DNA from: Burkholderiaceae bacterium
GTDB lineage: Bacteria > Pseudomonadota > Gammaproteobacteria > Burkholderiales > Burkholderiaceae_E
Length of the DNA: 64,000 nt
Direction: 5' to 3'
NCBI GenBank assembly: GCA_024637395.1
Contig: JAGXFG010000004.1
Span: 1-64,000 of the forward strand
Shown: positions 1-64,000 of the stretch, piece after piece
How the letters are laid out: every line of letters begins with the position of its first letter
Position numbering within the stretch: the stretch's first letter is position 1
The notes under the pieces: model-generated
Seen by the model: the letters and a program-made list of their open reading frames with translations, nothing else
The model's database searches: none
What the model was told of the DNA's origin: nothing
Program-made: the position numbers and the translations under genes

Positions 1-123
1 AGAGACAGGTGCCATCCCCAGGCTGGCGGCTCCGACCGCCGCACCGGCGCAGGTGGCAGCACCACCGAGACGCGCCAGGAAACTGCGCCGGGCATCAATC
101 ATTGGCTTGGAGTCTTTGCTCAT
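1..123 (-). CDS. Tat-exported protein, N-terminus only (partial)
   Basis: Only the first 41 codons are inside the window; the gene runs off the left edge. The peptide begins MSKDSKPMIDARRSFLARLG and continues into an Ala/Gly-rich hydrophobic stretch, which is a twin-arginine (RRSFL) export signal. A GGAGAG ribosome site lies about 7 nt before the ATG. It sits 103 bp downstream of the tetraheme cytochrome on the same strand. Tat export implies a cofactor-loaded periplasmic protein, so an iron-sulfur or molybdopterin partner of the cytochrome is a reasonable inference, but nothing of the mature protein is visible. Confidence 0.75.
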   Translation of the reverse strand, partial: MSKDSKPMIDARRSFLARLGGAATCAGAAVGAASLGMAPVS

Positions 124-226
124 GAGTTGCTCTCCGATTTCCCTGCGATCCGACCACCCAGCGCCACTTCAGGCCCTTGGGCAGGAGCTTTTCCAAGCTC
201 GCCACCGAGCTTGCGCAATAGGCTGA

Positions 227-655
227 TCATGGTTCGTGCGGGTTATGGCAGAGGACGCACTGCCGACCCTTGGCGTGCTTGGCCACATTGATCTGCGGCT
301 GGGTGTCGGGGCGCGCCGGCATCGCTTCATGGCACAGGGTGCAGAGCTTCACCGAATCTTCAGGGATCGGCATTTTGCGATCCTTCGGGTGGCCCAGTGC
401 CGGTCCGTGGCAGGTCTCGCAATTGACTACTTTGTGGGCGTTTTCAGACCACTGTTTGACCCGTTCGGCGTGGCAATCTTTGCAATAGGCCGAGGTCTGT
501 AAGACCGGTGTCAGCGCCGCGATTTCGGGCACTGATTGGGCGCGATAGTGACCAAACCGGTAGAAGGAGCCGTCAGTGAGTAACCCTTTCAATACAACTG
601 CGACGATCAAGGCACCAACAAGCAGTGCCAGCAGTCTAAATATATGTTTGGGCAT
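227..655 (-). CDS. Membrane-anchored tetraheme c-type cytochrome
   Basis: The 142-residue product has one N-terminal hydrophobic segment (about residues 7-25) with no clear cleavage site, then a periplasmic domain with four CxxCH haem c motifs: CKDCH, CETCH, CTLCH and CVLCH. Further histidines (such as those in ENAHK and VAKHAK) could be distal ligands. This is the layout of small NapC/NrfH- or NrfB-like electron carriers, which pass electrons between the quinone pool and periplasmic redox enzymes. A GGAGGAGG ribosome site precedes the ATG. It is followed by a Tat-signal gene, which is likely its redox partner. The family assignment beyond multihaem cytochrome is uncertain. Confidence 0.85.
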   Translation of the reverse strand: MPKHIFRLLALLVGALIVAVVLKGLLTDGSFYRFGHYRAQSVPEIAALTPVLQTSAYCKDCHAERVKQWSENAHKVVNCETCHGPALGHPKDRKMPIPEDSVKLCTLCHEAMPARPDTQPQINVAKHAKGRQCVLCHNPHEP

Positions 656-1311
656 GCCTCCTCCATATATTGATGATCAGCCCTTGGGTTATTACTGTTA
701 ATTCCAGCCCCTATTTGTCTGACACCAATCAGGAAGTGCAAATGCGCTAAAAACCTAGGCATTCATCTGGCCTTCATTGCCCTTAAGAATGTCCAAGTAG
801 TAGCGCGTTTTTTGACAATCCCCAATAGCTAGAGCCTGAGGCATTATTGCAAGAAACCAATAGTTGCCTAATTTGCTCCACCTTTAGTACGTATTAGTAC
901 GGCCACAAATACAACGGGTATCAACAACGCAAAGAGATGCTCATCGAGATCGCTCTCACCTGGCAGCTGCCGGCCCGAGGGACGCGTCCAAAGATTGACT
1001 ATACCTATCGCTGGCACCTAAACTGTTTTGTTAGCTTAGCACCGTAACCTCTTGTATTGCAGAGGTTCAGGAAACGCACTGTTCTTCTCAGTAGCGGCGA
1101 TCCGCGCCACTCTAGATCAGTGCCTGGCCCGCTCTTAGGTCGAGCGGAAAGCAGCTCTGGAGCACCAATGACTGGCGCAAAGGATGGGAATTACGGTGTT
1201 GCAATAGCGGCAAAGAGGTCACCGCAAAATCTCTCATTTCGCCCGACTATCTCGGGGGGGACAATTTGAGTTAGGCTTACAGCACACCACACCACATTGA
1301 CGGGGGGCGAC
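656..1311. other. Intergenic spacer without a recognisable gene
   Basis: About 650 bp between the divergent cytochrome and nnrU genes. It is visibly richer in A/T than the coding DNA around it, particularly at 660-930. The only open frame of note (1057-1269, +) has no ribosome site and no recognisable protein character. It should hold the two divergent promoters. I see no RNA gene in it. Confidence 0.5.
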
Positions 1312-1890
1312 ATGAGTTATCTGGTGCTGGGATTATTGTTCTTTTTGGGCATTCACACATTGCGCATCGTGGCTGATGATTGGCGCGATGCCCGGGTCGC
1401 CACACTGGGTCTGATGACCTGGAAAGGCATTTACGCCGCGGTCTCGCTCGCTGGCCTGGCGTTAATCGTCTGGGGCTTTGCCATGTCCCGCGGCACTTCT
1501 GTCGATCTGTGGCAGCCGGCCACGTGGTCGCACCATGCTGCCGGACTGCTTACTTTGGTGGCCTTCCTCCTGATCGTGGCTTCCTACGTGCCATCCAGCC
1601 GCATCAAGGGTCTGGTTGGACATCCGATGGTGGCTGGCCTGATGGTGTGGTCGGTGGGACACCTGATTGCCAACGGAAGGTTGGCCGACCTGGTGCTCTT
1701 CGGCACGCTGCTGGTTTGGGCAATCGCCGAATTTGTGTCGCTGCGCAAGCGCGACAAGGCGAGTGGCGTGACCCAGGATCCAGGATCGTGGTCCTGCGAT
1801 ATCGTCACCGTGATCATCGCGGTCGTGTTCTGGTACATCTTCGCGCTGCACCTGCACTATGCGCTGATCGGCGTCGCCCCGTTCGGCTAG
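1312..1890 (+). CDS. nnrU: NnrU family integral membrane protein
   Basis: The product of about 192 residues is almost entirely hydrophobic, with roughly five to six membrane helices and conserved histidines (GIHTLR near the N-terminus, SVGHLIANG in the middle, LHLHYA at the end). This is typical of the NnrU family, originally tied to denitrification and related to the haem-dependent zeta-carotene isomerase Z-ISO. ATG 1312 is preferred over an in-frame TTG at 1297 because the G-rich stretch just before it can serve as ribosome site and family members begin near this MSYL. No nitrite or nitric oxide reductase gene is in the window, so its role here is open. Confidence 0.85.
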   Translation: MSYLVLGLLFFLGIHTLRIVADDWRDARVATLGLMTWKGIYAAVSLAGLALIVWGFAMSRGTSVDLWQPATWSHHAAGLLTLVAFLLIVASYVPSSRIKGLVGHPMVAGLMVWSVGHLIANGRLADLVLFGTLLVWAIAEFVSLRKRDKASGVTQDPGSWSCDIVTVIIAVVFWYIFALHLHYALIGVAPFG

Positions 1891-1907
1891 GGTGACCACC
1901 CGCTAGC

Positions 1908-1970
1908 CTGGCCCCGCCAGTTGCGGGGGCCAGCATCGCGCAGGGCAGGAAAAGTGCGCCGCCCTGCCCT
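1908..1970. terminator. Two stem-loops between convergent genes
   Basis: Two inverted repeats lie between the convergent nnrU and the small coiled-coil gene. CTGGCCCC (1908-1915) pairs with GGGGCCAG (1926-1933), and AGGGCAGG (1942-1949) pairs with CCTGCCCT (1963-1970); the second reaches the stop codon of the leftward gene. Neither has a clean T-run, so termination is inferred from position and stem strength. Confidence 0.5.
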
Positions 1971-2301
1971 AGAGCCCGAGGATGCGGCCTATCTCGGCGA
2001 CAAAGACGCTCTCGCGCATCACCTCGCCGCGGACCGACTTGGCAGTCTGCTCGAGCTGCACCCCGATCGTATGCAAACCATCGGCGATCCAGCCGCTCTT
2101 TTGCTTGGGGGCATCGAGAACAGCCCGCAAGGTTGCAATCTCGTCCTTGAGGTCCTGTACCCCGTCGGCGTCAGCCGGCGCGTTGGCGACCTCCGCATCG
2201 AGTTCGTCGATCAATCGCCTGATTCGTGCGAGATCCAGATCGGGATGCGCATTGCCGCCGTCCCGATTGGCCGGTTCCCGGCTCTGCTGATTTGCGGCCA
2301 T
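1969..2301 (-). CDS. Small hypothetical coiled-coil protein
   Basis: The 110-residue soluble protein has no signal peptide. Heptad-like acidic/leucine patterning at about residues 22-62 (such as IRRLIDELDAEV and LKDEIATLRAVL) predicts a coiled coil or helical hairpin, followed by an amphipathic C-terminal half. It is certainly translated to judge by the strong AAAGGAGG ribosome site 6 nt before the ATG. It is the last gene of a leftward series after gdh and serC. The helical layout loosely recalls small DUF4404-type proteins, but I cannot assign it to a family and no function is proposed. Confidence 0.75.
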   Translation of the reverse strand: MAANQQSREPANRDGGNAHPDLDLARIRRLIDELDAEVANAPADADGVQDLKDEIATLRAVLDAPKQKSGWIADGLHTIGVQLEQTAKSVRGEVMRESVFVAEIGRILGL

Positions 2302-2419
2302 TGCCAGCCTCCTTTAGAAATGTCGACCCGTACCAGCGGCGTGCGAAGCGCACTCGCTGCGGGACCCATACATGCATCATGCCACGATCCACCGGTGCCC
2401 TGGCAGAACGCGACCAGCG

Positions 2420-3505
2420 TCAACCGTGGCGCCGGGCAAAATCGCTCATGTAGTCGGCCAGGGTGTGGGCCTCGGACACCGGCATGGCGTTGTAGAGCGA
2501 GGCGCGCATCCCTCCGACAGAGCGGTGCCCGGCGAGCTGGACCATCGAGCGCTCGCGGGCGCCGGCGAGAAATTCGGCATCGAGCCCGGGGGGCGAAATC
2601 GTGAACGTAGCATTCATCCGTGAGCGGTCGCCCGGGGCGACGCCGTTACCGTAGAAGCCGGCGGCGGAGTCGATCGCGGCGTAGACCAGCGCCGCCTTCT
2701 CGATGTTGCGCGCCTCGATCCCGGTTACGCCACCCTGGTCCTTGAGCCATCTGAAGACCAGTCCTGCGACATAGATCGCAAAGGTTGGCGGGGTATTTAC
2801 CATCGAGTGCGCCGCCGCCTGCGCCGCGTAGTCGAACAGGCTCGGAGCCGATGAGCGCAGATGCCCGAGCAGATCGTCGCGCACGATCACGATGGTCAGC
2901 CCTGCCGGACCGACGTTCTTCTGCGCGCCGGCGTAGATCAGTCCGTAACGCTCGACGGCGATCGGCCGCGACAGGAAGTTGGATGACATGTCGGCTACCA
3001 GCGGCACATTGCCGGTTTCCGGGATCCAGTTGAACTCGACGCCGGCGATGGTTTCGTTGGCGCACAGGTGGACATAATCCGCTGCCGGATCAAGTTGCCA
3101 GAGCGACTGCGCCGGGATTTGGCGCAGCTCGCCCTCCTGCGAACTTGCAGCCACCCGCACGGTACCGAATCTCGCGGCCTCGCGCGTGGCGCGCGACGAC
3201 CACTCGCCGGTCACCACGTAGTCGCCTCCCGATCCGCCGCGCATCAGGTTCAGCGGAACCATCGCGAACTGGAGCGTGGCTCCGCCCTGCAGGAACAGGA
3301 CGTGGTAATGATCGGGGATCGCCAGCAGATCGCGCAGATCCTGCTCCGCCGCGGCCAGAATCGCACCGTACTCGGCGGAGCGATGGCCCATCTCCATGAC
3401 GGACATGCCACTGCCCTGCCAGTCGAGCATCTCGGCCGCGACCTGCGTCAGCACCGCGCGCGGCAGCTTCCCCGGTCCGGCACCAAAGTTGATCACCCGC
3501 GCCAT
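2420..3505 (-). CDS. serC: Phosphoserine aminotransferase
   Basis: SerC is a PLP enzyme that converts 3-phosphohydroxypyruvate and glutamate to phosphoserine and 2-oxoglutarate in serine synthesis; it also acts in the DXP-dependent vitamin B6 route. The 361-residue product matches the family length. It shows the N-terminal NFGAGPGKLP, the substrate/PLP segment LFLQGGATLQFAM, and the Schiff-base lysine in YAGAQKNVGPAG. ATG 3505 is chosen over GTG 3514 because GAGGAG lies 8 nt upstream of the ATG, and homologues start just before this NFGAGP. It lies 70 bp after gdh, so the two glutamate/2-oxoglutarate enzymes are probably co-transcribed. pdxJ, another B6 gene, lies at the far end of the window. 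Confidence 0.96.
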   Translation of the reverse strand: MARVINFGAGPGKLPRAVLTQVAAEMLDWQGSGMSVMEMGHRSAEYGAILAAAEQDLRDLLAIPDHYHVLFLQGGATLQFAMVPLNLMRGGSGGDYVVTGEWSSRATREAARFGTVRVAASSQEGELRQIPAQSLWQLDPAADYVHLCANETIAGVEFNWIPETGNVPLVADMSSNFLSRPIAVERYGLIYAGAQKNVGPAGLTIVIVRDDLLGHLRSSAPSLFDYAAQAAAHSMVNTPPTFAIYVAGLVFRWLKDQGGVTGIEARNIEKAALVYAAIDSAAGFYGNGVAPGDRSRMNATFTISPPGLDAEFLAGARERSMVQLAGHRSVGGMRASLYNAMPVSEAHTLADYMSDFARRHG

Positions 3506-3575
3506 CGCAACCACTCCTCACCGTCGTCCGACCGCCCAATTGCCGCCTGGATCGTGCCCACGAAGGGCGTTCAGA

Positions 3576-6500
3576 TCAGGTCCTTACCATGCCCCGCAAC
3601 TCGCGGAGCACGACCGATGCCATCGGCATGTCGAGTTGCGCAATCGGCTGCAGTTCCGCAACTACCTGCCGGTAGCGCCGCAACTGCGGTGCGCGGGTAT
3701 TTTCCCAGGCCGAGATCAGCGCCGCGATGTTGCAGTCCTCCGTCTCGCACTCGCTGAACACGCGGGCGGTGAGATTAGCTGCAATCCCCAGCAGATCGTC
3801 GCGCAACGCATCGCGCGCGAGCGACTGCCAGTGGTTGTCGGATGTCAGCCTGCCGATCTGCTGGTTGAGCCAGAACAGATCGAGCCGGCTGATGAGTTCG
3901 AAGTAGGCCTGGCCCACCAGCTCCGGAGGACGCTTGTTGGCGGCCGCGATCTCGGCGATGTCGAGCGCGGTGTACAGGGGGACAAGGCTGACGACCCGGT
4001 GCGCCACGGCTTCGGGAACGCCGGCGGCGAAATAGGATGCCACGGCCTCTTCGAACGCGGCGCGTTCCGACCCGAGCATCAGCTCCTCCAGCCGGCCGGA
4101 GAGATCATGGATCGTGGCCCTGAACAGCTCGACCGCCTTGCCCAGGTCGCCCAGATAGGTCGGTCGCCGCAGCAGCCACTGGGTGGCGCGCGCCGTCAGG
4201 CGGCTGACATCGGAGAGCAAGGCATTGTGCATCGATGCCGGAACCGACGGATCGAGGGCTTCGATCTCCTCCCAGACTTCACCGAGTTGGTAGGCGTCGC
4301 GGATAGCGGTGTAGGCCAGCACCACCTGGCCGGCGGTGGCTCCAATATCTTCGCCGAGCCGGAATGCGAAGGTGCTGTCCATCCGGTTGACCATCTCGTT
4401 GACGGCAGCGGTAGCGATGATTTCGCGCCGCAACGCATGGCGTTCAATGCCGGTGGCGAAGCGCTGGCGCAACGGGCTGGGGAAATATGCCGGCAACAGT
4501 TCTGCGACCAGCGGATTATCGGGCGCTTCGGACGCGACCACCTTCTCGTAGAGATCGATCTTGCTGTAGGCGAGCAGCACCGAAAGTTCCGGTAGCGTCA
4601 AGCCGCGCCCGGCCCTGCTGCGTGCTGCAATCTCCTCGTCATCGGGGAGAAACTCGATGACCCGGTTAAGGCGCCCGGCCTTCTCGAGCGAGCGCATGTA
4701 GCGCGCCTGTTCATCGAGAAGTCGGGAAGCGCGCGCCGCCATCACGCTCAGAATCTGGGTTTGCTGGATGTTGTCGCGCAACACCAGCGCGGCGACCTCA
4801 TCGGTCATCTCGGCGAGCAGGACGTCGCGCTGCTTGCGGGTCAACTCCCCGTCGGCGACAACCCCATTGAGCAGAATCTTGATGTTGACTTCGTGGTCGG
4901 AGCAATCGACGCCCGCCGAGTTGTCGATCGCGTCGGTGTAGATCAGCCCGCCCCCTTGGGCATACTGGATCCGGCCGCGCTGGGTGAATCCCAGGTTGCC
5001 GCCTTCGGCTACTACCCGGCAACGAAGTTGATCGGCGTTGATGCGCAAGGAATCGGTGGCGCGATCGCCCACCTGGGCATTGGTCTCGTCGGTGGCCTTG
5101 ACGTAGGTGCCGATGCCGCCGTTATAGAAGAGGTCGACCGGCGCCATCAGAATTGCCCGGATCAGTTCCGCCGGGGTGAGGTTATCGGCATCCACCTCGA
5201 GCACGCGGCGCATCTCGTCGGTCAACGCTATCGACTTGGCGGTGCGGGGCCATATGCCGCCGCCAGCCGAGATCAGCGCGACATCGTAGTCTGCCCACGA
5301 TGAGCGCGGCAGGTCGAAGAGGCGCTGGCGCTCGCTATAGCTGGCTTCGCCATACGGTTCGGGATCGAAGAAGATGTGCCGATGGTCAAATGCTGCCACC
5401 AGCCTGATATGGGGCGACAGCAGCATCCCGTTGCCAAACACGTCGCCCGACATGTCGCCGACACCGACGACGCGGAAGGGCTCGCTTTGCGTGTCGAGAC
5501 CGAGTTCGCGGAAGTGGCGCTTGACCGATTCCCAGGCACCGCGCGCCGTAATCCCCATCTTCTTGTGGTCATACCCGGCGGATCCGCCCGAAGCGAAGGC
5601 GTCGTCGAGCCAGAATCCGTATTCGGCGGCAACCGCGTTGGCGGTATCCGAGAAGGTTGCCGTTCCCTTGTCGGCGGCAACCACCAGGTAGGGATCGTCG
5701 CCGTCGTGCCGGAGCACATTGGGCGGCGGCACGATCTGGCCGCGGTCAAGGTTGTCGGTGATATCGAGCAGGCCGCGCAGGAACGTCTGGTAGCAGGCGA
5801 TCGCCTCCTTCATCAGCGCTTCGCGATCGCCCGACACCGGCGGCTTCTTGAGCACGAAACCACCCTTCGAGCCGGTGGGAACGATCACCGCGTTCTTGAC
5901 TACCTGAGCCTTGACCAGCCCCAGCACTTCAGTGCGGAAATCCTCCATCCGATCGGACCAGCGCAGACCGCCGCGCGCTACCATTCCGCCGCGCAGGTGA
6001 ATGCCTTCCACGCGCGGTGAGAACACGAATATTTCGTACATCGGGCGCGGTTCGGGCAGTCCCGGAATTTTCTTGGGATCGAACTTGAACGAGACGTAGC
6101 CCTTGAGTTCGCCGGCGGCGCCACGGCGATAGTAGTTGGTGCGCAGGGTGGCGTTGATCAGGGCCATGTACTGGCGCAGGATCCGGTCGTCGTCGAGGCT
6201 GGAAACTCCGGTTAGCGCGGCGCGCACCTCCTGTTCCTTGGCCATCGTGGCTGCCGCCCGGTCGCCTGCGAAAGCCGGATCGAAGCGGGTTTCGAACATC
6301 TCCACCAGGGTGCGCGCAATCGCCGGGTAAGTGGCCAGCGTCGACTCGATGTAGGCCTGGCTGAAAGTGACCCCGGCCTGACGCATGTACTTGGCATAGG
6401 CCCTCAGCACCTTGACCTGGCGCCAATCGAGTCCGCCCCCCAGGATCAGGCGATTGAACTTGTCGCTGGCGACCTCGCCTCTCCAGACCTCGCGGAACGC

Positions 6501-8396
6501 GTCCTGGAACGGGGCCCGTGCCCCGTGGATGTCGAGTTCCACCGCGCCCGGCAATTCGAGCCCGAAGTCGTGGATCCAGACCGGATCACCGCCGTGGCGC
6601 GCCACCCGGTAGGGATGTTCATCGATGACCCTGAGCCCCATGTCCTCGAGCATCGGCAGGCTCTCGGAGAGCGGCACCGGGGCGCCGCCGTGAAGGATCT
6701 TGAAACGCAGGCTGCCGGCAGCTGATTCCAGCGGTGCGTAGAGACTCACCGCGATTGACTGGCCGTCGCGCAGCGTGTCCATCAGTTCGATGTCGTAGAC
6801 CGCCTCGCGGGCGCTGTGGTCCTCGCGGTAGGAGGTCGGGAAGGCGACGCCATACTGGCGCATGCTCAGGTTGCCGGCCTCCTCGCCCGAGCGCGCGATC
6901 AGCGCCTGGGCCAGGTCGTCTTCCCAGCGCCGCGCTGCCTGACCAAGCCGTTCCTCGAGCTCCTTGACGTCGTAATCCGGCATTGCCTGGGGGTCGGTGC
7001 GCACGATCAGCAGCAGGCGCGCCAGCACCGACGCCGAGATCTGCACTGAATGTTCGCAGGAGATCCCGCCAAGGGTCTCCATCAGGATCCCCTGCATGCG
7101 TTCGCGCAGCGCCGTGTCGTAGCGCTCGCGCGGCGTGAAGATCAGGCACGAGAAGAAGCGCCCCCACGGGTCGCGGCGCATGAACAGGCGGGTCTTCTGC
7201 CTTTCGCCGAGGTTCACGATGCCGATCGCAGTGGCGTACAGCTGCTCCGTGTCGAGCTGGAACAGCTCATCACGGGGATATTGTTCGAGCGCGGTCAACA
7301 AGGACTTTGCCGCGTAGCTGTTGGGCAGGAATTCGGCCCGTTCGATCACGTTGAATAATTTGCGACGCAACAGCGGAATTTCGGTCGGATTGGTGTTGTA
7401 GGCACTCGAGGTGAATAGCCCCAGGAAGCGGTGTTCGCCGATCACCTCGCCGGCGGCATTGAAACGCTTGATGCCCAGGTAATCCATGTAGCTCGGACGA
7501 TGCACACTGGCCCTGACATCGCTCTTGGCAACGACCAGCAAATGGGGCGAACGAACCTCGGTGTGCGCCTCGGGCGGCAACATCGCCAGGTTATCCAAGC
7601 CGCTGTCGGAACCATCCACGCGCAGGATACCGAGGTCTGACTCCGGCACTACTTGCAGGACGTCCTTGCCGCCTTCGACGCTCAGCTCATATGCCCGGTA
7701 GCCCAGAAGCGTGAAGTTGCCGTCCGCAATCCAGCGCAGGAAAGCACAATCTTCAGCTGTCTGGTCGCGCTCTTGCGGCGGTGGCGTCGCTTCGATTTCC
7801 GCGATCGCTTCGCCGATCCTGGTCACCATCTTCGGCCAGTCGTCGACCGCCCCCCGGACGTCGCGGAGCACCTTGGCCAAGCCGCTTTGCAATGCTTCAA
7901 GGGCGGCCTTGTCCGTGTGCCGGTCGACTTCGGCGTGGATCACCGAGAGCAGCGATCCAGTCACCGCATCCTCGTCGGGGATCTTCACGGCACCGTTGTC
8001 AGCGCGATCGACCCGCATCACCGGATGGATGATCAGGTGCATCGTAAGTCCCTGGCGCCCGATCTCATGGCTTACTGAATCGACCAGGAACGGCATGTCG
8101 TTGTTGACCATTTCGACAATCGTGTGCGGCGATTGCCAGCCATGCTCCGGAACAGTGGGGTTGTAGGCACGGATCCTGGGCAGTTGGCCGCGCGAGCGTT
8201 GGAGAAATTGCAGGTGCGACATCGCCGCGCCATAAAGATCATCGGCGGAACGGGCCACTATGTCCATGGCGTCCACCTGGCGGTAATACTCGCCGATGAA
8301 CCGCAGCGCGGCTTCGGCCTCCTCGGGAGCAACACGGTCACGAACCTGCTGCAGAGTCTCCTCGAGAAGCTCCGCCTTGCGATGTTCTTCAGTCAT
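3576..8396 (-). CDS. NAD-specific glutamate dehydrogenase, 180-kDa class
   Basis: This 1606-residue enzyme oxidatively deaminates glutamate to 2-oxoglutarate with NAD. It belongs to the very large bacterial class (Pfam Bac_GDH; the P. aeruginosa enzyme is of similar size) rather than the 450-residue hexameric enzymes. The N-terminal half carries the regulatory, ACT-like region. The catalytic core near residues 800-860 contains GGLRWSDRMEDFRTEV and the lysine-bearing PTGSKGGFVLKK. A nucleotide-binding part follows with GVGDMSGDVFGNGMLLS. The ATG has an excellent AAAGGAGA ribosome site. A short perfect hairpin lies directly upstream of that site. The direction is catabolic in known members, feeding glutamate nitrogen and carbon into the TCA cycle. 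Confidence 0.97.
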   Translation of the reverse strand: MTEEHRKAELLEETLQQVRDRVAPEEAEAALRFIGEYYRQVDAMDIVARSADDLYGAAMSHLQFLQRSRGQLPRIRAYNPTVPEHGWQSPHTIVEMVNNDMPFLVDSVSHEIGRQGLTMHLIIHPVMRVDRADNGAVKIPDEDAVTGSLLSVIHAEVDRHTDKAALEALQSGLAKVLRDVRGAVDDWPKMVTRIGEAIAEIEATPPPQERDQTAEDCAFLRWIADGNFTLLGYRAYELSVEGGKDVLQVVPESDLGILRVDGSDSGLDNLAMLPPEAHTEVRSPHLLVVAKSDVRASVHRPSYMDYLGIKRFNAAGEVIGEHRFLGLFTSSAYNTNPTEIPLLRRKLFNVIERAEFLPNSYAAKSLLTALEQYPRDELFQLDTEQLYATAIGIVNLGERQKTRLFMRRDPWGRFFSCLIFTPRERYDTALRERMQGILMETLGGISCEHSVQISASVLARLLLIVRTDPQAMPDYDVKELEERLGQAARRWEDDLAQALIARSGEEAGNLSMRQYGVAFPTSYREDHSAREAVYDIELMDTLRDGQSIAVSLYAPLESAAGSLRFKILHGGAPVPLSESLPMLEDMGLRVIDEHPYRVARHGGDPVWIHDFGLELPGAVELDIHGARAPFQDAFREVWRGEVASDKFNRLILGGGLDWRQVKVLRAYAKYMRQAGVTFSQAYIESTLATYPAIARTLVEMFETRFDPAFAGDRAAATMAKEQEVRAALTGVSSLDDDRILRQYMALINATLRTNYYRRGAAGELKGYVSFKFDPKKIPGLPEPRPMYEIFVFSPRVEGIHLRGGMVARGGLRWSDRMEDFRTEVLGLVKAQVVKNAVIVPTGSKGGFVLKKPPVSGDREALMKEAIACYQTFLRGLLDITDNLDRGQIVPPPNVLRHDGDDPYLVVAADKGTATFSDTANAVAAEYGFWLDDAFASGGSAGYDHKKMGITARGAWESVKRHFRELGLDTQSEPFRVVGVGDMSGDVFGNGMLLSPHIRLVAAFDHRHIFFDPEPYGEASYSERQRLFDLPRSSWADYDVALISAGGGIWPRTAKSIALTDEMRRVLEVDADNLTPAELIRAILMAPVDLFYNGGIGTYVKATDETNAQVGDRATDSLRINADQLRCRVVAEGGNLGFTQRGRIQYAQGGGLIYTDAIDNSAGVDCSDHEVNIKILLNGVVADGELTRKQRDVLLAEMTDEVAALVLRDNIQQTQILSVMAARASRLLDEQARYMRSLEKAGRLNRVIEFLPDDEEIAARSRAGRGLTLPELSVLLAYSKIDLYEKVVASEAPDNPLVAELLPAYFPSPLRQRFATGIERHALRREIIATAAVNEMVNRMDSTFAFRLGEDIGATAGQVVLAYTAIRDAYQLGEVWEEIEALDPSVPASMHNALLSDVSRLTARATQWLLRRPTYLGDLGKAVELFRATIHDLSGRLEELMLGSERAAFEEAVASYFAAGVPEAVAHRVVSLVPLYTALDIAEIAAANKRPPELVGQAYFELISRLDLFWLNQQIGRLTSDNHWQSLARDALRDDLLGIAANLTARVFSECETEDCNIAALISAWENTRAPQLRRYRQVVAELQPIAQLDMPMASVVLRELRGMVRT

Positions 8397-8409
8397 GTAG
8401 TTCTCCTTT

Positions 8410-8428
8410 CAGCGCCCGCTGGGCGCTG
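8410..8428 (-). promoter_or_regulatory. Stem-loop directly before the gdh ribosome site
   Basis: CAGCGCCC (8410-8417) and GGGCGCTG (8421-8428) form a perfect 8-bp stem with a 3-nt loop. On the transcript it ends immediately before the AAAGGAGA of the glutamate dehydrogenase gene. Such placement can influence ribosome access or mRNA stability. The rest of the 290-bp leader shows no other structure I can name. Confidence 0.4.
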
Positions 8429-8686
8429 CTCAACCCCGTTCCCGTGGCCCGACAAGGCGTCGGATTCGGGTGCAACAGCGTGCAATCCATCGATGGTTCG
8501 ATGGCGACCACTGACTGGCGATTGATCAGGGGCAGGCACGGGGCGAACGGATGCACCAAAATGGCCGCTGTAAGGCCCTGCGGCGACATCGTGTAATGGT
8601 AACAGCAGGCCGATAGCAGCGCCGTCACGAAACGGTTGCTGGGACGGCCGGCGGGAAGCGCTCGAGGATTCCTGTTGCACGCTCGC

Positions 8687-9607
8687 TCAGAGCCCGATTC
8701 CGGTGCGCACCACCGCCTCATCAAGACCGTCAGCGCACAGCTCCACGAAACGGTAGGCGTAGCTGCGCAGGAATCTCCCCTTGCGAATCGCGATGTAGGT
8801 CGTATTGGAGCCAAAAAGGTGGGCGGCAGGCAACTGGCACAGGCCCTGGTCACGCTCGCCATCAAATGCCATCGTCGCCACGATACCGACGCCAAGTCCA
8901 CATTGGACGTAGGTCTTGATCACGTCGGCGTCAAGGGCAGAAAGGATGATGTCGACCGCCACTGCCGAATGCGCAAAGATCGCGTCGATGCCCCTGCGGC
9001 CGGTGAAGCCCTGGTGATAGGTCACTATCGGATACCGCCCGATCGCTTCCAGAGTGAGCGGCTGTACGGACGTCAGCGGATGGCCAAAGGGCACGATGAC
9101 CGAATGACTCCACTGGTAGTACGGAAAGCAGGCGATGCCCTCGCTGACCGCGACCGCCTCGGTGCAGATGCCGATATCGGCCTGCCCGTCCAGCAGGTGG
9201 CTGACGATTTCGGTCGGGCTGCCCTGGTGCAGGGCCAGGTGCACCTTGGGGAACTCCTTCTTGAAAGCGACGATGACCTCCGGCAGCGCGTAGCGGGCCT
9301 GGGTGTGGGTCGTGGCAATCGTCAGCTGGCCCTGATCGCGGTTCGCGAATTGTTCGGCCAGCTGCTCGATATGCTGCGCATCGAGCAGCATGCGTTCGAC
9401 GATCTGGGCCAGTTCCTTGCCGGGTTCGGTCAGTCCCAGCAGGCGCTTGCCCTTGCGCTCGAAGATTTCGACGCCGAGTTCATCCTCGAGGTCCTTGATG
9501 TGCTTGCTGACCCCGGACTGCGAGGTGAACAGCGCGTTGGCCGCCTCGGTGAGGTTGAAGTTGCGGCGGATCGTTTCCTGGATGATCCGGAGCTGCTGGA
9601 AGTTCAT
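8687..9607 (-). CDS. cysB: LysR-type regulator, CysB/Cbl subfamily
   Basis: The 306-residue LysR regulator starts MNFQQLRIIQETIRRNFNLT with the helix-turn-helix LTEAANALFTSQSGVSKHIK, nearly the canonical CysB N-terminus. The effector domain contains TTHTQARYALPE and HQGSPTEIV, the sulfate/acetylserine-binding signature of CysB. CysB activates sulfate assimilation in response to O- or N-acetylserine. No cysteine-biosynthesis gene is nearby. It lies downstream of the frd operon terminators and 290 bp before gdh, in the same direction, so a local target is not evident. Confidence 0.93.
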   Translation of the reverse strand: MNFQQLRIIQETIRRNFNLTEAANALFTSQSGVSKHIKDLEDELGVEIFERKGKRLLGLTEPGKELAQIVERMLLDAQHIEQLAEQFANRDQGQLTIATTHTQARYALPEVIVAFKKEFPKVHLALHQGSPTEIVSHLLDGQADIGICTEAVAVSEGIACFPYYQWSHSVIVPFGHPLTSVQPLTLEAIGRYPIVTYHQGFTGRRGIDAIFAHSAVAVDIILSALDADVIKTYVQCGLGVGIVATMAFDGERDQGLCQLPAAHLFGSNTTYIAIRKGRFLRSYAYRFVELCADGLDEAVVRTGIGL

Positions 9608-9664
9608 GGTCGCGATGATTCCATCATGGGGCTCGCCGCCACTGGCCGCGACTCACCGCCAAAG

Positions 9665-9700
9665 AAAATGGCGCGGCCACTCGCGCGGCTGCGCCATTTT
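9665..9700 (-). terminator. Rho-independent terminator, bidirectional
   Basis: AAAATGGCGC (9665-9674) and GCGCCATTTT (9691-9700) are exact inverted repeats. The stem is G/C-rich at the core and carries four T residues at its end on either strand, followed by CTTT on the minus strand. It lies between frdD and cysB and should end the frdABCD transcript. Confidence 0.75.
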
Positions 9701-9712
9701 GCCCTGCAGCAA

Positions 9713-9734
9713 CTCCCGGCCCGGGGGCCGGGAG
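9713..9734 (-). terminator. GC-rich perfect stem-loop after frdD
   Basis: CTCCCGGCCC and GGGCCGGGAG pair over 10 bp with a 2-nt centre, 19 bp past the frdD stop. It has no T-run of its own. With the next hairpin it forms a tandem structure that may stabilise the frd mRNA 3' end. Confidence 0.5.
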
Positions 9735-9752
9735 AGCGATGCCGGCCGCCGA

Positions 9753-10109
9753 TCAGAAGCCGATCGCCAGCAGCGTCCAGACAGCGATGACAGTCGCCAC
9801 CAGGGAACCACCGAAGATGATCAGTTTGAGCACCGTCCCGACATGAATGCCGAAGTCATGCAGCGTGTGATAGATCCGCAAGGCGGCATGCCACAGGAAG
9901 AACACCACGATGGCGAACAGGAACAGCTTGCCAATTATGTTCTGGGCGAACGCCATCATGTTGTCGTAGCCCAGCGCATCCGGCGGGAGCCCGATGGCGA
10001 ACGGGGCCGCGAATCCAGTGATCAGGACCAATGCCGGCCCGAACAACGCCGCCAACACTCCGCCAGCCCCGAACGGCAGCCAGAAGATCGGATCGATTGC
10101 CCGTTTCAT
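9753..10109 (-). CDS. frdD: Fumarate reductase subunit D (membrane anchor)
   Basis: The 118-residue protein has three membrane helices and begins MKRAIDPIFWLPFGAGGVLA, as E. coli-type FrdD does. It includes LFLFAIVVFFLWHAALRIYH, whose helix-II histidine and surrounding residues resemble the quinone-side anchor. With FrdC it holds FrdAB on the cytoplasmic face of the membrane and forms the quinol site; this type carries no haem. Its ATG overlaps the frdC stop by 4 bp. Tandem stem-loops follow the stop codon. Confidence 0.95.
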   Translation of the reverse strand: MKRAIDPIFWLPFGAGGVLAALFGPALVLITGFAAPFAIGLPPDALGYDNMMAFAQNIIGKLFLFAIVVFFLWHAALRIYHTLHDFGIHVGTVLKLIIFGGSLVATVIAVWTLLAIGF

Positions 10110-10504
10110 CGCGTCACCCCCATCACAAAGGCCAGGAACACGATCGTCACCACCACCGCGACCGCGACTCCGGTCCGGGTAATGGTCTCGCCCTCCAGGC
10201 GCTTGCCGCTGATGAAGATCATCGGCATGGTCTTGGGCATGATCTGGAACCAGCTCCAGGTGTGGTAAACGAACACCGCCAAAACGACGAGGTGGAAAAC
10301 CACCGAGAGCGGGCTCTGCAGAGCCTGCATGAAGCCGTCGTACGCTTCCTTGCCCTGTCCCAGCCTCACCAGTCCAACCAACAGGACGATCGCATAGGCG
10401 GCCACGATGAACGAGGTTGCCTCGCGAATCATGTAGCGGGTGAAGAACGGGTCACGCCTCCACCATCCGGACATCGAGCGTGTATAAGGTTTCCGCCCGC
10501 TCAT
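10106..10504 (-). CDS. frdC: Fumarate reductase subunit C (membrane anchor)
   Basis: The 132-residue, three-helix anchor protein has the family start SGRKPYTRSMSGWWRRDPFF, and the helix-II motif YHTWSWFQIMPKTMP with the conserved histidine and PKT loop of FrdC. It pairs with FrdD to oxidise a low-potential quinol and pass electrons to the FrdB iron-sulfur clusters. Both ends overlap their neighbours by 4 bp (ATGA type), so the four subunits should be translationally coupled. Confidence 0.95.
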   Translation of the reverse strand: MSGRKPYTRSMSGWWRRDPFFTRYMIREATSFIVAAYAIVLLVGLVRLGQGKEAYDGFMQALQSPLSVVFHLVVLAVFVYHTWSWFQIMPKTMPMIFISGKRLEGETITRTGVAVAVVVTIVFLAFVMGVTR

Positions 10505-11262
10505 TTCTGACCTCCCTGCGGCTTGAGGAACCGCCCAAAGTAGTTCAATGCGCTGTTCACCTTATTCTGGTTGACCGCGTTTGCCGGGTCGACCTTCTTC
10601 GGACAAACCTCCGAACAATAGCCCACCGCGGTACACGACCAGACACCCACTTCTTCCTCGTCGACCAGCTCCATCCGTTGCTCGGTGGCGCCGTCGCGCG
10701 AATCGACGTTGTAGCGATGCAGCAGAGCCATCAATCCGGGGCCGATGAACTTGGGATTCATCCCGAACTGCGGGCAGGCCGCATAACAGAGCATACAGTT
10801 GATGCACCCGGAGTACTGCAGGAACTGCTTGAGTTGCAGCGGCGTCTGGATGTACTCGCCCTGCTCGATCGTGCGCGGTTCCTTGGGCACGATATAGGGC
10901 GTGATCTTCTCGAGCTTGCTGATGAAGCCTTCCGCCGAAACCACCAGGTCACGTTCGATGGGGAAATGCTCCATCGGCGCTACCCGGACCTTGTTCGGGT
11001 AGAAGTCGCGCAGGAACGTGCTGCAGGCCAACTTGGGCTTGCCGCCGATCATCATCCCGCAACTGCCGCATACGGCCATCCGGCACGACCAGCGATAGCT
11101 CAGCGTCGCGTCGAGATCGTCCTTGATGGTCTGCAGGCCCTCGAGCACCGAGGTGTCGTGAGCAAACTGGACCTTATAACTCTGCCAGAAGGGCTCAGTG
11201 TCCTGCTCCGGCCGATACCGGAGCACCTCAATCTCGATCGTCTTGATCTCACTCGCGCTCAT
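10501..11262 (-). CDS. frdB: Fumarate reductase iron-sulfur subunit
   Basis: The 253-residue protein carries three clusters by sequence. The [2Fe-2S] ligands are C60, C65, C68 and C80 (SCRMAVCGSCGMM). The [4Fe-4S] and [3Fe-4S] ligands lie in CINCMLCYAACP (C153-C163) and CTAVGYCSEVCP (C210-C220). The spacing reproduces E. coli FrdB, not SdhB. The start at 11262 (MSASEIKTIEIEVLRYRP) is chosen because it overlaps the frdA stop by 4 bp and matches the family N-terminus; the frame is open further upstream only by chance. Confidence 0.97.
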   Translation of the reverse strand: MSASEIKTIEIEVLRYRPEQDTEPFWQSYKVQFAHDTSVLEGLQTIKDDLDATLSYRWSCRMAVCGSCGMMIGGKPKLACSTFLRDFYPNKVRVAPMEHFPIERDLVVSAEGFISKLEKITPYIVPKEPRTIEQGEYIQTPLQLKQFLQYSGCINCMLCYAACPQFGMNPKFIGPGLMALLHRYNVDSRDGATEQRMELVDEEEVGVWSCTAVGYCSEVCPKKVDPANAVNQNKVNSALNYFGRFLKPQGGQK

Positions 11263-13064
11263 GCACCTTGCTCCCGATTCTTTTCGGCCTTCTCTTCCAA
11301 AGCGTCGGCCTTCTCCCCCAAAGCGCCGTAGGCCCGGACCGCCGGTTGCGATTTCGTGATCTTGACGTCGCCGTAGGAGATCCGGGGCGCGTCGCTGCCC
11401 GCGTACCAGGCGAGCGAGTGCTTGAGGAAGTTGACGTCGTCGCGCTCTTCGTACCCGTCGATGCGCTGATGGGCTCCGCGCGACTCCTTGCGGTTCAAGG
11501 CCGAAAGTGCCGTTGCCTGGGCAACCTCGAGCTGACAGCCGAGTTCGAGCGCCATGAACCACTCGGTATTCCAGACGTGCGACGTGTCCGTAAGCTTGAC
11601 GTTGCGGAAACGTTCGCGCAGTTCGGCGATCTTGTTGACCGTGTCCTGCATCTCGGTCCCCAGCCGGAAGATACCGCAGCCGGTCTCCATGCTCTGGGCC
11701 ATTTCACGACGCAGAACCGAAGCCTGCTCAGTGCCGTCGCCGCTGGTAAGAAGCTTCTGAGCCTCAGCAACCGACTGTTCGGCAAGCTTGCGCAGCCGAT
11801 CGGTGTTCCCGCTTGCCTGGCTCTTGGCGAACTGCGCGGCCTCGACGCCGGCCACCTTGCCGAAAACGACGATCTCGACCAGCGAGTTCGAGCCCAGCCG
11901 ATTGGCGCCATGAATGCCGACGCTGGAACATTCGCCCGCGGCATAGAGCCCCGGCAGCGATGCCGCAGTGCGGCCATTAACCTCGATGCCGCCCATCGTG
12001 TAATGCACAGCGGGCCGCACCGGGATGGCCTCATCTGCCGGGTCGATCCCCATGAAGTCTTCGGCCAGTTCGCAGATCAGCGGCAGGCGCTCGTGCAACT
12101 TCTGCCTGCCAAGGTGGCGCAGATCGAGGTGCACATACGAGCCGTGCGGGCCATTGAGGGTCCGCCCCTTGCGCTCTTCGTGCCAGAAAGCCTGGCTCAG
12201 CCGGTCCCGTGGGCCAAGTTCCATCGCCTTGTTGCGCGGTGACGGCTCGGCCGGTCCCAGGCCGTAGTCCTGCAGGTAGCGGTAGCCGTCCTTGTTCTTG
12301 AGCAGTCCGCCCTCGCCGCGACAGGCTTCGGTGAACAGCAGCCCCGTGCCCGGCATGCAGGTCGGGTGGTACTGAACGAACTCCATGTCGCGCAAAGCGA
12401 CGCCATGGCGGTAAGCCAGAGCCATCCCGTCGCCGGTGACGACACCGCCGTTGGTGCTCTCACGGAAGATCCGGCCAGCGCCGCCGGTGGCAATGATCAC
12501 CGCCTTAGCCTGGATCATGGTGAACTTGCCGGTGCCGATCTCGATCGCCACCACGCCCTGGCAACGGCCCTCGTCGACCACCAGGTCACTGACGTAGTGT
12601 TCGTCGAAACGCTTGATCGACGGATACTTGATCGAGGTCTGGAAGAGCGTATGCAGGATATGGAACCCGCTGCGGTCGGCCGCAAACCAGGTTCGCTCGA
12701 TCTTCATCCCGCCGAAGGCCCGCACATTGACGTGCCCGTCCTCCTTGCGGCTCCACGGGCATCCCCAGTGCTCGAGCTGGATCAGCTCGGGCCGGCAATG
12801 CTCGATGAAGTAGTCGACGACGTCCTGCTCGCACAGCCAGTCGCCGCCAGCCACCGTGTCGTGAAAGTGGTGTTCGAAGCTGTCGTGGGCCTGCGTGACC
12901 CCGGCTGCTCCTCCTTCCGCGGCCACCGTGTGGCTGCGCATCGGGTAGACCTTGGAAATGAGCGCGATCTTAAGCGCCGGATCCGCCTCGGCCACGGCGA
13001 TTGCGGCGCGAAGCCCCGCCCCACCAGCCCCGACAATTGCTACATCTGCCTGAAAGACTTCCAC
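11259..13064 (-). CDS. frdA: Fumarate reductase flavoprotein subunit
   Basis: This is the catalytic subunit, reducing fumarate to succinate. The 601-residue product shows the FAD Rossmann motif IVGAGGAGLRAA (about 10-21) and the covalent FAD histidine H45 in MRSHTVAAEGG. It also has the active-site segments GGAGRIFRESTNGG, HPTCMPGTG and RPAVHYTMGGIEV. It follows E. coli FrdA closely along its whole length. GTG 13064 is the start: GAGGAG lies 6-11 nt before it and it aligns with the E. coli initiator. An ATG farther upstream would sit before the ribosome site. First gene of frdABCD, divergent from rquA across 482 bp. Confidence 0.97.
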   Translation of the reverse strand: MEVFQADVAIVGAGGAGLRAAIAVAEADPALKIALISKVYPMRSHTVAAEGGAAGVTQAHDSFEHHFHDTVAGGDWLCEQDVVDYFIEHCRPELIQLEHWGCPWSRKEDGHVNVRAFGGMKIERTWFAADRSGFHILHTLFQTSIKYPSIKRFDEHYVSDLVVDEGRCQGVVAIEIGTGKFTMIQAKAVIIATGGAGRIFRESTNGGVVTGDGMALAYRHGVALRDMEFVQYHPTCMPGTGLLFTEACRGEGGLLKNKDGYRYLQDYGLGPAEPSPRNKAMELGPRDRLSQAFWHEERKGRTLNGPHGSYVHLDLRHLGRQKLHERLPLICELAEDFMGIDPADEAIPVRPAVHYTMGGIEVNGRTAASLPGLYAAGECSSVGIHGANRLGSNSLVEIVVFGKVAGVEAAQFAKSQASGNTDRLRKLAEQSVAEAQKLLTSGDGTEQASVLRREMAQSMETGCGIFRLGTEMQDTVNKIAELRERFRNVKLTDTSHVWNTEWFMALELGCQLEVAQATALSALNRKESRGAHQRIDGYEERDDVNFLKHSLAWYAGSDAPRISYGDVKITKSQPAVRAYGALGEKADALEEKAEKNREQGA

Positions 13065-13546
13065 AGTCCCTCCTCTGAAGATCACGCCATGCCGCGCCCG
13101 GGCCCCTATACCCGCAGGCGCGTGGGTCGTATTCGACTACAAACATTCGACTACAAACAATCCCTTAACGCCAGCGGGGAATTGTAAATGATAACGGATC
13201 GTTGTCGCTTGAAACGCGAGGTGCATATATCCCCACTAGGGAGCTGGGAGTTCCATCATTAGGGTATAGTGCCGCGTTGGAAAGCTCAGCACGGGTTCAG
13301 TCTGGCAACGGACCGCTCCCGATCGAGAGATGCGTTGAACACCTGCCTGACCGTAAGTTTTCTGATGTCGGAATCTTGCCGCACGCAGGATGCCTGGAAG
13401 GTGTCCGCAACCGCCCCGCTACATCATTGTCCAACTCCGCAAGCAGCTCTGCACCGCCACGCGCGCGTGCAGTCGCTGGGCCCGCGGGAACACGCCCTGG
13501 CGCGACCCCATTATCCGTTTTGTCTGACCAACGAGGCTGTCTGAAG
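13065..13546. other. Divergent frdA-rquA control region
   Basis: The 482-bp gap between the divergent frd operon and rquA must contain both promoters. Its frd-proximal part (13130-13200) is A/T-richer and carries a 14-bp tandem repeat. I found no convincing FNR box and no riboswitch. The frame of rquA stays open back to 13202, but without a ribosome site or a recognisable protein start. Confidence 0.5.
13131..13158. repeat. Exact 14-bp tandem repeat upstream of frdA
   Basis: ATTCGACTACAAAC occurs twice with no gap (13131-13144 and 13145-13158), 67-94 nt upstream of the frdA start. The position fits a regulator-binding direct repeat or a recent slippage duplication; the sequence matches no operator I know. 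Confidence 0.6.
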
Positions 13547-14512
13547 ATGCAAACCAGTACTCAGCAGGTGCACCCCGAAGATCCCACCCTAGTCCCGGCG
13601 TCAGATGCGCCAGTGGCCAGTGTCGAAAGCCTGCAGCTGCGCGAGGCGCAGCAACCCAGCGCGACCGTGATCGAACTCGAGCCCCTGCTCGCCCCTGCGC
13701 CCAAGGCCCATGCCGAGACGCAGACTGGCGATGCACCGGCGGACAACGCGACCTGGAGGAAGTTCCACAACCACGGTATCCCCGAGTACCTGGCGCGGCG
13801 CTACTGGTGGGCCTACCTCTGGAAGGTCAGCGTCTGGTTCTTCGACCACGCCTTCATCATCAATACGATCCTGTTCGGCAACTACTACAAGCTGATGCGC
13901 GCCGCGCTCAGCCGGCTCGACCCGAAGTTTGATGGCCGGGTGTTGCAGATTACGTGCGTCTACGGCGCGTTCACCCCGTCGATGGCCGAGACCTTGCCGA
14001 ACGCCGACCTGCACCTGATGGACGTTGCTGACGTGCAACTGCAGTCGAGCCTGCGCAAGCTGCGAGTCGCCAAGGGCGCATCAGCGGCCGGCGCCACGCT
14101 GTCGCGAATGAATGCAGAAACGCTGGCCTATGCCGACAACAGCTTCGACATGGTGGTGATCTTCTTCCTGCTCCACGAATTGCCGCACGACGCGCGGGCA
14201 CGTGCGCTCGACGAGGCGATGCGGGTGCTGCGCCCCAACGGCAAGTTGCTGATCGCCGAATATGGCGAACTCGGCAACACCCACGTGCTCCATCGGGTCA
14301 AGTTCCTGCGCAATACTCTCGAGGCGATGGAGCCGTTCCTGGGACGCTTCCGCAAGGAAAACCTGGTCGAGAAAATCCGTGACACGGCCAGCCGCTCCGG
14401 CATGGCCGTGACCGACGTGTTCCACTTGCCGGTGTTCGGTGGCTTCTACCGTGTCGTCGACTTCTCGATGAAGCCGGCGGTGGAAGCTCAGTCACGCGCC
14501 GGCAAGAGCTGA
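13547..14512 (+). CDS. rquA: Rhodoquinone biosynthesis protein RquA
   Basis: RquA converts ubiquinone to rhodoquinone by replacing a ring methoxy group with an amino group. Although it has a class I SAM-methyltransferase fold, it is reported to use SAM as amino donor. Family hallmarks are visible: IPEYLARRYWWAYL (78-91), the ILFGNYYKLM segment (108-117), and a divergent motif I, VLQITCVYGAFT (132-143), replacing the usual glycine-rich SAM loop. DMVVIFFLLHELP and LRPNGKLLIAEYG follow as motifs II-III. The first 65 or so residues are a Pro/Ala-rich extension not needed for the fold. ATG 13547 is the best start but has only a weak GAGG site. It is divergent from frdABCD, whose product is the main user of rhodoquinol. 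Confidence 0.9.
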   Translation: MQTSTQQVHPEDPTLVPASDAPVASVESLQLREAQQPSATVIELEPLLAPAPKAHAETQTGDAPADNATWRKFHNHGIPEYLARRYWWAYLWKVSVWFFDHAFIINTILFGNYYKLMRAALSRLDPKFDGRVLQITCVYGAFTPSMAETLPNADLHLMDVADVQLQSSLRKLRVAKGASAAGATLSRMNAETLAYADNSFDMVVIFFLLHELPHDARARALDEAMRVLRPNGKLLIAEYGELGNTHVLHRVKFLRNTLEAMEPFLGRFRKENLVEKIRDTASRSGMAVTDVFHLPVFGGFYRVVDFSMKPAVEAQSRAGKS

Positions 14513-15234
14513 AACGACTGCACGTCGGGGCGGCCCAGCAGTTCGCGGGCCAGTTCCTCGTGGCGGCGGGCGAACTTCGACGACACCACCAGCTGATATT
14601 CGAAGTGTTCGCCAGCGTTACTGCTGGCGAACGACATCCCCTCGAGACGGAAGCCGACCTTGCGCAGCATCGTCCGCACGTTCTTGGGGTCGAAGTTTGA
14701 GCCGGGCCTCATTTCGATATTGAGGTGCACGTAGCGCGCGCGCGGCAGCACTGCCTCGATGTGCCTGAACACCGAAAGTACCCCGAGCGTCAGCGCGGTC
14801 GCGATGGCCCCCTCCAGGTACATTTCCGCCCCCATCAGCATCCCGATGGCAGCGGTCACCCAGATCGAAGCAGCCGTAGTCAGGCCCCGGATCGAGAATC
14901 CCTCGCGGAAGATGACGCCGGCACCGAGGAAGCCCACTCCGGTCAGCACCCCCTGCATCACCCTGGTCCAGCCCGAGTCGGCGCGGCCAATGAGCACGTC
15001 GCCGCTCAGCACGGTATTGGGATAACCGCCCAGCGTGATCGCGATCGCCGCACCCAAGGCCACCAGCGCGTAGGTCCTGAACCCGGCGGCACGGCCGTGG
15101 TTGCTGCGCTCTATGCCGATGGCGCCGCCCGCTGCCAGGGCGGCGAAGAAATGGACCCCGAGGCGCAGCGCGTGACCGATTTCCGGGAACGCATACCACG
15201 ACTCAAGGGTGCTTTTCAGGGAGTGCAGATCCAT
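14488..15234 (-). CDS. MgtC/SapB family membrane protein
   Basis: The 248-residue protein has five or so N-terminal membrane helices with the MgtC signature GGAIGIERSNHGRAAGFRTY and LGGYPNTVLSGDVLIGR, then GVGFLGAGVIFREG. A soluble C-terminal ACT-like domain of about 100 residues follows. MgtC proteins modulate membrane energetics and Mg/phosphate stress responses. ATG 15234 (MDLHSLKS) is preferred over farther upstream starts because the homology begins shortly after it, though no clear ribosome site is seen. Its last 25 bp overlap the end of rquA on the other strand. Confidence 0.9.
   Translation of the reverse strand: MDLHSLKSTLESWYAFPEIGHALRLGVHFFAALAAGGAIGIERSNHGRAAGFRTYALVALGAAIAITLGGYPNTVLSGDVLIGRADSGWTRVMQGVLTGVGFLGAGVIFREGFSIRGLTTAASIWVTAAIGMLMGAEMYLEGAIATALTLGVLSVFRHIEAVLPRARYVHLNIEMRPGSNFDPKNVRTMLRKVGFRLEGMSFASSNAGEHFEYQLVVSSKFARRHEELARELLGRPDVQSFQLLPARD
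14607..14632. repeat. Perfect 10-bp inverted repeat inside the MgtC-like gene
   Basis: GTTCGCCAGC (14607-14616) and GCTGGCGAAC (14623-14632) flank a 6-nt loop, about 95 nt past the rquA stop and within the 3' part of the opposing gene. It could act as a factor-independent pause or stability element for rquA mRNA. There is no T-run. Confidence 0.4.
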
Positions 15235-15340
15235 CGTTCTGGTATTTAATATGGAATTAATGGGGCTTGGCGAGATGATAACGCCGAAGTGCCGACCTGC
15301 ACTTACAATGAATCGGACTTTCACCGGAGGGTGCGCGGCG

Positions 15341-16357
15341 ATGCGGGTATTTCAACTTGAGGGCGATTGGGGCATTGGCAATCTGCGGCCCGCCACCAGG
15401 GCCAAGCCCACTCCAGGCCCGGGCCAGGTGCTGTTGCGCATGCGCGCGGCGTCGCTCAACTATCGCGATCTGGTCGTGCTCGAGCGCGGCTACGGAAATT
15501 TCACCGGCACCCTGCCGCTGATCCCGGTATCCGACGGTGTTGGCGAAGTGGTCGAACTCGGCGCCGGCGTCACCCGGGTTGCGGTTGGCGACCGGGTCTG
15601 TCCGGGTTTCTTCCCCCATTGGGTGGCCGGCGTTCCGACCCTGGAGCGCTTGACGGCATCGCTTGGCGGTCCGCTCGACGGCGCGATGGCGGAGTGGATG
15701 TGCCTGTCCCAGGACTCGGTCACCCGTGTGCCGGCCCATCTTGAGGACGTTCAGGCGGCCACCCTGCCCTGTGCCGCGCTCACGGCCTGGAGTGCGCTGG
15801 CGGTGTGCAGCGCCACCCGACCAGGCGATCGGGTGCTGGTCCAGGGTTCGGGCGGCGTGGCGCTCTTCGCGCTGCAATTCGCGCGCGCCTTCGGGGCCCA
15901 TGTCACCGTGATTTCATCGAGCGACGAGAAGATCGAGCGGCTGCGAGCTCTCGGCGCGGATGCAACCATCAACTACCGCACTACCCCGGAGTGGGCCAAG
16001 GCGTCGCGCGAGATTACCGAAGGCCGGGGCTACGATCAGATCATCGAGCTCGGTGGCGAGAAGACGCTCGGCCAGTCGCTGCGCTGCATTCGTGCGGGCG
16101 GGACGATTTCGCTGATCGGGGTGCTCTCGGGAACGGCGATGAATGCGGCCCTGGGCCACGTCGTGACCCGGCAGGTGCGGCTCCAGGGCGTTACGGTCGG
16201 ACATCGCGACGGTTTCGAAGCGATGATGCGCGCGATCGAGCAGCACCGCATCGTGCCGGTCATCGACAGCGTCTACCCCTTCGACGACCTGCTGGGCGCG
16301 CTGGAACACCTGCGCTCCGGCACCCACTTTGGCAAGATCGCGATCAACCACCCCTAG
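15341..16357 (+). CDS. MDR-family NAD(P)-dependent alcohol dehydrogenase / quinone oxidoreductase
   Basis: The 338-residue medium-chain dehydrogenase/reductase has an N-terminal GroES-like domain (NYRDLVVLERGYG, VSDGVGEVVELGAG) and a Rossmann domain with VLVQGSGGVALFALQFA. Where zinc alcohol dehydrogenases have GHE, this one has SDGVGE, so the catalytic zinc ligand is probably absent and a quinone-oxidoreductase-like NADPH enzyme is more likely. A GGAGG site sits 10 nt before ATG 15341. It lies 23 bp upstream of the dehydratase gene, same strand. Substrate unknown. Confidence 0.85.
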   Translation: MRVFQLEGDWGIGNLRPATRAKPTPGPGQVLLRMRAASLNYRDLVVLERGYGNFTGTLPLIPVSDGVGEVVELGAGVTRVAVGDRVCPGFFPHWVAGVPTLERLTASLGGPLDGAMAEWMCLSQDSVTRVPAHLEDVQAATLPCAALTAWSALAVCSATRPGDRVLVQGSGGVALFALQFARAFGAHVTVISSSDEKIERLRALGADATINYRTTPEWAKASREITEGRGYDQIIELGGEKTLGQSLRCIRAGGTISLIGVLSGTAMNAALGHVVTRQVRLQGVTVGHRDGFEAMMRAIEQHRIVPVIDSVYPFDDLLGALEHLRSGTHFGKIAINHP

Positions 16358-16380
16358 CGCCCGACCCCGGAGATCCCGCA

Positions 16381-17340
16381 ATGCAATTGCCCACCTTTGC
16401 CGACGTTCAATTGGCCGCCGCTCGAATCAGCGGGGCGGCCCACTGCACCCCGGTGATTCGTTCGCGGACGGCGGAATCCGCCAGCGGCGCGGAGATCTTC
16501 TTCAAGTGTGAAAATTTCCAGCGCATGGGGGCATTCAAGTTCCGCGGCGCCTACAACGCGATCGCCGCCCTCGACGAGCGGCAAAGACGCGCCGGCGTGC
16601 TCGCCTTCTCCTCGGGCAACCACGCCCAGGCGATCGCGCTCTCGGCACAACTGCAGGGCGTGCATGCCGTGATCGTCATGCCCGAGGACGCGCCGGCGGC
16701 CAAACTCGCGGCCACCAGAGGCTACGGCGGCGAGGTGATCTCCTACGACCGGTTCACCGAGAACCGCGAGGAAATCTCGGCCCGCATCGCAGCCGACCGC
16801 GGCATGACGCTGATCCCGCCCTACGACCATCCCGACGTGATCGCCGGCCAGGGAACGGCCGCCCTGGAACTGTTCAGTGAAGTCGGCGAACTCGACGCCC
16901 TCTACGTCTGCGTCGGTGGCGGCGGACTGGTGTCAGGGTCCGCACTGGCTGCCGGCGAACTCAGCCCCGGCTGCGCGGTCTACGGCGTAGAACCGGAAGC
17001 AGGCAACGACGCGCAGCAGTCGCTGCGCAGCGGTTCAATCGTCACCATAGCGGTACCGCACACCATCGCCGACGGCGCCCAGACCACCCACCTCGGGCAG
17101 TACACCTTCCCGATCATGCGCGAGCGCGTGCGCGACATCCTGACCGTCAGCGACGATCAGCTGGTCGCGGCGATGAAGTTCTTTGCCCAGCGCATGAAGA
17201 TCGTGGTCGAACCGACCGGATGCCTCGGCGCGGCCGCGGTGTTCGCCGCAGGCCGCGAACTGGCTGGGCAACGGGTCGGAGTGATACTCAGTGGCGGCAA
17301 CGTCGACCTCGCGTCCTACGGGGCTCTGCTCGCCGGCTGA
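16381..17340 (+). CDS. PLP-dependent serine/threonine dehydratase family enzyme
   Basis: The 319-residue fold-type II PLP enzyme binds PLP through the lysine of MGAFKFRGAYNA. It has the asparagine loop SSGNHAQA, the phosphate-binding loop GGGGLVSG, and the C-terminal SGGNVD. It lacks the regulatory ACT domain of biosynthetic IlvA. It is therefore catabolic threonine/serine dehydratase, threo-3-hydroxyaspartate dehydratase or serine racemase-like; the sequence alone does not choose. GGAG precedes the ATG. It is probably co-transcribed with the MDR oxidoreductase just upstream. Confidence 0.92.
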   Translation: MQLPTFADVQLAAARISGAAHCTPVIRSRTAESASGAEIFFKCENFQRMGAFKFRGAYNAIAALDERQRRAGVLAFSSGNHAQAIALSAQLQGVHAVIVMPEDAPAAKLAATRGYGGEVISYDRFTENREEISARIAADRGMTLIPPYDHPDVIAGQGTAALELFSEVGELDALYVCVGGGGLVSGSALAAGELSPGCAVYGVEPEAGNDAQQSLRSGSIVTIAVPHTIADGAQTTHLGQYTFPIMRERVRDILTVSDDQLVAAMKFFAQRMKIVVEPTGCLGAAAVFAAGRELAGQRVGVILSGGNVDLASYGALLAG

Positions 17341-17352
17341 TTGCCGCCTGGA

Positions 17353-17637
17353 TCAACCGGGTTTGGCGGCGTCCCCCAGCAACCCGGCCTCAGTGAGCAC
17401 CTTGCGGGCCACCCGGAAACCGTCGAGGGCGGCCGGGGCTCCCGCGTAGACGGCGACCTGCAGCATCACTTCCTTGATCTCGTCGGCGGTTACTCCGTTG
17501 CGCAGCGCGCCGCGCAGGTGGAGTTCGAGTTCGTGGGGCCAATTGAGGGTTGCGGTCATGGCCAGCACCAACATGCTGCGGGTCTTGCGTTCCAGCCCTG
17601 GCCTGGCCCAGACGCCGCCCCACGCCACCTCGGTCAC
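17353..17637 (-). CDS. Carboxymuconolactone decarboxylase family protein, short N-terminus
   Basis: The 94 residues match the core of CMD/PcaC-like proteins: WARPGLERKTRSMLVLAMTA, LHLRGALRNGVTADEIKEV and QVAVYAGAPAALDGF. Family members are usually about 125 residues and carry some 30 residues before this core. Here the frame continues upstream for only eight codons (still family-like, ending KEF) before a TAG. The nominal GTG start at 17637 has AAGGAG only 3 nt away. The gene may be 5'-truncated, or a short variant. It follows the two acyl-CoA dehydrogenase genes on the same strand. Confidence 0.7.
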   Translation of the reverse strand: MTEVAWGGVWARPGLERKTRSMLVLAMTATLNWPHELELHLRGALRNGVTADEIKEVMLQVAVYAGAPAALDGFRVARKVLTEAGLLGDAAKPG

Positions 17638-17710
17638 GAACTCCTTATCGATCTCAACCTATCGGCGCCTGTCCGGCCGGGCGCTGCGTGATGGCGCTGT
17701 CGTCAAGGTA

Positions 17711-18862
17711 CTAGTCGCCAGTCGCGGCAAACCTTTCGAGATGATGATCGAGGTCACCGCAGACCTGGGCGATCATCGTCAAGCGCTTGAAGGTGTGACT
17801 GACGCGCAGCTCGTCGCTCATGCCCATGCCGCCGTGCAACTGGATCGACTCCTGCCCAACCTGCCGGCAAGCCTGGGCGATCTTCACCTTCGCCCCCGAA
17901 ACGAAGTGCATCCGTTCATTCGCGCTCATTGAGCCCGCGGCAGCCTCGTCGAAGCGGGCGCACGCCAGGCTGGTGATCGAGCGCGCCTGCTCGGCATGAA
18001 TTGTCATCTCGACCATCCGGTGCTGCAGCGCCTGGAACGAGCCGATCGGCACCCCGAACTGGCGGCGTGTCTTGAGGTATTCGAGCGTGTCGGAGTTCGC
18101 CGAAGCCATCGCGCCAACCGCCTCGCCGCACTGCAGCAAGGTGGCAAAGTCGACCGCCTCCTCGATCGCGGGGAGCGCACTGCCCTCCTCGCCCAGCAGC
18201 GCCTCAGCGCCCAGCTTGACCCCGGAGAGGACCAGATCGGCGCCGCGGGTGCCGTCCACCCCGCGATAGCTGTTGCAGGCCAGGCCAGCGGCGTTGGCAG
18301 CGACCAGGAACAGGCTTATGCCCTTGGCGTCACCGCTCGCGCCGGCGGTTCTCGCCGATACCACCAGCCAGTCAGCCATCGGGGCATGGGTGACGACTAT
18401 TTTCGTGCCGTCCAGTCGCCAGCCCTCGCCTTCCCTGGTGGCAGTGGTGGCGACCAGTCCGAGGCGATAGCGCGCATCCTGCTCAGTGTGGGCGAACGCG
18501 AGCTTAATCGTGCCATCGATGACTCCGGGGAGGATCTGTTCCTTCTGCCCTGCGCTGCCGAGCTTGGCCACCAGACGCCCGGCCAGCGCCACGGTGGCGA
18601 TGTAGGGTTCGACGAGCAGTGCCTTACCGAAGGCCTCCATAACGCTCATCATTCCGATAGCTCCGACGCCGAAGCCCCCGTCCTCTTCGCTGAACGGCAG
18701 GCCCAGCAGGCCCATCTCGGCCATCGTGCGCCACACGCTGTCGCTGTAGCCGGCAGCGCTGGCGATGATTTCCCGGCGTGCCTCGAACGAGTAGCTGCGC
18801 TCTACCAGCCGCGCGATACTGTCGGCGAGTTGCGATTCTTCCGGTGTGATCTGGAAATCCAT
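17711..18862 (-). CDS. Acyl-CoA dehydrogenase (PimD-like small subunit)
   Basis: The 383-residue flavoprotein of the acyl-CoA dehydrogenase superfamily has an N-terminal helical domain starting MDFQITPEESQLADSIARLV, a middle beta domain (LAFAHTEQDARY, DGTKIVVTHAPMADWLVV) and a C-terminal helical domain ending near GGMGMSDELRVSHTFKR. It is the partner type found beside a larger dehydrogenase in pimeloyl-CoA dehydrogenase pairs. Its start lies 18 bp after the other dehydrogenase, so they probably form a heteromeric enzyme. Substrate chain length cannot be read from the sequence. Confidence 0.9.
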   Translation of the reverse strand: MDFQITPEESQLADSIARLVERSYSFEARREIIASAAGYSDSVWRTMAEMGLLGLPFSEEDGGFGVGAIGMMSVMEAFGKALLVEPYIATVALAGRLVAKLGSAGQKEQILPGVIDGTIKLAFAHTEQDARYRLGLVATTATREGEGWRLDGTKIVVTHAPMADWLVVSARTAGASGDAKGISLFLVAANAAGLACNSYRGVDGTRGADLVLSGVKLGAEALLGEEGSALPAIEEAVDFATLLQCGEAVGAMASANSDTLEYLKTRRQFGVPIGSFQALQHRMVEMTIHAEQARSITSLACARFDEAAAGSMSANERMHFVSGAKVKIAQACRQVGQESIQLHGGMGMSDELRVSHTFKRLTMIAQVCGDLDHHLERFAATGD

Positions 18863-18880
18863 GCTTTCTCTCCCCGTCGC

Positions 18881-20062
18881 TCAGAGCCCGAGGCCCATTT
18901 TGGCGATAATGTTGCGCTGGATCTCGTTCGACCCGGCGTAGATCGAGGTCTTGCGGAAATTGAAGTACCGCGGCGTGATTGATGCCGTGAAGGCGTCGAA
19001 ACCGTCGTAGTCGATGGCCCTGAACGGCTGCGCCCGTGGCCCGGCAACCTGCATCAGCAGTTCGGTGATCGCCTGCTGGATTTCGGTGCCGCGGATCTTG
19101 AGCATCGAGACCTCGGGACCCGGCGGCTTGCCGCTGCGGCGCATCTCGTCGAGAAACCGCATGTTGGTGATCTCGAGCGCCATCAATTCAATTTCGACCA
19201 GTGACAGGCGGTCGCGGAAACGGATGTCCTCGAGATATGGACGGCCATCCTTGAGGGTTGCCCGAGCGATGTCCTTCAGCTTGCCCAGTTCACGCTTGGA
19301 GCCGCCAATTCGTCCGGTGTTGAGCCGCTCATGGCCGAGCAGATACTTGGCCACCGTCCAGCCTTCGTTCTCGCGGTGCACCAGATTCTCGACCGGCACC
19401 TTGACGTTGTCGAAGAACACCTCGTTGACCTCGTGGGCCTCGTCAAGCAGGATCAGCGGGCGCACCGTGATCCCCGGCGTGGCCATGTCGACCAGCAGGA
19501 AACTGATGCCCTCCTGTTTTCGCGCCGCGCCACTGTCGGTGCGCACCAGGCAAAAGATCCAGTCGCCATACTGGCCGAGCGTCGTCCAGGTCTTCTGGCC
19601 ATTGAGCACGTAATGCTCTCCGACCCGCTCGGCGCGCATCTTCAGTGAAGCGAGATCGGAACCCGAGTCCGGCTCCGAATAGCCCTGCACCCAGAAATCG
19701 TCGCCGTTGTAGATGCGCGGCAGGAACCGGCTCTTCTGCTCGTCGCTGCCAAAGCGCAGCAGCACCGACGCGCACATCGTTACCCCGAAGGCGACGATCG
19801 GGGGCGCTCCCGCAAGTGCCATCTCCTCCTCGAAGATGTAGCGCTCGACCACGCTCCAGCCGGTGCCGCCCCATTCGACCGGCCAGGCCGGCGCGACCCA
19901 GCCCTTCTTGGCGAGAATCCGATGCCAGAGCAGGAGGTCTTCCTTGCTCAGTTCCTGGTAGCCAAGGACTTTCTCGCGCAACGCGGGGGGAATGTTCGTT
20001 TCGAGCCAGCCGCGCACGTCGTCGCGAAACTTGAGCTCTTCTGCCGAAAATGAAAGATCCAT
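18881..20062 (-). CDS. Acyl-CoA dehydrogenase (PimC-like large subunit)
   Basis: The 393-residue acyl-CoA dehydrogenase begins MDLSFSAEELKFRDDVRGWL. It has FAD/substrate segments WVQGYSEPDSGSDLASLKM and VLNGQKTWTTLGQYGDW, and the C-terminal IYAGSNEIQRNIIAKMGLGL. ATG 20062 is chosen for its GGAGAGG ribosome site; the frame is open upstream but without family similarity. First gene of a leftward trio with the PimD-like and CMD-family genes. These pairs act on dicarboxyl- or branched acyl-CoAs; the actual substrate is unknown. Confidence 0.92.
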   Translation of the reverse strand: MDLSFSAEELKFRDDVRGWLETNIPPALREKVLGYQELSKEDLLLWHRILAKKGWVAPAWPVEWGGTGWSVVERYIFEEEMALAGAPPIVAFGVTMCASVLLRFGSDEQKSRFLPRIYNGDDFWVQGYSEPDSGSDLASLKMRAERVGEHYVLNGQKTWTTLGQYGDWIFCLVRTDSGAARKQEGISFLLVDMATPGITVRPLILLDEAHEVNEVFFDNVKVPVENLVHRENEGWTVAKYLLGHERLNTGRIGGSKRELGKLKDIARATLKDGRPYLEDIRFRDRLSLVEIELMALEITNMRFLDEMRRSGKPPGPEVSMLKIRGTEIQQAITELLMQVAGPRAQPFRAIDYDGFDAFTASITPRYFNFRKTSIYAGSNEIQRNIIAKMGLGL

Positions 20063-20431
20063 CGTGCCTCTCCAATGACCATCTTTGATGTTAACGTAAC
20101 TTTCGCTAAAGTCTCCACTGCCAAGGCGTGGCGATCGCCGCTGGGAGGTTTCATGCGCTGGTTGCAGGCGGCTTGACTGCGGGCAGGCAAGCCCGGGCAT
20201 TAGGACATGCGGGGCCTTCGGGTTAGACTGGATAGGTTACCCATCAACATAATTGGTCAACTGGCGTACACGCGGGCGCACCGAAATTGCGCAGCCCCGC
20301 TACGATCAGGCGTAACCGACAGCACCGTCTTTCCGCCGCCCGGCGGACCTTGGCTGAAGTAATCGCCCTGGGTGCTTGTTGGTGAGTTCACCTTGCAGTG
20401 TGCAGCGTCGCGTGTCGCCGGTCCTTTGCCT
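20063..20431. other. Divergent spacer before proV
   Basis: The 369-bp region between divergent acyl-CoA dehydrogenase and proVWX genes shows no open frame with protein character. It should contain both promoters; TTAACGTAA at about 20091-20099 resembles half of a MerR-type LiuR site but has no good partner half. No riboswitch could be recognised. Confidence 0.4.
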
Positions 20432-21646
20432 ATGCAAACGAAACTGGTCGTCAAGAATTTGTACAAGGTCTTTGGGGAGCACCCCGCAGACGCCATGAAG
20501 CTGGTTCACGAGGGACTGGGCAAGGCTGAAATCCTGTCCCGTACCGGCCAGACGCTCGGCGTCAACGACGCCTCCTTTGAGGTCAACGAGGGCGAAATCT
20601 TCGTCGTCATGGGCTTGTCCGGTTCCGGCAAGTCGACCCTGGTGCGCTTGCTGAATCGACTAATCGAGCCAACTGCCGGCGAGGTGCTCGTCGATGGCAA
20701 TTCGATTGGGGAGATGTCGGACAAGCAGTTGCGCGACTTTCGACGTCGCCACATCAGCATGGTCTTCCAGTCGTTCGCACTGATGCCTCATCTGAGCGTT
20801 CTCGAGAATGCCGCCTTCGGCCTGATGCTGGGCGGTGAACCCGAAGAGAGTCGCAACCGGCGGGCGATGGACGCGCTCGAACAGGTCGGCCTGGGGCCGT
20901 GGGTAAGCAGCTACCCGGACGAGCTCTCGGGCGGAATGCAGCAGCGCGTCGGGCTGGCACGTGCGCTCGCCAACGATCCCGACATCCTCCTGATGGACGA
21001 AGCCTTCTCCGCACTCGACCCGCTCATTCGCGCCGAAATGCAGGACGAATTGGTGAAGCTGCAAGAGGGCCGCAAACGCACCGTCATCTTCATTTCACAT
21101 GATCTGGACGAGGCCATCCGCATCGGCAACCGGATTGCAATCATGGAAGGCGGCAACATTGTGCAGGTCGGCACGGCAGAAGAAATCCTGCGCAATCCCG
21201 CTGACGACTACGTGCGTTCGTTCTTCCGCGGTGTCGACGCCACCTCGATCCTGTCGGCGGCCGACGTCGCGCGCCGAACTCAGATCAATATCATTGACCA
21301 CCGGGGCATGGGCGTGCGCGGTGCGCTCGAGAGACTGCGGGCCAATGATCGCGAGTACGGCTATGTAGTCAGCCCGGATCAGCACCTGATGGGTGTGGTA
21401 TCGGTCGAATCGCTCAGGAAGGCGGCGAGCGAGAGTGCCGACCCCAAACTGCGTGACGCCTTCATCCCCGACATCCACATCGTCTCCCACGAGCAGTCGA
21501 TCGCCGACCTCTACGAGCCGGTCGCCCGGCATCCCTATGGTCTGCCGGTGATCGACGAAAACGGTCGCTATCGCGGCGCCATCACGAGCAATACCATGCT
21601 CCGCTTCCTGCACGAGCAGACGATAAACGGAGAGACCAACCGATGA
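20432..21646 (+). CDS. proV: Glycine betaine/proline ABC transporter ATPase
   Basis: The 404-residue ATPase energises osmoprotectant uptake. It has Walker [15 protein letters not shown]-loop [11 protein letters not shown], signature [15 protein letters not shown] and Walker [15 protein letters not shown]. Two C-terminal CBS domains (residues about 280-395) sense ionic strength in homologues. The N-terminus [15 protein letters not shown] aligns with E. coli ProV, fixing ATG 20432, though no strong ribosome site is seen. It overlaps proW by 4 bp. Confidence 0.96.
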
Positions 21647-22722
21647 GCGATCAAAGCAGCAATCCCTGGTCCACAGGTGCCGCGCCGGTCCCGCCGGCAA
21701 TCCCAACCGATACTGGCGGCGACTGGCTGGCACAACCGCTCAATCCGGACGCTATTCCGGACACTGGTTTCGACTGGGTCCATCCCTTCAACGACGCGGT
21801 CGTGCCGCTGGCCAATTGGGTGGATAGTTCGCTGACCTGGGTGGTAGATAATTTTCGGCCTGCATTTCAAGCGATCAGGGTGCCGATCAACGCCACCCTG
21901 ACCGGCATCGAACACGGCCTGCTCTCGGTACCACCATTTGTGATGATCGTCCTGATCGGGCTGATTGCATGGCAAGCCAGTGGTCGCCGCCTCGCCATCG
22001 GCTCGGTGCTGTCGCTCGTCGTGATCGGTCTCATAGGTGCCTGGAGCGAATCCATGGTGACCCTGGCGCTGGTTCTGACTTCGGTCTTCTTCTGCATTCT
22101 GCTGGGACTTCCCTTGGGCATCCTGATGGCCCGCAGCGACCGTTTCGAGTCGGTGGCAAAACCAGTGCTGGACGCCATGCAGACCACCCCGGCTTTTGTC
22201 TATCTGGTGCCGGTCGTGATGCTCTTTGGGATCGGCAACGTGCCCGGGGTGGTGGTAACAATCGTGTTCGCGCTGCCGCCATTGATCCGCCTGACCAACC
22301 TCGGCATCCGCCAGGTCAGGCCCGACCTGATCGAAGCAGCGCATGCCTTTGGCGCGTCCCCCTGGCAGTTGCTGGGCAAGGTGCAGATGCCGCTGGCGAT
22401 GCCAACGATCATGGCGGGCATCAACCAGACCCTGATGCTGTCCCTTTCGATGGTGGTCATCGCCTCGATGATCGCCGTTGGCGGGCTGGGCCAGATGGTA
22501 CTGCGTGGCATCGGGCGCCTCGACATGGGTTTGGCAACGGTGGGAGGTCTGGGCATCGTGATCCTCGCAATCATGCTCGATCGCATCACCCAGGCAATGA
22601 CCTCCAGCGACCGCAAGCGCGGCCGTTGGTACCACAGCGGCCCGTTGGGCCTGCTGATGGCGCTGCGGCGCAGCACCAAGAAATCTGCCCCGGTTAGTGA
22701 AGCAAAAGTGCACCAGGGCTGA
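21643..22722 (+). CDS. proW: Glycine betaine/proline ABC transporter permease
   Basis: The 359-residue permease has a long hydrophilic N-terminus (about 85 residues, as in E. coli ProW) and then some six to seven helices. The EAA coupling loop is [20 protein letters not shown]. The last part, ARSMLDRITQ-type in E. coli, appears here as [10 protein letters not shown]. It is translationally coupled to proV by ATGA overlap and followed by proX after 41 bp, the standard proU order. Confidence 0.96.
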
Positions 22723-22763
22723 ATTAGCAGAACCATCCAATCACTGACAAGGAGAGCAAATCA

Positions 22764-23777
22764 ATGAAGAAGGCTTTTTTCAATAAGGCGTTGGCGGGAG
22801 CGGTCATTATCGCGAGCGCGGCACTGCCGCTGGGCGCGGTAGCGGCCACGATGCCGGGCAAGGGCGTGAGCGTGCAACCGATCAAGAGCTCGATAGCCGA
22901 AGAGACCTTCCAGACCATGCTGGTCATGAGGGCGCTCGAGGATCTGGGCTACAAGGTGGCGCCAATCAAGGAGATTGAGTACGCCACGGGCCATGTCGCG
23001 CTGGGCAACGGCGATGCCACCTTCATGGCCGACCACTGGAGCCCGCTCCACGCCGACTTCTATACCAAGGCCGGCGGCGACGAAAAACTCTATCGCGAGG
23101 GTGTCTATTCGGAAGGGGCGCTGCAGGGCTACCTGATCGACAAGAAGACGGCCGTCAAATATGGCATCAAGAGTATCGACCAGCTGAAAGATCCCAAGCT
23201 GGCCAAACTCTTCGACTCGGACGGTGACGGCAAGGCCGACCTCGCAGGCTGCAACCCAGGCTGGGGTTGCGAAAAGGTGATCGAGCATCAACTTGACGCC
23301 TACGGCTTGCGGGATACGGTGAGCCACAAACAGGGCACCTACGCGGCGATCATTGCCGACACCCTGGCGCGTTACAAGCAGGGTCAGCCCATTCTCTACT
23401 ACACCTGGACTCCTTATTGGGTGAGTGGCGTACTAGTCCCGAACAAGGACGTGGTGTGGCTGCAGGTGCCCTTCTCCGCGCTGCCGGGCTCGCGCAAGGA
23501 CGTCGACACCGCGCTGCCCGATGGCTCCAACTATGGTTTTCAGGCCAACAACCAGCACATCGTGGCCAACCGTGCCTGGACCGATGCCAACCCCGCGGCC
23601 GCCAAACTGTTCGCCATCATGAAACTCTCCAACAACGATATCAGCGCTCAGAACAAGCGCATGAAGGACGGAGAGGACAAACAGGCCGACATCAAGCGCC
23701 ACGTCGATGGCTGGATCAAGGCCCATCAGGGTGCCTACCAGGGCTGGCTGAAAGCCGCCCGCGCAGCGGCCAAATAG
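22764..23777 (+). CDS. proX: Glycine betaine-binding periplasmic protein
   Basis: The 337-residue OpuAC-type binding protein has a Sec signal peptide (about residues 1-27, ending GAVAA) and aromatic ligand-cage segments ADHWSPLH and YYTWTPYW. An acidic [10 protein letters not shown] loop sits before CNPGWGCE, as in ProX. It delivers betaine to ProVW. GGAG precedes the ATG. A perfect hairpin lies after the stop. Confidence 0.95.
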
Positions 23778-23805
23778 GCTAGAAAGACGCTTCGGGCGTG
23801 GGTTC

Positions 23806-23829
23806 GCGGGCGACCAGGCGGTCGCCCGC
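23806..23829. terminator. Stem-loop between convergent proX and purL
   Basis: GCGGGCGACC and GGTCGCCCGC pair over 10 bp around a 4-nt loop, 28 bp after the proX stop and 14 bp before the purL stop on the other strand. No T-run follows on either side, so it is at best a bidirectional weak terminator or mRNA end stabiliser. Confidence 0.5.
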
Positions 23830-23843
23830 CGCGCCGGCCAAGG

Positions 23844-26800
23844 TCAGCCGACCCAGGTCCTGGCGTTGCGAAACAGCCGCATCCACCCCGAGTCCTCGCC
23901 GCTGTCGGCTGGTTGCCAGCTCATCTGCACACTGCGGAACACCCGCTCCGGATGGGGCATCAGGATGGTCGCGCGGCCGTCATCGCTGGTAAACCCGGTC
24001 AGTCCGCCCGGTGAGCCGTTGGGATTGGCCGGATAGCTGCTGGCCACCGCGCCGTCGTTGGCCACGAAGCGCAGCGTTGCTCGGCCCGACTTCAGCCCGG
24101 CTTCGCCATCGAACACCACCCTGCCCTCCCCGTGCGAGACCGCGATCGGCATCCTGCTGCCGGCCATGCCGCGCAGCAGTATCGAGGGCGAATCAAGGAC
24201 TTCGACCATCGCCAACCGGGCCTCGAACTGCTCCGAACGGTTGCGCTCGAACGATGGCCAGCCCTGCGCTCCGGGGATGATCGCTTTCAGCTGGGCGAGC
24301 ATCTGGCAGCCATTGCACACGCCCAGCGTGAAGGTGTCGCGTTGCGCGAAGAAGCGGGCGAAGGCCTCGGCCAGCCCGTCGTGGAACAGCACCGTCTTGG
24401 CCCATCCCGAGCCGGCGCCGAGTACGTCGCCGTAGGAAAATCCCCCGCAAGCCACCAGCCCCCGGAAACCGGCCAGATCGCGCCGTCCATCGAGCAGGTC
24501 GCTCATGTGGATATCGCACGCCTCGAACCCGGCGCGAATGAACGCTGCCGCCATTTCAGTCTGGCTGTTGACCCCCTGTTCGCGCAGGATCGCAACCCGC
24601 GGCCTGGCACCGACGTTGATCATCGGTGCGGCAACGTCTTCGCCGGGATCGAACGAAAGCGCAACGCTCAGTCCCGGATCTCCGTCGCGAGCGCTGGCGG
24701 CGAATTCCTCGCGGGCGCATTCGGGGTCATCGCGCAGCGCCGCGATCCGATAGCTGGTCTCCGACCAGAGGCGCTGCAGGCTAGCGCGCTCCGCTCCGTA
24801 GACCAGGTGCCCACCTTGACGAAATTCGATCCGGTCGTCGGTACGCAGGTTTCCGAGCAGGTGGGCAACCTCCGCCAGGCCATCGGCGGCGAGTTCGGCG
24901 AGCACCAGGTCGAGCTGCGCGGCGCGCACCTGCACCACCGCGCCGAGCTCTTCAGCAAATAGCGCCGCGACCATTTGCTCATGCGGCGCTGCGCTGCTCA
25001 ATGGCCCGGTGGCGCCTGCGACCAGCGGGTCGAGATCAATCTGCACCCCGCAGTGGCCCGCAAAAGCCATCTCGCAGACCGTCGCGAACAGCCCACCGTC
25101 GGAGCGGTCGTGGTAGGCCAGCAGCAGGCCCTGCGAACGCAGCCGCTGGAGCGCGGCAAAGAAGCGCGCGAGGAGTTGCGGATCGTCGCAGTCCGGGGCG
25201 AGGTCGCCGATCTGGCCGCTAACCTGTGCCAGTGCCGAGCCCCCGAGGCGCCGACGGCCGGCGCCGAGATCAATGACGAGCAGCACCGATTCCTCGCCGG
25301 TCAGCAATTGCGGGGTCAGCGCTGCTCGCGCGTCGGCCACCGGCGCGAAGGCGGTCACGATCAGCGAGGTCGGAGCCACCACCTTCTTGACCTGCAACGG
25401 GGCTGGTTTGCTGTTGCCCGCGGGCACCGCAGCTTCCTCCCAGAGCGTGCGCATCGAGAGCGAATCCTTGCCCACCGGGATGCCGATACCCAGCGCGATC
25501 GCCAGTTCGCTGGCCGCTGCGACCCCGTCGTGCAGGTCAGCGTCGTCGCCCGGTTCACCGGCCGCGGCCATCCAGTTGGCCGACAGCCTGATCCGGCCGA
25601 GCGCCGCGATCGGTGCCGCGGCGATGTTGGTAATCGCCTCGGCAATCGCCATCCGCGAAGCCGCTGCCGCGTCGATGACCGCCAGCGGGGTGCGCTCCCC
25701 CATCGCCAGGGCCTCGCCGGCGTAGCCCTCGAAATCCATCAGCCCGATAGCGCAGTCGGCGACCGGCACCTGCCACGGCCCGACCATCTGGTCGCGTGCA
25801 CTCAGCCCGCCGACGGTGCGATCGCCGATGGTGATCAGAAAACTCTTGCTCGCCACGCTCGGCAACTGAAGCACGCGCTGCGCAATGGTGTCGAGATCAA
25901 GGCGGTTGCAGTCGATGCCGGGCAGCGCTCGCTGGCGACGCTGCGCCACGCACAGCAACCGCGGCGGCTTGCCCAGCAGTACCTCCATCTCCATGTCGAC
26001 CGGATTGCTGCCGTCGTCGTCGGCCAGCACCAGTCGCCCGTCGTCGCTCACCGTCCCGATGACGGCAAAAGGACAGCGCTCACGCCGACAAAGTGCCGAA
26101 AAGTCCTCCAGGCTGGCGGGGGCGAGCGCCAGCACGTAGCGCTCCTGCGATTCGTTGCACCAGATTTCGGCCGCCGACATGCCCGATTCCTCGAGCGGGA
26201 TGCGGCGCAATTCGAAGCGCGCCGCCCGCCCGGCGCCATCGACCAGTTCGGGGAATGCATTCGACAGGCCGCCGGCGCCAACGTCATGGATCGACAGGAT
26301 CGGATTGTCCTCACCCTGCTCCCAGCAGCGGTTGAGCACTTCCTGGGCGCGCCTCTCCATCTCGGGGTTGCCGCGCTGCACCGAGTCAAAGTCCAGCGCC
26401 GCGGTATTGGTTCCCGCGCCCATGCTCGATGCGGCACCGCCGCCCAGGCCGATGCGCATTCCCGGGCCGCCGAGATGAATCAGCAGGGTCCCGACCGGGA
26501 GATCGTTCTTGTGGGTATGGCGGTCGTCGATGTTGCCGACCCCACCGGCGATCATGATCGGCTTGTGATAGCCGCGAACCAGTCCGGCAACGTTCTGTTC
26601 GTAGCTGCGGAAGTAGCCCAGCAGGTTCGGCCGGCCGAACTCGTTGTTGAAGGAAGCAGCCCCAATCGGCGCCTCGATCATGATCTGCAGTGGCGTCGCG
26701 ATGCGTTCCGGCACGCCATAAGGCGCGGCCATACTTTCGCCAGCCGTCGCGGCGGTGACGTCCTGCGAGTTCTCCCAGGGCCGGACGGCGCCGGGCAGGC

Positions 26801-27848
26801 AGAGGTTGGAGACCGTGAAGCCGACCAGGCCGAACTTGGGCTTGGCGCCGCGACCGGTTGCACCCTCATCGCGCAGTTCCCCGCCCGATCCGGTAGCCGC
26901 GCCGGCGAACGGGGCGATCGCGCTCGGGTGGTTGTGGGTCTCGACCTTGAGGACGCTGTGGGTAAGCCAGGGCACAGCGGCGTAACTGCCGACCTGCGAT
27001 TGCGGGTGCGGGAAGACCCGGGTCGCGACCCGGCCCTCGAGCACCGCTGCGTTGTCCGAGTAGGCCACAATGGTATGGGCCGGACTGGCCGCATGGGTGG
27101 CGCGGATCATCCCGAACAGCGTGCTCGCGGCGGGCACCCCGTCGAGCACCCATTCGGCGTTGAAAATCTTGTGGCGGCAGTGCTCGGAATTGGCCTGCGC
27201 GAACATCATCAGTTCGACATCGGTCGGGTCGCGCTGCGCGGCACCGAAGGCCTGCATCAGGTAATCGATCTCGTCATCCGAGAGCGCCAGTCCCAACGCG
27301 ACGTTGGCCTCTGCAAGGGCAGCGCGCCCGCGCTCACCCACCGCGATCCGCTGCAGCGGCTTGCCCGGCAGCGAAGCGAAAACCTGCTGCGGATCGGGGG
27401 CGTCGAACAGGACCGATTCGGTCATCCGGTCGTGCAACGGTTGGGCCACCCGGCGCAGCTGAGTCGCCTCCAGTGGCGCTGACGGCGCGCCGCTCTCGGC
27501 TACCGCCAGGCTGTAAAGGATGCCGCGCTCGATGCGGCGGATCGAATCGAATCCGCAGCTATGCGCGATGTCGGTGGCCTTGCTCGCCCATGGGGAAATC
27601 GTGCCCAGCCGCGGCAGGACGTAGACGGCGTCGCGTGCCGACCCGGGTTGGTTCGGATGGGCCGCCAGCAGTGCTTGCAGCCGCTCGCTCGCCAGCAGGT
27701 CGAGAGCGCTGTCCGACCAGACCAGGTAGAAGAAACTGGCTGCCAGCCCGCTGACCGCAGGCTCTAGCGCCTTGACCTGGGTACGCAGCCGCGCCAGCCT
27801 GAATTCCGAGAGCGCCGTCGCGCCAGAAAGTGTGAGAAACGCGGACAT
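23844..27848 (-). CDS. purL: Phosphoribosylformylglycinamidine synthase
   Basis: The 1334-residue single-chain FGAM synthase performs step four of purine synthesis, using ATP and glutamine to make FGAM. Visible parts are the N-terminal PurS-like region, the duplicated AIRS-type synthetase domains (ETHNHPSAIAPF, GGAASSMGAG, SIHDVGAGGL, KDSLSM, HDRSDGG), and the C-terminal glutaminase. The glutaminase nucleophile cysteine is in GVCNGCQML near residue 1178, with catalytic H/E in SHGEGR and MPHPER. Length is slightly above E. coli PurL (1295). No ribosome site is evident before the ATG. Confidence 0.97.
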   Translation of the reverse strand: MSAFLTLSGATALSEFRLARLRTQVKALEPAVSGLAASFFYLVWSDSALDLLASERLQALLAAHPNQPGSARDAVYVLPRLGTISPWASKATDIAHSCGFDSIRRIERGILYSLAVAESGAPSAPLEATQLRRVAQPLHDRMTESVLFDAPDPQQVFASLPGKPLQRIAVGERGRAALAEANVALGLALSDDEIDYLMQAFGAAQRDPTDVELMMFAQANSEHCRHKIFNAEWVLDGVPAASTLFGMIRATHAASPAHTIVAYSDNAAVLEGRVATRVFPHPQSQVGSYAAVPWLTHSVLKVETHNHPSAIAPFAGAATGSGGELRDEGATGRGAKPKFGLVGFTVSNLCLPGAVRPWENSQDVTAATAGESMAAPYGVPERIATPLQIMIEAPIGAASFNNEFGRPNLLGYFRSYEQNVAGLVRGYHKPIMIAGGVGNIDDRHTHKNDLPVGTLLIHLGGPGMRIGLGGGAASSMGAGTNTAALDFDSVQRGNPEMERRAQEVLNRCWEQGEDNPILSIHDVGAGGLSNAFPELVDGAGRAARFELRRIPLEESGMSAAEIWCNESQERYVLALAPASLEDFSALCRRERCPFAVIGTVSDDGRLVLADDDGSNPVDMEMEVLLGKPPRLLCVAQRRQRALPGIDCNRLDLDTIAQRVLQLPSVASKSFLITIGDRTVGGLSARDQMVGPWQVPVADCAIGLMDFEGYAGEALAMGERTPLAVIDAAAASRMAIAEAITNIAAAPIAALGRIRLSANWMAAAGEPGDDADLHDGVAAASELAIALGIGIPVGKDSLSMRTLWEEAAVPAGNSKPAPLQVKKVVAPTSLIVTAFAPVADARAALTPQLLTGEESVLLVIDLGAGRRRLGGSALAQVSGQIGDLAPDCDDPQLLARFFAALQRLRSQGLLLAYHDRSDGGLFATVCEMAFAGHCGVQIDLDPLVAGATGPLSSAAPHEQMVAALFAEELGAVVQVRAAQLDLVLAELAADGLAEVAHLLGNLRTDDRIEFRQGGHLVYGAERASLQRLWSETSYRIAALRDDPECAREEFAASARDGDPGLSVALSFDPGEDVAAPMINVGARPRVAILREQGVNSQTEMAAAFIRAGFEACDIHMSDLLDGRRDLAGFRGLVACGGFSYGDVLGAGSGWAKTVLFHDGLAEAFARFFAQRDTFTLGVCNGCQMLAQLKAIIPGAQGWPSFERNRSEQFEARLAMVEVLDSPSILLRGMAGSRMPIAVSHGEGRVVFDGEAGLKSGRATLRFVANDGAVASSYPANPNGSPGGLTGFTSDDGRATILMPHPERVFRSVQMSWQPADSGEDSGWMRLFRNARTWVG

Positions 27849-28064
27849 GGCAAAACCCGGGGCCGGAGGGCGCGATTATACCCGTCGCCCCTTGCCCCAT
27901 CGCTGCCCCGCAAGGCCGTGTTGCCCGCCAGGGTCAGTCGCGGCGACAGCCGCCGCCACCGCCGCGGCGGCGCCACTCAGGAGGGGACTCCGAAGCCGCC
28001 TCAGACCCGCTGTGTGGCGCTCCAGATTGTCGGGGGATCACACCAGGATCCATTGCTGTCGCGA

Positions 28065-29381
28065 TCAGGATGTCCCAATCATCAGGTCGGGCAGGATTGT
28101 CACGATGCGCGGAAAGATCGTGATCAACGTCACCGCCAGGCATAGCAACAGGAAGAAGGGAAATGTCGCGCGCGTAACCTGCCAGATGTCCCGCCCGGTG
28201 AGCCCTTGGAGCACGAACAGATTGAAGCCCACCGGCGGGGTGATTTGGGCCATTTCGATGACCATCACCATATATACGCCGAACCACAGGAGGTCGATGC
28301 CAGCTGCCTGGACCATCGGCAGGATCACGGCACTGGTCAATACCAGGATGGAGATGCCTTCCAGAAAGAAGCCCAGGATGATGAAGAATACGGCGAGCAC
28401 TGCCAGCAGCATATAGTGCGACAAGCCGATGCTCTGCACCAAACCGGCCAGTACCTGCGGCACGTTTAGGAAGGCGACGGCAATCGAGAGCACCGCCGCG
28501 CGCGAGATAATGAACGCGATCATGCAGGAAACCTTGGTGGCCGAAAGCAGACTATCGGCCAAGCTCACCCACGACAACGTGCGACTCTTTGCGGCCAGAC
28601 CGAGTGCGCCAATGACGCCCATTGTGGCCGCTTCCGTCGGTGTGGCCAGACCGCCATAGATCGACCCGACCACAACGCCGATCAGCAGCAACACGGGCAG
28701 CAATTCCCGGGAATTCCATAGCTTCTGCTGGAACGACATCGGTCGGTCACGCGGTGGCACCTTGGCTGGGTTCAAGCTAGCCCAGATGGCCGTATAGGTC
28801 ATGAATAGCGCGATCACCAGCACTCCAGGAAGAACGCCGGCGATGAACAGCTTAGCGACCGACACCTGTGCCAGTACGCCATATACGATCATGACGATGG
28901 AGGGCGGAATCAGGAGCCCGAGCGTTCCCGAACCGGCCAGAGTGCCGATCATCATGTTCTCGTCGTAGCCGCGCTTCTGCAATTCAGGCAGGCTCATTCG
29001 GCCGATTGTGGCGCAGGTCACCGCGGAAGATCCCGTCACTCCGGCCATGATGCCGCAACCCAGCACATTCACATGCAGCAGGCGCCCGGGAAGCCAGCTC
29101 ACCCAGGGCCCCAACCCTTTGAACATGCTCTCCGACAGCCGTGTCCGGAACAGGATCTCACCCATCCAGACGAAGAGCGGCAAGGCGGTCAAGGCCCAGC
29201 TCCAGCTGGCATCCCACATGGTCGAAATGACGAGCGAGCCCACCGGCACGTCAGAAAAAAGGGCAAGTCCCACAATGCCTACACCGCTCAGCGAAACGGC
29301 GATCCAGATTCCGGAGCCGAGGAACAAGAGCAACGAGGCCAACAGAACAGCCAGCGCAACCAAGATCATCGACTGGTCCAT
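28065..29381 (-). CDS. dctM: TRAP transporter large permease (DctM type)
   Basis: The 438-residue protein has about 12 membrane helices and forms the sodium-driven transport channel of a TRAP system. Typical segments are FVWMGEILFRTRLSESMFKG, GCGIMAGVTGSSAVTCATIG, LIPPSIVMIVYG, and ITPPVGFNLFVLQGLTG near the C-terminus. It is the last gene of a leftward dctP-dctQ-dctM set. The 216-bp gap to purL contains no gene. A 59-codon remnant of another dctM lies on the opposite strand at 36652. Confidence 0.95.
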   Translation of the reverse strand: MDQSMILVALAVLLASLLLFLGSGIWIAVSLSGVGIVGLALFSDVPVGSLVISTMWDASWSWALTALPLFVWMGEILFRTRLSESMFKGLGPWVSWLPGRLLHVNVLGCGIMAGVTGSSAVTCATIGRMSLPELQKRGYDENMMIGTLAGSGTLGLLIPPSIVMIVYGVLAQVSVAKLFIAGVLPGVLVIALFMTYTAIWASLNPAKVPPRDRPMSFQQKLWNSRELLPVLLLIGVVVGSIYGGLATPTEAATMGVIGALGLAAKSRTLSWVSLADSLLSATKVSCMIAFIISRAAVLSIAVAFLNVPQVLAGLVQSIGLSHYMLLAVLAVFFIILGFFLEGISILVLTSAVILPMVQAAGIDLLWFGVYMVMVIEMAQITPPVGFNLFVLQGLTGRDIWQVTRATFPFFLLLCLAVTLITIFPRIVTILPDLMIGTS

Positions 29382-29408
29382 GCTTTACCCTGGTCAGATG
29401 ATGCGCTG

Positions 29409-29915
29409 CTATTCCAACGCACCGCGTGAATTGGCCTCGTAGCTCGGGGTCTGGCCGCGAGCGACGCAGAGCAGATCGTCCACAAGAGCCACGGTCATGA
29501 TGATCAGACCCAGAACCATGCCGGTCTGTGGAATCCAGAACGGGGCAGCCAGGAGCCCGGGGCTGATGTCGCCGAACGTATATGTTTGCCAGACGAACAA
29601 GGCTGCGCTCACCGACAGGAACCCCGTCACACTCGCCGCCGCAGCGCAGCACCACAGCTCAAAGGCCCTGCGGCTCTTGCCGGTGAAGCGGATGACCAGC
29701 ATGTTCACGCGGATATGGCCCCCCCCGCGCAAGGTATAGCCCAAGCCAAGAAACGACGAAGCCGCCAGGCAAAAACCCGCCAGCTCCGTCGAATCGACGA
29801 TCTTGCCGAAGAACCGGCCCACGATCTGCGCGAGAATGCTCACCCCGATCGCCAGCAGGAAGAAGGCCGCCAAAGCTCCGCTGAACCGGTACAAGCCGTC
29901 CAGAAACCTGCGCAA
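29409..29915 (-). CDS. dctQ: TRAP transporter small permease (DctQ type)
   Basis: The 168-residue protein has four predicted helices and the DctQ features GRFFGKIVDSTELAGFCLAA and LGLGYTLRGGGHIRVNML, the latter matching the family's RxGxHIRV motif. It couples the binding protein to the large permease. The start is a TTG at 29915 preceded by a GGAGAG site 9 nt away; no ATG fits the N-terminus better. It lies 27 bp before dctM. Confidence 0.9.
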   Translation of the reverse strand: MRRFLDGLYRFSGALAAFFLLAIGVSILAQIVGRFFGKIVDSTELAGFCLAASSFLGLGYTLRGGGHIRVNMLVIRFTGKSRRAFELWCCAAAASVTGFLSVSAALFVWQTYTFGDISPGLLAAPFWIPQTGMVLGLIIMTVALVDDLLCVARGQTPSYEANSRGALE

Positions 29916-29964
29916 GATGACTCTCTCCTCAGAAAAGCCGGAAAGACCGATTAGGAGGCGGCCT

Positions 29965-30960
29965 TCACTTCGGCGCGACCTGGCTCCTGGCCTTCAGGTA
30001 GTTGTCCAGAACCTTCTGCTCGGCGGGTAACGCAGACTGCCGCCATTCGGCAATCATGGTCTCGCCCACCTTCTTCAGTTCGGCCTGGATCGCGGGCGAA
30101 GCATCCTCCACCACCATGCCCTTACTGCGCAGTACATCGACCTTGTCGCTATTGGCCTTCTTGCTCATTTCCCGGCCGCGCGCGGTAGCATGTTCGCCAG
30201 CCTCAATCACGATCTGCTGCACATCCTTGTCCAGCCGACTCAGTGCGGCCTGATTGACGATGATCGCGTTCTTGTTGTGCATGCTACCGGTGTACGTGAA
30301 GTACTTGGTGTTCTCCCACGCTTGCACGTCGGTCCCGGTCTGGGCACTGGTGAACAACGCCTCGATCATGCCGGTGGCGAACGCCTGTGATATCTCCGCA
30401 AATGGCAGGATCGTGCTCTGGAATCCAAGCATATCGCCCATCTTTTGGGTGGGCGCCGAGTAGATGCGCAGGCGCTGGCCCTTGAAGTCGGCCACGGTCT
30501 TCACCGGCGCCTTGGTGTAGAACCCTTGGCCCGGCCAAGGCACGTAGGCCAGGACGCGCATGCCGTTCTTGCCGAACAACTCGGCGAAATACGGCTTCTG
30601 GGCCTGCGTCAGGAGCGCTTCTTCCTCGTAGTTCGACGCGATGTTGGGCAGGGCGTCCAGGATGTACATCTGACCCTCGTTGCCGTAGACGCCCAGGCGG
30701 ATCTCGCCAATCGGCACCTGCCCCGACTGGACCGCGCGCTTGATGGCGTCATGCTTGATGAGGGTGTCATTGGAGCGGAGATCGATCTTCAGCCGACCTT
30801 GGCTCTTGGTTTCCACTTCCTTGATGAACTCACGAATGTTCTGAGTAAAGAAGTTGCTCTCGGGGTAACCCGATGCCATGGTCCAGGTCGTGGCTGCGGT
30901 GGCAGTCGATGCTGCCGTCACGCACAAGGCCAACGCGGTAAACAGATGACGAGGTTTCAT
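29965..30960 (-). CDS. dctP: TRAP transporter solute-binding protein (DctP type)
   Basis: The 331-residue periplasmic protein has a Sec signal (residues 1-22). DctP hallmarks are visible: SGYPESNFFTQNIREF, GQVPIGEIRLG, VKTVADFKGQRLRIYSAP (which carries the ligand carboxylate-binding arginine) and LFTSAQTGTDVQAWE. Ligands of this family are usually organic acids. Divergent hyuA-hyuB and an aminotransferase suggest an N-containing acid such as a hydantoin, oxoproline-like or carbamoyl compound; this is inference. Confidence 0.93.
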   Translation of the reverse strand: MKPRHLFTALALCVTAASTATAATTWTMASGYPESNFFTQNIREFIKEVETKSQGRLKIDLRSNDTLIKHDAIKRAVQSGQVPIGEIRLGVYGNEGQMYILDALPNIASNYEEEALLTQAQKPYFAELFGKNGMRVLAYVPWPGQGFYTKAPVKTVADFKGQRLRIYSAPTQKMGDMLGFQSTILPFAEISQAFATGMIEALFTSAQTGTDVQAWENTKYFTYTGSMHNKNAIIVNQAALSRLDKDVQQIVIEAGEHATARGREMSKKANSDKVDVLRSKGMVVEDASPAIQAELKKVGETMIAEWRQSALPAEQKVLDNYLKARSQVAPK

Positions 30961-31465
30961 GCTGGTCTCCTAGATAAGTGGCCCGATCTGTCTGAATATT
31001 CAATCGGATTTGATCAGCGGGCTAGCGGCAGTCTAGCATTGATATCAGCGCTATATACCCATACAGCCCAGCTTCACAGGCAGCTGTAATCGTGTCCTGA
31101 GTCGTCGAACTCTGCGCTATGGAGCAGAGCTTTCGGCGCCCCGCATGGAATAACGCGAGGAATCAAACAATAATATAAACTGCGATCACCCTGCTCGTCA
31201 TCCGCGCGCATAGTGGTAGGTTAGACGTCGCCCTTGGCAGGGCGGATAACCGGCAGACCGCCACCGTCGCACCAGTGGGTGCGGTGCGCGGTCCCGCTGG
31301 TAGATGCGACTGGATCCAATGGGGTTGGGATGCCCGGGCCAGTTGGGTTTGGTGGGTGCAGGTGATCAATCTTCGGGGCGAAAGAGCAGCGCGGCATGTT
31401 GCCCGAACCCCGGGGCCCGCCGGCAAAGGATGGCGGGCAGGGGCGGGAAAACTGGGCAACGGAGA
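30961..31465. other. Divergent dctP-hyuA control region
   Basis: About 505 bp separate the divergent TRAP and hydantoinase operons. The dctP-proximal 200 bp are A/T-rich and probably hold both promoters. The hyuA-proximal part is G/C-rich without a recognisable protein or RNA structure. No regulator gene is present, so control must come from elsewhere. Confidence 0.45.
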
Positions 31466-33586
31466 ATGCGCGTGAATGGCACAGAACAGCAGGTACGGGT
31501 AGGGGTCGATATCGGGGGCACCTTTACCGACATTGCCCTGGAGTTGGGCAGCAGTCTCTATTCCGCCAAAGTCTTGACCGACTACACGGCTCCCGAGCGC
31601 GCGATTTTGGCGGGCCTGCAGCAGGTTCTTGACCAAGCCGGGTTAGCCCATGGCGATATCGCGGTCATTATTCATGGAACCACACTGGCGACCAATGCGC
31701 TCATCGAGCGCAGCGGGGCGCGTACGGCGCTGATCACGACCGAAGGATTCCGAGACGTGATCGAGATGCGGTCGGAAAACCGTTTTGAACAGTACGACCT
31801 GAACATAGCGTTACCGCAGGCCCTCGTGGATCGCTGCGACCGCTACGTACTGCGCGAACGCATGGGCGCCCAGGGGCAGGTGCTGGTGGCGCTACGCCAG
31901 GTCGACATCGACGCACTTGTTGATGTCATTCGCCAAGGCGGGTATGAAAGCGTAGCGGTCGGCTTCCTGCACAGCTACATGAATGCGGCGCATGAAGTGA
32001 TGGTGCGTGACGCGCTGACCAGCGCGCTGCCAAATCTATCGGTTTCGATTTCGGCAGAAGTCTCCCCACAGATGCGCGAATACGAACGCTTCAATACGGT
32101 GTGCGCAAACGCCTATGTGAAGCCTCTCATGAAATCCTGCCTCGATCGGCTGGTGACGGCCTTGCAGCAGTCAGGGTGCCATTGTCCGCTGTTCATGATG
32201 CATTCTGGCGGCGGCATAATCTCGGTGGAAACCGCTGCCGAATTCCCGGTGCGGTTGGTGGAATCGGGCCCTGCGGGCGGCGCGATCTTCGCGGCGAACG
32301 TTGCCGAACGACATGGCCTGGAATCGGTGATGTCTTTCGACATGGGCGGCACGACCGCCAAAATTTGCCTGATCCAGAACTACGCGCCAAAGACGACCAA
32401 GACTTTCGAGGTCGCGCGGACCTATCGGTTCAAGAAGGGCAGTGGCATGCCCATTTCTGTACCGGTAGTGGAAATGGTGGAGATCGGCGCTGGTGGGGGC
32501 TCGATAGCAAGCATCGATTCCTTGCACCAGATTCGCGTGGGGCCACGCAGCGCCGGATCCGAGCCAGGCCCGGCCTGCTACCAGCGCGGTGGCGAAGAGC
32601 CAACGGTGACCGATGCGGATCTGATTCTGGGTGCTCTGGACCCGGACTACTTCGCGGGCGGTGCCATGACCCTTTCGCGCGAGAATGCTGAAACGGCGAT
32701 TCGTTCCCGCGTCGGCGACCCCTTGTCGCTGGATGCGGAAATCGCCGCCTATGGCGTAGTCGAGGTCGTGGACGAGAATATGTCCAACGCCGGCCGCGTC
32801 CACGCGGTGGAAAGCGGCTTCGACATCAGTGATTTCACCATGGTCACCTTTGGCGGGGCGGGACCCGTGCATGCCGGTCGGCTCTGTGAGAAGCTGGGGG
32901 TGACCCGATTCATCGTCCCTCAGGGTGCCGGCGTGGGTTCGGCCATTGGCTTCCTGCGCGCACCGTTCAGCTTTGAAGCTGCACGCAGTGGCTACCAGCG
33001 CCTGAGTCGCTTTGACGCGGGAGCACTAAACCGCCTGGTGCGCGGATTGACCGAAGAGGCGATCGCTTTCGCGCGGCAGGGGATTTCCGCAGGCGATCCG
33101 ATGACCGAGCGTGTCGCCTATATGCGCTACGTCGGGCAGGGATGGGAGATCCCCGTCGCTATTCCCGATCACGACGAATACCAACCCGAAGACGTCGCCC
33201 TCTTCAAGGATCTATTCGTGCAGGCCTACACGCGCTTCTTCGGTCGTCCAATCGAAAGACTGGACATTGAGATCGTCAGCTGGTCCATCAAGGCCAGTAC
33301 GGCCCGCGTCCCCGTATCTCGCGCAGCTGCGCCGCAAGCCAGAACACCCGCTCCGGTGCGCGGGCAGCGCAGGTTGTTTGATCCGAAGCGAGGCACCTTT
33401 GTGCAAGCCCAAGTCTGCCATCGCGAGGATCTCGTGCCGGGGGCGTTTGTGGCCGGGCCGGCGGTGGTGGTCGAACGCGAAACCGCGACCGTGATTTCTG
33501 CGGAATTCGAGGCGGTGGTGCAGGAAGACCTGTCCCTCCTGGTGTCCTTGCGGGACAACGCGCACGCCATTGTGAGCAAGAAATGA
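31466..33586 (+). CDS. hyuA: Hydantoinase/oxoprolinase family protein, HyuA
   Basis: The 706-residue ATP-dependent amidohydrolase subunit carries the actin-like ATPase motif GVDIGGTFTDIALELG near the N-terminus. Further motifs are HGTTLATNALIERSGA, FNTVCANAYVKPLM, SFDMGGTTAKICL, GAGGGSIASID and GPRSAGSEPGPACY. With HyuB it opens hydantoins, N-methylhydantoins or 5-oxoproline at the cost of ATP. ATG 31466 is only 2 nt from GGAG; GTG 31472, two codons on, has the better spacing and may be the real start. It overlaps hyuB by 4 bp. Confidence 0.93.
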   Translation: MRVNGTEQQVRVGVDIGGTFTDIALELGSSLYSAKVLTDYTAPERAILAGLQQVLDQAGLAHGDIAVIIHGTTLATNALIERSGARTALITTEGFRDVIEMRSENRFEQYDLNIALPQALVDRCDRYVLRERMGAQGQVLVALRQVDIDALVDVIRQGGYESVAVGFLHSYMNAAHEVMVRDALTSALPNLSVSISAEVSPQMREYERFNTVCANAYVKPLMKSCLDRLVTALQQSGCHCPLFMMHSGGGIISVETAAEFPVRLVESGPAGGAIFAANVAERHGLESVMSFDMGGTTAKICLIQNYAPKTTKTFEVARTYRFKKGSGMPISVPVVEMVEIGAGGGSIASIDSLHQIRVGPRSAGSEPGPACYQRGGEEPTVTDADLILGALDPDYFAGGAMTLSRENAETAIRSRVGDPLSLDAEIAAYGVVEVVDENMSNAGRVHAVESGFDISDFTMVTFGGAGPVHAGRLCEKLGVTRFIVPQGAGVGSAIGFLRAPFSFEAARSGYQRLSRFDAGALNRLVRGLTEEAIAFARQGISAGDPMTERVAYMRYVGQGWEIPVAIPDHDEYQPEDVALFKDLFVQAYTRFFGRPIERLDIEIVSWSIKASTARVPVSRAAAPQARTPAPVRGQRRLFDPKRGTFVQAQVCHREDLVPGAFVAGPAVVVERETATVISAEFEAVVQEDLSLLVSLRDNAHAIVSKK

Positions 33587-35265
33587 CGAATCCGATCGCT
33601 AACATTCACATGCAGGTCATGTGGAACCGCCTGATCTCCGTGGTCGAAGAACAGGCTTTGACCCTGGTACGGACCGCCTTTAGCACCAGCGTGCGGGAAG
33701 CAGGCGACCTTTCTGCAGGGGTGTTTGACCGCGCTGGACGCATGCTGGCGCAGGCGGTTACCGGCACGCCCGGTCACGTGAATGCCATGGCCGAAGCGGT
33801 TGGACATTTCATCCGCGATATCGGTGAGGCCCGTATTTTCGAAGGCGACGTCTACATTACGAACGACCCTTGGAAGGGCACTGGACACCTGCACGACATC
33901 ACCGTGGTCACCCCTTCGTTCTGCGCCGGAGAGCTGATCGGATATTTCGCCTGCACCGCGCATGTGGTCGACATCGGTGGCCGCGGTTTCGGGCCTGGCG
34001 GACGGGAAGTCTACGAAGAGGGTCTGTTTATTCCGATCATGAAATTCGCCGAACGCGGCGAGGTCAATCAAGATCTGGTCAACATCGTCGCCAACAACGT
34101 TCGGGAGGCGGATCAGGTGGTGGGCGATATCTACTCGCTGGCCGCATGTAACGAAACGGGGCAGCAGCGCCTGATGACCATGCTGGACGAGTTTGACCTA
34201 GCCGATCTGGAAGAACTGGGCACCTTCATCCTTGAACACAGCCGGCGCGCAACGCTGGAAAGAATCGCGGCGCTGCCCAAAGGTGTCTACGAGAACAGTA
34301 TGGAACTGGACGGCTACGACGTGCCGGTAAAGCTGGTGGTGAAGCTTTGCATCGACGAAAACGGCATCCTGGCTGATTTCGCGGGAACCACGGGCTGCAG
34401 CAGCTATGGCATCAACGTTCCCGTCATCTATACCAAGGCCTACTCCGGCTACGGATTGAAGTGCGCGATCGCCCCTGAGATCCCCAACAATGCGGGGTCC
34501 CTTGCGCCGTTTGACGTATCGGCGCCGCCCGGCTGCATCCTGAACGCGCTGCGTCCCAGCCCGGTAGCCGTACGTCACGTGCTCGGCCACTTCGTGCCTG
34601 ACTTGGTGCTTGGCGCGCTGCACGGCTCTCTCCCTGAGCAGATTCCAGCCGAAGGTGCCGGCGCGACCTGGAACATTCATATCAGCGCACGCGCGCGTTC
34701 CGATGCAAGGCCAGACGTCGAGCGCAAGTCGAGCGAGATACTCATGTTCAACAGTGGCGGCGGAGGGGCTCGTCCCGGTCTGGACGGCCTGCACGCTACG
34801 GCCTTTCCAAGCGGAGTGCGCACCATGCCGGTGGAGGCTACCGAACAGGTGGGTCCGATCGTCGTCTGGCGCAAGGAATTACGTCCGGACTCCGGCGGCG
34901 CAGGCTGCATGCGCGGTGGACTGGGTCAGGTGGTCGAGATTGCCGCAGCCGAGGGCTACCAGATTCACTTCAACGCCATGTTCGACCGTACGCGTTTTGC
35001 GGCGCGTGGACGCAATGGAGGTGGCGAAGGCCAGGCCGGCACCGTCGCGCTGGACGACGGCACCGTCTTGCGCGGCAAGGGCTCGCGCATCGAAGTACCG
35101 GTGGGCCGCAGCGTGGTGCTGAGTCTGCCCGGCGGGGGGGGCCATGGCGCGCCAGCCGCGCGTAGTCCGCAGGCGGTGGCAAGCGATGTGAAGAATGGCT
35201 ACGTGTCGGCGGAGCGTGCTCGCGACGACTACGGCTATGTGTCGCACGTCAAGCCGGCAAACTAA
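33583..35265 (+). CDS. hyuB: Hydantoinase B / oxoprolinase family protein, HyuB
   Basis: The 560-residue subunit shows the HyuB signatures VEEQALTLVRTAFSTSVREA, NDPWKGTGHLHDITVV, GRGFGPGGREVYEEGL, NSGGGGARPGLDG and the C-terminal SLPGGGGHGAP. It forms the ATP-dependent lactamase complex with HyuA, to which it is coupled by ATGA overlap. An aminotransferase follows 21 bp later. The true substrate cannot be read from either subunit. Confidence 0.93.
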   Translation: MTNPIANIHMQVMWNRLISVVEEQALTLVRTAFSTSVREAGDLSAGVFDRAGRMLAQAVTGTPGHVNAMAEAVGHFIRDIGEARIFEGDVYITNDPWKGTGHLHDITVVTPSFCAGELIGYFACTAHVVDIGGRGFGPGGREVYEEGLFIPIMKFAERGEVNQDLVNIVANNVREADQVVGDIYSLAACNETGQQRLMTMLDEFDLADLEELGTFILEHSRRATLERIAALPKGVYENSMELDGYDVPVKLVVKLCIDENGILADFAGTTGCSSYGINVPVIYTKAYSGYGLKCAIAPEIPNNAGSLAPFDVSAPPGCILNALRPSPVAVRHVLGHFVPDLVLGALHGSLPEQIPAEGAGATWNIHISARARSDARPDVERKSSEILMFNSGGGGARPGLDGLHATAFPSGVRTMPVEATEQVGPIVVWRKELRPDSGGAGCMRGGLGQVVEIAAAEGYQIHFNAMFDRTRFAARGRNGGGEGQAGTVALDDGTVLRGKGSRIEVPVGRSVVLSLPGGGGHGAPAARSPQAVASDVKNGYVSAERARDDYGYVSHVKPAN

Positions 35266-35286
35266 CCTAAGCGAAGAGGCAACGAT

Positions 35287-36504
35287 TTGGAATTCCAAGC
35301 CGAGCGGATCAAGCTGATCAAGGCTTCGCCCAGCATGGCGATCTCGCTGCAGGCGCGCAAAATGCGCCAGGAGGGCGCGGATGTCATTGATCTCAGCCTG
35401 GGCGAGCCCGACTTCGATACGCCAGCCCACATCGTTGAGGCAGCTTATCGCGCAATGTGTGCGGGTCAGACGCGTTATACGGCCGCCGACGGCACCCCCG
35501 AACTGAAGGCCGCCGTCGCGCGCAAGTTCCAGCGCGATAACGGACTGATCTTTGCGCCCGACGAGATATCGGTTGCCAACGGCGCCAAGCAGAGCATTTT
35601 CAACGGCTTGTTTGCGACTCTGGAGCCGGGCGACGAGGTGCTGATTCCGGCGCCGTTCTGGGTGTCGTATTCCGACATGGTCTCCTTGGCGGGCGGCGTG
35701 CCGCGCATCGTGCCGTGCGGAATCGAAAGCGACTTCCTGTTGACGCCGGAGAGCTTCGAACAACACCTGACGCCGCGTACCCGATGGGTCATCCTGAACT
35801 CGCCTTCCAACCCAAGCGGAGCCGTCTACGACCGCGGGCAGCTGGGCGCCTTGGGCGAAGTGCTGCTGAAACATCCCCGGGTGCTGGTGTTGTCCGACGA
35901 AATCTACGAACACATTACCTATGGCGCCGTACCCTTCGTCTCCTTTGGCGCTGCCTGCCCGGCGTTGCGCGGTCGCACCCTGATCGTCAACGGTGTCTCC
36001 AAGACCTACGCAATGACGGGTTGGCGCATCGGCTATGCCGCCGGACCGAAAGCCCTGATGGTTGCCATGGGCAAGATCCAGTCGCAGAGCACCAGCAACC
36101 CCTGCTCGGTGGCACAAGCCGCTGCGGTGGAAGCCTTGAACGGGCCGCAAGATTGCGTGGCACCGATGGTGGCCGAGTACCGCTCACGCAGCACCCGCGT
36201 CCTTGAGGCGTTGTCACGCATCCCGGGCCTGCGCACGGCGCAGCCGCAAGGTGCCTTCTACGCTTACCCGCACTGCGGCAGCTTTATTGGCACGCGCGCT
36301 CCCGATGGGCAAACCATTTCCAATGACGCGGATCTGGCCGCTTACTTGTTGCGCATTGGCCATGTGGCAACCGTGCCCGGGGTCGCCTTCGGCCTGTCGC
36401 CATATCTTCGATTGTCGTTCGCGACATCGCAGGCGGTCCTGGACGACGCAATGGAGCGTATCCAGCGAGCGTTGGCCGACTTGCGGCAAGATGCTCATAT
36501 GTGA
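35287..36504 (+). CDS. Class I PLP aminotransferase (AspC/AatA type)
   Basis: The 405-residue fold-type I aminotransferase has VIDLSLGEPDFDTPAHIVEA at the N-terminus, the PLP aspartate/tyrosine region VLVLSDEIYEHITY, and the Schiff-base lysine in VNGVSKTYAMTGWRIGY. The arginine for the substrate carboxylate is near the C-terminus (PYLRLSFA). It starts at TTG 35287 with a GAAGAGG site, matching the family N-terminus (FQAERIKLIKASPSMAIS). It lies third in the hyuA-hyuB operon and probably deaminates the amino acid released by HyuAB. Confidence 0.92.
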   Translation: MEFQAERIKLIKASPSMAISLQARKMRQEGADVIDLSLGEPDFDTPAHIVEAAYRAMCAGQTRYTAADGTPELKAAVARKFQRDNGLIFAPDEISVANGAKQSIFNGLFATLEPGDEVLIPAPFWVSYSDMVSLAGGVPRIVPCGIESDFLLTPESFEQHLTPRTRWVILNSPSNPSGAVYDRGQLGALGEVLLKHPRVLVLSDEIYEHITYGAVPFVSFGAACPALRGRTLIVNGVSKTYAMTGWRIGYAAGPKALMVAMGKIQSQSTSNPCSVAQAAAVEALNGPQDCVAPMVAEYRSRSTRVLEALSRIPGLRTAQPQGAFYAYPHCGSFIGTRAPDGQTISNDADLAAYLLRIGHVATVPGVAFGLSPYLRLSFATSQAVLDDAMERIQRALADLRQDAHM

Positions 36505-36651
36505 AGCGACGAGAGGCTATTTCTGGGCGCTCTACATCCGGGTTGCCACTTGGAGTCGAAATTCTTTTTGAGAGACCTGAATGTTATGAAACCGGACGCA
36601 TCGAAGTAGCTTTGTGGCAGGTGCGTCAAACCGCGGGTTAGAGTCCCGTCG
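36505..36651. other. Unassigned junction sequence between cassette and dctM remnant
   Basis: The 147 bp between the aminotransferase stop and the dctM remnant are A/T-richer than their surroundings and encode nothing recognisable. The last 20 bp contain a tRNA T-arm-like sequence, listed separately. This segment probably marks a rearrangement boundary. Confidence 0.4.
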
Positions 36652-36660
36652 ACCCCGCCG
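36633..36660 (+). other. Degenerate tRNA 3'-end-like sequence
   Basis: Positions 36633-36649 fold as a T-arm: GCGGG and CCCGT pair (one G-U) around TTAGAGT, matching the TTCRANY loop except for A in place of the invariant C56. It is followed by seven bases (CGACCCC), a G and CCG, echoing acceptor strand, discriminator and CCA. No matching 5' half exists upstream, so it is not a functional tRNA. tRNA 3' ends are common integration targets. Confidence 0.35.
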
Positions 36661-36828
36661 GTCGGCTTCAATCTGTTCGTCCTCCAGGGCATGACCAAAC
36701 TGGAACTGCCGTGGATCGCCCGGGCGGCAATGCCGATGTTCCTGCTGATGGTGCTGGCGGTCGCGCTGATCTACTTGTTCCCCGACCTGGTCGTCTGGCT
36801 GCCGCATCAGATGCGCATGGCTCCCTGA
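36652..36828 (+). pseudogene. dctM 3' remnant (59 codons)
   Basis: The frame reads TPPVGFNLFVLQGMTKLELP, continues as a hydrophobic helix and ends QMRMAP before a TGA. This is exactly the C-terminal segment of DctM-type TRAP permeases; compare ITPPVGFNLFVLQGLTG in the intact dctM at 28065-29381. Everything upstream of the TPPVGF motif is missing and there is no start codon or ribosome site. It is oriented opposite to the intact dctM and is too divergent to be a recent copy of it, so a second TRAP gene was broken here. Confidence 0.85.
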
Positions 36829-36922
36829 CGACCGCAATCGCGCTGTCTACCAGCAGGCAGTGGCTGGGGCCGTCAGTCGTCGGCCGTGCCCCGCAATCCC
36901 CGTGACGCACTAGAATCCACCT

Positions 36923-38458
36923 ATGGGCTCCGATCTCACCGGCTGCTTCGGAACAGCTCCCGCGACGGGAGCCTTGTTCACCACTGCCACGATCCGGGCC
37001 GTCGAAGCCAACTGGCTGGCGCGGCTGCCCCATGCAACGCTGATGGAGCGCGCGGCACAGGCCTGTACCGATGCGCTCGAGCGCATCGCGTGGCGCCTCC
37101 CCCGCGGGACACCGCTGATTGCCCTGGCCGGGCCGGGCAACAACGGCGGCGACGCGCTGCTGGCGGCGCTCAAGTTGCGCGCTATCGGTTTCACCTGCCA
37201 TGTCTGGTCGGGCGCCGCGACGCCGCCGCCGGGCGGCGAGGCACATGAGGTGCGTGCCCGCTGGCTGGCCGCCGGTAGCGGGTTCATCGGCACTGAAGAG
37301 TTGCTGGCGGCCGCCCGTGCCGGGGCGATCATGATCGACGGCTTGTTCGGCATCGGGCTGGGGCGCGCGCTCGGTGGTGAATACGCGGCCCTGGTGAGGA
37401 ACTTGAATGACGCTGGTTGCACTGCTCTGGGCGTTGATGTGCCCAGCGGCATCGACGCCGACACCGGCGCGGTGGTCGGAGGCAGCGCCGGTGTGGCCCT
37501 GCGCTGCGTTGCGACCGTAACCATGATCGGTGACAAGCCCGGGTTGCACACCGGAGCTGCGCTCGACTACGTTGGTCAGCTGAGTGTGGCTGACCTGGGC
37601 ACGGGCGAATTCCCGGCGGCCGATGGCCTGCTGGTTGGTGGCGACTGGGTCCGGCAACGGCTGCGCACGCGGCCAGTGACCAGCCACAAGGGAAGTTTCG
37701 GAACAGTCTGCATCATTGGCGGGGCTCAGGGGATGAGTGGCGCGGCCTTGCTGGCAGGTCGCGGCGCGATGGCAGCTGGCGCCGGCAAGGTCTATATTGC
37801 TGGGCCTGACGGTCCGGCGTTTGACCCGAGTCAACCACAGTTGATGACCCGCGATACCGAGGAAGCGCTCGACGATGTCAGCGCTGTCGCGATCGGCTGC
37901 GGACTGGGCAGCAGCCACGCAGCTGGCGTGCTGCTCGGCCGGGCGATAGTCTCACCGGCAGCCCTGGTGCTCGACGCCGATGCGCTCAACCTCATCGCTG
38001 CAGAGGACAGCGCGGGCACCTCCTTTGCCAAGCTCAGCGCGCGTGCCGCCGACACCACGCTGCTCACGCCGCATCCGCTCGAAGCCGCGCGCCTGCTGGG
38101 GAGCACACCCGCGGCAATCGCTGCCGACCGGATTGCGGCCGCGCTTGAGCTGGCTCGGCGCAGCGGCTGTGTCGTGATCCTCAAAGGAGCCGGATCGATC
38201 ATCGCCGAGCCGCTCGGATCTTGGTCAGTCAATGACTCGGGCAGCCCGGCCCTGGCCAGCGCCGGCAGCGGCGACGTCCTCGCTGGCATGGCGGCAGCGC
38301 TGCTGGCCCAGGGCTACGGCGCGCTCGAGGCCGCGCAATTGGCGGCGTGGCTGCACGGGCGGGCGGGCGAGGTCTGGAGTGAACAGCATCCCCGCCACTG
38401 CGGCATGTCGGCAGCGCAGCTGCCGGCCCTGATCACCGAGGCAATCAATGGCGTCTGA
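36923..38458 (+). CDS. nnr: Bifunctional NAD(P)H-hydrate repair enzyme
   Basis: The 511-residue protein repairs hydrated NADH/NADPH. The N-terminal epimerase (YjeF_N) has AGPGNNGGDALLAALKL, GLFGIGLGRALGGEY and DVPSGIDADTGAV. The C-terminal ADP-dependent dehydratase has SHKGSFGTVCIIGGAQGMSG, TPHPLEAARLLG, VILKGAG and the catalytic NDSGSPALASAGSGDVLAGM. The ATG has no clear ribosome site. It overlaps pgi by 11 bp. Confidence 0.95.
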   Translation: MGSDLTGCFGTAPATGALFTTATIRAVEANWLARLPHATLMERAAQACTDALERIAWRLPRGTPLIALAGPGNNGGDALLAALKLRAIGFTCHVWSGAATPPPGGEAHEVRARWLAAGSGFIGTEELLAAARAGAIMIDGLFGIGLGRALGGEYAALVRNLNDAGCTALGVDVPSGIDADTGAVVGGSAGVALRCVATVTMIGDKPGLHTGAALDYVGQLSVADLGTGEFPAADGLLVGGDWVRQRLRTRPVTSHKGSFGTVCIIGGAQGMSGAALLAGRGAMAAGAGKVYIAGPDGPAFDPSQPQLMTRDTEEALDDVSAVAIGCGLGSSHAAGVLLGRAIVSPAALVLDADALNLIAAEDSAGTSFAKLSARAADTTLLTPHPLEAARLLGSTPAAIAADRIAAALELARRSGCVVILKGAGSIIAEPLGSWSVNDSGSPALASAGSGDVLAGMAAALLAQGYGALEAAQLAAWLHGRAGEVWSEQHPRHCGMSAAQLPALITEAINGV

Positions 38459-40064
38459 GCGCAATTTGGCCCGCAACGATGAGCGAACGGCGTTTCGGGC
38501 TTCACTGGACGGGCTGCGCGAACGCTCCCGGAGCGTGGGCGAATGCTCGATCAGTGCCTTGTTCGCAAACGAGCCGGAGCGCCTGGCGCGTCTCAGCTTC
38601 GAATGCGCTCCGCTGAGCGTCGACCTGTCGCGCCAGCGCCTGCCGCTCACTGATCTCCCCAGCCTGTTCGCTCACGCCGCAGCTTCGGGCTGGCACGCCG
38701 GACGGGAACGAATGTTCGCGGGCGAGGCGATCAACTTCACCGAGCAGCGCGCCGCTTTCCACGTCGCCCTGCGAGCCCGGCGGCCGATGCCGCTCGCCGA
38801 CGACGGCGACGTCATGCCCCAGGTGTCTGCCACCCTGGAGCGGATGGGCGAGTTCTCTGCCGCGGTCCGCGCCGGCGCACACCGCGGCGCGCACGGCGAT
38901 CGAATCAGCGACATCGTGGCAATCGGCATCGGTGGCTCGGCTCTGGGGCCGGAGCTGGCCTGCGAGGCGCTGGCTTCAGATGGGCAGCCCGGCTTGCGGG
39001 TGCATTTTCTGGCCAACGTCGATCCGGCGTCCTGGGCGAGTGTTCGCCAAGGTCTCCGGGCGGACACGACCCTGGCGATCATATCCTCGAAGACCTGGTC
39101 GACCGCCGAAACCATTGCCAACGCCACTGCGGTGCGCGACTGGCTGCTCAACGAGGGGATTGCGCCCGGCGAGCTGCATCGCCACCTCGCCGGGGTCACT
39201 GCCCGACCCGAGCGCGCGCTCGCGTTCGGAGTGTCGGAGGCGGCGCTGTTTTCACTTCCGGACTGGGTGGGAGGCCGTTACTCGCTCTGGTCGGCCATCG
39301 GTTTGCCACTGATGCTGGCGATCGGGCCCGCGGCCTTTGACGAGTTGCTCGCCGGAGCGCGCGCCGTTGACGAACATTTCTTCACCACGCCGATCGAGCG
39401 CAACGCTCCGGCCATGCTCGTGCTGGTCTCGCTCTGGAACTCCCTGGTGCTGCACACGCAAACCGAAGCGGTGATTCCCTACAGCCACTCGTTGCGGCGC
39501 TTGCCAGCCTACCTGCAACAACTGCAGATGGAGAGCAACGGCAAGGGCGTCGATAGTGACGGGGTGGCACTCGACTACCCGAGTGGCGCCGTGACCTGGG
39601 GCGAACCCGGGACCGACGCACAACATTCCTTTTTCCAGGCCCTGCATCAGGGACCGGCGATTCATCCGGTGGATTTCATCCTGGTCGCGCCGCCGCCGGG
39701 CGAGCTTGCTCCCGCGGCCGCCAAGTTGCTGGCCAACGGCCTGGCCCAGGCCGAGGCGCTGCTGCGCGGCGACCCTGGGGCAGACGATCCGCATCGCCGC
39801 TGTCCGGGAAATCGTCCTTCGACAACGATCCTGCTCGATGGCCTGACTCCGCGCAGTCTTGGGGCGCTGCTGGCGCTCTACGAACACAAGACCGCATCGC
39901 TGGGATGGCTGCTGCGGATCAACTCCTTCGACCAGTGGGGCGTGGAGCTCGGCAAACGGGTGGCGCTGCGCATCGAGGCGCTGCTCACCGATCCCGGCCT
40001 GGCTCTGCCGAGCGACATGGATCCGTCGACCGCCGCGCTGGTCGAGCGACTACGCCGGCGCTAA
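38448..40064 (+). CDS. pgi: Glucose-6-phosphate isomerase
   Basis: The 538-residue enzyme interconverts glucose-6-phosphate and fructose-6-phosphate. It shows IGIGGSALGPELACEAL, the first PGI signature GGRYSLWSAIGLP, the catalytic QLQMESNGKG region, and the second signature INSFDQWGVELGK. The start inside the nnr 3' end (11-bp overlap) implies translational coupling of a repair enzyme and a central-carbon enzyme. It is convergent with ybbA, 26 bp away. Confidence 0.96.
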   Translation: MASERNLARNDERTAFRASLDGLRERSRSVGECSISALFANEPERLARLSFECAPLSVDLSRQRLPLTDLPSLFAHAAASGWHAGRERMFAGEAINFTEQRAAFHVALRARRPMPLADDGDVMPQVSATLERMGEFSAAVRAGAHRGAHGDRISDIVAIGIGGSALGPELACEALASDGQPGLRVHFLANVDPASWASVRQGLRADTTLAIISSKTWSTAETIANATAVRDWLLNEGIAPGELHRHLAGVTARPERALAFGVSEAALFSLPDWVGGRYSLWSAIGLPLMLAIGPAAFDELLAGARAVDEHFFTTPIERNAPAMLVLVSLWNSLVLHTQTEAVIPYSHSLRRLPAYLQQLQMESNGKGVDSDGVALDYPSGAVTWGEPGTDAQHSFFQALHQGPAIHPVDFILVAPPPGELAPAAAKLLANGLAQAEALLRGDPGADDPHRRCPGNRPSTTILLDGLTPRSLGALLALYEHKTASLGWLLRINSFDQWGVELGKRVALRIEALLTDPGLALPSDMDPSTAALVERLRRR

Positions 40065-40090
40065 CCGGCAACTCCTCACCCGGCAGTGCC

Positions 40091-40768
40091 TCAATCGCCC
40101 TCGAACGCTGCGACCCGGCCGGCGTGAAGGGTCAGGCGCCGCGAACAGAGGCGCGCCAGCCCGGGATCATGGGTGACCAGCACCATGGTGGCGCCGGCCT
40201 CGCGGTTCAACTCGAACAACAGGTCAATTACCCTTTCGCCAGTGGCGGCATCGAGGCTCCCAGTGGGCTCATCGGCCAGCAGCAAGCGGGGCTTTGATGC
40301 GAAGGCCCGTGCCAGAGCCACGCGCTGCTGCTCGCCGCCAGAGAGGGTTCGCGGATAATGCCGGGCGCGATCCGCCAGGCCCACTCGCTCGAGCAGCGCC
40401 CTGCCCCGCTCCTCGGCATCCTCGGCTCCCGCGAGTTCGAGCGGCAGCAGGACATTTTCGAGCGCATTCATCTGGCCGAGCAGCTGGAATGACTGGAAGA
40501 CGAAACCCAGATTGCGCGCCCGCCAGGCGGCACGCCGGTCCTCGTCAAGCGCAAACAGGTTCTGGCCGAAGATGGTCAAAGTTCCCGAGGTCGGCAAGTC
40601 GAGTCCGGCCATCAACCCCAGCAAGGTAGACTTGCCGGAACCGGAGGCGCCCAGCACCGCCAGGGTTTCGCCCGCAGCCACCGTAAACGAGACTTCGTCC
40701 AGAATCCGCAACCAGCCGTCGGCGTCCCTGACCTGCTTGGTGAGTTGCTCTACCACGATTGCCGTCAT
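40091..40768 (-). CDS. ybbA: ABC transporter ATPase, YbbA/LolD type
   Basis: The 225-residue ATPase has Walker [18 protein letters not shown]-loop FQSFQLLGQMNAL, signature LSGGEQQRVALARAF and Walker B LLLADEPTGSLD. It belongs to the MacB/LolD branch. It is divergent from tesA exactly as E. coli ybbA is, but the large permease YbbP that normally follows is absent: the next gene is pgi on the other strand. Its start codon shares two bases with that of tesA. An AAAGGAGG site lies about 12 nt before its ATG, within the tesA coding sequence. Confidence 0.92.
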   Translation of the reverse strand: MTAIVVEQLTKQVRDADGWLRILDEVSFTVAAGETLAVLGASGSGKSTLLGLMAGLDLPTSGTLTIFGQNLFALDEDRRAAWRARNLGFVFQSFQLLGQMNALENVLLPLELAGAEDAEERGRALLERVGLADRARHYPRTLSGGEQQRVALARAFASKPRLLLADEPTGSLDAATGERVIDLLFELNREAGATMVLVTHDPGLARLCSRRLTLHAGRVAAFEGD

Positions 40769-41411
40769 GAAAAAATTACGCCTCCTTTCGCTCGCGCTGC
40801 TCAGTGTAGCGTTACTGGTCCTCGGGCGCCCGGTTCACGCGGCGCCGGCGAGCGGCCCCGTGATTCTGGTCCTCGGCGACAGTCTGTCGGCCGAATATGG
40901 CCTGCGCCGAGGCACCGGCTGGGTGGAGTTGCTGCGCCAGCGCCTCGAGAAGAAAGGGTTTGGCCATCAGGTCGTGAATGCCAGCATCAGCGGCGAGACC
41001 ACCGCCGGCGGGCGCAATCGGATTGGCGCCCTGCTTGCGGCCCATCGCCCCGCCATCGTGATCGTCGAACTCGGCGGCAACGACGCCTTGCGTGGCCTCG
41101 ACCTCACCGCCAGCGCAGACAACCTGCGCCAGATCACGGCCAAAGCGCGGCGCGGCAGGGCCCAGGTGCTGTTGCTCGGAATGCAGGTTCCGCCCAATTA
41201 CGGCCGGGCCTATTCGGAACGCTTCGCGCGGATCTTCACCGATGTCGCACGAAGCGAGCGCGCCGCCCGGCTGCCGTTCTTCCTCGAACGCGTGGCTGAG
41301 CGCAATGATCTTTTCCAGGCCGACCGGATTCATCCCACCGAAGCGGCACAGCCGCTGCTGTTGGACAACGTCTGGCCGGCCCTGGAACCCCTTTTGCGCG
41401 GCGCGCCCTAG
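40767..41411 (+). CDS. tesA: Arylesterase / acyl-CoA thioesterase I
   Basis: The 214-residue SGNH hydrolase has a Sec signal (about residues 1-25, ending PVHAAP). Catalytic blocks are GDSLSAEYGL (serine), the glycine/asparagine block VVNASISGETTAGG, GGNDALRGL and the C-terminal DRIHPTEAAQ (Asp/His). It is a periplasmic lysophospholipase/thioesterase-like enzyme. No ribosome site stands before ATG 40767. Its TAG and the gabD TAG overlap in the shared CTAG. Confidence 0.93.
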   Translation: MKKLRLLSLALLSVALLVLGRPVHAAPASGPVILVLGDSLSAEYGLRRGTGWVELLRQRLEKKGFGHQVVNASISGETTAGGRNRIGALLAAHRPAIVIVELGGNDALRGLDLTASADNLRQITAKARRGRAQVLLLGMQVPPNYGRAYSERFARIFTDVARSERAARLPFFLERVAERNDLFQADRIHPTEAAQPLLLDNVWPALEPLLRGAP

Positions 41412-42859
41412 ACCCCTGCCATGCAGAGGTACTTGATCTCGAGGTAGTCCTCGATACCGTACTTCGATCCCTCGCGCCCGGTGCCCGACTCCTTCATGCC
41501 GCCAAAAGGCGCCACCTCGGTCGAAATGATACCGGTGTTGATCCCGACGATGCCGTATTCCAGCGCCTCGGAAACCCGCCACACCCTGCCGATGTCGCGG
41601 CTATAGAAGTAGGCGGCGAGCCCGAAGGGCGTGTCGTTGGCCATCTGCATCGCCTGCTCTTCGGTCTCGAAGCGGAACAACGGCGCCACCGGGCCGAATG
41701 TTTCCTCGGCCGAAATCAGCATCTTGGTGGTGACGTCGGCGATCACGGTCGGCTCGAAGAAGCTCCGTCCCAACTCATGGCGCTTGCCGCCGACGGTAAC
41801 GCGAGCACCCTTGCTCACCGCGTCGGCGATGTGTTCCTCGACCTTGGCGACCGCGTTGAGGTCGATCAGCGGGCCCTGGTTGACGCCGTCTTCAAGCCCG
41901 TTGCCGACCTTGAGTTCGCTGACCGCCTTGGCGAACTTGGTCGCGAAAGCATCGTAGACCCCGTCCTGCACCAGGAAGCGGTTGGTACAGACACAGGTCT
42001 GGCCGCTGTTGCGGTACTTGGAAGCGACGGCACCGGCGACCGCGGCATCGAGATCAGCATCGTCGAAAACGATGAAGGGTGCGTTTCCGCCCAGCTCCAT
42101 CGAGGTCTTCTTGACCGTGCCCGCGCATTGCGCCATCAGTTCCTTGCCGATTTCGGTCGAGCCGGTGAAGGTGAGCTTGCGCACGATCGGGTTGGCGGTC
42201 AATTCGCCGCCGATCTGCTGGGCTGAACCCGTAACCACGTTGAGCACGCCGGCCGGCACCCCGGCACGCTCGGCCAGCACCGCCAGCGCCAGCGCCGACA
42301 GCGGCGTCGCAGACGCCGGCTTGCAGATCATCGTGCAGCCGGCGGCCAGTGCCGGACCAGCCTTGCGAGTGATCATCGCGGAAGGGAAATTCCACGGCGT
42401 GATTGCCGCGCACACCCCGATCGGTTCCTTGATGACCACGATCCGGCGATCGGCCTGCTGCGCCGGTATGGTATCGCCATAAATGCGTTTGCCTTCCTCG
42501 GCAAACCACTCGATGAACGACGCGGCATAGGCGATTTCGCCCCGCGACTCGGTCAATGACTTGCCCTGCTCGCTGGTCATGATGACGGCGAGGTCTTCCT
42601 GGTTGGCCAGCATCAGTTCGAACCAGCGCCGCAACACCGCGCTGCGTTCCCTGGCGGTCCGTGCCCGCCACCCCACCAGCGCCGCCTGAGCAGCCGCAAT
42701 GGCGCGGTTGGTCTCGGCCGCACCCATCCGGGGCACGGTGCCGACCACTTCGCCAGTAGCCGGGTTATCGACTTCGAGCACGGCTCCGGAGTCCGCGTCC
42801 AGCCACTTGCCGTCAATAAAGCACTGGTGGCGCAGCAGCGCCGGGTCATTGAGTTGCAT
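41408..42859 (-). CDS. gabD: NAD(P)-dependent succinate-semialdehyde dehydrogenase
   Basis: The 483-residue aldehyde dehydrogenase has TPWNFPSAMITRKAGPALAA, the catalytic glutamate in MELGGNAPFIVFDDADLDAA and the nucleophile cysteine in YRNSGQTCVCTNRFLVQDG; length and order match E. coli GabD. It oxidises succinate semialdehyde (from 4-aminobutyrate or related compounds) to succinate. ATG 42859 has a GAGAGG site 6 nt upstream and is preferred over the ATG six codons earlier. It lies 93 bp after the uspA gene in the same direction, and may belong to the TRAP-uspA operon. Confidence 0.94.
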   Translation of the reverse strand: MQLNDPALLRHQCFIDGKWLDADSGAVLEVDNPATGEVVGTVPRMGAAETNRAIAAAQAALVGWRARTARERSAVLRRWFELMLANQEDLAVIMTSEQGKSLTESRGEIAYAASFIEWFAEEGKRIYGDTIPAQQADRRIVVIKEPIGVCAAITPWNFPSAMITRKAGPALAAGCTMICKPASATPLSALALAVLAERAGVPAGVLNVVTGSAQQIGGELTANPIVRKLTFTGSTEIGKELMAQCAGTVKKTSMELGGNAPFIVFDDADLDAAVAGAVASKYRNSGQTCVCTNRFLVQDGVYDAFATKFAKAVSELKVGNGLEDGVNQGPLIDLNAVAKVEEHIADAVSKGARVTVGGKRHELGRSFFEPTVIADVTTKMLISAEETFGPVAPLFRFETEEQAMQMANDTPFGLAAYFYSRDIGRVWRVSEALEYGIVGINTGIISTEVAPFGGMKESGTGREGSKYGIEDYLEIKYLCMAGV

Positions 42860-42952
42860 AATTTCCTCTCTCATCAAATGAAATGGTCGCGCCCTGACCG
42901 CCCACGCGCTGGACGGTGCAGCGGCGCGACCTGTGGCGCCGATCGTGCCGAG

Positions 42953-43387
42953 CTATTGCCTGGTTCTCACCACCAGCACCGAACAATTGCAGTGTCGCAC
43001 CACCTGGGCAGCATTGGCACCCAACAACAGATTGTGCATTGTACTGGGCACGTGCGACGCCATCACGATCAGATCGGCGTCGACCGCTTCGGCCGCAGCC
43101 ATGATCTCCTCGTAGATGGTGCCTTCGGCGATTACCTCGCGCACCTCGATACCAGCCGGGACGTTCTTCTTTACGAACTCCGTCAGATCGGCCACCGAGG
43201 CCGCCCGATATTTCGCGCGGGCATCGTCCGGGAAATACTGGCTGACGAGCGCCGAGAACTCCGGCAACACGGTGAGCACGTGGAGGATCGTTCCAGCGTC
43301 GCGGCACTGCTCCAGGGCCACTGGCAAGGCATGCCGCCAGCTGTCGGGCTCATTGAGGTTAACCGGAAAAAGAATTTGCTTGAACAC
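42953..43387 (-). CDS. Universal stress protein, UspA family
   Basis: The 144-residue single-domain Usp begins MFKQILFPVNLNEPDSW and ends with the nucleotide-binding region HNLLLGANAAQVVRHCNCSV, a variant of the G-2x-G-9x-G(S/T) ATP motif with the second glycine replaced by alanine. Usp genes often accompany TRAP transporters (for example TeaD with TeaABC), where they modulate transport. It lies 18 bp after the fused TRAP permease with an AGGGAG site. Confidence 0.92.
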   Translation of the reverse strand: MFKQILFPVNLNEPDSWRHALPVALEQCRDAGTILHVLTVLPEFSALVSQYFPDDARAKYRAASVADLTEFVKKNVPAGIEVREVIAEGTIYEEIMAAAEAVDADLIVMASHVPSTMHNLLLGANAAQVVRHCNCSVLVVRTRQ

Positions 43388-43405
43388 GGGTTTTCTCCCT
43401 TGGCC

Positions 43406-45997
43406 TTAGCTGGCCTTGGCAACCTGAAGCCTGCGCCGTTGAATCGCAATGATGCCGGCCAGCAGCAATATGGCCGGAATGAACAGCCATTCCTTGTCGG
43501 GTCGATCGGTCGGGACTTCGAGCCCGACGATCTTGAAGCTCTGTTCGAGACCCATCTTTTCGGCAGCGCTGCCAAATCGGACCGCGGCAACCGTGATGTC
43601 GCCGCCAAATGCCATGACCGTCAGTCCCGCCTCCTTGAGACGCTGGGCGCCCGGGCCAGGCTTGCCAAGCGGCAGCAACACACCCTTGCTAACGGTCTTG
43701 CCCTCGAGCGACTCGCCCTCGACGTAGATCCGCAGCCGCTCATCCGCCGGCTTGCTCTCCGCGATCTGCATGAGCTCGGTAGGCGCAATCTCCTTGAACT
43801 GCGGGTAGATCATGTCAAGCCAGAACCCCGGCCGGAAGAGCGTGAAGGTCACCAGCAGCAAGAGGACATTCTCGTACCACTTGCTCCTCACCAGGAAATA
43901 CCCCTGGGTGGCCGCCGCAAAAAGCAGCATCGCGACCGTTGCGCTGACCACGGTGAATATCAGGTGGATCGGCGATTTGATCCCGATCAGCAGCAGTTCG
44001 GTGTTGAAGATGAACAGGAACGGCAGGATCGCGGTCCTCATGCTGTAGTAGAACGCCGTGATCCCGGTCTTGATCGGATCGGCACGGGCGATCGCCGCGG
44101 CTGCGAACGATGCCAGCCCAACCGGCGGCGTGACGTCAGCCATCAGTCCGAAATAGAACACGAACATATGAACGGCAATCAGCGGGACCAACAGGCCGTT
44201 CTGGGCACCGAGTTCGACGACGACCGGAGCCATCAGGGTCGACACCACGATGTAGTTCGCGGTCGTCGGCAAGCCCATGCCGAGAATCAGGCTGATGAAC
44301 GCCACCAGCACCAGCATCAAGATCAGGTTGCCTCCCGAGACCATCTCGACCAGCTCGGTCATCACCAGGCCGATGCCGGTCAGGGAAACGGTACCGACGA
44401 TGATGCCGGCCGCCGCGGTCGCGACGCCGATGCCGATCATGTTGCGTGCGCCAGCGACCATGCCGTCCATCAGGTCGTGAAAGCCAATCTTCATGGCGGC
44501 GCCCATCTCGCCCGACTGGCCGCGCATCCAGGCCGTCACCGGCCGCTGCGTCACCATGATCATCACCATGAACATGGTCGCCCAGAACGCCGACAGACCG
44601 GGCGAGAGCTGCTCGACCATCAGGCACCAGATCAGGACCACCACCGAGAGCAGGTAATGCAGCCCGGACTTGAGGGTCGGTCCGGCTTCCGGCAGCTCGA
44701 AGACCGGGGCGTCTGGGTCGTCCAGTTCCAGCACCGGCTGGCGCGAGCCATACCACAGCAGCGCCAGGTAGGTCGCCATGAGCAACACCCCGATGATGAG
44801 GGATGCCACGTTCGGGAGCACCACCTTGATCCAGCCAATGCCGTAGTAGACGACACCGGAGAACACGATCAGCCCGAGCACCGTGAAGGCGAAGGCCAGC
44901 AGCCGCTGGACGAATGTCGAATGGCCGCGTCGCGGCAGGCCGCTGATATTGGCCTTGAGTGCCTCGAGGTGGACGATATAGAAGAGCGCTATATAGGAGA
45001 TGATCGCCGGCAGGAAGGCGTTCTTGATCACCTCGGTATAGGGAATGCCGACGTACTCGACCATCAGGAACGCGGCTGCGCCCATCACCGGCGGCATGAT
45101 CTGGCCATTGACCGAACTCGACACTTCGACCGCACCGGCCTGATCCGGCCGGTAGCCGACCCGTTTCATCAGCGGGATCGTGAAGGTTCCGGTGGTCACC
45201 ACGTTGGCGATCGACGAACCTGAGATGATGCCGGTGGCCGCCGACGACACCACCGCCGCCTTGGCCGGGCCGCCCCGCATGTGACCGAGCAGAGCGAACG
45301 CCGACTTGATGAAGTAGTTACCCGCGCCGGCCTTGTCGAGCAAGGAACCAAAGAGCACGAACAGGAAGATGAAGCTGGTCGAAACGCCCAGCGCGATCCC
45401 GAACACCCCCTCGGTCGTCAGCCACATGTGGTTCATTCCCTTGGCCAGCGACGCCCCCTTGTGGGCAATCATCTCGGGCATGTACTGGCCGCCGAACATG
45501 TAGACCAGGAACAGCAGCGCGACCACGGTCATCGGCGGACCCAGAACGCGGCGGGTAGATTCGAGCAGCAGCACTATGCCGACCACCGCAACAACCAGGT
45601 CCACAGTGGTCGGTTGACCAGGGCGGGTCGAGAGCTGCGCGTAGAACAGGAAGATGTAGCCGGCGCAGAAAGCGCCTGCGAGCGCGAATATCCAGTCGAT
45701 GACCGGCACGTACTGGCGCGGCGAACGCTTGAAGGCCGGATATGCGGTGAAGGCCAGGAAGATCGCCAAGGCAAGGTGGATCGATCGCGCCTCCGTGGCA
45801 TTGAAGACCAGCACGCCAAAGGTGTAGGGCAAGGGCGAGGCATACCAGAGCTGGAAAATCGCCCAGAACAGTGCTACGCCCAACACCAGCTGCGCGACAA
45901 ACCCGGTGGGATTGCGTCCCCCGGTATCATTCTCGGAAACCAGCTCCTTGATTTTATCGCTGTCCAATTGGGCTGCCTGCTCCGCCTTCTTGCTCAT
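43406..45997 (-). CDS. TRAP transporter fused permease (DctQM, 4TM/12TM)
   Basis: The 863-residue fusion joins an N-terminal DctQ-like four-helix part (about residues 1-200) to a DctM-like part carrying GSLLDKAGAGNYFIKSAFAL and GGPAKAAVVSSAATGIISGS. Further motifs are GIGLVMTELVEMVSGGNLIL and LPTTANYIVVSTLM. A C-terminal DUF3394-like region follows (from about residue 690) with a final helix near VPTDRPDKEWLFIPAILLLA. It works with the TAXI receptor upstream. ATG 45997 has a GGAGGAGG site. A long hairpin separates it from the receptor gene. Confidence 0.94.
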   Translation of the reverse strand: MSKKAEQAAQLDSDKIKELVSENDTGGRNPTGFVAQLVLGVALFWAIFQLWYASPLPYTFGVLVFNATEARSIHLALAIFLAFTAYPAFKRSPRQYVPVIDWIFALAGAFCAGYIFLFYAQLSTRPGQPTTVDLVVAVVGIVLLLESTRRVLGPPMTVVALLFLVYMFGGQYMPEMIAHKGASLAKGMNHMWLTTEGVFGIALGVSTSFIFLFVLFGSLLDKAGAGNYFIKSAFALLGHMRGGPAKAAVVSSAATGIISGSSIANVVTTGTFTIPLMKRVGYRPDQAGAVEVSSSVNGQIMPPVMGAAAFLMVEYVGIPYTEVIKNAFLPAIISYIALFYIVHLEALKANISGLPRRGHSTFVQRLLAFAFTVLGLIVFSGVVYYGIGWIKVVLPNVASLIIGVLLMATYLALLWYGSRQPVLELDDPDAPVFELPEAGPTLKSGLHYLLSVVVLIWCLMVEQLSPGLSAFWATMFMVMIMVTQRPVTAWMRGQSGEMGAAMKIGFHDLMDGMVAGARNMIGIGVATAAAGIIVGTVSLTGIGLVMTELVEMVSGGNLILMLVLVAFISLILGMGLPTTANYIVVSTLMAPVVVELGAQNGLLVPLIAVHMFVFYFGLMADVTPPVGLASFAAAAIARADPIKTGITAFYYSMRTAILPFLFIFNTELLLIGIKSPIHLIFTVVSATVAMLLFAAATQGYFLVRSKWYENVLLLLVTFTLFRPGFWLDMIYPQFKEIAPTELMQIAESKPADERLRIYVEGESLEGKTVSKGVLLPLGKPGPGAQRLKEAGLTVMAFGGDITVAAVRFGSAAEKMGLEQSFKIVGLEVPTDRPDKEWLFIPAILLLAGIIAIQRRRLQVAKAS

Positions 45998-46118
45998 GTC
46001 TGCCTCCTCCCCTTGCACCGCCACTGCACCGGTGAGCGACAGGCCGCAATAACCCCCGCCGTCCCGGCAAGTTCGCGAGGTGGCGTGGGTCGGCCCGGCC
46101 CCGCAAGTTCGTACTGCA

Positions 46119-46147
46119 GGACCGGGCCCCAGCCGGGGACCCGGTCC
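46119..46147 (-). promoter_or_regulatory. Stem-loop between TRAP receptor and permease genes
   Basis: GGACCGGGCCCC (46119-46130) pairs with GGGG-A-CCCGGTCC (46135-46147) over 12 bp with one bulged A and a 4-nt loop, 12 bp past the receptor stop. Such intercistronic hairpins commonly protect the receptor mRNA and keep the permease at lower level. There is no T-run, so full termination is unlikely. Confidence 0.5.
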
Positions 46148-46159
46148 GCTGTTACCTGC

Positions 46160-47140
46160 TTACATCCAGCCCTTTTCCTTGTAGTACTTGACAGCGCCAT
46201 CATGCAGCGGAGCGGACAGACCATTCTTGATCATGTCCTTCGGGTTCAGGTGGGCGAACGCCGGATGGAGTTTCTTGAAATCGTCAAAATTTTCGAACAC
46301 CGCCTTTACGATCTGATAGACCAGATCGGGCGAGACCTTGCTCGACGACACGAACGTGGCGAGCACGCCGTAGGTCGGGGTCGGGTTCGGGTTGTTGGCA
46401 TAGATGCCGCCGGGGATCTCGACCTTGGCATACGACGGATTGGACGCCACCAGCTTGTCGATAGCCGGACCGGTCAACGGAATCAGCTGGGCGCCGCAGG
46501 TGGTGGTCGGATCCTGGATGTTCGCCGAAGGATGGCCAACGCCGTAGAAGAAGCCGTCGATCTTGTTGTCGCACAGCGCCGCGCCGTGCTCGTCAGCCTT
46601 GAGCTCCGAAGCGAGCGAGAAGTCGCTCATCTGCCAGCCCATTGCCTTCAGCAGCTCTTCCATCGACGCACGGGTGCCCGAGCCAGGGTTGCCCACGTTG
46701 AAGCGCTTGCCCTTGAAATCGGCGAAGGTCTTGATGTTCGCTTCCTTGCGCGCCAGCACCGTGAACGGCTCCGGATGCAGCGAGAACACCGCGCGCAGTT
46801 CGGTCATCGGTCCGTCGTCCTTGAACTTCGACATGCCCTTGTAGGCGTTGTATTGCCAGTCCGACTGCGCCACCCCGAGGTCGAGTTCGCCGCCCCGGAT
46901 GGTGTTGATGTTGTATACCGAGCCGCCGGTGCTTTCGACCGAGCAGCGAATGCCAGTGGCCTTGCGGTCCTTGTTGACCAGACGGCAGATTGCGCCGCCG
47001 GCAGCGTAGTACACGCCGGTCACGCCGCCGGTGCCGATCGTCACGAACCGATCGGCCGCCGCGGAGGGCACCGACACGGCCACCAGGCCGGCACAGGCGA
47101 TGGCGCCGAAGACGCCGGAAAGCTTCAGTTTTTTGCTCAT
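46160..47140 (-). CDS. TRAP transporter TAXI-family solute receptor
   Basis: The 326-residue periplasmic receptor has a signal peptide (residues 1-28, ending PSAAA) and the TAXI start [20 protein letters not shown]. It also has [38 protein letters not shown] and [19 protein letters not shown]. Known TAXI ligands are glutamate, 2-oxoglutarate and other dicarboxylates; a 5-carbon acid would fit gabD and glutamate dehydrogenase in the window, but this is inference. The ATG has an AGGAGA site 6 nt upstream. Confidence 0.93.
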
Positions 47141-47184
47141 TGTTACCTTCTCCTAAGTGATGAGAACACTGCTTCAATAACCAA

Positions 47185-47199
47185 TTCCCCGCAGGGGAA
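47185..47199 (-). terminator. Short stem-loop between rpiR-type gene and TRAP receptor
   Basis: TTCCCC and GGGGAA form a perfect 6-bp stem with a 3-nt loop, 27 bp past the regulator's stop. It could end or attenuate transcription from the regulator into the transporter. The T-tract on the minus strand is interrupted, so it is only a candidate. Confidence 0.3.
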
Positions 47200-47225
47200 C
47201 CACTTCTCCAGCTGTTGCGGCCAGA

Positions 47226-48152
47226 CTATGAGCCTACCAGCACAGCTTCAAGTTCGCTGATCAAACCTTCGCGGCGCTGGCCTTCGACCAGCGCCCCCTC
47301 GCCCAGGCGTCGTGCCATCACCGCCAGCAGCGCCTCCAGGGCAGCTATCACGGAGGTCGTGCCGGCCCCGAACGAGCTGCTGGCCATCTCACAGACGATG
47401 GCGTGTTCGGCTTCCCTCGCCAGCGAGCGGTCGCGTGAGTCCGAAACGGTGATCACGCCGATCCCCTGGCCGGCCACTATACGGACCCATTCGAGCATGC
47501 CCCGCGGGTGCGGCGCGTTGGAAAGAATGACGATCACGTCCCTCGGCCCCAGTTGGGCAATCGCGTGGGCCAGGCCGCTATCCGATTGGCCCAGCAGCGC
47601 TACTCCGTCGCGCAGCTTGCCGAGTCCGTAGGCCAATGTGATGGCCGCCCCGTGCATGTGCCTGAGGCCCAGAACCTTGACCTCTCTGGCCTCCAGCAAA
47701 CGCGTGCAGGTCTGGTCGATGTCGTCGGCAATCAGCTTCTCGGTGGTCGCCGAGATATCCCTGATTTGTTCGGCAGCGATCAGCTCCACCAGCTCCGGGC
47801 TGGCAATCTTCCCTACCAGGCCAGCGTTCCCTTTGACGGAATTGTCGCTGCCACCGGCGACCGAGCGCCGAAAGACATCCTGGAACTCGTGAAATCCCTT
47901 GTAGCCGAGCTTGTGCGTCAGGCGGGTCAGGGTCGAAGCATTGACGCCGGTGGCATCGGCCAACTCCGAAATCGATGAGATTGCGGTCTGCCGCGGTGCG
48001 TCTACCAGCTGCGTCAGGGCCTCGCTGGCCCGGCTGCCGAGCCTCAGCCCGGCTTCTCCGCGCCGGATCCGCACCACCAGGGCACGCAACTGCGCGAGGT
48101 TGTGGGGCGGTTCTTGCGCCGAGCCGTAATTTTGCATAACTTGGACAACCAT
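47226..48152 (-). CDS. MurR/RpiR family transcriptional regulator
   Basis: The product of about 308 residues has an N-terminal RpiR helix-turn-helix (about 20-95, with SISELADATGVNASTLTRLT and GYKGFHEFQDVFRR) and a C-terminal SIS sugar/acid-sensing domain (VLGLRHMHGAAITLAYGLG, DVIVILSNAPHPRG). ATG 48152 is one of several possible starts (48137 is another); none has a clear ribosome site. It lies directly upstream of the TAXI TRAP genes, which it probably controls. A palindrome suited to autoregulation lies 19 bp upstream of the start. Confidence 0.88.
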   Translation of the reverse strand: MVVQVMQNYGSAQEPPHNLAQLRALVVRIRRGEAGLRLGSRASEALTQLVDAPRQTAISSISELADATGVNASTLTRLTHKLGYKGFHEFQDVFRRSVAGGSDNSVKGNAGLVGKIASPELVELIAAEQIRDISATTEKLIADDIDQTCTRLLEAREVKVLGLRHMHGAAITLAYGLGKLRDGVALLGQSDSGLAHAIAQLGPRDVIVILSNAPHPRGMLEWVRIVAGQGIGVITVSDSRDRSLAREAEHAIVCEMASSSFGAGTTSVIAALEALLAVMARRLGEGALVEGQRREGLISELEAVLVGS

Positions 48153-48170
48153 AGCCGAACCGGTCTGAAA

Positions 48171-48188
48171 ATGCAAAAAACTTTGCAT
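48171..48188. promoter_or_regulatory. Candidate operator upstream of the RpiR-type regulator
   Basis: ATGCAAA-AAAC-TTTGCAT is a perfect 18-bp dyad (7-bp arms). A further ATGCAAAAT copy, one arm, overlaps the likely start region of the gene at 48129-48137. RpiR dimers bind such A/T-rich palindromes, so autoregulation is likely. No copy was seen before the TAXI receptor gene. Confidence 0.5.
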
Positions 48189-48248
48189 CGTCCGCACTAG
48201 TGGCAATTTTTTTGCTCGCGCACTGCCCGCAGCGGGCCAGAACTGGCG

Positions 48249-49001
48249 TCAACAGATTACCGGGAGGATTTCACTGATCGAACCGCGCAGCAGCGCGTCG
48301 GCCAAGTCATCGAGGGCGGTCGATTCGCGATTGACAATGACGACGCGCCCCCCTGATCGGTGCGCGATTGGCACGACTTCGGCGATCGGGTAGACCTGGA
48401 GCGTCGACCCTACTGCGATCAGCACGTCGGCCTCCCCCGCGGCCTGCAGGGCGCGCGCGAGAACCTCCTGGTCCAGGGCCTGTCCGAAGTAGATCGTGTC
48501 GCTCTTGAGGATGCCGCCGCACGACCTGCACCCGGGATCAGGCTCGCCGGCCTGCACCCGCGCCAGCGTCTCGAGCATCGGGCTTCGTTCCCCGCATTGC
48601 CAGCACATCGCCCGGCGCATCGTGCCGTGGACCTCGATCACCAGTTCCGGGGAATTGCCCGCGATCTGGTGCAGTTCGTCGATGTTCTGGGTGATCAGCG
48701 CATGCAGCTTGCCGCGCCGTTCCAGCCCGACCAGGGCCTCATGGGCGCGATTGGGCTGCGCGCGCCAGGCGCTGTGGCCCAGGCGCGCCTGCCACGCATC
48801 CCGGCGCACCTGGGGCTCGGTGAGGTAATTGTCGATGGTCGAGAGCCGCTCCGCGGCCGGATTCCGGGTCCAGACCCCTTGCGGACCGCGAAAGTCGGGG
48901 ATTCCGGAGTCGGTCGAGATGCCCGCTCCGGTGAGCACCACCACCCGCGCCGCCTGATCGATCCAGCTGCGCACCTCGGTTAGGGCTTGCTCCAGGCTCA
49001 T
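48249..49001 (-). CDS. cobB: NAD-dependent protein deacylase, sirtuin
   Basis: The 250-residue SIR2 enzyme has the NAD loop TGAGISTDSGIPDFRG (25-39), TQNIDELHQIAGN, the catalytic histidine H125 in EVHGT, and four zinc cysteines at C133, C136, C158 and C161. It removes acyl groups from lysines, consuming NAD. ATG 49001 has GGGAG 6 nt upstream. It starts only 31 nt after the tRNA-Leu 3' end on the same strand, so both are likely on one transcript. Confidence 0.93.
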   Translation of the reverse strand: MSLEQALTEVRSWIDQAARVVVLTGAGISTDSGIPDFRGPQGVWTRNPAAERLSTIDNYLTEPQVRRDAWQARLGHSAWRAQPNRAHEALVGLERRGKLHALITQNIDELHQIAGNSPELVIEVHGTMRRAMCWQCGERSPMLETLARVQAGEPDPGCRSCGGILKSDTIYFGQALDQEVLARALQAAGEADVLIAVGSTLQVYPIAEVVPIAHRSGGRVVIVNRESTALDDLADALLRGSISEILPVIC

Positions 49002-49032
49002 GGTCACTCCCACTGGGCTCATGACGAGATGC

Positions 49033-49117
49033 TGGTGCCCCGGGCCGGAGTCGAACCGGCACGCCTTTCGGCCGCGAATTTTAAGTCCGCTACGTCTACC
49101 GATTCCGTCACCGGGGC
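49033..49117 (-). tRNA. tRNA-Leu (UAA)
   Basis: The 85-nt gene has an encoded CCA, acceptor GCCCCGG pairing with CCGGGGC, T-arm GGTTCGACTCC and a long variable arm typical of class II tRNAs. The anticodon loop CTTAAAA reads UAA, decoding UUA. E. coli leuZ has the same identity and follows glyW-cysT; here it stands alone before cobB, 10.4 kb from tRNA-Cys. Confidence 0.97.
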
Positions 49118-49145
49118 TGAGGGACGTCGTGCAAATCGCGTTACG

Positions 49146-49151
49146 ATTATA
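49146..49151 (-). promoter_or_regulatory. Consensus -10 box of the tRNA-Leu gene
   Basis: On the minus strand a perfect TATAAT lies 29 nt before the tRNA-Leu 5' end, giving a leader of about 20 nt. The -35 region is poor (a TTGCCG is 21 bp upstream, too far). It indicates that tRNA-Leu has its own promoter after separation from tRNA-Gly/Cys. Confidence 0.6.
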
Positions 49152-49239
49152 CGGACGGCTTGGCTCGCAGCGCGGCAATTAACCGGACCAGTTGCCGCAC
49201 GCGGCGCCGACCAAGCCATGTTCCCGGGAGCACTCCAGC

Positions 49240-50013
49240 ATGAAAACGCCGCTGAACTGGGCTGGCAACGCGATCGCACGCTACTTGAGCAAGCGTTCGC
49301 GCGCCTACGCTCCGCCCAGCACGAGCACCCCCGAACTGCTGGCCCGCTCGCTGCGGGTGGCAGATGTGCTGCTGGTTGAAGGAGACACCAGAATCTCTGG
49401 CGTCATCAAGTACCTCACCCAATCCACCTGGTCGCATGCGGCGCTCTATGTCGGCAACGTCACCGAAGCGACCGGCAATGATCCGCCGGTCCTGCTCGAG
49501 GCCGACCTGGTCGAGGGAGTCAGGCTAGTGCCGCTCAGCGCCTATGCCAGCATGCATACGCGGATCTGCCGTCCGGTTGCGCTCAGCGAGGAAGCCAGCC
49601 GGGAAGTCGTACGGACCGCACTGAATCGGCTTGGTCACACCTACGACCTCAAGAATGTCATCGACCTGGCGCGCTACCTGATTCCGACACCGCCGGTACC
49701 GGCCCGCTGGCGGCGGCAGATGCTCTTCTTCGGCAGCGGCGACCCGACTCGTGCCATCTGCTCGACCCTGATCGCGCAATCCTTTCAGAGCATCCAGTAC
49801 CCGATCCTGCCGCACGTCGAGCGCATCAAGGCGCTGCGCCGCGACGGCAAGCACCGCTTTCGCGAGATCCTGCGCTTTCGTCACCACAGCCTGTTCACGC
49901 CGCGCGACTTCGACATTTCACCGTTCTTCGCAATCGTCAAGCCGCGGATCGAAGCCGGGTTCAACTATCGAACGCTGGAGTGGGCCCCTGACCAGGACCC
50001 GCCGGCGCAGTAG
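49240..50013 (+). CDS. YiiX-like permuted papain-fold hydrolase
   Basis: The 257-residue protein resembles YiiX/YebB-type NlpC/P60-superfamily enzymes with permuted order. The histidine is in QSTWSHAALYVGN and the presumed cysteine nucleophile in TRAICSTLIAQSFQSI, downstream of it. There is no obvious signal peptide. Such enzymes are amidases or peptidases of unknown substrate. GGGAG lies 8 nt before the ATG. It is divergent from tRNA-Leu and convergent with the class III aminotransferase (6 bp apart). Confidence 0.8.
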   Translation: MKTPLNWAGNAIARYLSKRSRAYAPPSTSTPELLARSLRVADVLLVEGDTRISGVIKYLTQSTWSHAALYVGNVTEATGNDPPVLLEADLVEGVRLVPLSAYASMHTRICRPVALSEEASREVVRTALNRLGHTYDLKNVIDLARYLIPTPPVPARWRRQMLFFGSGDPTRAICSTLIAQSFQSIQYPILPHVERIKALRRDGKHRFREILRFRHHSLFTPRDFDISPFFAIVKPRIEAGFNYRTLEWAPDQDPPAQ

Positions 50014-50019
50014 CGGTTC

Positions 50020-51390
50020 TCAGGCCTTGGCGGCGCCGGCACGGATCCGGAACTTCTGGTCGATCCCGTGGATGGCGGCGTCGATCGACGCATCGAGCAC
50101 ATCGGCGATCATCTGGCCGTGGCCCTCGTCGATGATGAATGGCGGGGCCAGCAGCACGTGGTCGCCCTGCCGGCCATCGATCGTGCCACCCATCGGATAA
50201 CACAACATTCCGCGCGACATCGCATGGCGCTTGATCGCCGCATGCAGTTTCGCGGCCGGGTCGAAGGGCTGCTTGGTAGCGCGATCGAGCACCAGCTCGA
50301 CGCCGATGAACAGTCCACGGCCACGCACGTCACCAACATGGGGGTGGTCGGCGAAGCGTTCCTCCAGTTCCTGGCGCAAGCCGGCGCCACGAAGGCGAAC
50401 ATTCTCGAGCAGATCATCGTCGCGGATCGTGTGTTGCACCGCCAGCGCAGCTGCACAGCCAATGGCGTGCCCCAGGTAGGTGTGGCCGTGCTGGAAGAAC
50501 CCCGAGCCATCTCGAATCGCCTCGAAGATGTGCTTGCCGACCATCACCGCACCGATCGGCTGGTAACCGGCTCCCAGACCCTTGGCGATGGTCAACAGAT
50601 CGGGGATCACGCCCTCCTGCTCGCAGGCGAACAGCGTCCCGGTGCGGCCCATGCCGCACATCACCTCGTCGAGGATCATCAATATGCCGTGGCGATCGCA
50701 GATCTCGCGAATCCGGCGGAAGTACCCCGGCGCCGGCGCCACCGCGCCCATCGTGGCGCCAACCACTGGTTCGGCGACGAAACCGATCACCGTCCCCGGA
50801 CCCAGGCGTTCGATCGCCTCCTCGAGTTCGTCCGCGACCCGCTGTCCGTAGGCCTCGAGGGTCTCGTCCGGTCTCTGGTCGCGATAGGGGTAGCACGGCG
50901 CAATGTGGGTCACGTCCATCAGCATCGGCTGGAACTGGGCACGCCGCCAGGCGTTCCCGCCGACCGCCAGGGCGCCGAGCGTGTTGCCGTGGTAGCTCTG
51001 GCGCCGGGCGATGAAGTGCTGGCGCTGCGTTTCACCCTTCTCGAGGAAATACTGGCGCCCCATCTTGAGCGCAGTCTCGATTGCTTCCGAGCCGCCGGAA
51101 ACGAAATAGACCCGCTCCAGGCCCGCTGGCGCCGCCGCGACCAGAAAATCCGCGAGTTCCTCCATCGGCTTGGTGGTGAAGAAGGAACTATGGGCGTAGG
51201 CAAGCTGGCTGGCCTGGCGCTGGATGGCCTCGATCACCCGCGGATGACTGTGCCCGAGGCATGAAACTGCGGCCCCGCCGCTTGCGTCGAGGTAGCGACG
51301 ACCGTCGGATCCGATCAGGAACGGGCCGTCGCCGGCGATCGCGGTCGGATAGCTGGCGCGTGCGTCACGATGAAAGACATGACTCAACAT
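50020..51390 (-). CDS. Class III aminotransferase (aspartate aminotransferase family)
   Basis: The 456-residue PLP enzyme has GSEAIETALKMGRQYF, ILDEVMCGMGRTGTLFACE, the Schiff-base lysine in LLTIAKGLGAGYQPIGAV, and QHGHTYLGHAIGCAAALAV. Members act on omega-amino groups such as those of putrescine, beta-alanine or 4-aminobutyrate with pyruvate or 2-oxoglutarate. ATG 51390 has a GGAGA site. It lies 73 bp after the fused ABC ATPase and is the last gene of the leftward transporter operon, so the imported compound may be amine-containing. Confidence 0.9.
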   Translation of the reverse strand: MLSHVFHRDARASYPTAIAGDGPFLIGSDGRRYLDASGGAAVSCLGHSHPRVIEAIQRQASQLAYAHSSFFTTKPMEELADFLVAAAPAGLERVYFVSGGSEAIETALKMGRQYFLEKGETQRQHFIARRQSYHGNTLGALAVGGNAWRRAQFQPMLMDVTHIAPCYPYRDQRPDETLEAYGQRVADELEEAIERLGPGTVIGFVAEPVVGATMGAVAPAPGYFRRIREICDRHGILMILDEVMCGMGRTGTLFACEQEGVIPDLLTIAKGLGAGYQPIGAVMVGKHIFEAIRDGSGFFQHGHTYLGHAIGCAAALAVQHTIRDDDLLENVRLRGAGLRQELEERFADHPHVGDVRGRGLFIGVELVLDRATKQPFDPAAKLHAAIKRHAMSRGMLCYPMGGTIDGRQGDHVLLAPPFIIDEGHGQMIADVLDASIDAAIHGIDQKFRIRAGAAKA

Positions 51391-51463
51391 TATTTGTTCT
51401 CCGGGAGGTAGTGCGGTACCTGCCCATGATAACCGAGGGCATCGCAGCGCCCGGCTGGCCGGC

Positions 51464-53290
51464 TCAGTCGGCCAGCCGCGGCACGGCCGCGAGCAGCGCC
51501 CGGGTATAAGGGTGCTGCGGTGCGCTGAGCAGCCGCTCGGCGGCTCCAGCCTCAACGATCCGGCCATCCTTCATCACGGCAATCTCATGGGCCAGGTATT
51601 CGACCACCCCGAAGTTGTGCGTAATGAAGAGATAGGCCACGCCCAGCTCATCCTGCAACTCCAGCAACAGGTTGAGGATCTGAGCCTGGACCGAGACGTC
51701 CAGAGCCGAGGTCGGCTCGTCGGCGATGATCAGGCGCGGCTCGACCGCCAGTGCCCGCGCGATTGCGAGGCGCTGGCGCTGGCCTCCCGAAAACTCGTGC
51801 GGATAGCGCGCCAGCGCGTCGCGATGAATTCCGACCTTGTCGAGCAATCTCCGGACCCGCTGGCTGCGCTCCGAGGCGCTGATTTCCGGACAAAGCGAGG
51901 CCACCCCTTCCTCGAGGATTTCCTGCACCCGCATGCGGGGATTGAGCGATGCAAACGGATCCTGGAACACGATCTGGGCTCCGGCACGCGCGGCGCGCAG
52001 GCCGGCACCGTGCAGGTCAGCGAGATTCTGGCCGTGCAACTGGGCCGTGCCGCCGATCTCGGCGACGCCCCGCAACAACTGCAACACCGCCTTGGCAACT
52101 GTGGTCTTGCCGCTGCCCGATTCGCCGACCAACGCCAAAGTCCGTCCCGAGCGCACTTCGAAGCTGACCCCGTCGACCGCCTTGACATGGCCGACGGTAC
52201 GCTGGAACAGACCCTTGCGGATCGGGAACCAGACGCGGTAATCGCGCACCGCGAGCACGACCTCCCGGTCGCGTTCAGCGTGCACGGCGCTCGCCCCGGG
52301 CGGCGTCGAGCGGCTCGCTCGCGGCGTCGGGTCGCTGCCGTCATAAAGGAAACAGCGCACCGTGTGGCCGTCGGCCGCGGCGATCAACTCGGGAGTCGTG
52401 ATGCGGCATTGCTCCATGACGTCGGCGCAACGTTCGGCAAAGCGACATCCGGTAAATCTGCCCAGCAACTGCGGCACCGAGCCGGGTATCGATGCCAGGC
52501 GCTGCCCGCGCTTGCCGCTGCCGGGCAGAGCAGCGAACAGATTGGCAGCGTAGGGATGGAGCGGGCGCGCAAAGAAGTCTTTCGCGGTGGCCACCTCGAC
52601 CACCTGCCCCGCATACATCAGCGCCACCCGATGGGCCATCTTCGCAACGATCGCCAGGTCGTGGGTGATCAGCAGCAAGGCCATCTTGTGACTGGCCTGG
52701 AGTTCCTGGAGCAGGTCGAGGATCTGGGCCTGGATCGTCACGTCGAGCGCCGTGGTGGGCTCGTCGGCGATCAGCAGGTCGGGTTCCGCGGCCAGCGCAA
52801 TCGCGATCATCACCCGCTGCTTCTGCCCGCCCGACATCTGGAACGGATAGTCGTTGACTCGGCGCTGCGGCTCGGGGATTCCGACCCGCTCCAGCCATTC
52901 GATGGTGCGCGCCAGCGCCGCCGCGCCGCGCAGGTCGGTGTGGCGCTCGATCACCTCACCGATTTGCCGGCCAATGGTCATCACCGGGTTGAGGCTGGTG
53001 GCCGGTTCCTGGAAGATGATCCCGATGCTGCTGCCGCGCACGTCACGCATAGCGGTCTCGGGCAGTTGCAGCAGGTCGCGCCCGTGCAGTTCCACCCGGC
53101 CATTGCTGACCCGGCCGCTATCGGGCAGCAGTCGCATCAGCGAGAGCGCCGTCACCGACTTGCCGCAGCCCGATTCACCGACCAGTGCGAAGGTTTCACC
53201 AGCCGCGATGGAGAGGGTCACGCCCTCGACCGGTGTGATCTCTCCCCGCTCGGTGCCGATTACGGTACTGAGGTCGTCGATTCTGATCAT
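51464..53290 (-). CDS. Fused dual ATPase of peptide ABC transporter (YejF-like)
   Basis: The 608-residue protein carries two ATPase domains. The first has Walker [18 protein letters not shown], signature [15 protein letters not shown] and Walker [13 protein letters not shown]. The second has [30 protein letters not shown] and [12 protein letters not shown]. Each ends with an oligopeptide-type C-terminal extension; the first includes a cysteine set ([15 protein letters not shown]) of the Opp/Dpp class. It is coupled to the permease gene upstream by a 4-bp overlap. Confidence 0.94.
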
Positions 53291-54801
53291 GGCGCCAGCC
53301 CGCCAATCGGTGGCTTCTCATCGGTGCCGCCGGCTGCGCCCTGATCGTCGCTGTCCGCGGCCACCGAGCGTGAACGCCGGATCCTGAACGCGCTCGCCCG
53401 CGGGTCGAAGGCTTCCCGCACGGCGCTGGCAAAAAACTGCATCGCCAGCACCAGCGTGACCATGAAGGCGAACGCGGCCAGCAGGTTCCACCACACCACC
53501 GGGTCGCGCGACATCTCGTTGCGGGCGGTGTTGATCATCGTTCCGAAGCTGTTGGTGGTCGGGTCGACGCCGACACCGACGTACGAGAGCACGGCCTCGT
53601 AGAGCACCAGCCCGGAGAAATCGAGCACCGCCACGATCAGGACGATATGGGTGACGTTGGGCAGGATGTGGCGGCGCATGATGCCGCTGTCGGGAACGCC
53701 AAATGCCCGTGCGGCCTGGACATATTCGAGTTCCGAGAGCTTGAGGGTTTCGGCCCGCAGCATCCGGGCGAGACTTGCCCACCCCGTCAGACCAAGGATG
53801 CCCGAGAGCAGGAACAGGCGCAGGTCGGCGCGTTCCAGCCCGGTCTCGAACAGCTGCGGATTCTTGTCGATGAACACCTGGATCATCAGCACGAAGGCTG
53901 CGATCAGCAGCACCGAAGGTATCGACGACATCACGGTGTAGAGATACTGGATGGCGTCGTCGACGCGGCCCTTGAAATAGCCGGCGAGAATTCCGAACAC
54001 AATCGCGAATGGCAGGGTTGCAATCGTCGCCAGCGAACCGATTACGACCGCCGTCCGGATCGACTTGATCGCCTGGTAGAGCACGTCGTTGCCGGTCTGG
54101 TCGGTACCCATGACGTGATAGAACGGCCACAGTGCCGCGACCCACCCGAGCAGCAGCAACAGCACTGTTGCGGTCAACAGAATCGCGCGCAACGGCACCG
54201 CTGTGCGGCGCTGCCAGATCTCGGCCAGCGCAGCGCGCACCGCGGAGCTGGCCACTGAACCTGCCCTGAGCGCTGAGGCGGTCAGCCACAGTGCCAGCGC
54301 TCCAAGCGCGCCGCCCAGCAGCCCGTTGGCCGAGCGCCGTGCCACGTCCGGGAACCATTCTCGTTCGGCGTCCTTCAGGTGGGCTCCCCCGTGGGCCAGG
54401 CGCGGGTAGTCCCTCACCGTACGCCCGTCGATGAGCATCGATTCCTTGGAATACTGGTGGGTTCCCAGCGGCACCGAATAGGTCCTTTCCCGCGCTTCGC
54501 GCGGTCCCGCCAGCACCGCATCGAGCACCGAGAGAGTGCTGGTGGCATACGCTGGCGCGACATCGGCCTTCGCGCCGGGAACTGGCGGCAGCTGTGGCCG
54601 GTAATGCAGCGAGTCCAGTCCGGCCACCAGCAGGAACAGTGCCAGCACCACCCCGGCCGACATCGCCACCGGGTCATGCAGGACGTGGCTCCAGGTCCGG
54701 CGCAGCGTGGGCGTGCGCCAGACGTGGCGGAGGTAGAACCCGAGCGCAATCAGCAGCGCGTAGAGTGCGAGGTCGGTGGCCAGGAAGACGATCTTGGGCA
54801 T
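53287..54801 (-). CDS. Peptide ABC transporter permease, enlarged YejE-like
   Basis: The 504-residue permease is well above the 340 or so residues of E. coli YejE. The N-terminal 200 residues add two helices, a periplasmic stretch of about 100 residues and another helix before the core. The core has HVMGTDQTGNDVLYQAIKSI, the GYFKGRVDD turn, and the EAA loop QAARAFGVPDSGIMRRHILP. It is 9 bp after the YejB-like gene and overlaps the ATPase gene by 4 bp. Confidence 0.92.
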   Translation of the reverse strand: MPKIVFLATDLALYALLIALGFYLRHVWRTPTLRRTWSHVLHDPVAMSAGVVLALFLLVAGLDSLHYRPQLPPVPGAKADVAPAYATSTLSVLDAVLAGPREARERTYSVPLGTHQYSKESMLIDGRTVRDYPRLAHGGAHLKDAEREWFPDVARRSANGLLGGALGALALWLTASALRAGSVASSAVRAALAEIWQRRTAVPLRAILLTATVLLLLLGWVAALWPFYHVMGTDQTGNDVLYQAIKSIRTAVVIGSLATIATLPFAIVFGILAGYFKGRVDDAIQYLYTVMSSIPSVLLIAAFVLMIQVFIDKNPQLFETGLERADLRLFLLSGILGLTGWASLARMLRAETLKLSELEYVQAARAFGVPDSGIMRRHILPNVTHIVLIVAVLDFSGLVLYEAVLSYVGVGVDPTTNSFGTMINTARNEMSRDPVVWWNLLAAFAFMVTLVLAMQFFASAVREAFDPRASAFRIRRSRSVAADSDDQGAAGGTDEKPPIGGLAP

Positions 54802-54810
54802 GGTGTTCTC

Positions 54811-55788
54811 CTAGCTCAACCGGATCCGAGGATCGGCAATGGTGTAGGAGATGTCGGTCAGGATCAGCCCGACGATGTAGAGCGCCGAGCCGACGAACAC
54901 CATCGCGCGGACCACCGCGAAATCCTGGCCGTTGATCGCGTCGATCGTGTAGCTGCCCAGCCCCGGGATGCCGAAGAACGATTCCATGATCAGGGCGCCC
55001 ATGAACAGCAGCGGCAACACCGCCACGGTGCTGGTCAGGATCGGCAGCAGCGCGTTGCGCAACACGTGGCCGAAGAGCACGGCCGGCTCCGACAGCCCCT
55101 TGGCGCGGGCCGTGCGCACGTAGTCCTTGCCAATTTCCTCGAGGAACATGGTGCGGTAGAAAAGCGCGTCCGAACCCAGCCGCGACACCACCCCAATGAG
55201 CACCGGCAGGGTGATGAAGATCACCAGGTTCCAGCCGCCGGCAAAACCCGATATCGGCACCAGCTTGAGCAGCTTGCTGAACAGGTACTGCCCGAGAATT
55301 ATGTAGAACAGCGCCGAGACCGACATCATGAAGACCGCCAGCGCCACTCCCCAGAACTCCAGGTAGGTGCTGCGAAAGAACACCATCACCAGCGCGTAGA
55401 CGATCACCACGAACAGCCCGAGCACAAAGGTCGGCGCCGCCACCGCGATCGACGGTCCGACGCGCTGGCGCAACTCGTAGCCGATGTCGCGGCCGGTGTC
55501 GGAAGGTCCGAAGTCGAGCACGAACAGCTGCGCCGAGCGCTCGAAGAAGATGGTCTTCGTCGCCTTGTCCAGACCGGGAGCAACCGAGTTCCAGAGCAGC
55601 GGCTTGTCATAGCCGCGCTCGACCTTCCACTTCTCGATCGCGTCCTGCGAGACCCGCTTGCCGCCGATGTTCATGCGCGCCATGTCGTCAGGGGTATTGA
55701 CGGTGAAGAAAAGCAGGAACGTGAACAGGTTGACGCCGACCAGGATCAGAAAGCCGTAGCCGATCCGGCGCACGATGTAGTTGATCAT
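54811..55788 (-). CDS. Peptide ABC transporter permease (YejB-like)
   Basis: The 325-residue permease has six helices, the N-terminal MINYIVRRIGYGFLILVGVN, and the EAA-like loop TARAKGLSEPAVLFGHVLRN. The typical ending SFFGIPGLGSYTIDAINGQD and YTIADPRIRLS are both present. It starts within the last 4 bp of the binding-protein gene. It forms the channel with the YejE-like subunit. Confidence 0.94.
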   Translation of the reverse strand: MINYIVRRIGYGFLILVGVNLFTFLLFFTVNTPDDMARMNIGGKRVSQDAIEKWKVERGYDKPLLWNSVAPGLDKATKTIFFERSAQLFVLDFGPSDTGRDIGYELRQRVGPSIAVAAPTFVLGLFVVIVYALVMVFFRSTYLEFWGVALAVFMMSVSALFYIILGQYLFSKLLKLVPISGFAGGWNLVIFITLPVLIGVVSRLGSDALFYRTMFLEEIGKDYVRTARAKGLSEPAVLFGHVLRNALLPILTSTVAVLPLLFMGALIMESFFGIPGLGSYTIDAINGQDFAVVRAMVFVGSALYIVGLILTDISYTIADPRIRLS

Positions 55789-58055
55789 GGCGCCCCTCCG
55801 GTCCGCGCCAGGGTGCGCGCAGCGGTCTCCTGCTCACGTCTGCGCCAGACGAACCAGGCGGGCAGCACCGCGGCGAACAACAGCAACAACAGCAGCGGCA
55901 TTGGCCACCACACCGGTTTGTTCCACTGCGCGATCAGCTTGGTGCGCAATTGCGGGTCAACGCGCAGGTAAGCGATGTGGTTGCGGATGATCTGGGTCGG
56001 CTTGCCGTTGCTGACCCACTGGTGATAGGCGGCGGCCGAAGTCGGGAAGTAGCCGAAGCTCCAGGGTGCGTCGCGCTGCAGGATGACGATCATCTGGTCG
56101 ATCAGGCGCTGTTTCTCGGGACCGTCCTCGAGGTACTTCATCTGATCGTAGAGTCGATCGTACTCGGCGCTCTCGTAGTTCGAGCTGTTCTCGCCGTTGC
56201 CGTTGGTGCGCACCTTGGAGTTGGGTCCGTAGAGTAGGAACAGGAAATTCTCGGCGTCCGGGTAGTCCGCCAGCCAGCCCCAGAAGAAAATCTGCGCGCT
56301 GCCCGAGTTGACCTTGTCCTGAAAGCGGTTGTAGTCGGTGGCCCGGACCTCCATCTGGACACCGATCTTGGCGAACTGCTTGACGTACCAGTCGAGCACC
56401 GCCTTGCTGCCGGGACCGGTGTTCTGGTAGTCGAAATTCAGCACCAACGGCTTGCCGGAGACCGCGTCGCGCCCATCGGGGTAGCCGGCCTGCGCCAGCA
56501 GCGCCTTGGCCTCGGCGATCGGGCGCCGGAGCGGCTTGCCATCGCCGCCACGCGTATAGACCACGGGATTGAAGGCCGCCGGCCCGTCCTCGCGATAACC
56601 AAACAGCGACGGCGGCACCGGTCCCTGCGCCGCCGCGCCCTGGCCGCGCTCGAAGATGGCGATATGTTCTTCCCAGTTGATGGCTATCGACAGCGCCTGG
56701 CGCAACTTGCGGTTGCGCTCCTGGCGCTCGGGCGTATCGCCCTTGCCCACCACCGGGTCCGCCCAGTTGAAGGCGATGTACCAGTTGTTGGACTCGATCG
56801 TGGTCGGCAGCCTGATGCCCTTGTCGCGATATTCCTTCTCGGTCTTCTTGTCGTCGCCCATCGCCACGAGCAGGCCGGTGCCGTAGTCGAGCCGCTCGAT
56901 CGCCGGCGAGTCGTAGTAGCCCTGGAGGAACTTCGCCTGCAGTGGGACGGCCTCCTTCTCGATGTCAAAGACCACCTTGTCCACGAACGGCAGCGGCTTG
57001 CCGCAGTCATCGAGGTAACCCAGCTCGCGGTCCCCGGGTGCGCCCTCGCAGGGATATGTCTCCCCATGGAAGTTGGGATTGCGACTCAGCACGTGGCGGC
57101 GGTTCTCGAGATACTCGGTGACCATGAAAGGCCCGGTTCCGACCGGCCAGTAGTTCAGCGTCAGATTCTTCTCGGCCATTCCAGGCTGCGAATAGAACTT
57201 CTCCGCTTCCCAGGGAATCGGTGCGAAGAAAGTCATCGCCAGCCAGTACTTGAATTGCGGATACTTGCCCATCACGCGGATGCGCAGCGTGTGCCGGTCG
57301 ATCGCCTCGGTTCCCGGGAAAGGGTATTGGCGAAAGTCGAGAAACGGCAGGTCGCGATCGGTGGGGTCGAGCTTGCGGCGCAGTTCCCGATCGATCGCGA
57401 CGATCTTCTTGCCGTATTCGGCCAACCCGACGATGTGCTCCGACATCGTCGAGAAGGCCGGTGACTTGATCCGCGGCGTCGCCAGCCGGCGGATCGAGTA
57501 GACGAAATCGTCGGCGGTCAGTTCCCTGGTGCCGGTATGTTCGAAATCGCTGATCTTGTAGCGCTCGGCCAGGTCTTCGGCGCGCAGCGAGTGGTAGTAA
57601 TACTTGCCGCCGGGATCGGTAGCGAAGGCGGGGTGCGGGGCATATAGCACCCCGGGACTGATCCGGATGATGAACTCGGTCTCGGCGATCGTCTCGCCCG
57701 GCGCATCACCGGGTAACTCCCGGCCATCGCGGTCGCGGTAGACGGGCTTTGCCACCTCCACCGCCGAGCGCCCGATCAGCTCGTAGGGCCGCTTGAGGTA
57801 GTGGTATTGGTAGGGCGGTTCGTAGACCTGGTAGGTGAACGGGGTCTCGTCGTTGGAATATGAACTGGTCGGATCGAGATACTTCGGTGAGTGTCCCCGA
57901 AACGGCACGAACAGGGTATTGGTCGCCTCGGCCCCGGCAGCATGCGGATTGTTGCGGATCTCGGTGCAGCCGGTGATCAGAACTGCAGAGATCAGCATGG
58001 GCAACGCCAGTGCAGCCGCGCTGCAGCGCCTCAAACCGTCTCCGATCGATCCCAT
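55785..58055 (-). CDS. Large lipoprotein substrate-binding protein with C-terminal membrane helix
   Basis: The 756-residue family-5 (SBP_bac_5) oligopeptide-binding protein has a lipoprotein signal (LISAVLITGC, lipid-bearing cysteine about residue 30). The body has the expected blocks ELTADDFVYSIRRLATP, YWPVGTGPFMVTEYLENR and IFFWGWLADYPDAENFLFL. It is longer than usual. Unusually, a hydrophobic segment near the end (WWPMPLLLLLLFAAVLPAWF, then Arg-rich WRRREQE) predicts a C-terminal membrane helix. It is first of the leftward binding protein-permease-permease-ATPase-aminotransferase operon. Confidence 0.92.
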   Translation of the reverse strand: MGSIGDGLRRCSAAALALPMLISAVLITGCTEIRNNPHAAGAEATNTLFVPFRGHSPKYLDPTSSYSNDETPFTYQVYEPPYQYHYLKRPYELIGRSAVEVAKPVYRDRDGRELPGDAPGETIAETEFIIRISPGVLYAPHPAFATDPGGKYYYHSLRAEDLAERYKISDFEHTGTRELTADDFVYSIRRLATPRIKSPAFSTMSEHIVGLAEYGKKIVAIDRELRRKLDPTDRDLPFLDFRQYPFPGTEAIDRHTLRIRVMGKYPQFKYWLAMTFFAPIPWEAEKFYSQPGMAEKNLTLNYWPVGTGPFMVTEYLENRRHVLSRNPNFHGETYPCEGAPGDRELGYLDDCGKPLPFVDKVVFDIEKEAVPLQAKFLQGYYDSPAIERLDYGTGLLVAMGDDKKTEKEYRDKGIRLPTTIESNNWYIAFNWADPVVGKGDTPERQERNRKLRQALSIAINWEEHIAIFERGQGAAAQGPVPPSLFGYREDGPAAFNPVVYTRGGDGKPLRRPIAEAKALLAQAGYPDGRDAVSGKPLVLNFDYQNTGPGSKAVLDWYVKQFAKIGVQMEVRATDYNRFQDKVNSGSAQIFFWGWLADYPDAENFLFLLYGPNSKVRTNGNGENSSNYESAEYDRLYDQMKYLEDGPEKQRLIDQMIVILQRDAPWSFGYFPTSAAAYHQWVSNGKPTQIIRNHIAYLRVDPQLRTKLIAQWNKPVWWPMPLLLLLLFAAVLPAWFVWRRREQETAARTLARTGGAP

Positions 58056-58203
58056 GCTGCCCCCGAACTGTCTGACCAACCACAGTGTTCGTCCACCCAC
58101 CGCACGCGCCGGTCGCGCGATCACCGCCCAACTCGAACGCGATTTTCTCCGCTTCGGCGCGCCGGCCGCGCCTGAGCGCAATGGCAGCACGAAGGATAGC
58201 CGA

Positions 58204-59427
58204 CTAGACGCCGCGGTCGGTCTTGCCCCCGCTCCCGGCCGAGCGCGTCGCTCGCAGGTCTTGTGCCAGCAGGATCGCACCAGTGGCCAGCGTCGGCACC
58301 GCGAGCAATCCGAACGCAAGTGCGTAGCTGCCGCCGTTTTCAACCACCAGTGCGAATAGCGGTGGCCCCACCAGCACCCCGAAGAAGGTGAAGAACAGGG
58401 CGCCGCCAGTCGCCTCGACCGCCTGCCCAACCGGGGCTTGCCGGGCCACCTCCGCCAGATAAACGCCGTTCCAGCCGATCGCGGTCGCGCCAAACAACGC
58501 GCTGGCGGTCGCGGTAATGACCTGGGGCCAACTCGGGGAGAGCAACGCCATCGCCAGGGCGGCCAGTCCCATGCCGACACCAAGTCCCGCCAGGACCAGC
58601 AGCGGCCGGCCGCATTTATCCGCCAGGGCTCCCCACACCACCCGCCCGACGATGCCAGCGGTCTGCGCCACGGCCAGCATCAGGCCGGCCTGCACCAGCG
58701 TCATTCCCTGGCCGCGCGTGAGATAGGTGACCAGGAAGGTCACCAGGCACAGCTGCACTGCCGAGAAGAGAAATGACGAGGCCGCCAGGCGCCGCAGAGC
58801 CGGCTCGCTCGCCACGATGTTGAGCGACCTCATTACTCCCCCGGCACTGACCCGCCACAGGGGATCGATGTCATCGTCGAACTGGCTCCGAACCGACTGC
58901 GCCAGGGCGCAGACCGCCAGGCAACCGGCGCCAACAGCCAGCACCGCCAGCCGCCAGCCGCCGGCCAGGACCAGCAGCGGTGCCAGCACTCCGGCCATGG
59001 CACCGCCCAAGGGAACGCCGGTCTGTTTGAGCGAGAACACCAGTGACATCAGATGCCGTGGCGTGGTCTTGACCAGCACGTGAGAACTGGCCGGGGTGAC
59101 CGGGCCATAACCGGCGCCCAGCAACACCGCGCCGGCGACAAACCACGGGACGGTACCCACGGCGCTCAGCCCCAATCCGGCCGCACACAGAATCAGGCAT
59201 ACCTGAGTGACCCGAACCGCGCCGAGTTTCCTGATCAGGTCTCCGCTGGCCACACTGGAGGCCATGCTGGCGCCATAGACCACCGCGATGAACAGCCCGA
59301 CATAGCCGGCCGGGATATCAGCATCGACGGAAATGGCGGGCGCAATTGCGGGAATGGTGAGCACGGCCATTGAGACCAGAGCCTGAAAGGCCAGGGTCGC
59401 TCCCAAAGGCAATATGTTTTTGCGCAT
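58204..59427 (-). CDS. MFS transporter
   Basis: The 407-residue major facilitator has 12 helices in two halves and the loop 2-3 motif GDLIRKLGAVRV; the equivalent in the second half is GALADKCGRPLL. GYGPVTPASSHVLVKTTPRH resembles motif C-like segments of anion/sugar exporters. Substrate unknown. ATG 59427 has GGGGA 4 nt upstream. It lies between tRNA-Cys (77 bp upstream) and the peptide transporter operon (148 bp downstream). Confidence 0.88.
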   Translation of the reverse strand: MRKNILPLGATLAFQALVSMAVLTIPAIAPAISVDADIPAGYVGLFIAVVYGASMASSVASGDLIRKLGAVRVTQVCLILCAAGLGLSAVGTVPWFVAGAVLLGAGYGPVTPASSHVLVKTTPRHLMSLVFSLKQTGVPLGGAMAGVLAPLLVLAGGWRLAVLAVGAGCLAVCALAQSVRSQFDDDIDPLWRVSAGGVMRSLNIVASEPALRRLAASSFLFSAVQLCLVTFLVTYLTRGQGMTLVQAGLMLAVAQTAGIVGRVVWGALADKCGRPLLVLAGLGVGMGLAALAMALLSPSWPQVITATASALFGATAIGWNGVYLAEVARQAPVGQAVEATGGALFFTFFGVLVGPPLFALVVENGGSYALAFGLLAVPTLATGAILLAQDLRATRSAGSGGKTDRGV

Positions 59428-59503
59428 CAGGTCCCCGTCACCGGCTGCAAGCCGCACTCCGCTGATCGATCAGCCTGCGACCGAACGCGGCGCAATCGGG
59501 GTT

Positions 59504-59577
59504 TGGAGGCGGGGGTCGGAATCGAACCGGCGTTGACGGCTTTGCAGGCCGCTGCATGACCACTCTGCCACCCCGCC
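59504..59577 (-). tRNA. tRNA-Cys (GCA)
   Basis: The 74-nt gene has an encoded CCA, acceptor GGCGGGG pairing with CCCCGCC, D-arm GGCAGAGTGG and T-arm GGTTCGATTCC. The anticodon loop CTGCAAA reads GCA. It follows tRNA-Gly by 73 bp, as cysT follows glyW in E. coli, but a terminator-like hairpin lies between them. The tRNA-Leu that would come next is displaced. Confidence 0.97.
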
Positions 59578-59614
59578 TCGGGGCACGCGCCGTGCGTGTG
59601 CCGCCCGGCGCGAG

Positions 59615-59640
59615 AAAAAAAAGGGAAGCGCGTGCTCCCC
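59615..59640 (-). terminator. Rho-independent terminator between tRNA-Gly and tRNA-Cys
   Basis: On the minus strand GGGGAGC pairs with GCTTCCC over 7 bp (one G-T) around ACGC, followed directly by eight T residues. This is a textbook intrinsic terminator located 11 nt after the tRNA-Gly 3' end. No promoter-like sequence is visible between it and tRNA-Cys, so read-through must supply tRNA-Cys unless a cryptic promoter exists. Confidence 0.7.
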
Positions 59641-59650
59641 TTCGAAATAC

Positions 59651-59726
59651 TGGAGCGGGAAACGAGTCTCGAACTCGCGACCTCAACCTTGGCAAGGTTG
59701 CGCTCTACCAACTGAGCTATTCCCGC
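59651..59726 (-). tRNA. tRNA-Gly (GCC)
   Basis: The 76-nt gene has an encoded CCA, acceptor GCGGGAA pairing with TTCCCGC, D-arm AGCTCAGTTGGTAGAGC and T-arm AGTTCGAGACT. The anticodon stem-loop CAACC-TTGCCAA-GGTTG reads GCC. It lies downstream of uvrC-pgsA as E. coli glyW does, and is the first tRNA behind a strong promoter. Confidence 0.97.
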
Positions 59727-59743
59727 GCTGCGTGAAGCCAGAA

Positions 59744-59771
59744 ATTATAGCGCGGCGCCAAATCGTGTCAA
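59744..59771 (-). promoter_or_regulatory. Full-consensus sigma-70 promoter of tRNA-Gly
   Basis: On the minus strand a perfect TTGACA (59766-59771) and a perfect TATAAT (59744-59749) are separated by 16 bp. The -10 box ends 17 nt before the tRNA-Gly 5' end. Both hexamers match consensus completely, as expected for a stable-RNA gene. Confidence 0.88.
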
Positions 59772-59797
59772 CTTGAACGATCATTGGTCACCGCCGA

Positions 59798-60355
59798 TCA
59801 CGAGGAGCGGATGGTCGGCCAGGCGCAGCGCAGGTAATAGAACATCGACCAGATCGTGAGCAGCGTCGCCACCCATATCAGCCAGGTTCCCACCACTGCG
59901 CAGTCAATTCCCAGCAGGCGGTCGTAATAAAGCAGCATCGGGATCGCCACCAGTTGCGCCGCGGTCTTGAACTTGCCGAGCTTGTGAACCGCGACGCTGC
60001 TCAGCTGGCCCAGTTCAGCCATCCATTCGCGCAAGGCCGAGATCGTGATCTCGCGACCAATGATCACCAGTGCGATCAGGGCGTCGGTCCGGCCGAGTTG
60101 GACCAGCATCACCAGCGCCGCCGCCACCAGCAGCTTGTCCGCCACCGGGTCGAGGAAGGCGCCGAAGGCGGTGCTCTCGCCCATTCGGCGCGCGAGATAG
60201 CCGTCAAGCCAATCGGTGAGCGCCGCCACGATGAAGATGGTGGTCGCGGTGATGTTCTGCACCGAGGGTGACAGGGGCAGGTAGTAGACGGCCACCAGCA
60301 ACGGAATCGCCCCGATTCGCGCCACAGTCAGGACGGTGGGAAGATTCAGTCGCAT
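59798..60355 (-). CDS. pgsA: CDP-diacylglycerol-glycerol-3-phosphate 3-phosphatidyltransferase
   Basis: The 185-residue membrane enzyme makes phosphatidylglycerol phosphate, the committed step to PG and cardiolipin. It starts MRLNLPTVLTVARIGAIPLL and carries the CDP-alcohol phosphotransferase motif in DWLDGYLARRMGES and AFGAFLDPVADK (DG..AR........G...D...D). ATG 60355 gives the same length class as E. coli PgsA. It lies 44 bp after uvrC, the conserved arrangement. Confidence 0.95.
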   Translation of the reverse strand: MRLNLPTVLTVARIGAIPLLVAVYYLPLSPSVQNITATTIFIVAALTDWLDGYLARRMGESTAFGAFLDPVADKLLVAAALVMLVQLGRTDALIALVIIGREITISALREWMAELGQLSSVAVHKLGKFKTAAQLVAIPMLLYYDRLLGIDCAVVGTWLIWVATLLTIWSMFYYLRCAWPTIRSS

Positions 60356-60399
60356 CTGTTGTCCACATGTACCTCGCCCAATGACCGGCATTGACCCGC

Positions 60400-62340
60400 T
60401 CAATGCAGACGGCGATAGATTTCCTGAGCCAGCGCCGGCGAAATTCCCTCCACGGCGGCCAGATCATCGACACCTGCCGCCATGATGCCACGCATCCCGC
60501 CAAAACGCGCAAACAAGCGCTGGCGCCGCCGCGGGCCGATGCCATCGATATCCTCGAGACGCGAAGTGTTGCGGGTCTTGGCGCGCCGCGCCCTCATGCC
60601 GGTAATCGCGAAACGATGGGCTTCGTCGCGGATCTGGGCGATCAGCATCAGAGCCGCTGAATCCCGCCCCAGCGCCAGCGGTTCGCGGCCGTCGGCAAAG
60701 ATCAGGGTTTCCAGTCCCACCCGGCGCTCAGGCCCCTTCGCGACTCCCACGATCCGCGAGAGCTCGAGGCCAAGTTGCTCGAACACCGCGCGGGCCGTTG
60801 AGACCTGGCCAACTCCGCCGTCGATCAGCACGACATCGGGAAGCCTGCTTTCCGTCCCTTCAGACCCTTGCTCGTGGGCGTCGCGGTAGCGCCGTTCCAG
60901 GGTCTGGCGCAGCGCGGCGTAATCGTCGCCGGGGGTAATGCCGGCGATATTGAACCGTCGGAATTGCCGCGGCTGAAGCGCATGATCTTGGTAAACGACG
61001 CAAGAAGCCTGGGTTGCCTCGCCCGAGGTATGGCTGACGTCGAAGCATTCCACCCGCAACCGCGCCAGGGCGTCAGCGACATCGTCACCACCGTCCAGTT
61101 CCAGTCGGAGAGTCTCGGCCAGCGCCCGGGTGCGCGCCTGATGCGATCCCTCCTCTGCCACTGACCTGGCCAGCGCTATGGCCGCATTGTCGCGGGCCAG
61201 TTCCAGCCAGCGGCGCCTGGTGCCGTGCGGCTCTGCCACCCACTGCAAATCCTGTCCGGAACGTTCCTGCAGCAGCTGCACCACGGCCGGGCTGGGCGCG
61301 GCCAGTTCCGCGACGATCAGCGCCGGCAGCGGATTGGCCTCGTAATGCTGCAACAGGAACGCCTCCAGCAATTCGCCGTGAACCGCGGCCTTGTCGTCTT
61401 CGCCCTCCAGCCACGCCCCCGCCGGGAAGAACGCCTTGTCGCCCAGATGGCGCCCGCCCCGCACCATCGCCAGGTTCACGCAGACTCGTCCGCCCTGCAC
61501 CGCCAGCGCGATGATGTCGGCCTCGGCATCGCCCGCGGCCTCCATGCTCTGCTGGTGCATCACCTTGGCGATCGCGCTCAGCCGGTCGCGCAGCTTGGCC
61601 GCCTCCTCGAAGCGCAACTCCGCCGAAGCCGCGTGCATCGCCGCCTCGATATCGCGCATCAATTCGAGGTGCCCGCCGCGCAGGAAGCGCACCGCCGAGG
61701 CGACATCGCGCGCGTATTCGGCCGCGCTGATCAGCCCGACGCAGGGGCCGCTGCAGCGCCCGATCTGGTGCAACAGGCAGGGTCGCGAGCGGTTCGCAAA
61801 GACTGAATCGGCGCAGGTGCGCAGCTGAAAGGTGCGTTCGATCAGTTGCACCGTCTCGCGCACCGCCCAGCCGCTCGGGTAAGGCCCGAAGTACTGGTTG
61901 CCAGGCTCGGGGGCGCCGCGGTACGAAGAGATCCGGGGCATGGCGTGGCCGGAGATCTTCAGGAACGGATATGACTTGTCGTCCCGGAAAACGATGTTGT
62001 AGCGTGGATGGCCGGTCTTGATGAGATTGTTTTCGAGCAGCAGCGCCTCCGCCTCGGAGCGGGTGATGCTGGTTTCGATACGCTGGATCTGGGACACCAT
62101 TCGCGCGATCCGCGGCCCAAGTCCGCTCTGGCGAAAGTACGACGACACCCTGCGCCTCAGGTCGGTAGCCTTGCCCACGTAGAGCAACTCGCCGCCGGCG
62201 CCGATCATCCGGTAGATTCCAGGCAGGTGCGGCAGGCCTTTCAGGAATGCGGCGAGGTCAAAATCGCTGCTTGGGGCAGCCGCCGTCGGTGGCGCCGGTT
62301 CCGGGCGCGATTCCCCGCGCTGCTTGCCCGGGCCGGCCAC
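60400..62340 (-). CDS. uvrC: Excinuclease ABC subunit C
   Basis: The roughly 646-residue nuclease makes the 3' and 5' incisions in nucleotide excision repair. Visible are the GIY-YIG domain ([20 protein letters not shown]), the UVR UvrB-binding motif (residues about 230-265, [20 protein letters not shown]) and the RNase H-like domain ([21 protein letters not shown]). Tandem helix-hairpin-helix motifs end the protein ([19 protein letters not shown]). GTG 62340 is chosen: it has GAGG 9 nt upstream, follows nagZ by 20 bp, and avoids an implausible Arg-rich N-terminus overlapping nagZ. Confidence 0.95.
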
Positions 62341-62360
62341 TGCTGTTTGCCTCGACCGAC

Positions 62361-63314
62361 TCAGCGCGCGCGCAGCGCTTCGAGCCGGGCGGCGAAACCC
62401 CGCGGAGCGCGCCAGCGCAAGCCCGCGAGCAGCTCGTCGGCGAGTTGCGGCTGATTGCATACCAGCACCAGGTCGCAACCGGCCGCGAGTGCCGCCCGCC
62501 CACGCGCCAGCATGTCACCTGCCAGAGCTGCCGCTGCCATCGTCAGATCATCGGAGATGACCACACCACGAAACCCGAGGCGTTCTCGCAGCACCTGCTG
62601 CAGCCAGATACGGGAGAAGCCGGCCGGCGCATCGTCGACCTGGGGATAGACCACGTGCGCCGGCATCACCGCTGCCAGGGCGTCGCCGAGCCAGCCGTAG
62701 GGGGCGGCGTCGCGCCCGACTATGGTCTCGAGCCCTCGCTCGTCAATCGGCACCTCGTGGTGCGAGTCAGCCCGCGCATAGCCATGACCAGGGAAATGCT
62801 TCCCGCAGTTGGCCATGCCGCTCAAGAGCAGCCCGTGGTTGAGGCAGCGCGTGAGCAGCGCCACGACCCGAGGATCGTGATGGAATGCCCGGTCACCAAT
62901 GACGCTTGACGCCCCGTAGTCAAGGTCGAGAACCGGGGTGAAGCTCATATCCACCCCGACCGCACGCAATTCCCGCCCGATCGTCTGGCCAACCTCAGTG
63001 GCCTGGCGGCACGCAGCCAGGGGATCCAGATCCCATTGTTCGCCCAGCGTCCGCATCGGCTCGATGGCCGTAAACCCCTTGCGGAAACGCTGTACCCGAC
63101 CGCCTTCGTGATCGACGAAGATCAGCAGTTGCGGGTCCCGAACGCCCCGAATCTCGCGGCAGAGCGCGCTTACCTGGCGCCGGGAACTGAAGTTGCGCGC
63201 AAAGAGGACCACGCCGCCAACCAGCGGGTGGGCCAGACGGCGCCGGTCCTCATCGCCCAGCCTGGTCCCGGCCACGTCGACCACTACCGGCCCCAACCCT
63301 GCGCTTCGCTTCAT
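62361..63314 (-). CDS. nagZ: Beta-N-acetylhexosaminidase
   Basis: The 317-residue cytoplasmic GH3 enzyme removes GlcNAc from anhydromuropeptides in cell-wall recycling. It has [30 protein letters not shown], the His-loop signature [19 protein letters not shown] with the catalytic Asp/His pair, and the nucleophile aspartate in VISDDLTM. Its start overlaps the acpS stop by 4 bp, in the conserved pdxJ-acpS-nagZ order. Confidence 0.96.
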
Positions 63315-63724
63315 GACGGATCCTCGCTGGTTTCGAGCACTGCGAAAGCAACCGCGCTGTCGATTTCATCCGACAGTGAAATATGCGCGCGCAAGCCATG
63401 CTCCTGGAGATAGGTCGCGAGCGCATTGCGGGCCACCGCCACCGGGCGACCGCGCCGGTCATTGAGCACCTGCAGAGACAGCAGGCTCATCGGGGCCCGC
63501 AGCCCCAGACCCAATGCCTTCGAGAAAGCTTCCTTGGCTGCGAAACGCTTGGCGAGGTAGCGCGCGGCGTACGATGGCCCATGCTCGCCGCGCTGGTGGC
63601 GGCGCTCGAATTCGCGCAACTCGTCGGGTCCGAGAACGCGCCGCGCGAAACGCCGGCCCCAGCGGGTGAGCAGCGACTCGATCCGGGCGATGCGCACGAT
63701 ATCAGTGCCAATCCCGTAGATCAC
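63311..63724 (-). CDS. acpS: Holo-[acyl-carrier-protein] synthase
   Basis: The 137-residue 4'-phosphopantetheinyl transferase transfers phosphopantetheine from CoA to ACP. It has the family start MIYGIGTDIVRIARIE with the Mg-binding aspartate, and the second motif RFAAKEAFSKALGLGL with the metal-binding glutamate. It overlaps both pdxJ and nagZ by 4 bp. Confidence 0.96.
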   Translation of the reverse strand: MIYGIGTDIVRIARIESLLTRWGRRFARRVLGPDELREFERRHQRGEHGPSYAARYLAKRFAAKEAFSKALGLGLRAPMSLLSLQVLNDRRGRPVAVARNALATYLQEHGLRAHISLSDEIDSAVAFAVLETSEDPS

Positions 63725-64000
63725 CGCGCGCTGCCCTCGCGCATAAGCCGCTTCATCTCGCGCACCGCCTCGCGCAGACCCACGAACAGCGACCGGGCAA
63801 CAATCGCGTGACCAATGTGCAGCTCCCGCACGCCGGCGATCGACGCCACGGGCTGGACGTTGAAGTAGTTCAGGGCATGACCGGCATTGAAACGCATCCC
63901 CAGTTCACCGATCGCCCTCCCCGCCGCCCGGATCCGTTCGAGTTCGGCGACCACTGCCGGGCTCTCGCTATCGCGTCCCAGCGCCCGAAACGCGTGGGCG
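63721..64000 (-). CDS. pdxJ: Pyridoxine 5'-phosphate synthase, C-terminal part (partial)
   Basis: The last 93 residues of PdxJ are in the window; the start lies beyond the right edge. LGMRFNAGHALNYFNVQPVA and VRELHIGHAIVARSLFVGL are the characteristic C-terminal TIM-barrel segments binding the phosphate. PdxJ condenses 1-deoxyxylulose-5-phosphate with 3-amino-2-oxopropyl phosphate to pyridoxine phosphate. serC, acting earlier in the same route, is at the other end of the window. Confidence 0.95.
   Translation of the reverse strand, partial: AHAFRALGRDSESPAVVAELERIRAAGRAIGELGMRFNAGHALNYFNVQPVASIAGVRELHIGHAIVARSLFVGLREAVREMKRLMREGSAR

Follow-up and report, generated by a model that had tools for sequence, protein, structure and literature searches.

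An E. coli-type fumarate reductase operon beside rquA encodes the only complex II found in a genus of Burkholderiaceae

Results

An intact frdABCD operon lies divergent from rquA

The window, i.e. the whole 64,000-nucleotide stretch of DNA analysed here, carries on its minus strand an intact frdABCD operon of the E. coli type (9753–13064), with profile scores far above chance and gene ends that overlap by ATGA at each of the frdA/B, B/C and C/D junctions (Table 1). The frdA gene most likely starts at the GTG at 13064, which is preceded by AGGAGG, in place of the start of the longer open reading frame at 13085. Against the NCBIfam models, FrdA scored 1035 bits for PRK09231 (cut-off 854) and 935 bits for TIGR01176 (cut-off 932.7), FrdB 382 bits for PRK12385 (cut-off 333) and FrdD 118.7 bits (cut-off 60), the latter also matching Pfam PF02313 with 126 bits. 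FrdC reached 108 bits, below the NCBIfam cut-off of 143; despite this shortfall, its identity is settled by the Pfam family Fumarate_red_C (PF02300), which it matches with 154 bits versus a cut-off of 24.

Table 1. Features of the frd–rquA locus (window coordinates)
Feature	Position	Strand	Basis or remark
frdA, fumarate reductase flavoprotein	11259..13064	-	NCBIfam PRK09231, TIGR01176; 1KF6_A
frdB, iron-sulfur subunit	10501..11262	-	NCBIfam PRK12385; 1KF6_B
frdC, membrane subunit	10106..10504	-	Pfam PF02300; 1KF6_C
frdD, membrane subunit	9753..10109	-	Pfam PF02313; 1KF6_D
divergent frdA–rquA gap	13065..13546	.	482 bp
rquA, rhodoquinone biosynthesis SAM-dependent amino-transfer enzyme, 321 aa, clade II	13547..14512	+	NF038261, trees

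Comparison with the PDB returned the E. coli quinol:fumarate reductase (QFR) 1KF6 as the best solved match for all four subunits, which share with it the gene order and, in the alignments, the active-site and quinone-site residues. FrdA (857 bits to 1KF6_A) keeps the His that links FAD and, in its AAEGG motif, the Glu typical of QFR; in FrdB (304 bits to 1KF6_B), the cluster cysteines and Lys228 are aligned, as are Arg28-Glu29 in FrdC; FrdD keeps Arg81 and His84, aligned as the Arg and the second His of an HRMHH stretch. We take the roles of these residues to be FAD linkage for the His, Fe-S binding for the cysteines and a place in the quinone site for Lys228(B), Glu29(C) and Arg81/His84(D). 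The Glu of FrdA favours fumarate reduction, and SdhA has Gln at this position. Unlike E. coli, the host of the window has neither a menaquinone pathway nor a partner succinate dehydrogenase (SDH), and a gene for a rhodoquinone enzyme adjoins the operon. The dN/dS values of 0.04–0.11 for frdA and rquA (about 0.1 for rquA) indicate purifying selection like that on gltA and sucA.

The divergent gap contains one sigma70-like site for frd, at 13208–13181, and a TATAGT-bearing block of ~80 bp (about 13256–13340) that the genus conserves and that is 92–94% identical in two congeners while the rest of the gap varies; this block is possibly the promoter and leader of rquA. The gap holds no FNR-consensus site, and counts of such sites over the window equal chance expectation. 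No riboswitch or other known RNA was found in the gap, Rfam giving no match. Directly downstream of frdD lies a gene for a CysB-family LysR regulator (8687–9607), in a position conserved across the genus. Further away, the window encodes a hydantoinase/caprolactamase-like pair of alpha and beta subunits (31304–35265), with TRAP transporters nearby (28065–30960 and 43406–46024).

The rquA product belongs to a second, divergent RquA clade

The ATG at 13547, rather than the TTG at 13202, is the start of rquA, as the N-terminal M(Q/R)TS... is conserved in four species. The protein scored 177.9 bits against NF038261 (NCBIfam), just above the cut-off of 175. Across 369 genomes sampled from the class, the RquA scores form one group at 225–319 bits and another at 143–183 bits, the next match being only at 72, and the tree recovers the same two groups as clades I and II, with the window RquA in clade II. 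In a tree with 14 other methyltransferases, including E. coli UbiE and UbiG (Rhodospirillum rubrum RquA is absent from this tree), clades I and II together are set apart, with support of 100/99, from UbiE, UbiG and the closest of the other methyltransferases. The earlier note had recognised a gene with RquA hallmarks divergent from a complete E. coli-type frd operon; the family scores confirm both, and the protein branches with RquA as that assignment required.

The window RquA shares 31–38% identity with the clade I proteins used for comparison and keeps the RquA-wide motifs, namely the altered motif I CVYG, the equivalent of R. rubrum Asp118, HE-P and EPF. Relative to the RquA of R. rubrum and other Pseudomonadota, it differs by its clade, by a longer, variable N-terminus and by an Asn at the position of Asp143, which is Asp or Asn within clade II and Asn throughout the genus; note that the R. 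rubrum numbering was placed by way of a 25-residue interval found in clade I. Asp118 and Asp143 are SAM-contact residues of which the double mutant alone was assayed in R. rubrum (PMC9814641). A deep split within RquA, into groups A and B, was described previously (Stairs 2018, PMC5953543). A distant rquA from beyond the Pseudomonadota did not lead to rhodoquinone formation in E. coli (PMC13386864), which calls for care over any claim of rhodoquinone synthesis. The conversion of ubiquinone to rhodoquinone by the window RquA thus remains a prediction from its sequence, because no characterised RquA tied to clade II was found and because Asn occupies the Asp143 position. No solved RquA structure was found either, the best PDB matches being distant methyltransferases. 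The three closest public relatives by RquA are the MAGs Ww69, KA15 and LH_M2 (Burkholderiaceae bacterium), which have the same RquA sequences as the congeners G369, G371 and G370, respectively.

The host lacks a menaquinone pathway and carries a UbiU/UbiV-like pair

The earlier note had made its reading conditional on a host without menaquinone genes, and no menaquinone pathway was detected: the genome has no MenD above cut-off and no MqnA/D of the futalosine route, and its best MenA-like protein, a UbiA-family prenyltransferase (G000:C87:24661-25395), scored 111 bits versus a cut-off of 264, with the rest of the menaquinone pathway absent. The MenD-like matches, all below cut-off, are acetolactate synthase and related thiamine-diphosphate enzymes. 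This MenA-like protein is one of four UbiA-superfamily proteins, together with heme O synthase, UbiA and a UbiA-family fusion protein. A tandem U32 pair resembling the O2-independent ubiquinone hydroxylases UbiU/UbiV occurs in each of the four genus members, in G384, a relative that bears rquA, and in one of seven other family members tested (G387). The co-occurrence of this pair with rquA fits the reported association of rhodoquinone with the O2-independent ubiquinone pathway, seen in 73 of 84 genomes (PMC11707229).

Eleven of the 369 genomes encode FrdC, four of them with RquA, four with MenD, none with both and three with neither; the futalosine route was searched in the window's own genome only, so that elsewhere "neither" refers to RquA and MenD. 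The association between FrdC and RquA is weak (4 of 11; Fisher p = 0.017, rising to 0.064 when the own genome is left out). In addition, three frdABCD-bearing members of the family show neither RquA nor MenD. Since several genomes thus have frdABCD with neither gene, the operon alone is no proof of a low-potential quinone, and the rule implied earlier, that frd signals such a quinone, is not strict. In the family of the window's host, the genomes G375 (L188), G387 (L189) and G395 (L190) carry frdABCD as well as SDH, with RquA and MenD not detected.

The pair was assembled more than once

The location of rquA close to complex II genes in many bacteria is already known, and joint expression has been proposed (Stairs 2018, PMC5953543); 12 bacteria described there have a second frd/sdh operon elsewhere, unlike the genus of the window, which has none. 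Among 80 loci from named genomes, frdABCD stands beside rquA in 13. Three of these are from the window's genus (clade II, divergent); the ten others carry clade I rquA, which is divergent in four, downstream of frdD in five and upstream of frdA in one. None of the 45 other clade II loci, 24 of which have 4 kb or more of sequence on either side, has frdABCD beside rquA. The genus FrdA groups with those of G211, L148 and G332, not with own-family FrdA, and in the trees the nearest RquA relatives of the genus come from other genomes than its nearest FrdA relatives. The linkage therefore recurs, involving RquA of either clade and more than one gene order: the pair was put together more than once, which points to functional coupling and speaks against a single module that travelled.

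In the genus, gene order around the locus is conserved between about 3.7 and 17.6 kb of the window, and the GC content of the site, 0.62–0.63, is ordinary (0.64 for comparison). RquA was not found on plasmids; three weak plasmid matches proved to be unrelated methyltransferases. The "portable module" of the earlier note is hence not borne out by this one conserved genus site with ordinary GC, nor by the plasmid search, the differing relatives of RquA and FrdA or the repeated assembly.

The operon encodes the only complex II found in the genus

We then considered the other complex II genes of the genus, sampled by four MAGs of 90–99% completeness: the genome holding the window (G000; 3.46 Mb, 131 contigs, 95.5% complete), G369, G370 and G371. 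In G000, TIGR01812 matches only the frdA of the window and a fragment scoring 23 bits. The latter, on contig C125, is a 256-aa contig-end fragment beside a thiamine-diphosphate enzyme, with a short C-terminal flavoprotein-like match only, and is not SdhA. Each of the three other genomes has a single match, the frdA divergent from rquA, and a separate SdhA, scoring about 780–805 bits, is found in most family mates.

In the family members G387, G372 and G395, the TCA locus consists of mdh followed by the divergent sdhC-sdhD-sdhA-sdhB-sdhE-gltA, with 4.8–5.4 kb between mdh and gltA and, in G372, a GntR-like regulator before sdhC. In the four species of the genus, mdh is followed by gntR-sdhE-gltA-sucA-sucB-lpd (gntR identified by Pfam in G371 and by similarity in the others), the distance from mdh to gltA is 1.3 kb, and tblastn detected none of sdhC, sdhD, sdhA and sdhB at this locus. 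Incompleteness is an unlikely cause of the missing sdhCDAB, because contigs span the site in four MAGs. SdhE (Pfam Sdh5, 66.5 bits) is encoded directly before gltA in all four species; flavinylation of both fumarate reductase and succinate dehydrogenase needs SdhE (PMC5042078). The E1 component of 2-oxoglutarate dehydrogenase is intact in all four species, sucA-sucB-lpd, gltA, mdh and aconitase are present, and the own genome encodes three COX1-family (heme-copper) oxidase subunits. Five clade II RquA genomes, 79–90% complete (G104, G186, G221, G318 and G270), show an aspartate-oxidase-like match only and no SdhA/FrdA, which may reflect incompleteness.

Overall, frdA is the only SdhA/FrdA gene of the genus in these four MAGs, sdhCDAB being gone and sdhE kept, and this is the new point. 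The adjacency of frd and rquA is confirmed and has known counterparts in other bacteria; it is the replacement of succinate dehydrogenase that merits further work. The locus had been read as one for anaerobic succinate formation: the Frd and RquA genes are indeed present, but with succinate dehydrogenase lost from the genus, the operon is more than an addition for anaerobic life.

Discussion

The explanation that we find probable is that a single Frd, as sole complex II, oxidises succinate with ubiquinone in air and reduces fumarate with rhodoquinol anaerobically, with rhodoquinone, a quinone of low potential, being made by RquA. In the presence of oxygen, the E. coli-type FrdABCD would pass electrons from succinate to ubiquinone, forming fumarate and completing the citric acid cycle; under anoxia, electrons from rhodoquinol would pass through Frd to fumarate, yielding succinate. 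RquA would turn ubiquinone into rhodoquinone, the ubiquinone for this being made without oxygen via UbiU/UbiV, and SdhE, a remnant of the TCA locus after the loss of sdhCDAB, would flavinylate FrdA. Two-way operation of Frd in vivo is what we infer from gene content and residues; counting against this explanation are the kept Glu of FrdA, an RquA near its cut-off with Asn at the Asp143 position, the lack of an FNR-consensus site, and the fact that all genomes are MAGs. Campylobacter jejuni FrdABC (PMC4178425) sets a precedent for a two-way Frd acting as the only succinate:quinone reductase; it is a three-subunit, menaquinone-linked complex, whereas the Frd of the window has four subunits in a ubiquinone/rhodoquinone organism. 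With the terms used, no description of an SDH-less ubiquinone/rhodoquinone bacterium was found among open-licence papers.

Could Frd be reductive only, as in ordinary rhodoquinone–fumarate respiration, with a TCA cycle that in air is open and branched and whose succinate is exported or otherwise used? The QFR-type FrdA, the absence of sdhCDAB and the presence of rquA alongside would all be expected in this case. The kept 2-oxoglutarate dehydrogenase complex, citrate synthase and oxidases fit a closed oxidative cycle better, and E. coli-type QFR can oxidise succinate, so we regard a purely reductive Frd as unlikely, though the most serious of the alternatives. Less probable still is that functional drift has left the clade II protein with a different quinone or methyl-transfer reaction, no rhodoquinone being made and Frd serving with ubiquinone alone as a replacement SDH. 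Its borderline score, the deep split from clade I, the Asn at the Asp143 position and the frdABCD genomes with neither RquA nor MenD would agree with such a drift, as would the failure of one rquA from outside Pseudomonadota to yield rhodoquinone in E. coli (PMC13386864); against it stand the conserved RquA-wide motifs, the co-occurring UbiU/UbiV-like pair, the linkage to frd in both clades and the fact that a deep two-group split lies within RquA itself (PMC5953543). Recent acquisition of frd–rquA as one portable unit, which the patchy distribution of rquA and the foreign affinity of the genus FrdA might suggest, is hardly credible given the collinear flanks in all congeners, the ordinary GC content, the absence of plasmid copies, the discordant nearest relatives and the three different gene orders.

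Returning to the two-way Frd, we consider the chances about even that a ubiquinone-based, O2-respiring genus swapped its SDH for an E. coli-type Frd made reversible by a change of quinone, a bacterial parallel to the quinone switching of helminth mitochondria. Chobert et al. asked whether the gain of a low-potential quinone is coupled to the gain of a fumarate reductase (PMC11707229); the genus of the window goes beyond this question, the loss of SDH being readable at its site in four species. It would offer a natural experiment on whether the enzyme or the quinone decides the direction of complex II, with a two-quinone chain that has a single complex II and no menaquinone, and that could be rebuilt and tested in E. 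coli.

Follow-up and report, generated by a model that had tools for sequence, protein, structure and literature searches.

A TRAP transporter and hyuAB-aminotransferase cassette appears to have replaced the native 5-oxoproline genes between purL and yjeF in a member of the Burkholderiaceae

Among the closest described systems is that of Bordetella pertussis, where the TRAP receptors DctP6 and DctP7 have a gene for a eukaryotic-type 5-oxoprolinase nearby and were crystallised with 5-oxoproline, DctP7 having a Kd of 0.3 uM (passages of PMC13274462). Bacteria may instead turn 5-oxoproline into glutamate by way of the prokaryotic 5-oxoprolinase PxpABC with the transporter PxpT; passages of PMC13274462 and PMC8453981 describe PxpABC as having no sequence relation to the OPLAH-type enzymes. 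Two-subunit ATP-dependent lactamases are represented by the caprolactamase CapAB of Pseudomonas jessenii, for which residues of the ATP site and of the metal site have been named and Tyr136 of CapB has been proposed as acid/base (passages of PMC8453981), while N-methylhydantoinase (7hk5) is one fused chain. We found no paper that joins 5-oxoprolinase, TRAP transporter and hydantoinase, nor one with hyuA, hyuB, aminotransferase and TRAP transporter all four, and among the titles and beginnings of abstracts listed none describes the six-gene set.

Here we describe a locus which resembles the Bordetella system in that a TRAP transporter with a binding protein of the same family is linked to an enzyme of the hydantoinase/oxoprolinase family. 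It lies in a 64,000-nucleotide stretch of Burkholderiaceae DNA (the whole stretch analysed, hereafter the window), whose relatives carry a cassette of the Bordetella type in the same slot. In the window, by contrast, DctP belongs to a sister branch and differs in its pocket, the hydrolase consists of two separate, distantly related subunits, an aminotransferase is added and the layout is mirrored. PxpABC is not part of the cassette, although PxpA is encoded in the source genome. Our main reading, to which we assign a probability of about 0.62, is that a compact lactam-acid utilisation unit has displaced the native 5-oxoproline cassette from the slot flanked by purL and yjeF (Table 1): the usual 5-oxoproline genes appear to have been lost from the slot, and a rare, related gene set is found there in mirror image.

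Table 1. Features of the replaced segment and its flanks (positions in the window)
Feature	Position	Strand	Basis
purL, left flank common to relatives	23844..27848	-	NF003672 1929.9 bits
Replaced segment	27891..36651	.	blastn of junctions vs same-genus native loci L066, L067, L068
dctM, TRAP large permease subunit, 438 aa	28065..29381	-	PF06808 272.9 bits; TIGR00786 above cut-off
dctQ, TRAP small permease subunit, 168 aa	29409..29915	-	PF04290 64 bits
dctP, TRAP binding protein, DctP6/DctP7 (5-oxoproline) family	29965..30960	-	PF03480 116.3 bits; PDB matches, residue comparison
Divergent control region, 505 bp	30961..31465	.	Overlapping palindrome 30986-31009, core TGAATATTCA
hyuA, ATP-binding subunit of two-subunit hydantoinase/oxoprolinase-family lactamase, 706 aa	31466..33586	+	PF05378, PF01968, PF19278; CapA comparison
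hyuB, metal-binding hydrolytic subunit, 560 aa	33583..35265	+	PF02538 477.5 bits; CapB comparison
Class I/II aminotransferase, aspartate-transaminase-like, 405 aa	35287..36504	+	PF00155 (Aminotran_1_2) 238 bits
tRNA-Asp 3'-end-like fragment, right junction	36632..36659	+	25/28 bases match the genome's own tRNA-Asp
Native dctM remnant, last 58 codons + stop	36652..36828	+	Protein similarity to G001, G002, G003
yjeF/NAD(P)HX epimerase-dehydratase, right flank common to relatives	36923..38458	+	PF01256, PF03853
pgi, right flank common to relatives	38448..40064	+	NF001211 616.2 bits

The arrangement given in the preliminary description, with dctPQM running divergently from hyuA-hyuB-aminotransferase around a common control region, was borne out, as all six genes were located there and matched Pfam above the gathering scores in a profile search of the window's open reading frames. 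The order is dctM-dctQ-dctP on the minus strand, a gap and hyuA-hyuB-aminotransferase on the plus strand, the two hyu genes overlapping by 4 bp. The transporter is of the DctPQM type, with PF03480, PF04290 and PF06808 all above cut-off and encoded together, and HyuA reaches 282.6 bits against Hydantoinase_A. The control region measures 505 bp provided that hyuA starts at 31466; the longest hyuA frame starts at 31304, but it shows no domain before residue 65. Between 30961 and 31465 one weak promoter-like site and no terminator-like site were found.

In relatives, the slot between purL and yjeF-pgi is occupied by a fused OPLAH-type oxoprolinase, with a TRAP system alongside in four of the six loci read; the native-slot DctP of G003, the one tested, has 2pfz as its best PDB match. 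At the left junction, DNA homology to the native locus stops at 27889 (G003) or 27890 (G002), and at the right junction it resumes at 36652 in all three same-genus relatives (G001, G002 and G003), so that the segment in between substitutes for nearly all of the native OPLAH-type cassette. The cassette had been said to end at a broken gene, and indeed its right border adjoins the last 58 residues and stop codon of a DctM which is 98% identical to that of G001, 81% to that of G002 (both over 59 codons) and 93% to that of G003 (58 residues). The frame upstream of this remnant is not dctM, and the remnant belongs to a different dctM from the cassette's own. The draft genome, which is 95% complete, holds no recognisable OPLAH elsewhere. 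No aminotransferase lies inside any of the six native cassettes (a weak 25% match in one locus, L077, lies beyond pgi), and a hyuA of the window type is absent from the three same-genus relatives at E<=1e-100. Conservation of position in close relatives, which would have spoken against transfer, thus holds for the 5-oxoproline-type cassette, but the version in the window is not orthologous to it. This is a clear case of a slot's native cassette being displaced by a distant functional relative, in which the 58-codon remnant reveals what has disappeared and the tRNA-like scar hints at the way in which the replacement came about.

The lower G/C content that had been noted is real only with respect to the immediate flanks: cassette genes have 59-63% G+C and purL, yjeF and pgi 68-70%, but other long frames of the window likewise have 59-62%, and the GC3 of the cassette (0.72-0.81) is ordinary when compared with 35 other window frames (mean 0.75, sd 0.10), which were called mechanically and may include spurious ones. 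Base composition is therefore a weak argument for transfer, and low G+C alone proves nothing; transfer itself is better supported by the replaced native cassette together with the scar, and these are also the better evidence for arrival as a unit. The scar is a near-copy of the 3' end of tRNA-Asp whose last 8 bases overlap the dctM remnant; the corresponding place in three native loci matches at only 12-14 of 28 bases. Its ungapped score of 16 was reached by none of 851 control pieces taken from the window (highest 12). Across the 2.29 Mb of sequence fetched, in which some copies overlap, the only other place to match at 23 or more, the tRNA gene itself aside, is L022:259. When the string is shortened to 19 bases and up to 3 mismatches are allowed, the window contains one occurrence against 0.09 expected. 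A tRNA 3'-end copy at the junction, as in tRNA-targeted integrative elements, is thus present at 36632-36659, and the match suggests, by its resemblance, the attachment scar of such an element. No integrase was found among the six cassette genes or the six frames around tRNA-Asp, and no repeat of at least 14 nt joins the two junctions. Only the 7-mer CCCGTCG is common to both (27881-27887 and 36645-36651), which is not significant: of 20000 random pairs of 30-nt window pieces, 1134 have a 7-mer in common.

The best PDB matches of the window DctP are 2pfy (237.9 bits), 2pfz (207.5) and 6wgm (161.6), the next following at 71.2; 2pfy and 2pfz we take to be DctP7 and DctP6, respectively, and 6wgm presumably binds 5-oxoproline. 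The family motifs WPGQG, the LRIY arginine and TSAQTGTD are kept. However, of 39 columns invariant in 12 reference DctPs (three crystal chains and nine from OPLAH-bearing genomes) only 31 are retained, and an aromatic residue has been gained where the references have T, Q, A, L or M. By sequence the window DctP thus falls within the 5-oxoproline-binding family, but on a sister branch whose pocket is altered, so that 5-oxoproline itself might not be accommodated. The same alterations occur in the DctP of G333, a genome of another family, and in part in a third DctP of this type (G674), whose gene reaches a contig edge; the 16 kb read on its opposite side contain no hyuAB. A sister branch whose pocket differs at a few positions could be informative on specificity change in the DctP6/DctP7 family.

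Membership of HyuA and HyuB in the ATP-dependent hydantoinase/oxoprolinase/lactamase superfamily is indicated by both sites: HyuA retains the residues aligned with D11, D295 and GxxPGP of the CapA ATP site, and HyuB those aligned with the CapB metal ligands D41, H99, D102 and H124 (with 6yra taken as CapAB from its chain lengths). On this basis the pair would be, like CapAB, a two-subunit ATP-dependent lactamase. Unlike CapAB, it scores far below the NCBIfam equivalog cut-offs for CapA and CapB (455.6 and 185.3 bits vs 1000), it has Phe at the position of CapB Tyr136, which we counted against the main reading, and its linked transporter would be of a family with acids as known ligands. Both subunits score best in the PDB against 7hk5 (332.6 and 196.8 bits). 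From OPLAH the pair differs in being two frames of 706 and 560 aa instead of a fused chain of roughly 1200-1290 aa, and HyuA is only 29-32% identical to four OPLAH sequences, as against 61-90% for matches to the OPLAH of G003. CapA Lys40 was tried as a marker of hydantoinases versus oxoprolinases and discarded, the sole nearby lysine (counted residue 32) being found in OPLAH sequences as well. The aminotransferase is of fold family PF00155; its nearest NCBIfam model is PRK06107 (534.8 bits, under the equivalog cut-off of 617) and its best PDB match is 6f35, 'Aspartate aminotransferase B'.

The sequence of import of an acidic cyclic amide, ATP-dependent ring opening and transamination, proposed earlier, stands, and the DctP family together with the slot content in relatives allows the class of substrate to be restricted to 5-oxoproline-like lactam acids. 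The substrate is probably 5-oxoproline or a closely similar lactam acid, which may be substituted. DctP would catch this small cyclic amide with a carboxylate in the periplasm and DctQM would import it; HyuA would then activate the lactam with ATP, HyuB would hydrolyse it at the metal site, giving the ring-opened amino acid, either glutamate or a substituted form of it, from which the aminotransferase may remove the amino group to yield a 2-oxo acid.

The same six genes, in permuted order, occur together in G333, with 52-71% protein identity to those of the window. In the HyuA tree the window groups with G053 and G333, at a support of only 90/90. In the aminotransferase tree, however, the G333 gene groups with another gene of the source genome (on contig C31) and not with that of the window, so that joint inheritance of the aminotransferase with the cassette is unsupported. 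HyuAB of the window family adjoins DctP genes on contig C9 of the source genome, in G075 and in three further loci (L132, L136, L138), the DctPs of the latter being only 23-25% identical to that of the window; the G075 stretch carrying hyuAB and DctP yielded no DctM. In 5 of 80 loci, and likewise in G333, hyuB is followed within 2.1 kb by an aminotransferase of the same family, which is the immediate next gene in only one of the 80 (L086).

A plain functional replacement, in which 5-oxoproline is still imported and hydrolysed to glutamate as by the native genes and the aminotransferase feeds 2-oxoglutarate, has in our view somewhat less than an even chance. The shared slot, the absence of OPLAH from the draft genome and the DctP family, with its WP[PG]QG motif, carboxylate arginine and TS..TG.D motif kept, all agree with it, but the altered pocket common to the sister DctPs and the lack of an aminotransferase in the native cassettes do not. 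PxpA, moreover, is already present twice in the source genome, which makes a second 5-oxoproline hydrolase look dispensable, yet the same-genus relatives G001, G002 and G003 carry both PxpA and OPLAH. The best PDB score, to N-methylhydantoinase, would fit a carboxylated hydantoin opened by HyuAB to an N-carbamoyl amino acid, but the N-terminal identity to 7hk5 (35%) is similar to that to caprolactamase (33%). No carbamoylase is present among the six genes, and none was recognised among the G333 neighbours checked, which falls short of a full annotation. Nor would an N-carbamoyl amino acid be a substrate for an aminotransferase. The hydantoin route is decidedly improbable.

As to origin, the cassette might have been copied or moved from elsewhere in the same genome instead of being acquired from a different species: contig C9 carries the closest hyuB seen (82% identity), next to a hyuA of which only the C-terminal end is left. 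The C9 transporter genes, however, are only 36-59% identical to those of the window, and at the E-value given above the same-genus relatives lack a hyuA of this type. We consider such relocation unlikely, and lowered our estimate slightly because the tRNA-Asp-like scar raised the weight of an integrating element, although the element could itself come from the same genome. That two unrelated stretches were joined in a fragmented draft of 131 contigs is very improbable, given that both junctions fall inside a single contig, with a clean transition to native sequence on each side, and that the listed contamination is 1.51%.

Within the main reading of a lactam-acid unit in the native slot, we tentatively consider a more specific and rather doubtful version, in which a lactam acid other than 5-oxoproline (e.g. 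hydroxylated 5-oxoproline or an amino-aldarate lactam) would be selectively taken up by the TRAP system with its sister-branch DctP, opened with ATP by the two-subunit HyuAB and transaminated to a hydroxylated 2-oxo acid, the cassette having come in as a circle and inserted itself into dctM via a tRNA-Asp-type attachment sequence. If true, such a route would be an undescribed catabolic pathway. We dropped 4-hydroxy-5-oxoproline as the sole named substrate: the L086 gene after the aminotransferase resembled a 4-hydroxy-2-oxoglutarate aldolase by fold family, but passes the cut-off for KdgD dehydratase. In cousin HyuAB operons an aminotransferase of this kind has sugar-acid enzymes as neighbours, namely a KdgD-type dehydratase (L086) or an HpcH/HpaI aldolase and an NAD-dependent epimerase-family protein (L087 and L116).

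In three relatives of the studied bacterium (G002, G003 and G030), the place between purL and yjeF-pgi is filled by a HyuA/HyuB-like region that shares about 30% identity with that of the window and is followed by dctP-dctQ-dctM. These are among six relatives whose right-flank neighbourhoods were examined (G001, G002, G003, G010, G028 and G030, the first three of the same genus). In G028 and G010 the HyuA/HyuB-like gene adjoins yjeF and a dctPQM match is absent, while the G001 contig starts just ahead of dctP and the hydrolase gene lies near the start of a different contig. In G003 the hydrolase is encoded by one uninterrupted frame that starts at a TTG codon, measures 1286 aa and contains Hydantoinase_A and Hydantoinase_B domains, the fused form of the eukaryotic-type 5-oxoprolinase (OPLAH). 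Orthologues aligning with it from their own start begin near its residue 62-81, so its actual length may be closer to 1210 aa. The DctP beside it has 2pfz as its top PDB match (449.7 bits). OPLAH was present (E<=1e-200) in 29 of the 61 genomes searched, including all three other genomes of the genus, and comparison of positions by eye placed it on the same contig as yjeF and less than 6 kb away in 17, on a different contig in nine, and far apart on the same contig in three. It was not found in the bacterium's own genome (G000, a draft 95.5% complete), where, apart from a fragment on contig C9, the search returned nothing but the HyuAB of the window. Elsewhere, OPLAH shares one stretch with three DctP paralogues of the 5-oxoproline family (L171 8195-16989, genome G110) or with two (L172 3326-8997, genome G330).

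Genes occupying the place between purL and yjeF-pgi in the window
Gene	Position	Strand
dctM	28065-29381	minus
dctQ	29409-29915	minus
dctP	29965-30960	minus
hyuA	31466-33586	plus
hyuB	33583-35265	plus
aminotransferase	35287-36504	plus

The gene calls and functional logic of the preliminary description were judged good, all six genes being where it had put them. The overlap of hyuA and hyuB is 4 bp. The described 505-bp divergent gap holds with the hyuA start in the table, but an alternative longer ORF from 31304 extends ahead of the first domain. A palindrome in this gap (30986-31009, core TGAATATTCA) is a possible operator; there is no regulator gene among the genes of the cassette. The low G+C content noted earlier is real relative to purL, yjeF and pgi (59-63% versus 68-70%), but equally low values occur in other ORFs of the window, and GC3 of the cassette is ordinary among them.

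The history of the locus is better read from its breakpoints. DNA homology through purL ends at 27890 (against G002) or 27889 (against G003) and restarts at 36652 against G001, G002 and G003. A remnant of the native dctM begins there, 36652-36828, comprising its final 58 codons plus the stop codon; identity over 59 codons is 98% with G001 and 81% with G002, and over 58 residues it is 93% with G003. The segment 27891-36651 thus takes the place of the native OPLAH, dctP, dctQ and most of dctM, with the transporter and hydrolase sides swapped.

At the right break, 25 of the 28 bases of 36632-36659 equal the 3' end of the genome's own tRNA-Asp (contig C97), comprising T arm and acceptor strand, with 18 of 19 bases matching ahead of the break. 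The equivalent place in native loci matches at 12-14 of 28, none of 851 control pieces taken from the window approached the match, and one other place with at least 23 matching bases occurred in 2.29 Mb of fetched sequence, the tRNA gene itself aside. The last eight bases, ACCCCGCC, are similar to the tRNA end (ACTCCGCC) as well as to native dctM codons (ACGCCACC or ACGCCGCC), the pattern expected if a crossover took place within a short core common to both. The stretch looks like the attachment scar of a tRNA-Asp-targeting element, for which dctM would have served as a secondary site. No integrase gene was found within the segment or among the six ORFs around tRNA-Asp, and the left and right junctions have only a 7-mer in common, which is not significant.

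The six-gene set was observed in two genomes, that of the window and G333, a member of a different family. A search with the window DctP against 349 genomes of the order (E<=1e-75) gave matches in four, own genome included, the sole close one being in G333 (63%); the remaining two (41-42%) are of the native kind, since they lie within 9 kb of OPLAH. G333 carries, in a single stretch where no tRNA gene was found, hyuA-hyuB-aminotransferase (64%, 68% and 52% identity) and then, on the opposite strand, dctM-dctQ-dctP (71%, 52% and 66%). Compared with the window, the order of the two halves is exchanged, as a circular permutation would produce; a circular intermediate would be consistent with this but is not proven by it. 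Among 398 newly drawn genomes of the phylum, one more window-type DctP appeared (G674, 54%), a possible third case of the set; its gene reaches the contig edge, and the 16 kb examined in the other direction contain no hyuAB.

The top PDB matches of the window DctP are 2pfy (237.9 bits), 2pfz (207.5) and 6wgm (161.6), the next score being 71.2; we take these to be DctP7, DctP6 and a 5-oxoproline binder, respectively. In B. pertussis, 5-oxoproline is a ligand of both DctP6 and DctP7, the latter with a Kd of 0.3 uM (PMC13274462, PMC11668362). A reference set of 12 DctPs, made up of three crystal chains and nine proteins of OPLAH-bearing genomes, has 39 invariant columns, and the window DctP retains 31 of them. 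It and the G333 protein both have N in place of the F of the LPF motif and of the P preceding the KN motif; G674 joins them in the motif TILPFAE, which adds an aromatic residue where the set has T, Q, A, L or M. With the G333 protein as query, this aromatic aligns with PFAEV of 4nhb, and it probably corresponds to the aromatic that closes the site in other TRAP receptors (PMC11668362). Given the altered motifs and added aromatic, window-type DctPs look like a sister specificity class.

HyuA and HyuB score best in PDB against the N-methylhydantoinase 7hk5 and against 6yra, taken to be the caprolactamase CapAB since its two chains, of 696 and 581 residues, have the lengths given in PMC8453981. 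In the alignments, the HyuA counterparts of CapA D11 and D295 are D15 and D292, counted from a start at 31466, and GxxPGP reads GSEPGP; CapB D41, H99, D102 and H124 align with HyuB D42, H102, D105 and H127, and CapB Tyr136 with F136. The enzyme should be active, although these residues leave its substrate unfixed.

We favour a pathway in which the TRAP system would take up a lactam acid of the 5-oxoproline class, whose ring would be opened in an ATP-dependent step before transamination. The simplest substrate would be 5-oxoproline itself, in which case one cassette would have displaced another of its own kind; arguments against this are the alteration of the DctP pocket, the sugar-acid enzymes encoded next to cousin operons and two genes in G000 for PxpA, part of the separate prokaryotic 5-oxoprolinase. 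PxpA and OPLAH co-occur in all three same-genus relatives, however, so that the presence of PxpA is compatible with a second 5-oxoproline enzyme. The cassette comes with a clear evolutionary scar, and the range of its likely substrates has been narrowed.

The aminotransferase is aspartate-transaminase-like, scoring under the NCBIfam cut-off. Among the best 80 loci found by HyuA alignment, five have a same-family gene at most 2.1 kb downstream of hyuB in the same direction, directly in L086 and after intervening genes in L087, L091, L116 and L129; two more (L104, L132) have one elsewhere in the fetched flank (at least 47% identity). The order LysR, hyuA, hyuB, FAD oxidoreductase, HpcH/HpaI aldolase, aminotransferase, NAD-dependent epimerase-family protein is conserved between L116 (9054-17865) and L087 (8988-17841), from Arenicella and Neomegalonema MAGs, and in L086 a KdgD-type dehydratase follows hyuA, hyuB and the aminotransferase. 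HpaI-type genes occur in five of these 80 loci, an epimerase-family gene in nine, and DctP plus DctM after hyuAB in three (L132, L136, L138), their DctPs sharing 23-25% identity with that of the window. A tree of 26 aminotransferases places the window gene with L086, L087, L116 and L129 (89/91) and the G333 gene in a group with one on G000 contig C31 (100/99; 76% identical). An enzyme of this kind was thus acquired or swapped on more than one occasion, which speaks for a requirement for it in the pathway, though it also marks the aminotransferase as the least fixed part of the cassette.

Within L196 (C31 35000-50547, at 4893-13271), the C31 gene adjoins ORFs that, judged by eye, look similar to Asp/Glu/hydantoin racemases, a TPP enzyme and a TAXI-type TRAP binding protein. 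The nearest hyuB observed (82% identity, about 33 residues shorter) is likewise in G000, at a second lactam/amide locus (L173, C9 1-19900, at 5882-13479) with an amidase, DctP7-like dctMQP and a hyuA reduced to a 130-residue frame, some 99 residues of which match the C-terminal end. Further along C9 (L174, 15000-34609, at 717-10428) lie a biotin-carboxylase-like protein, an SDR, a glyoxalase-like protein, the second PxpA and an FAD oxidoreductase 37% identical to that of the L116 operon.
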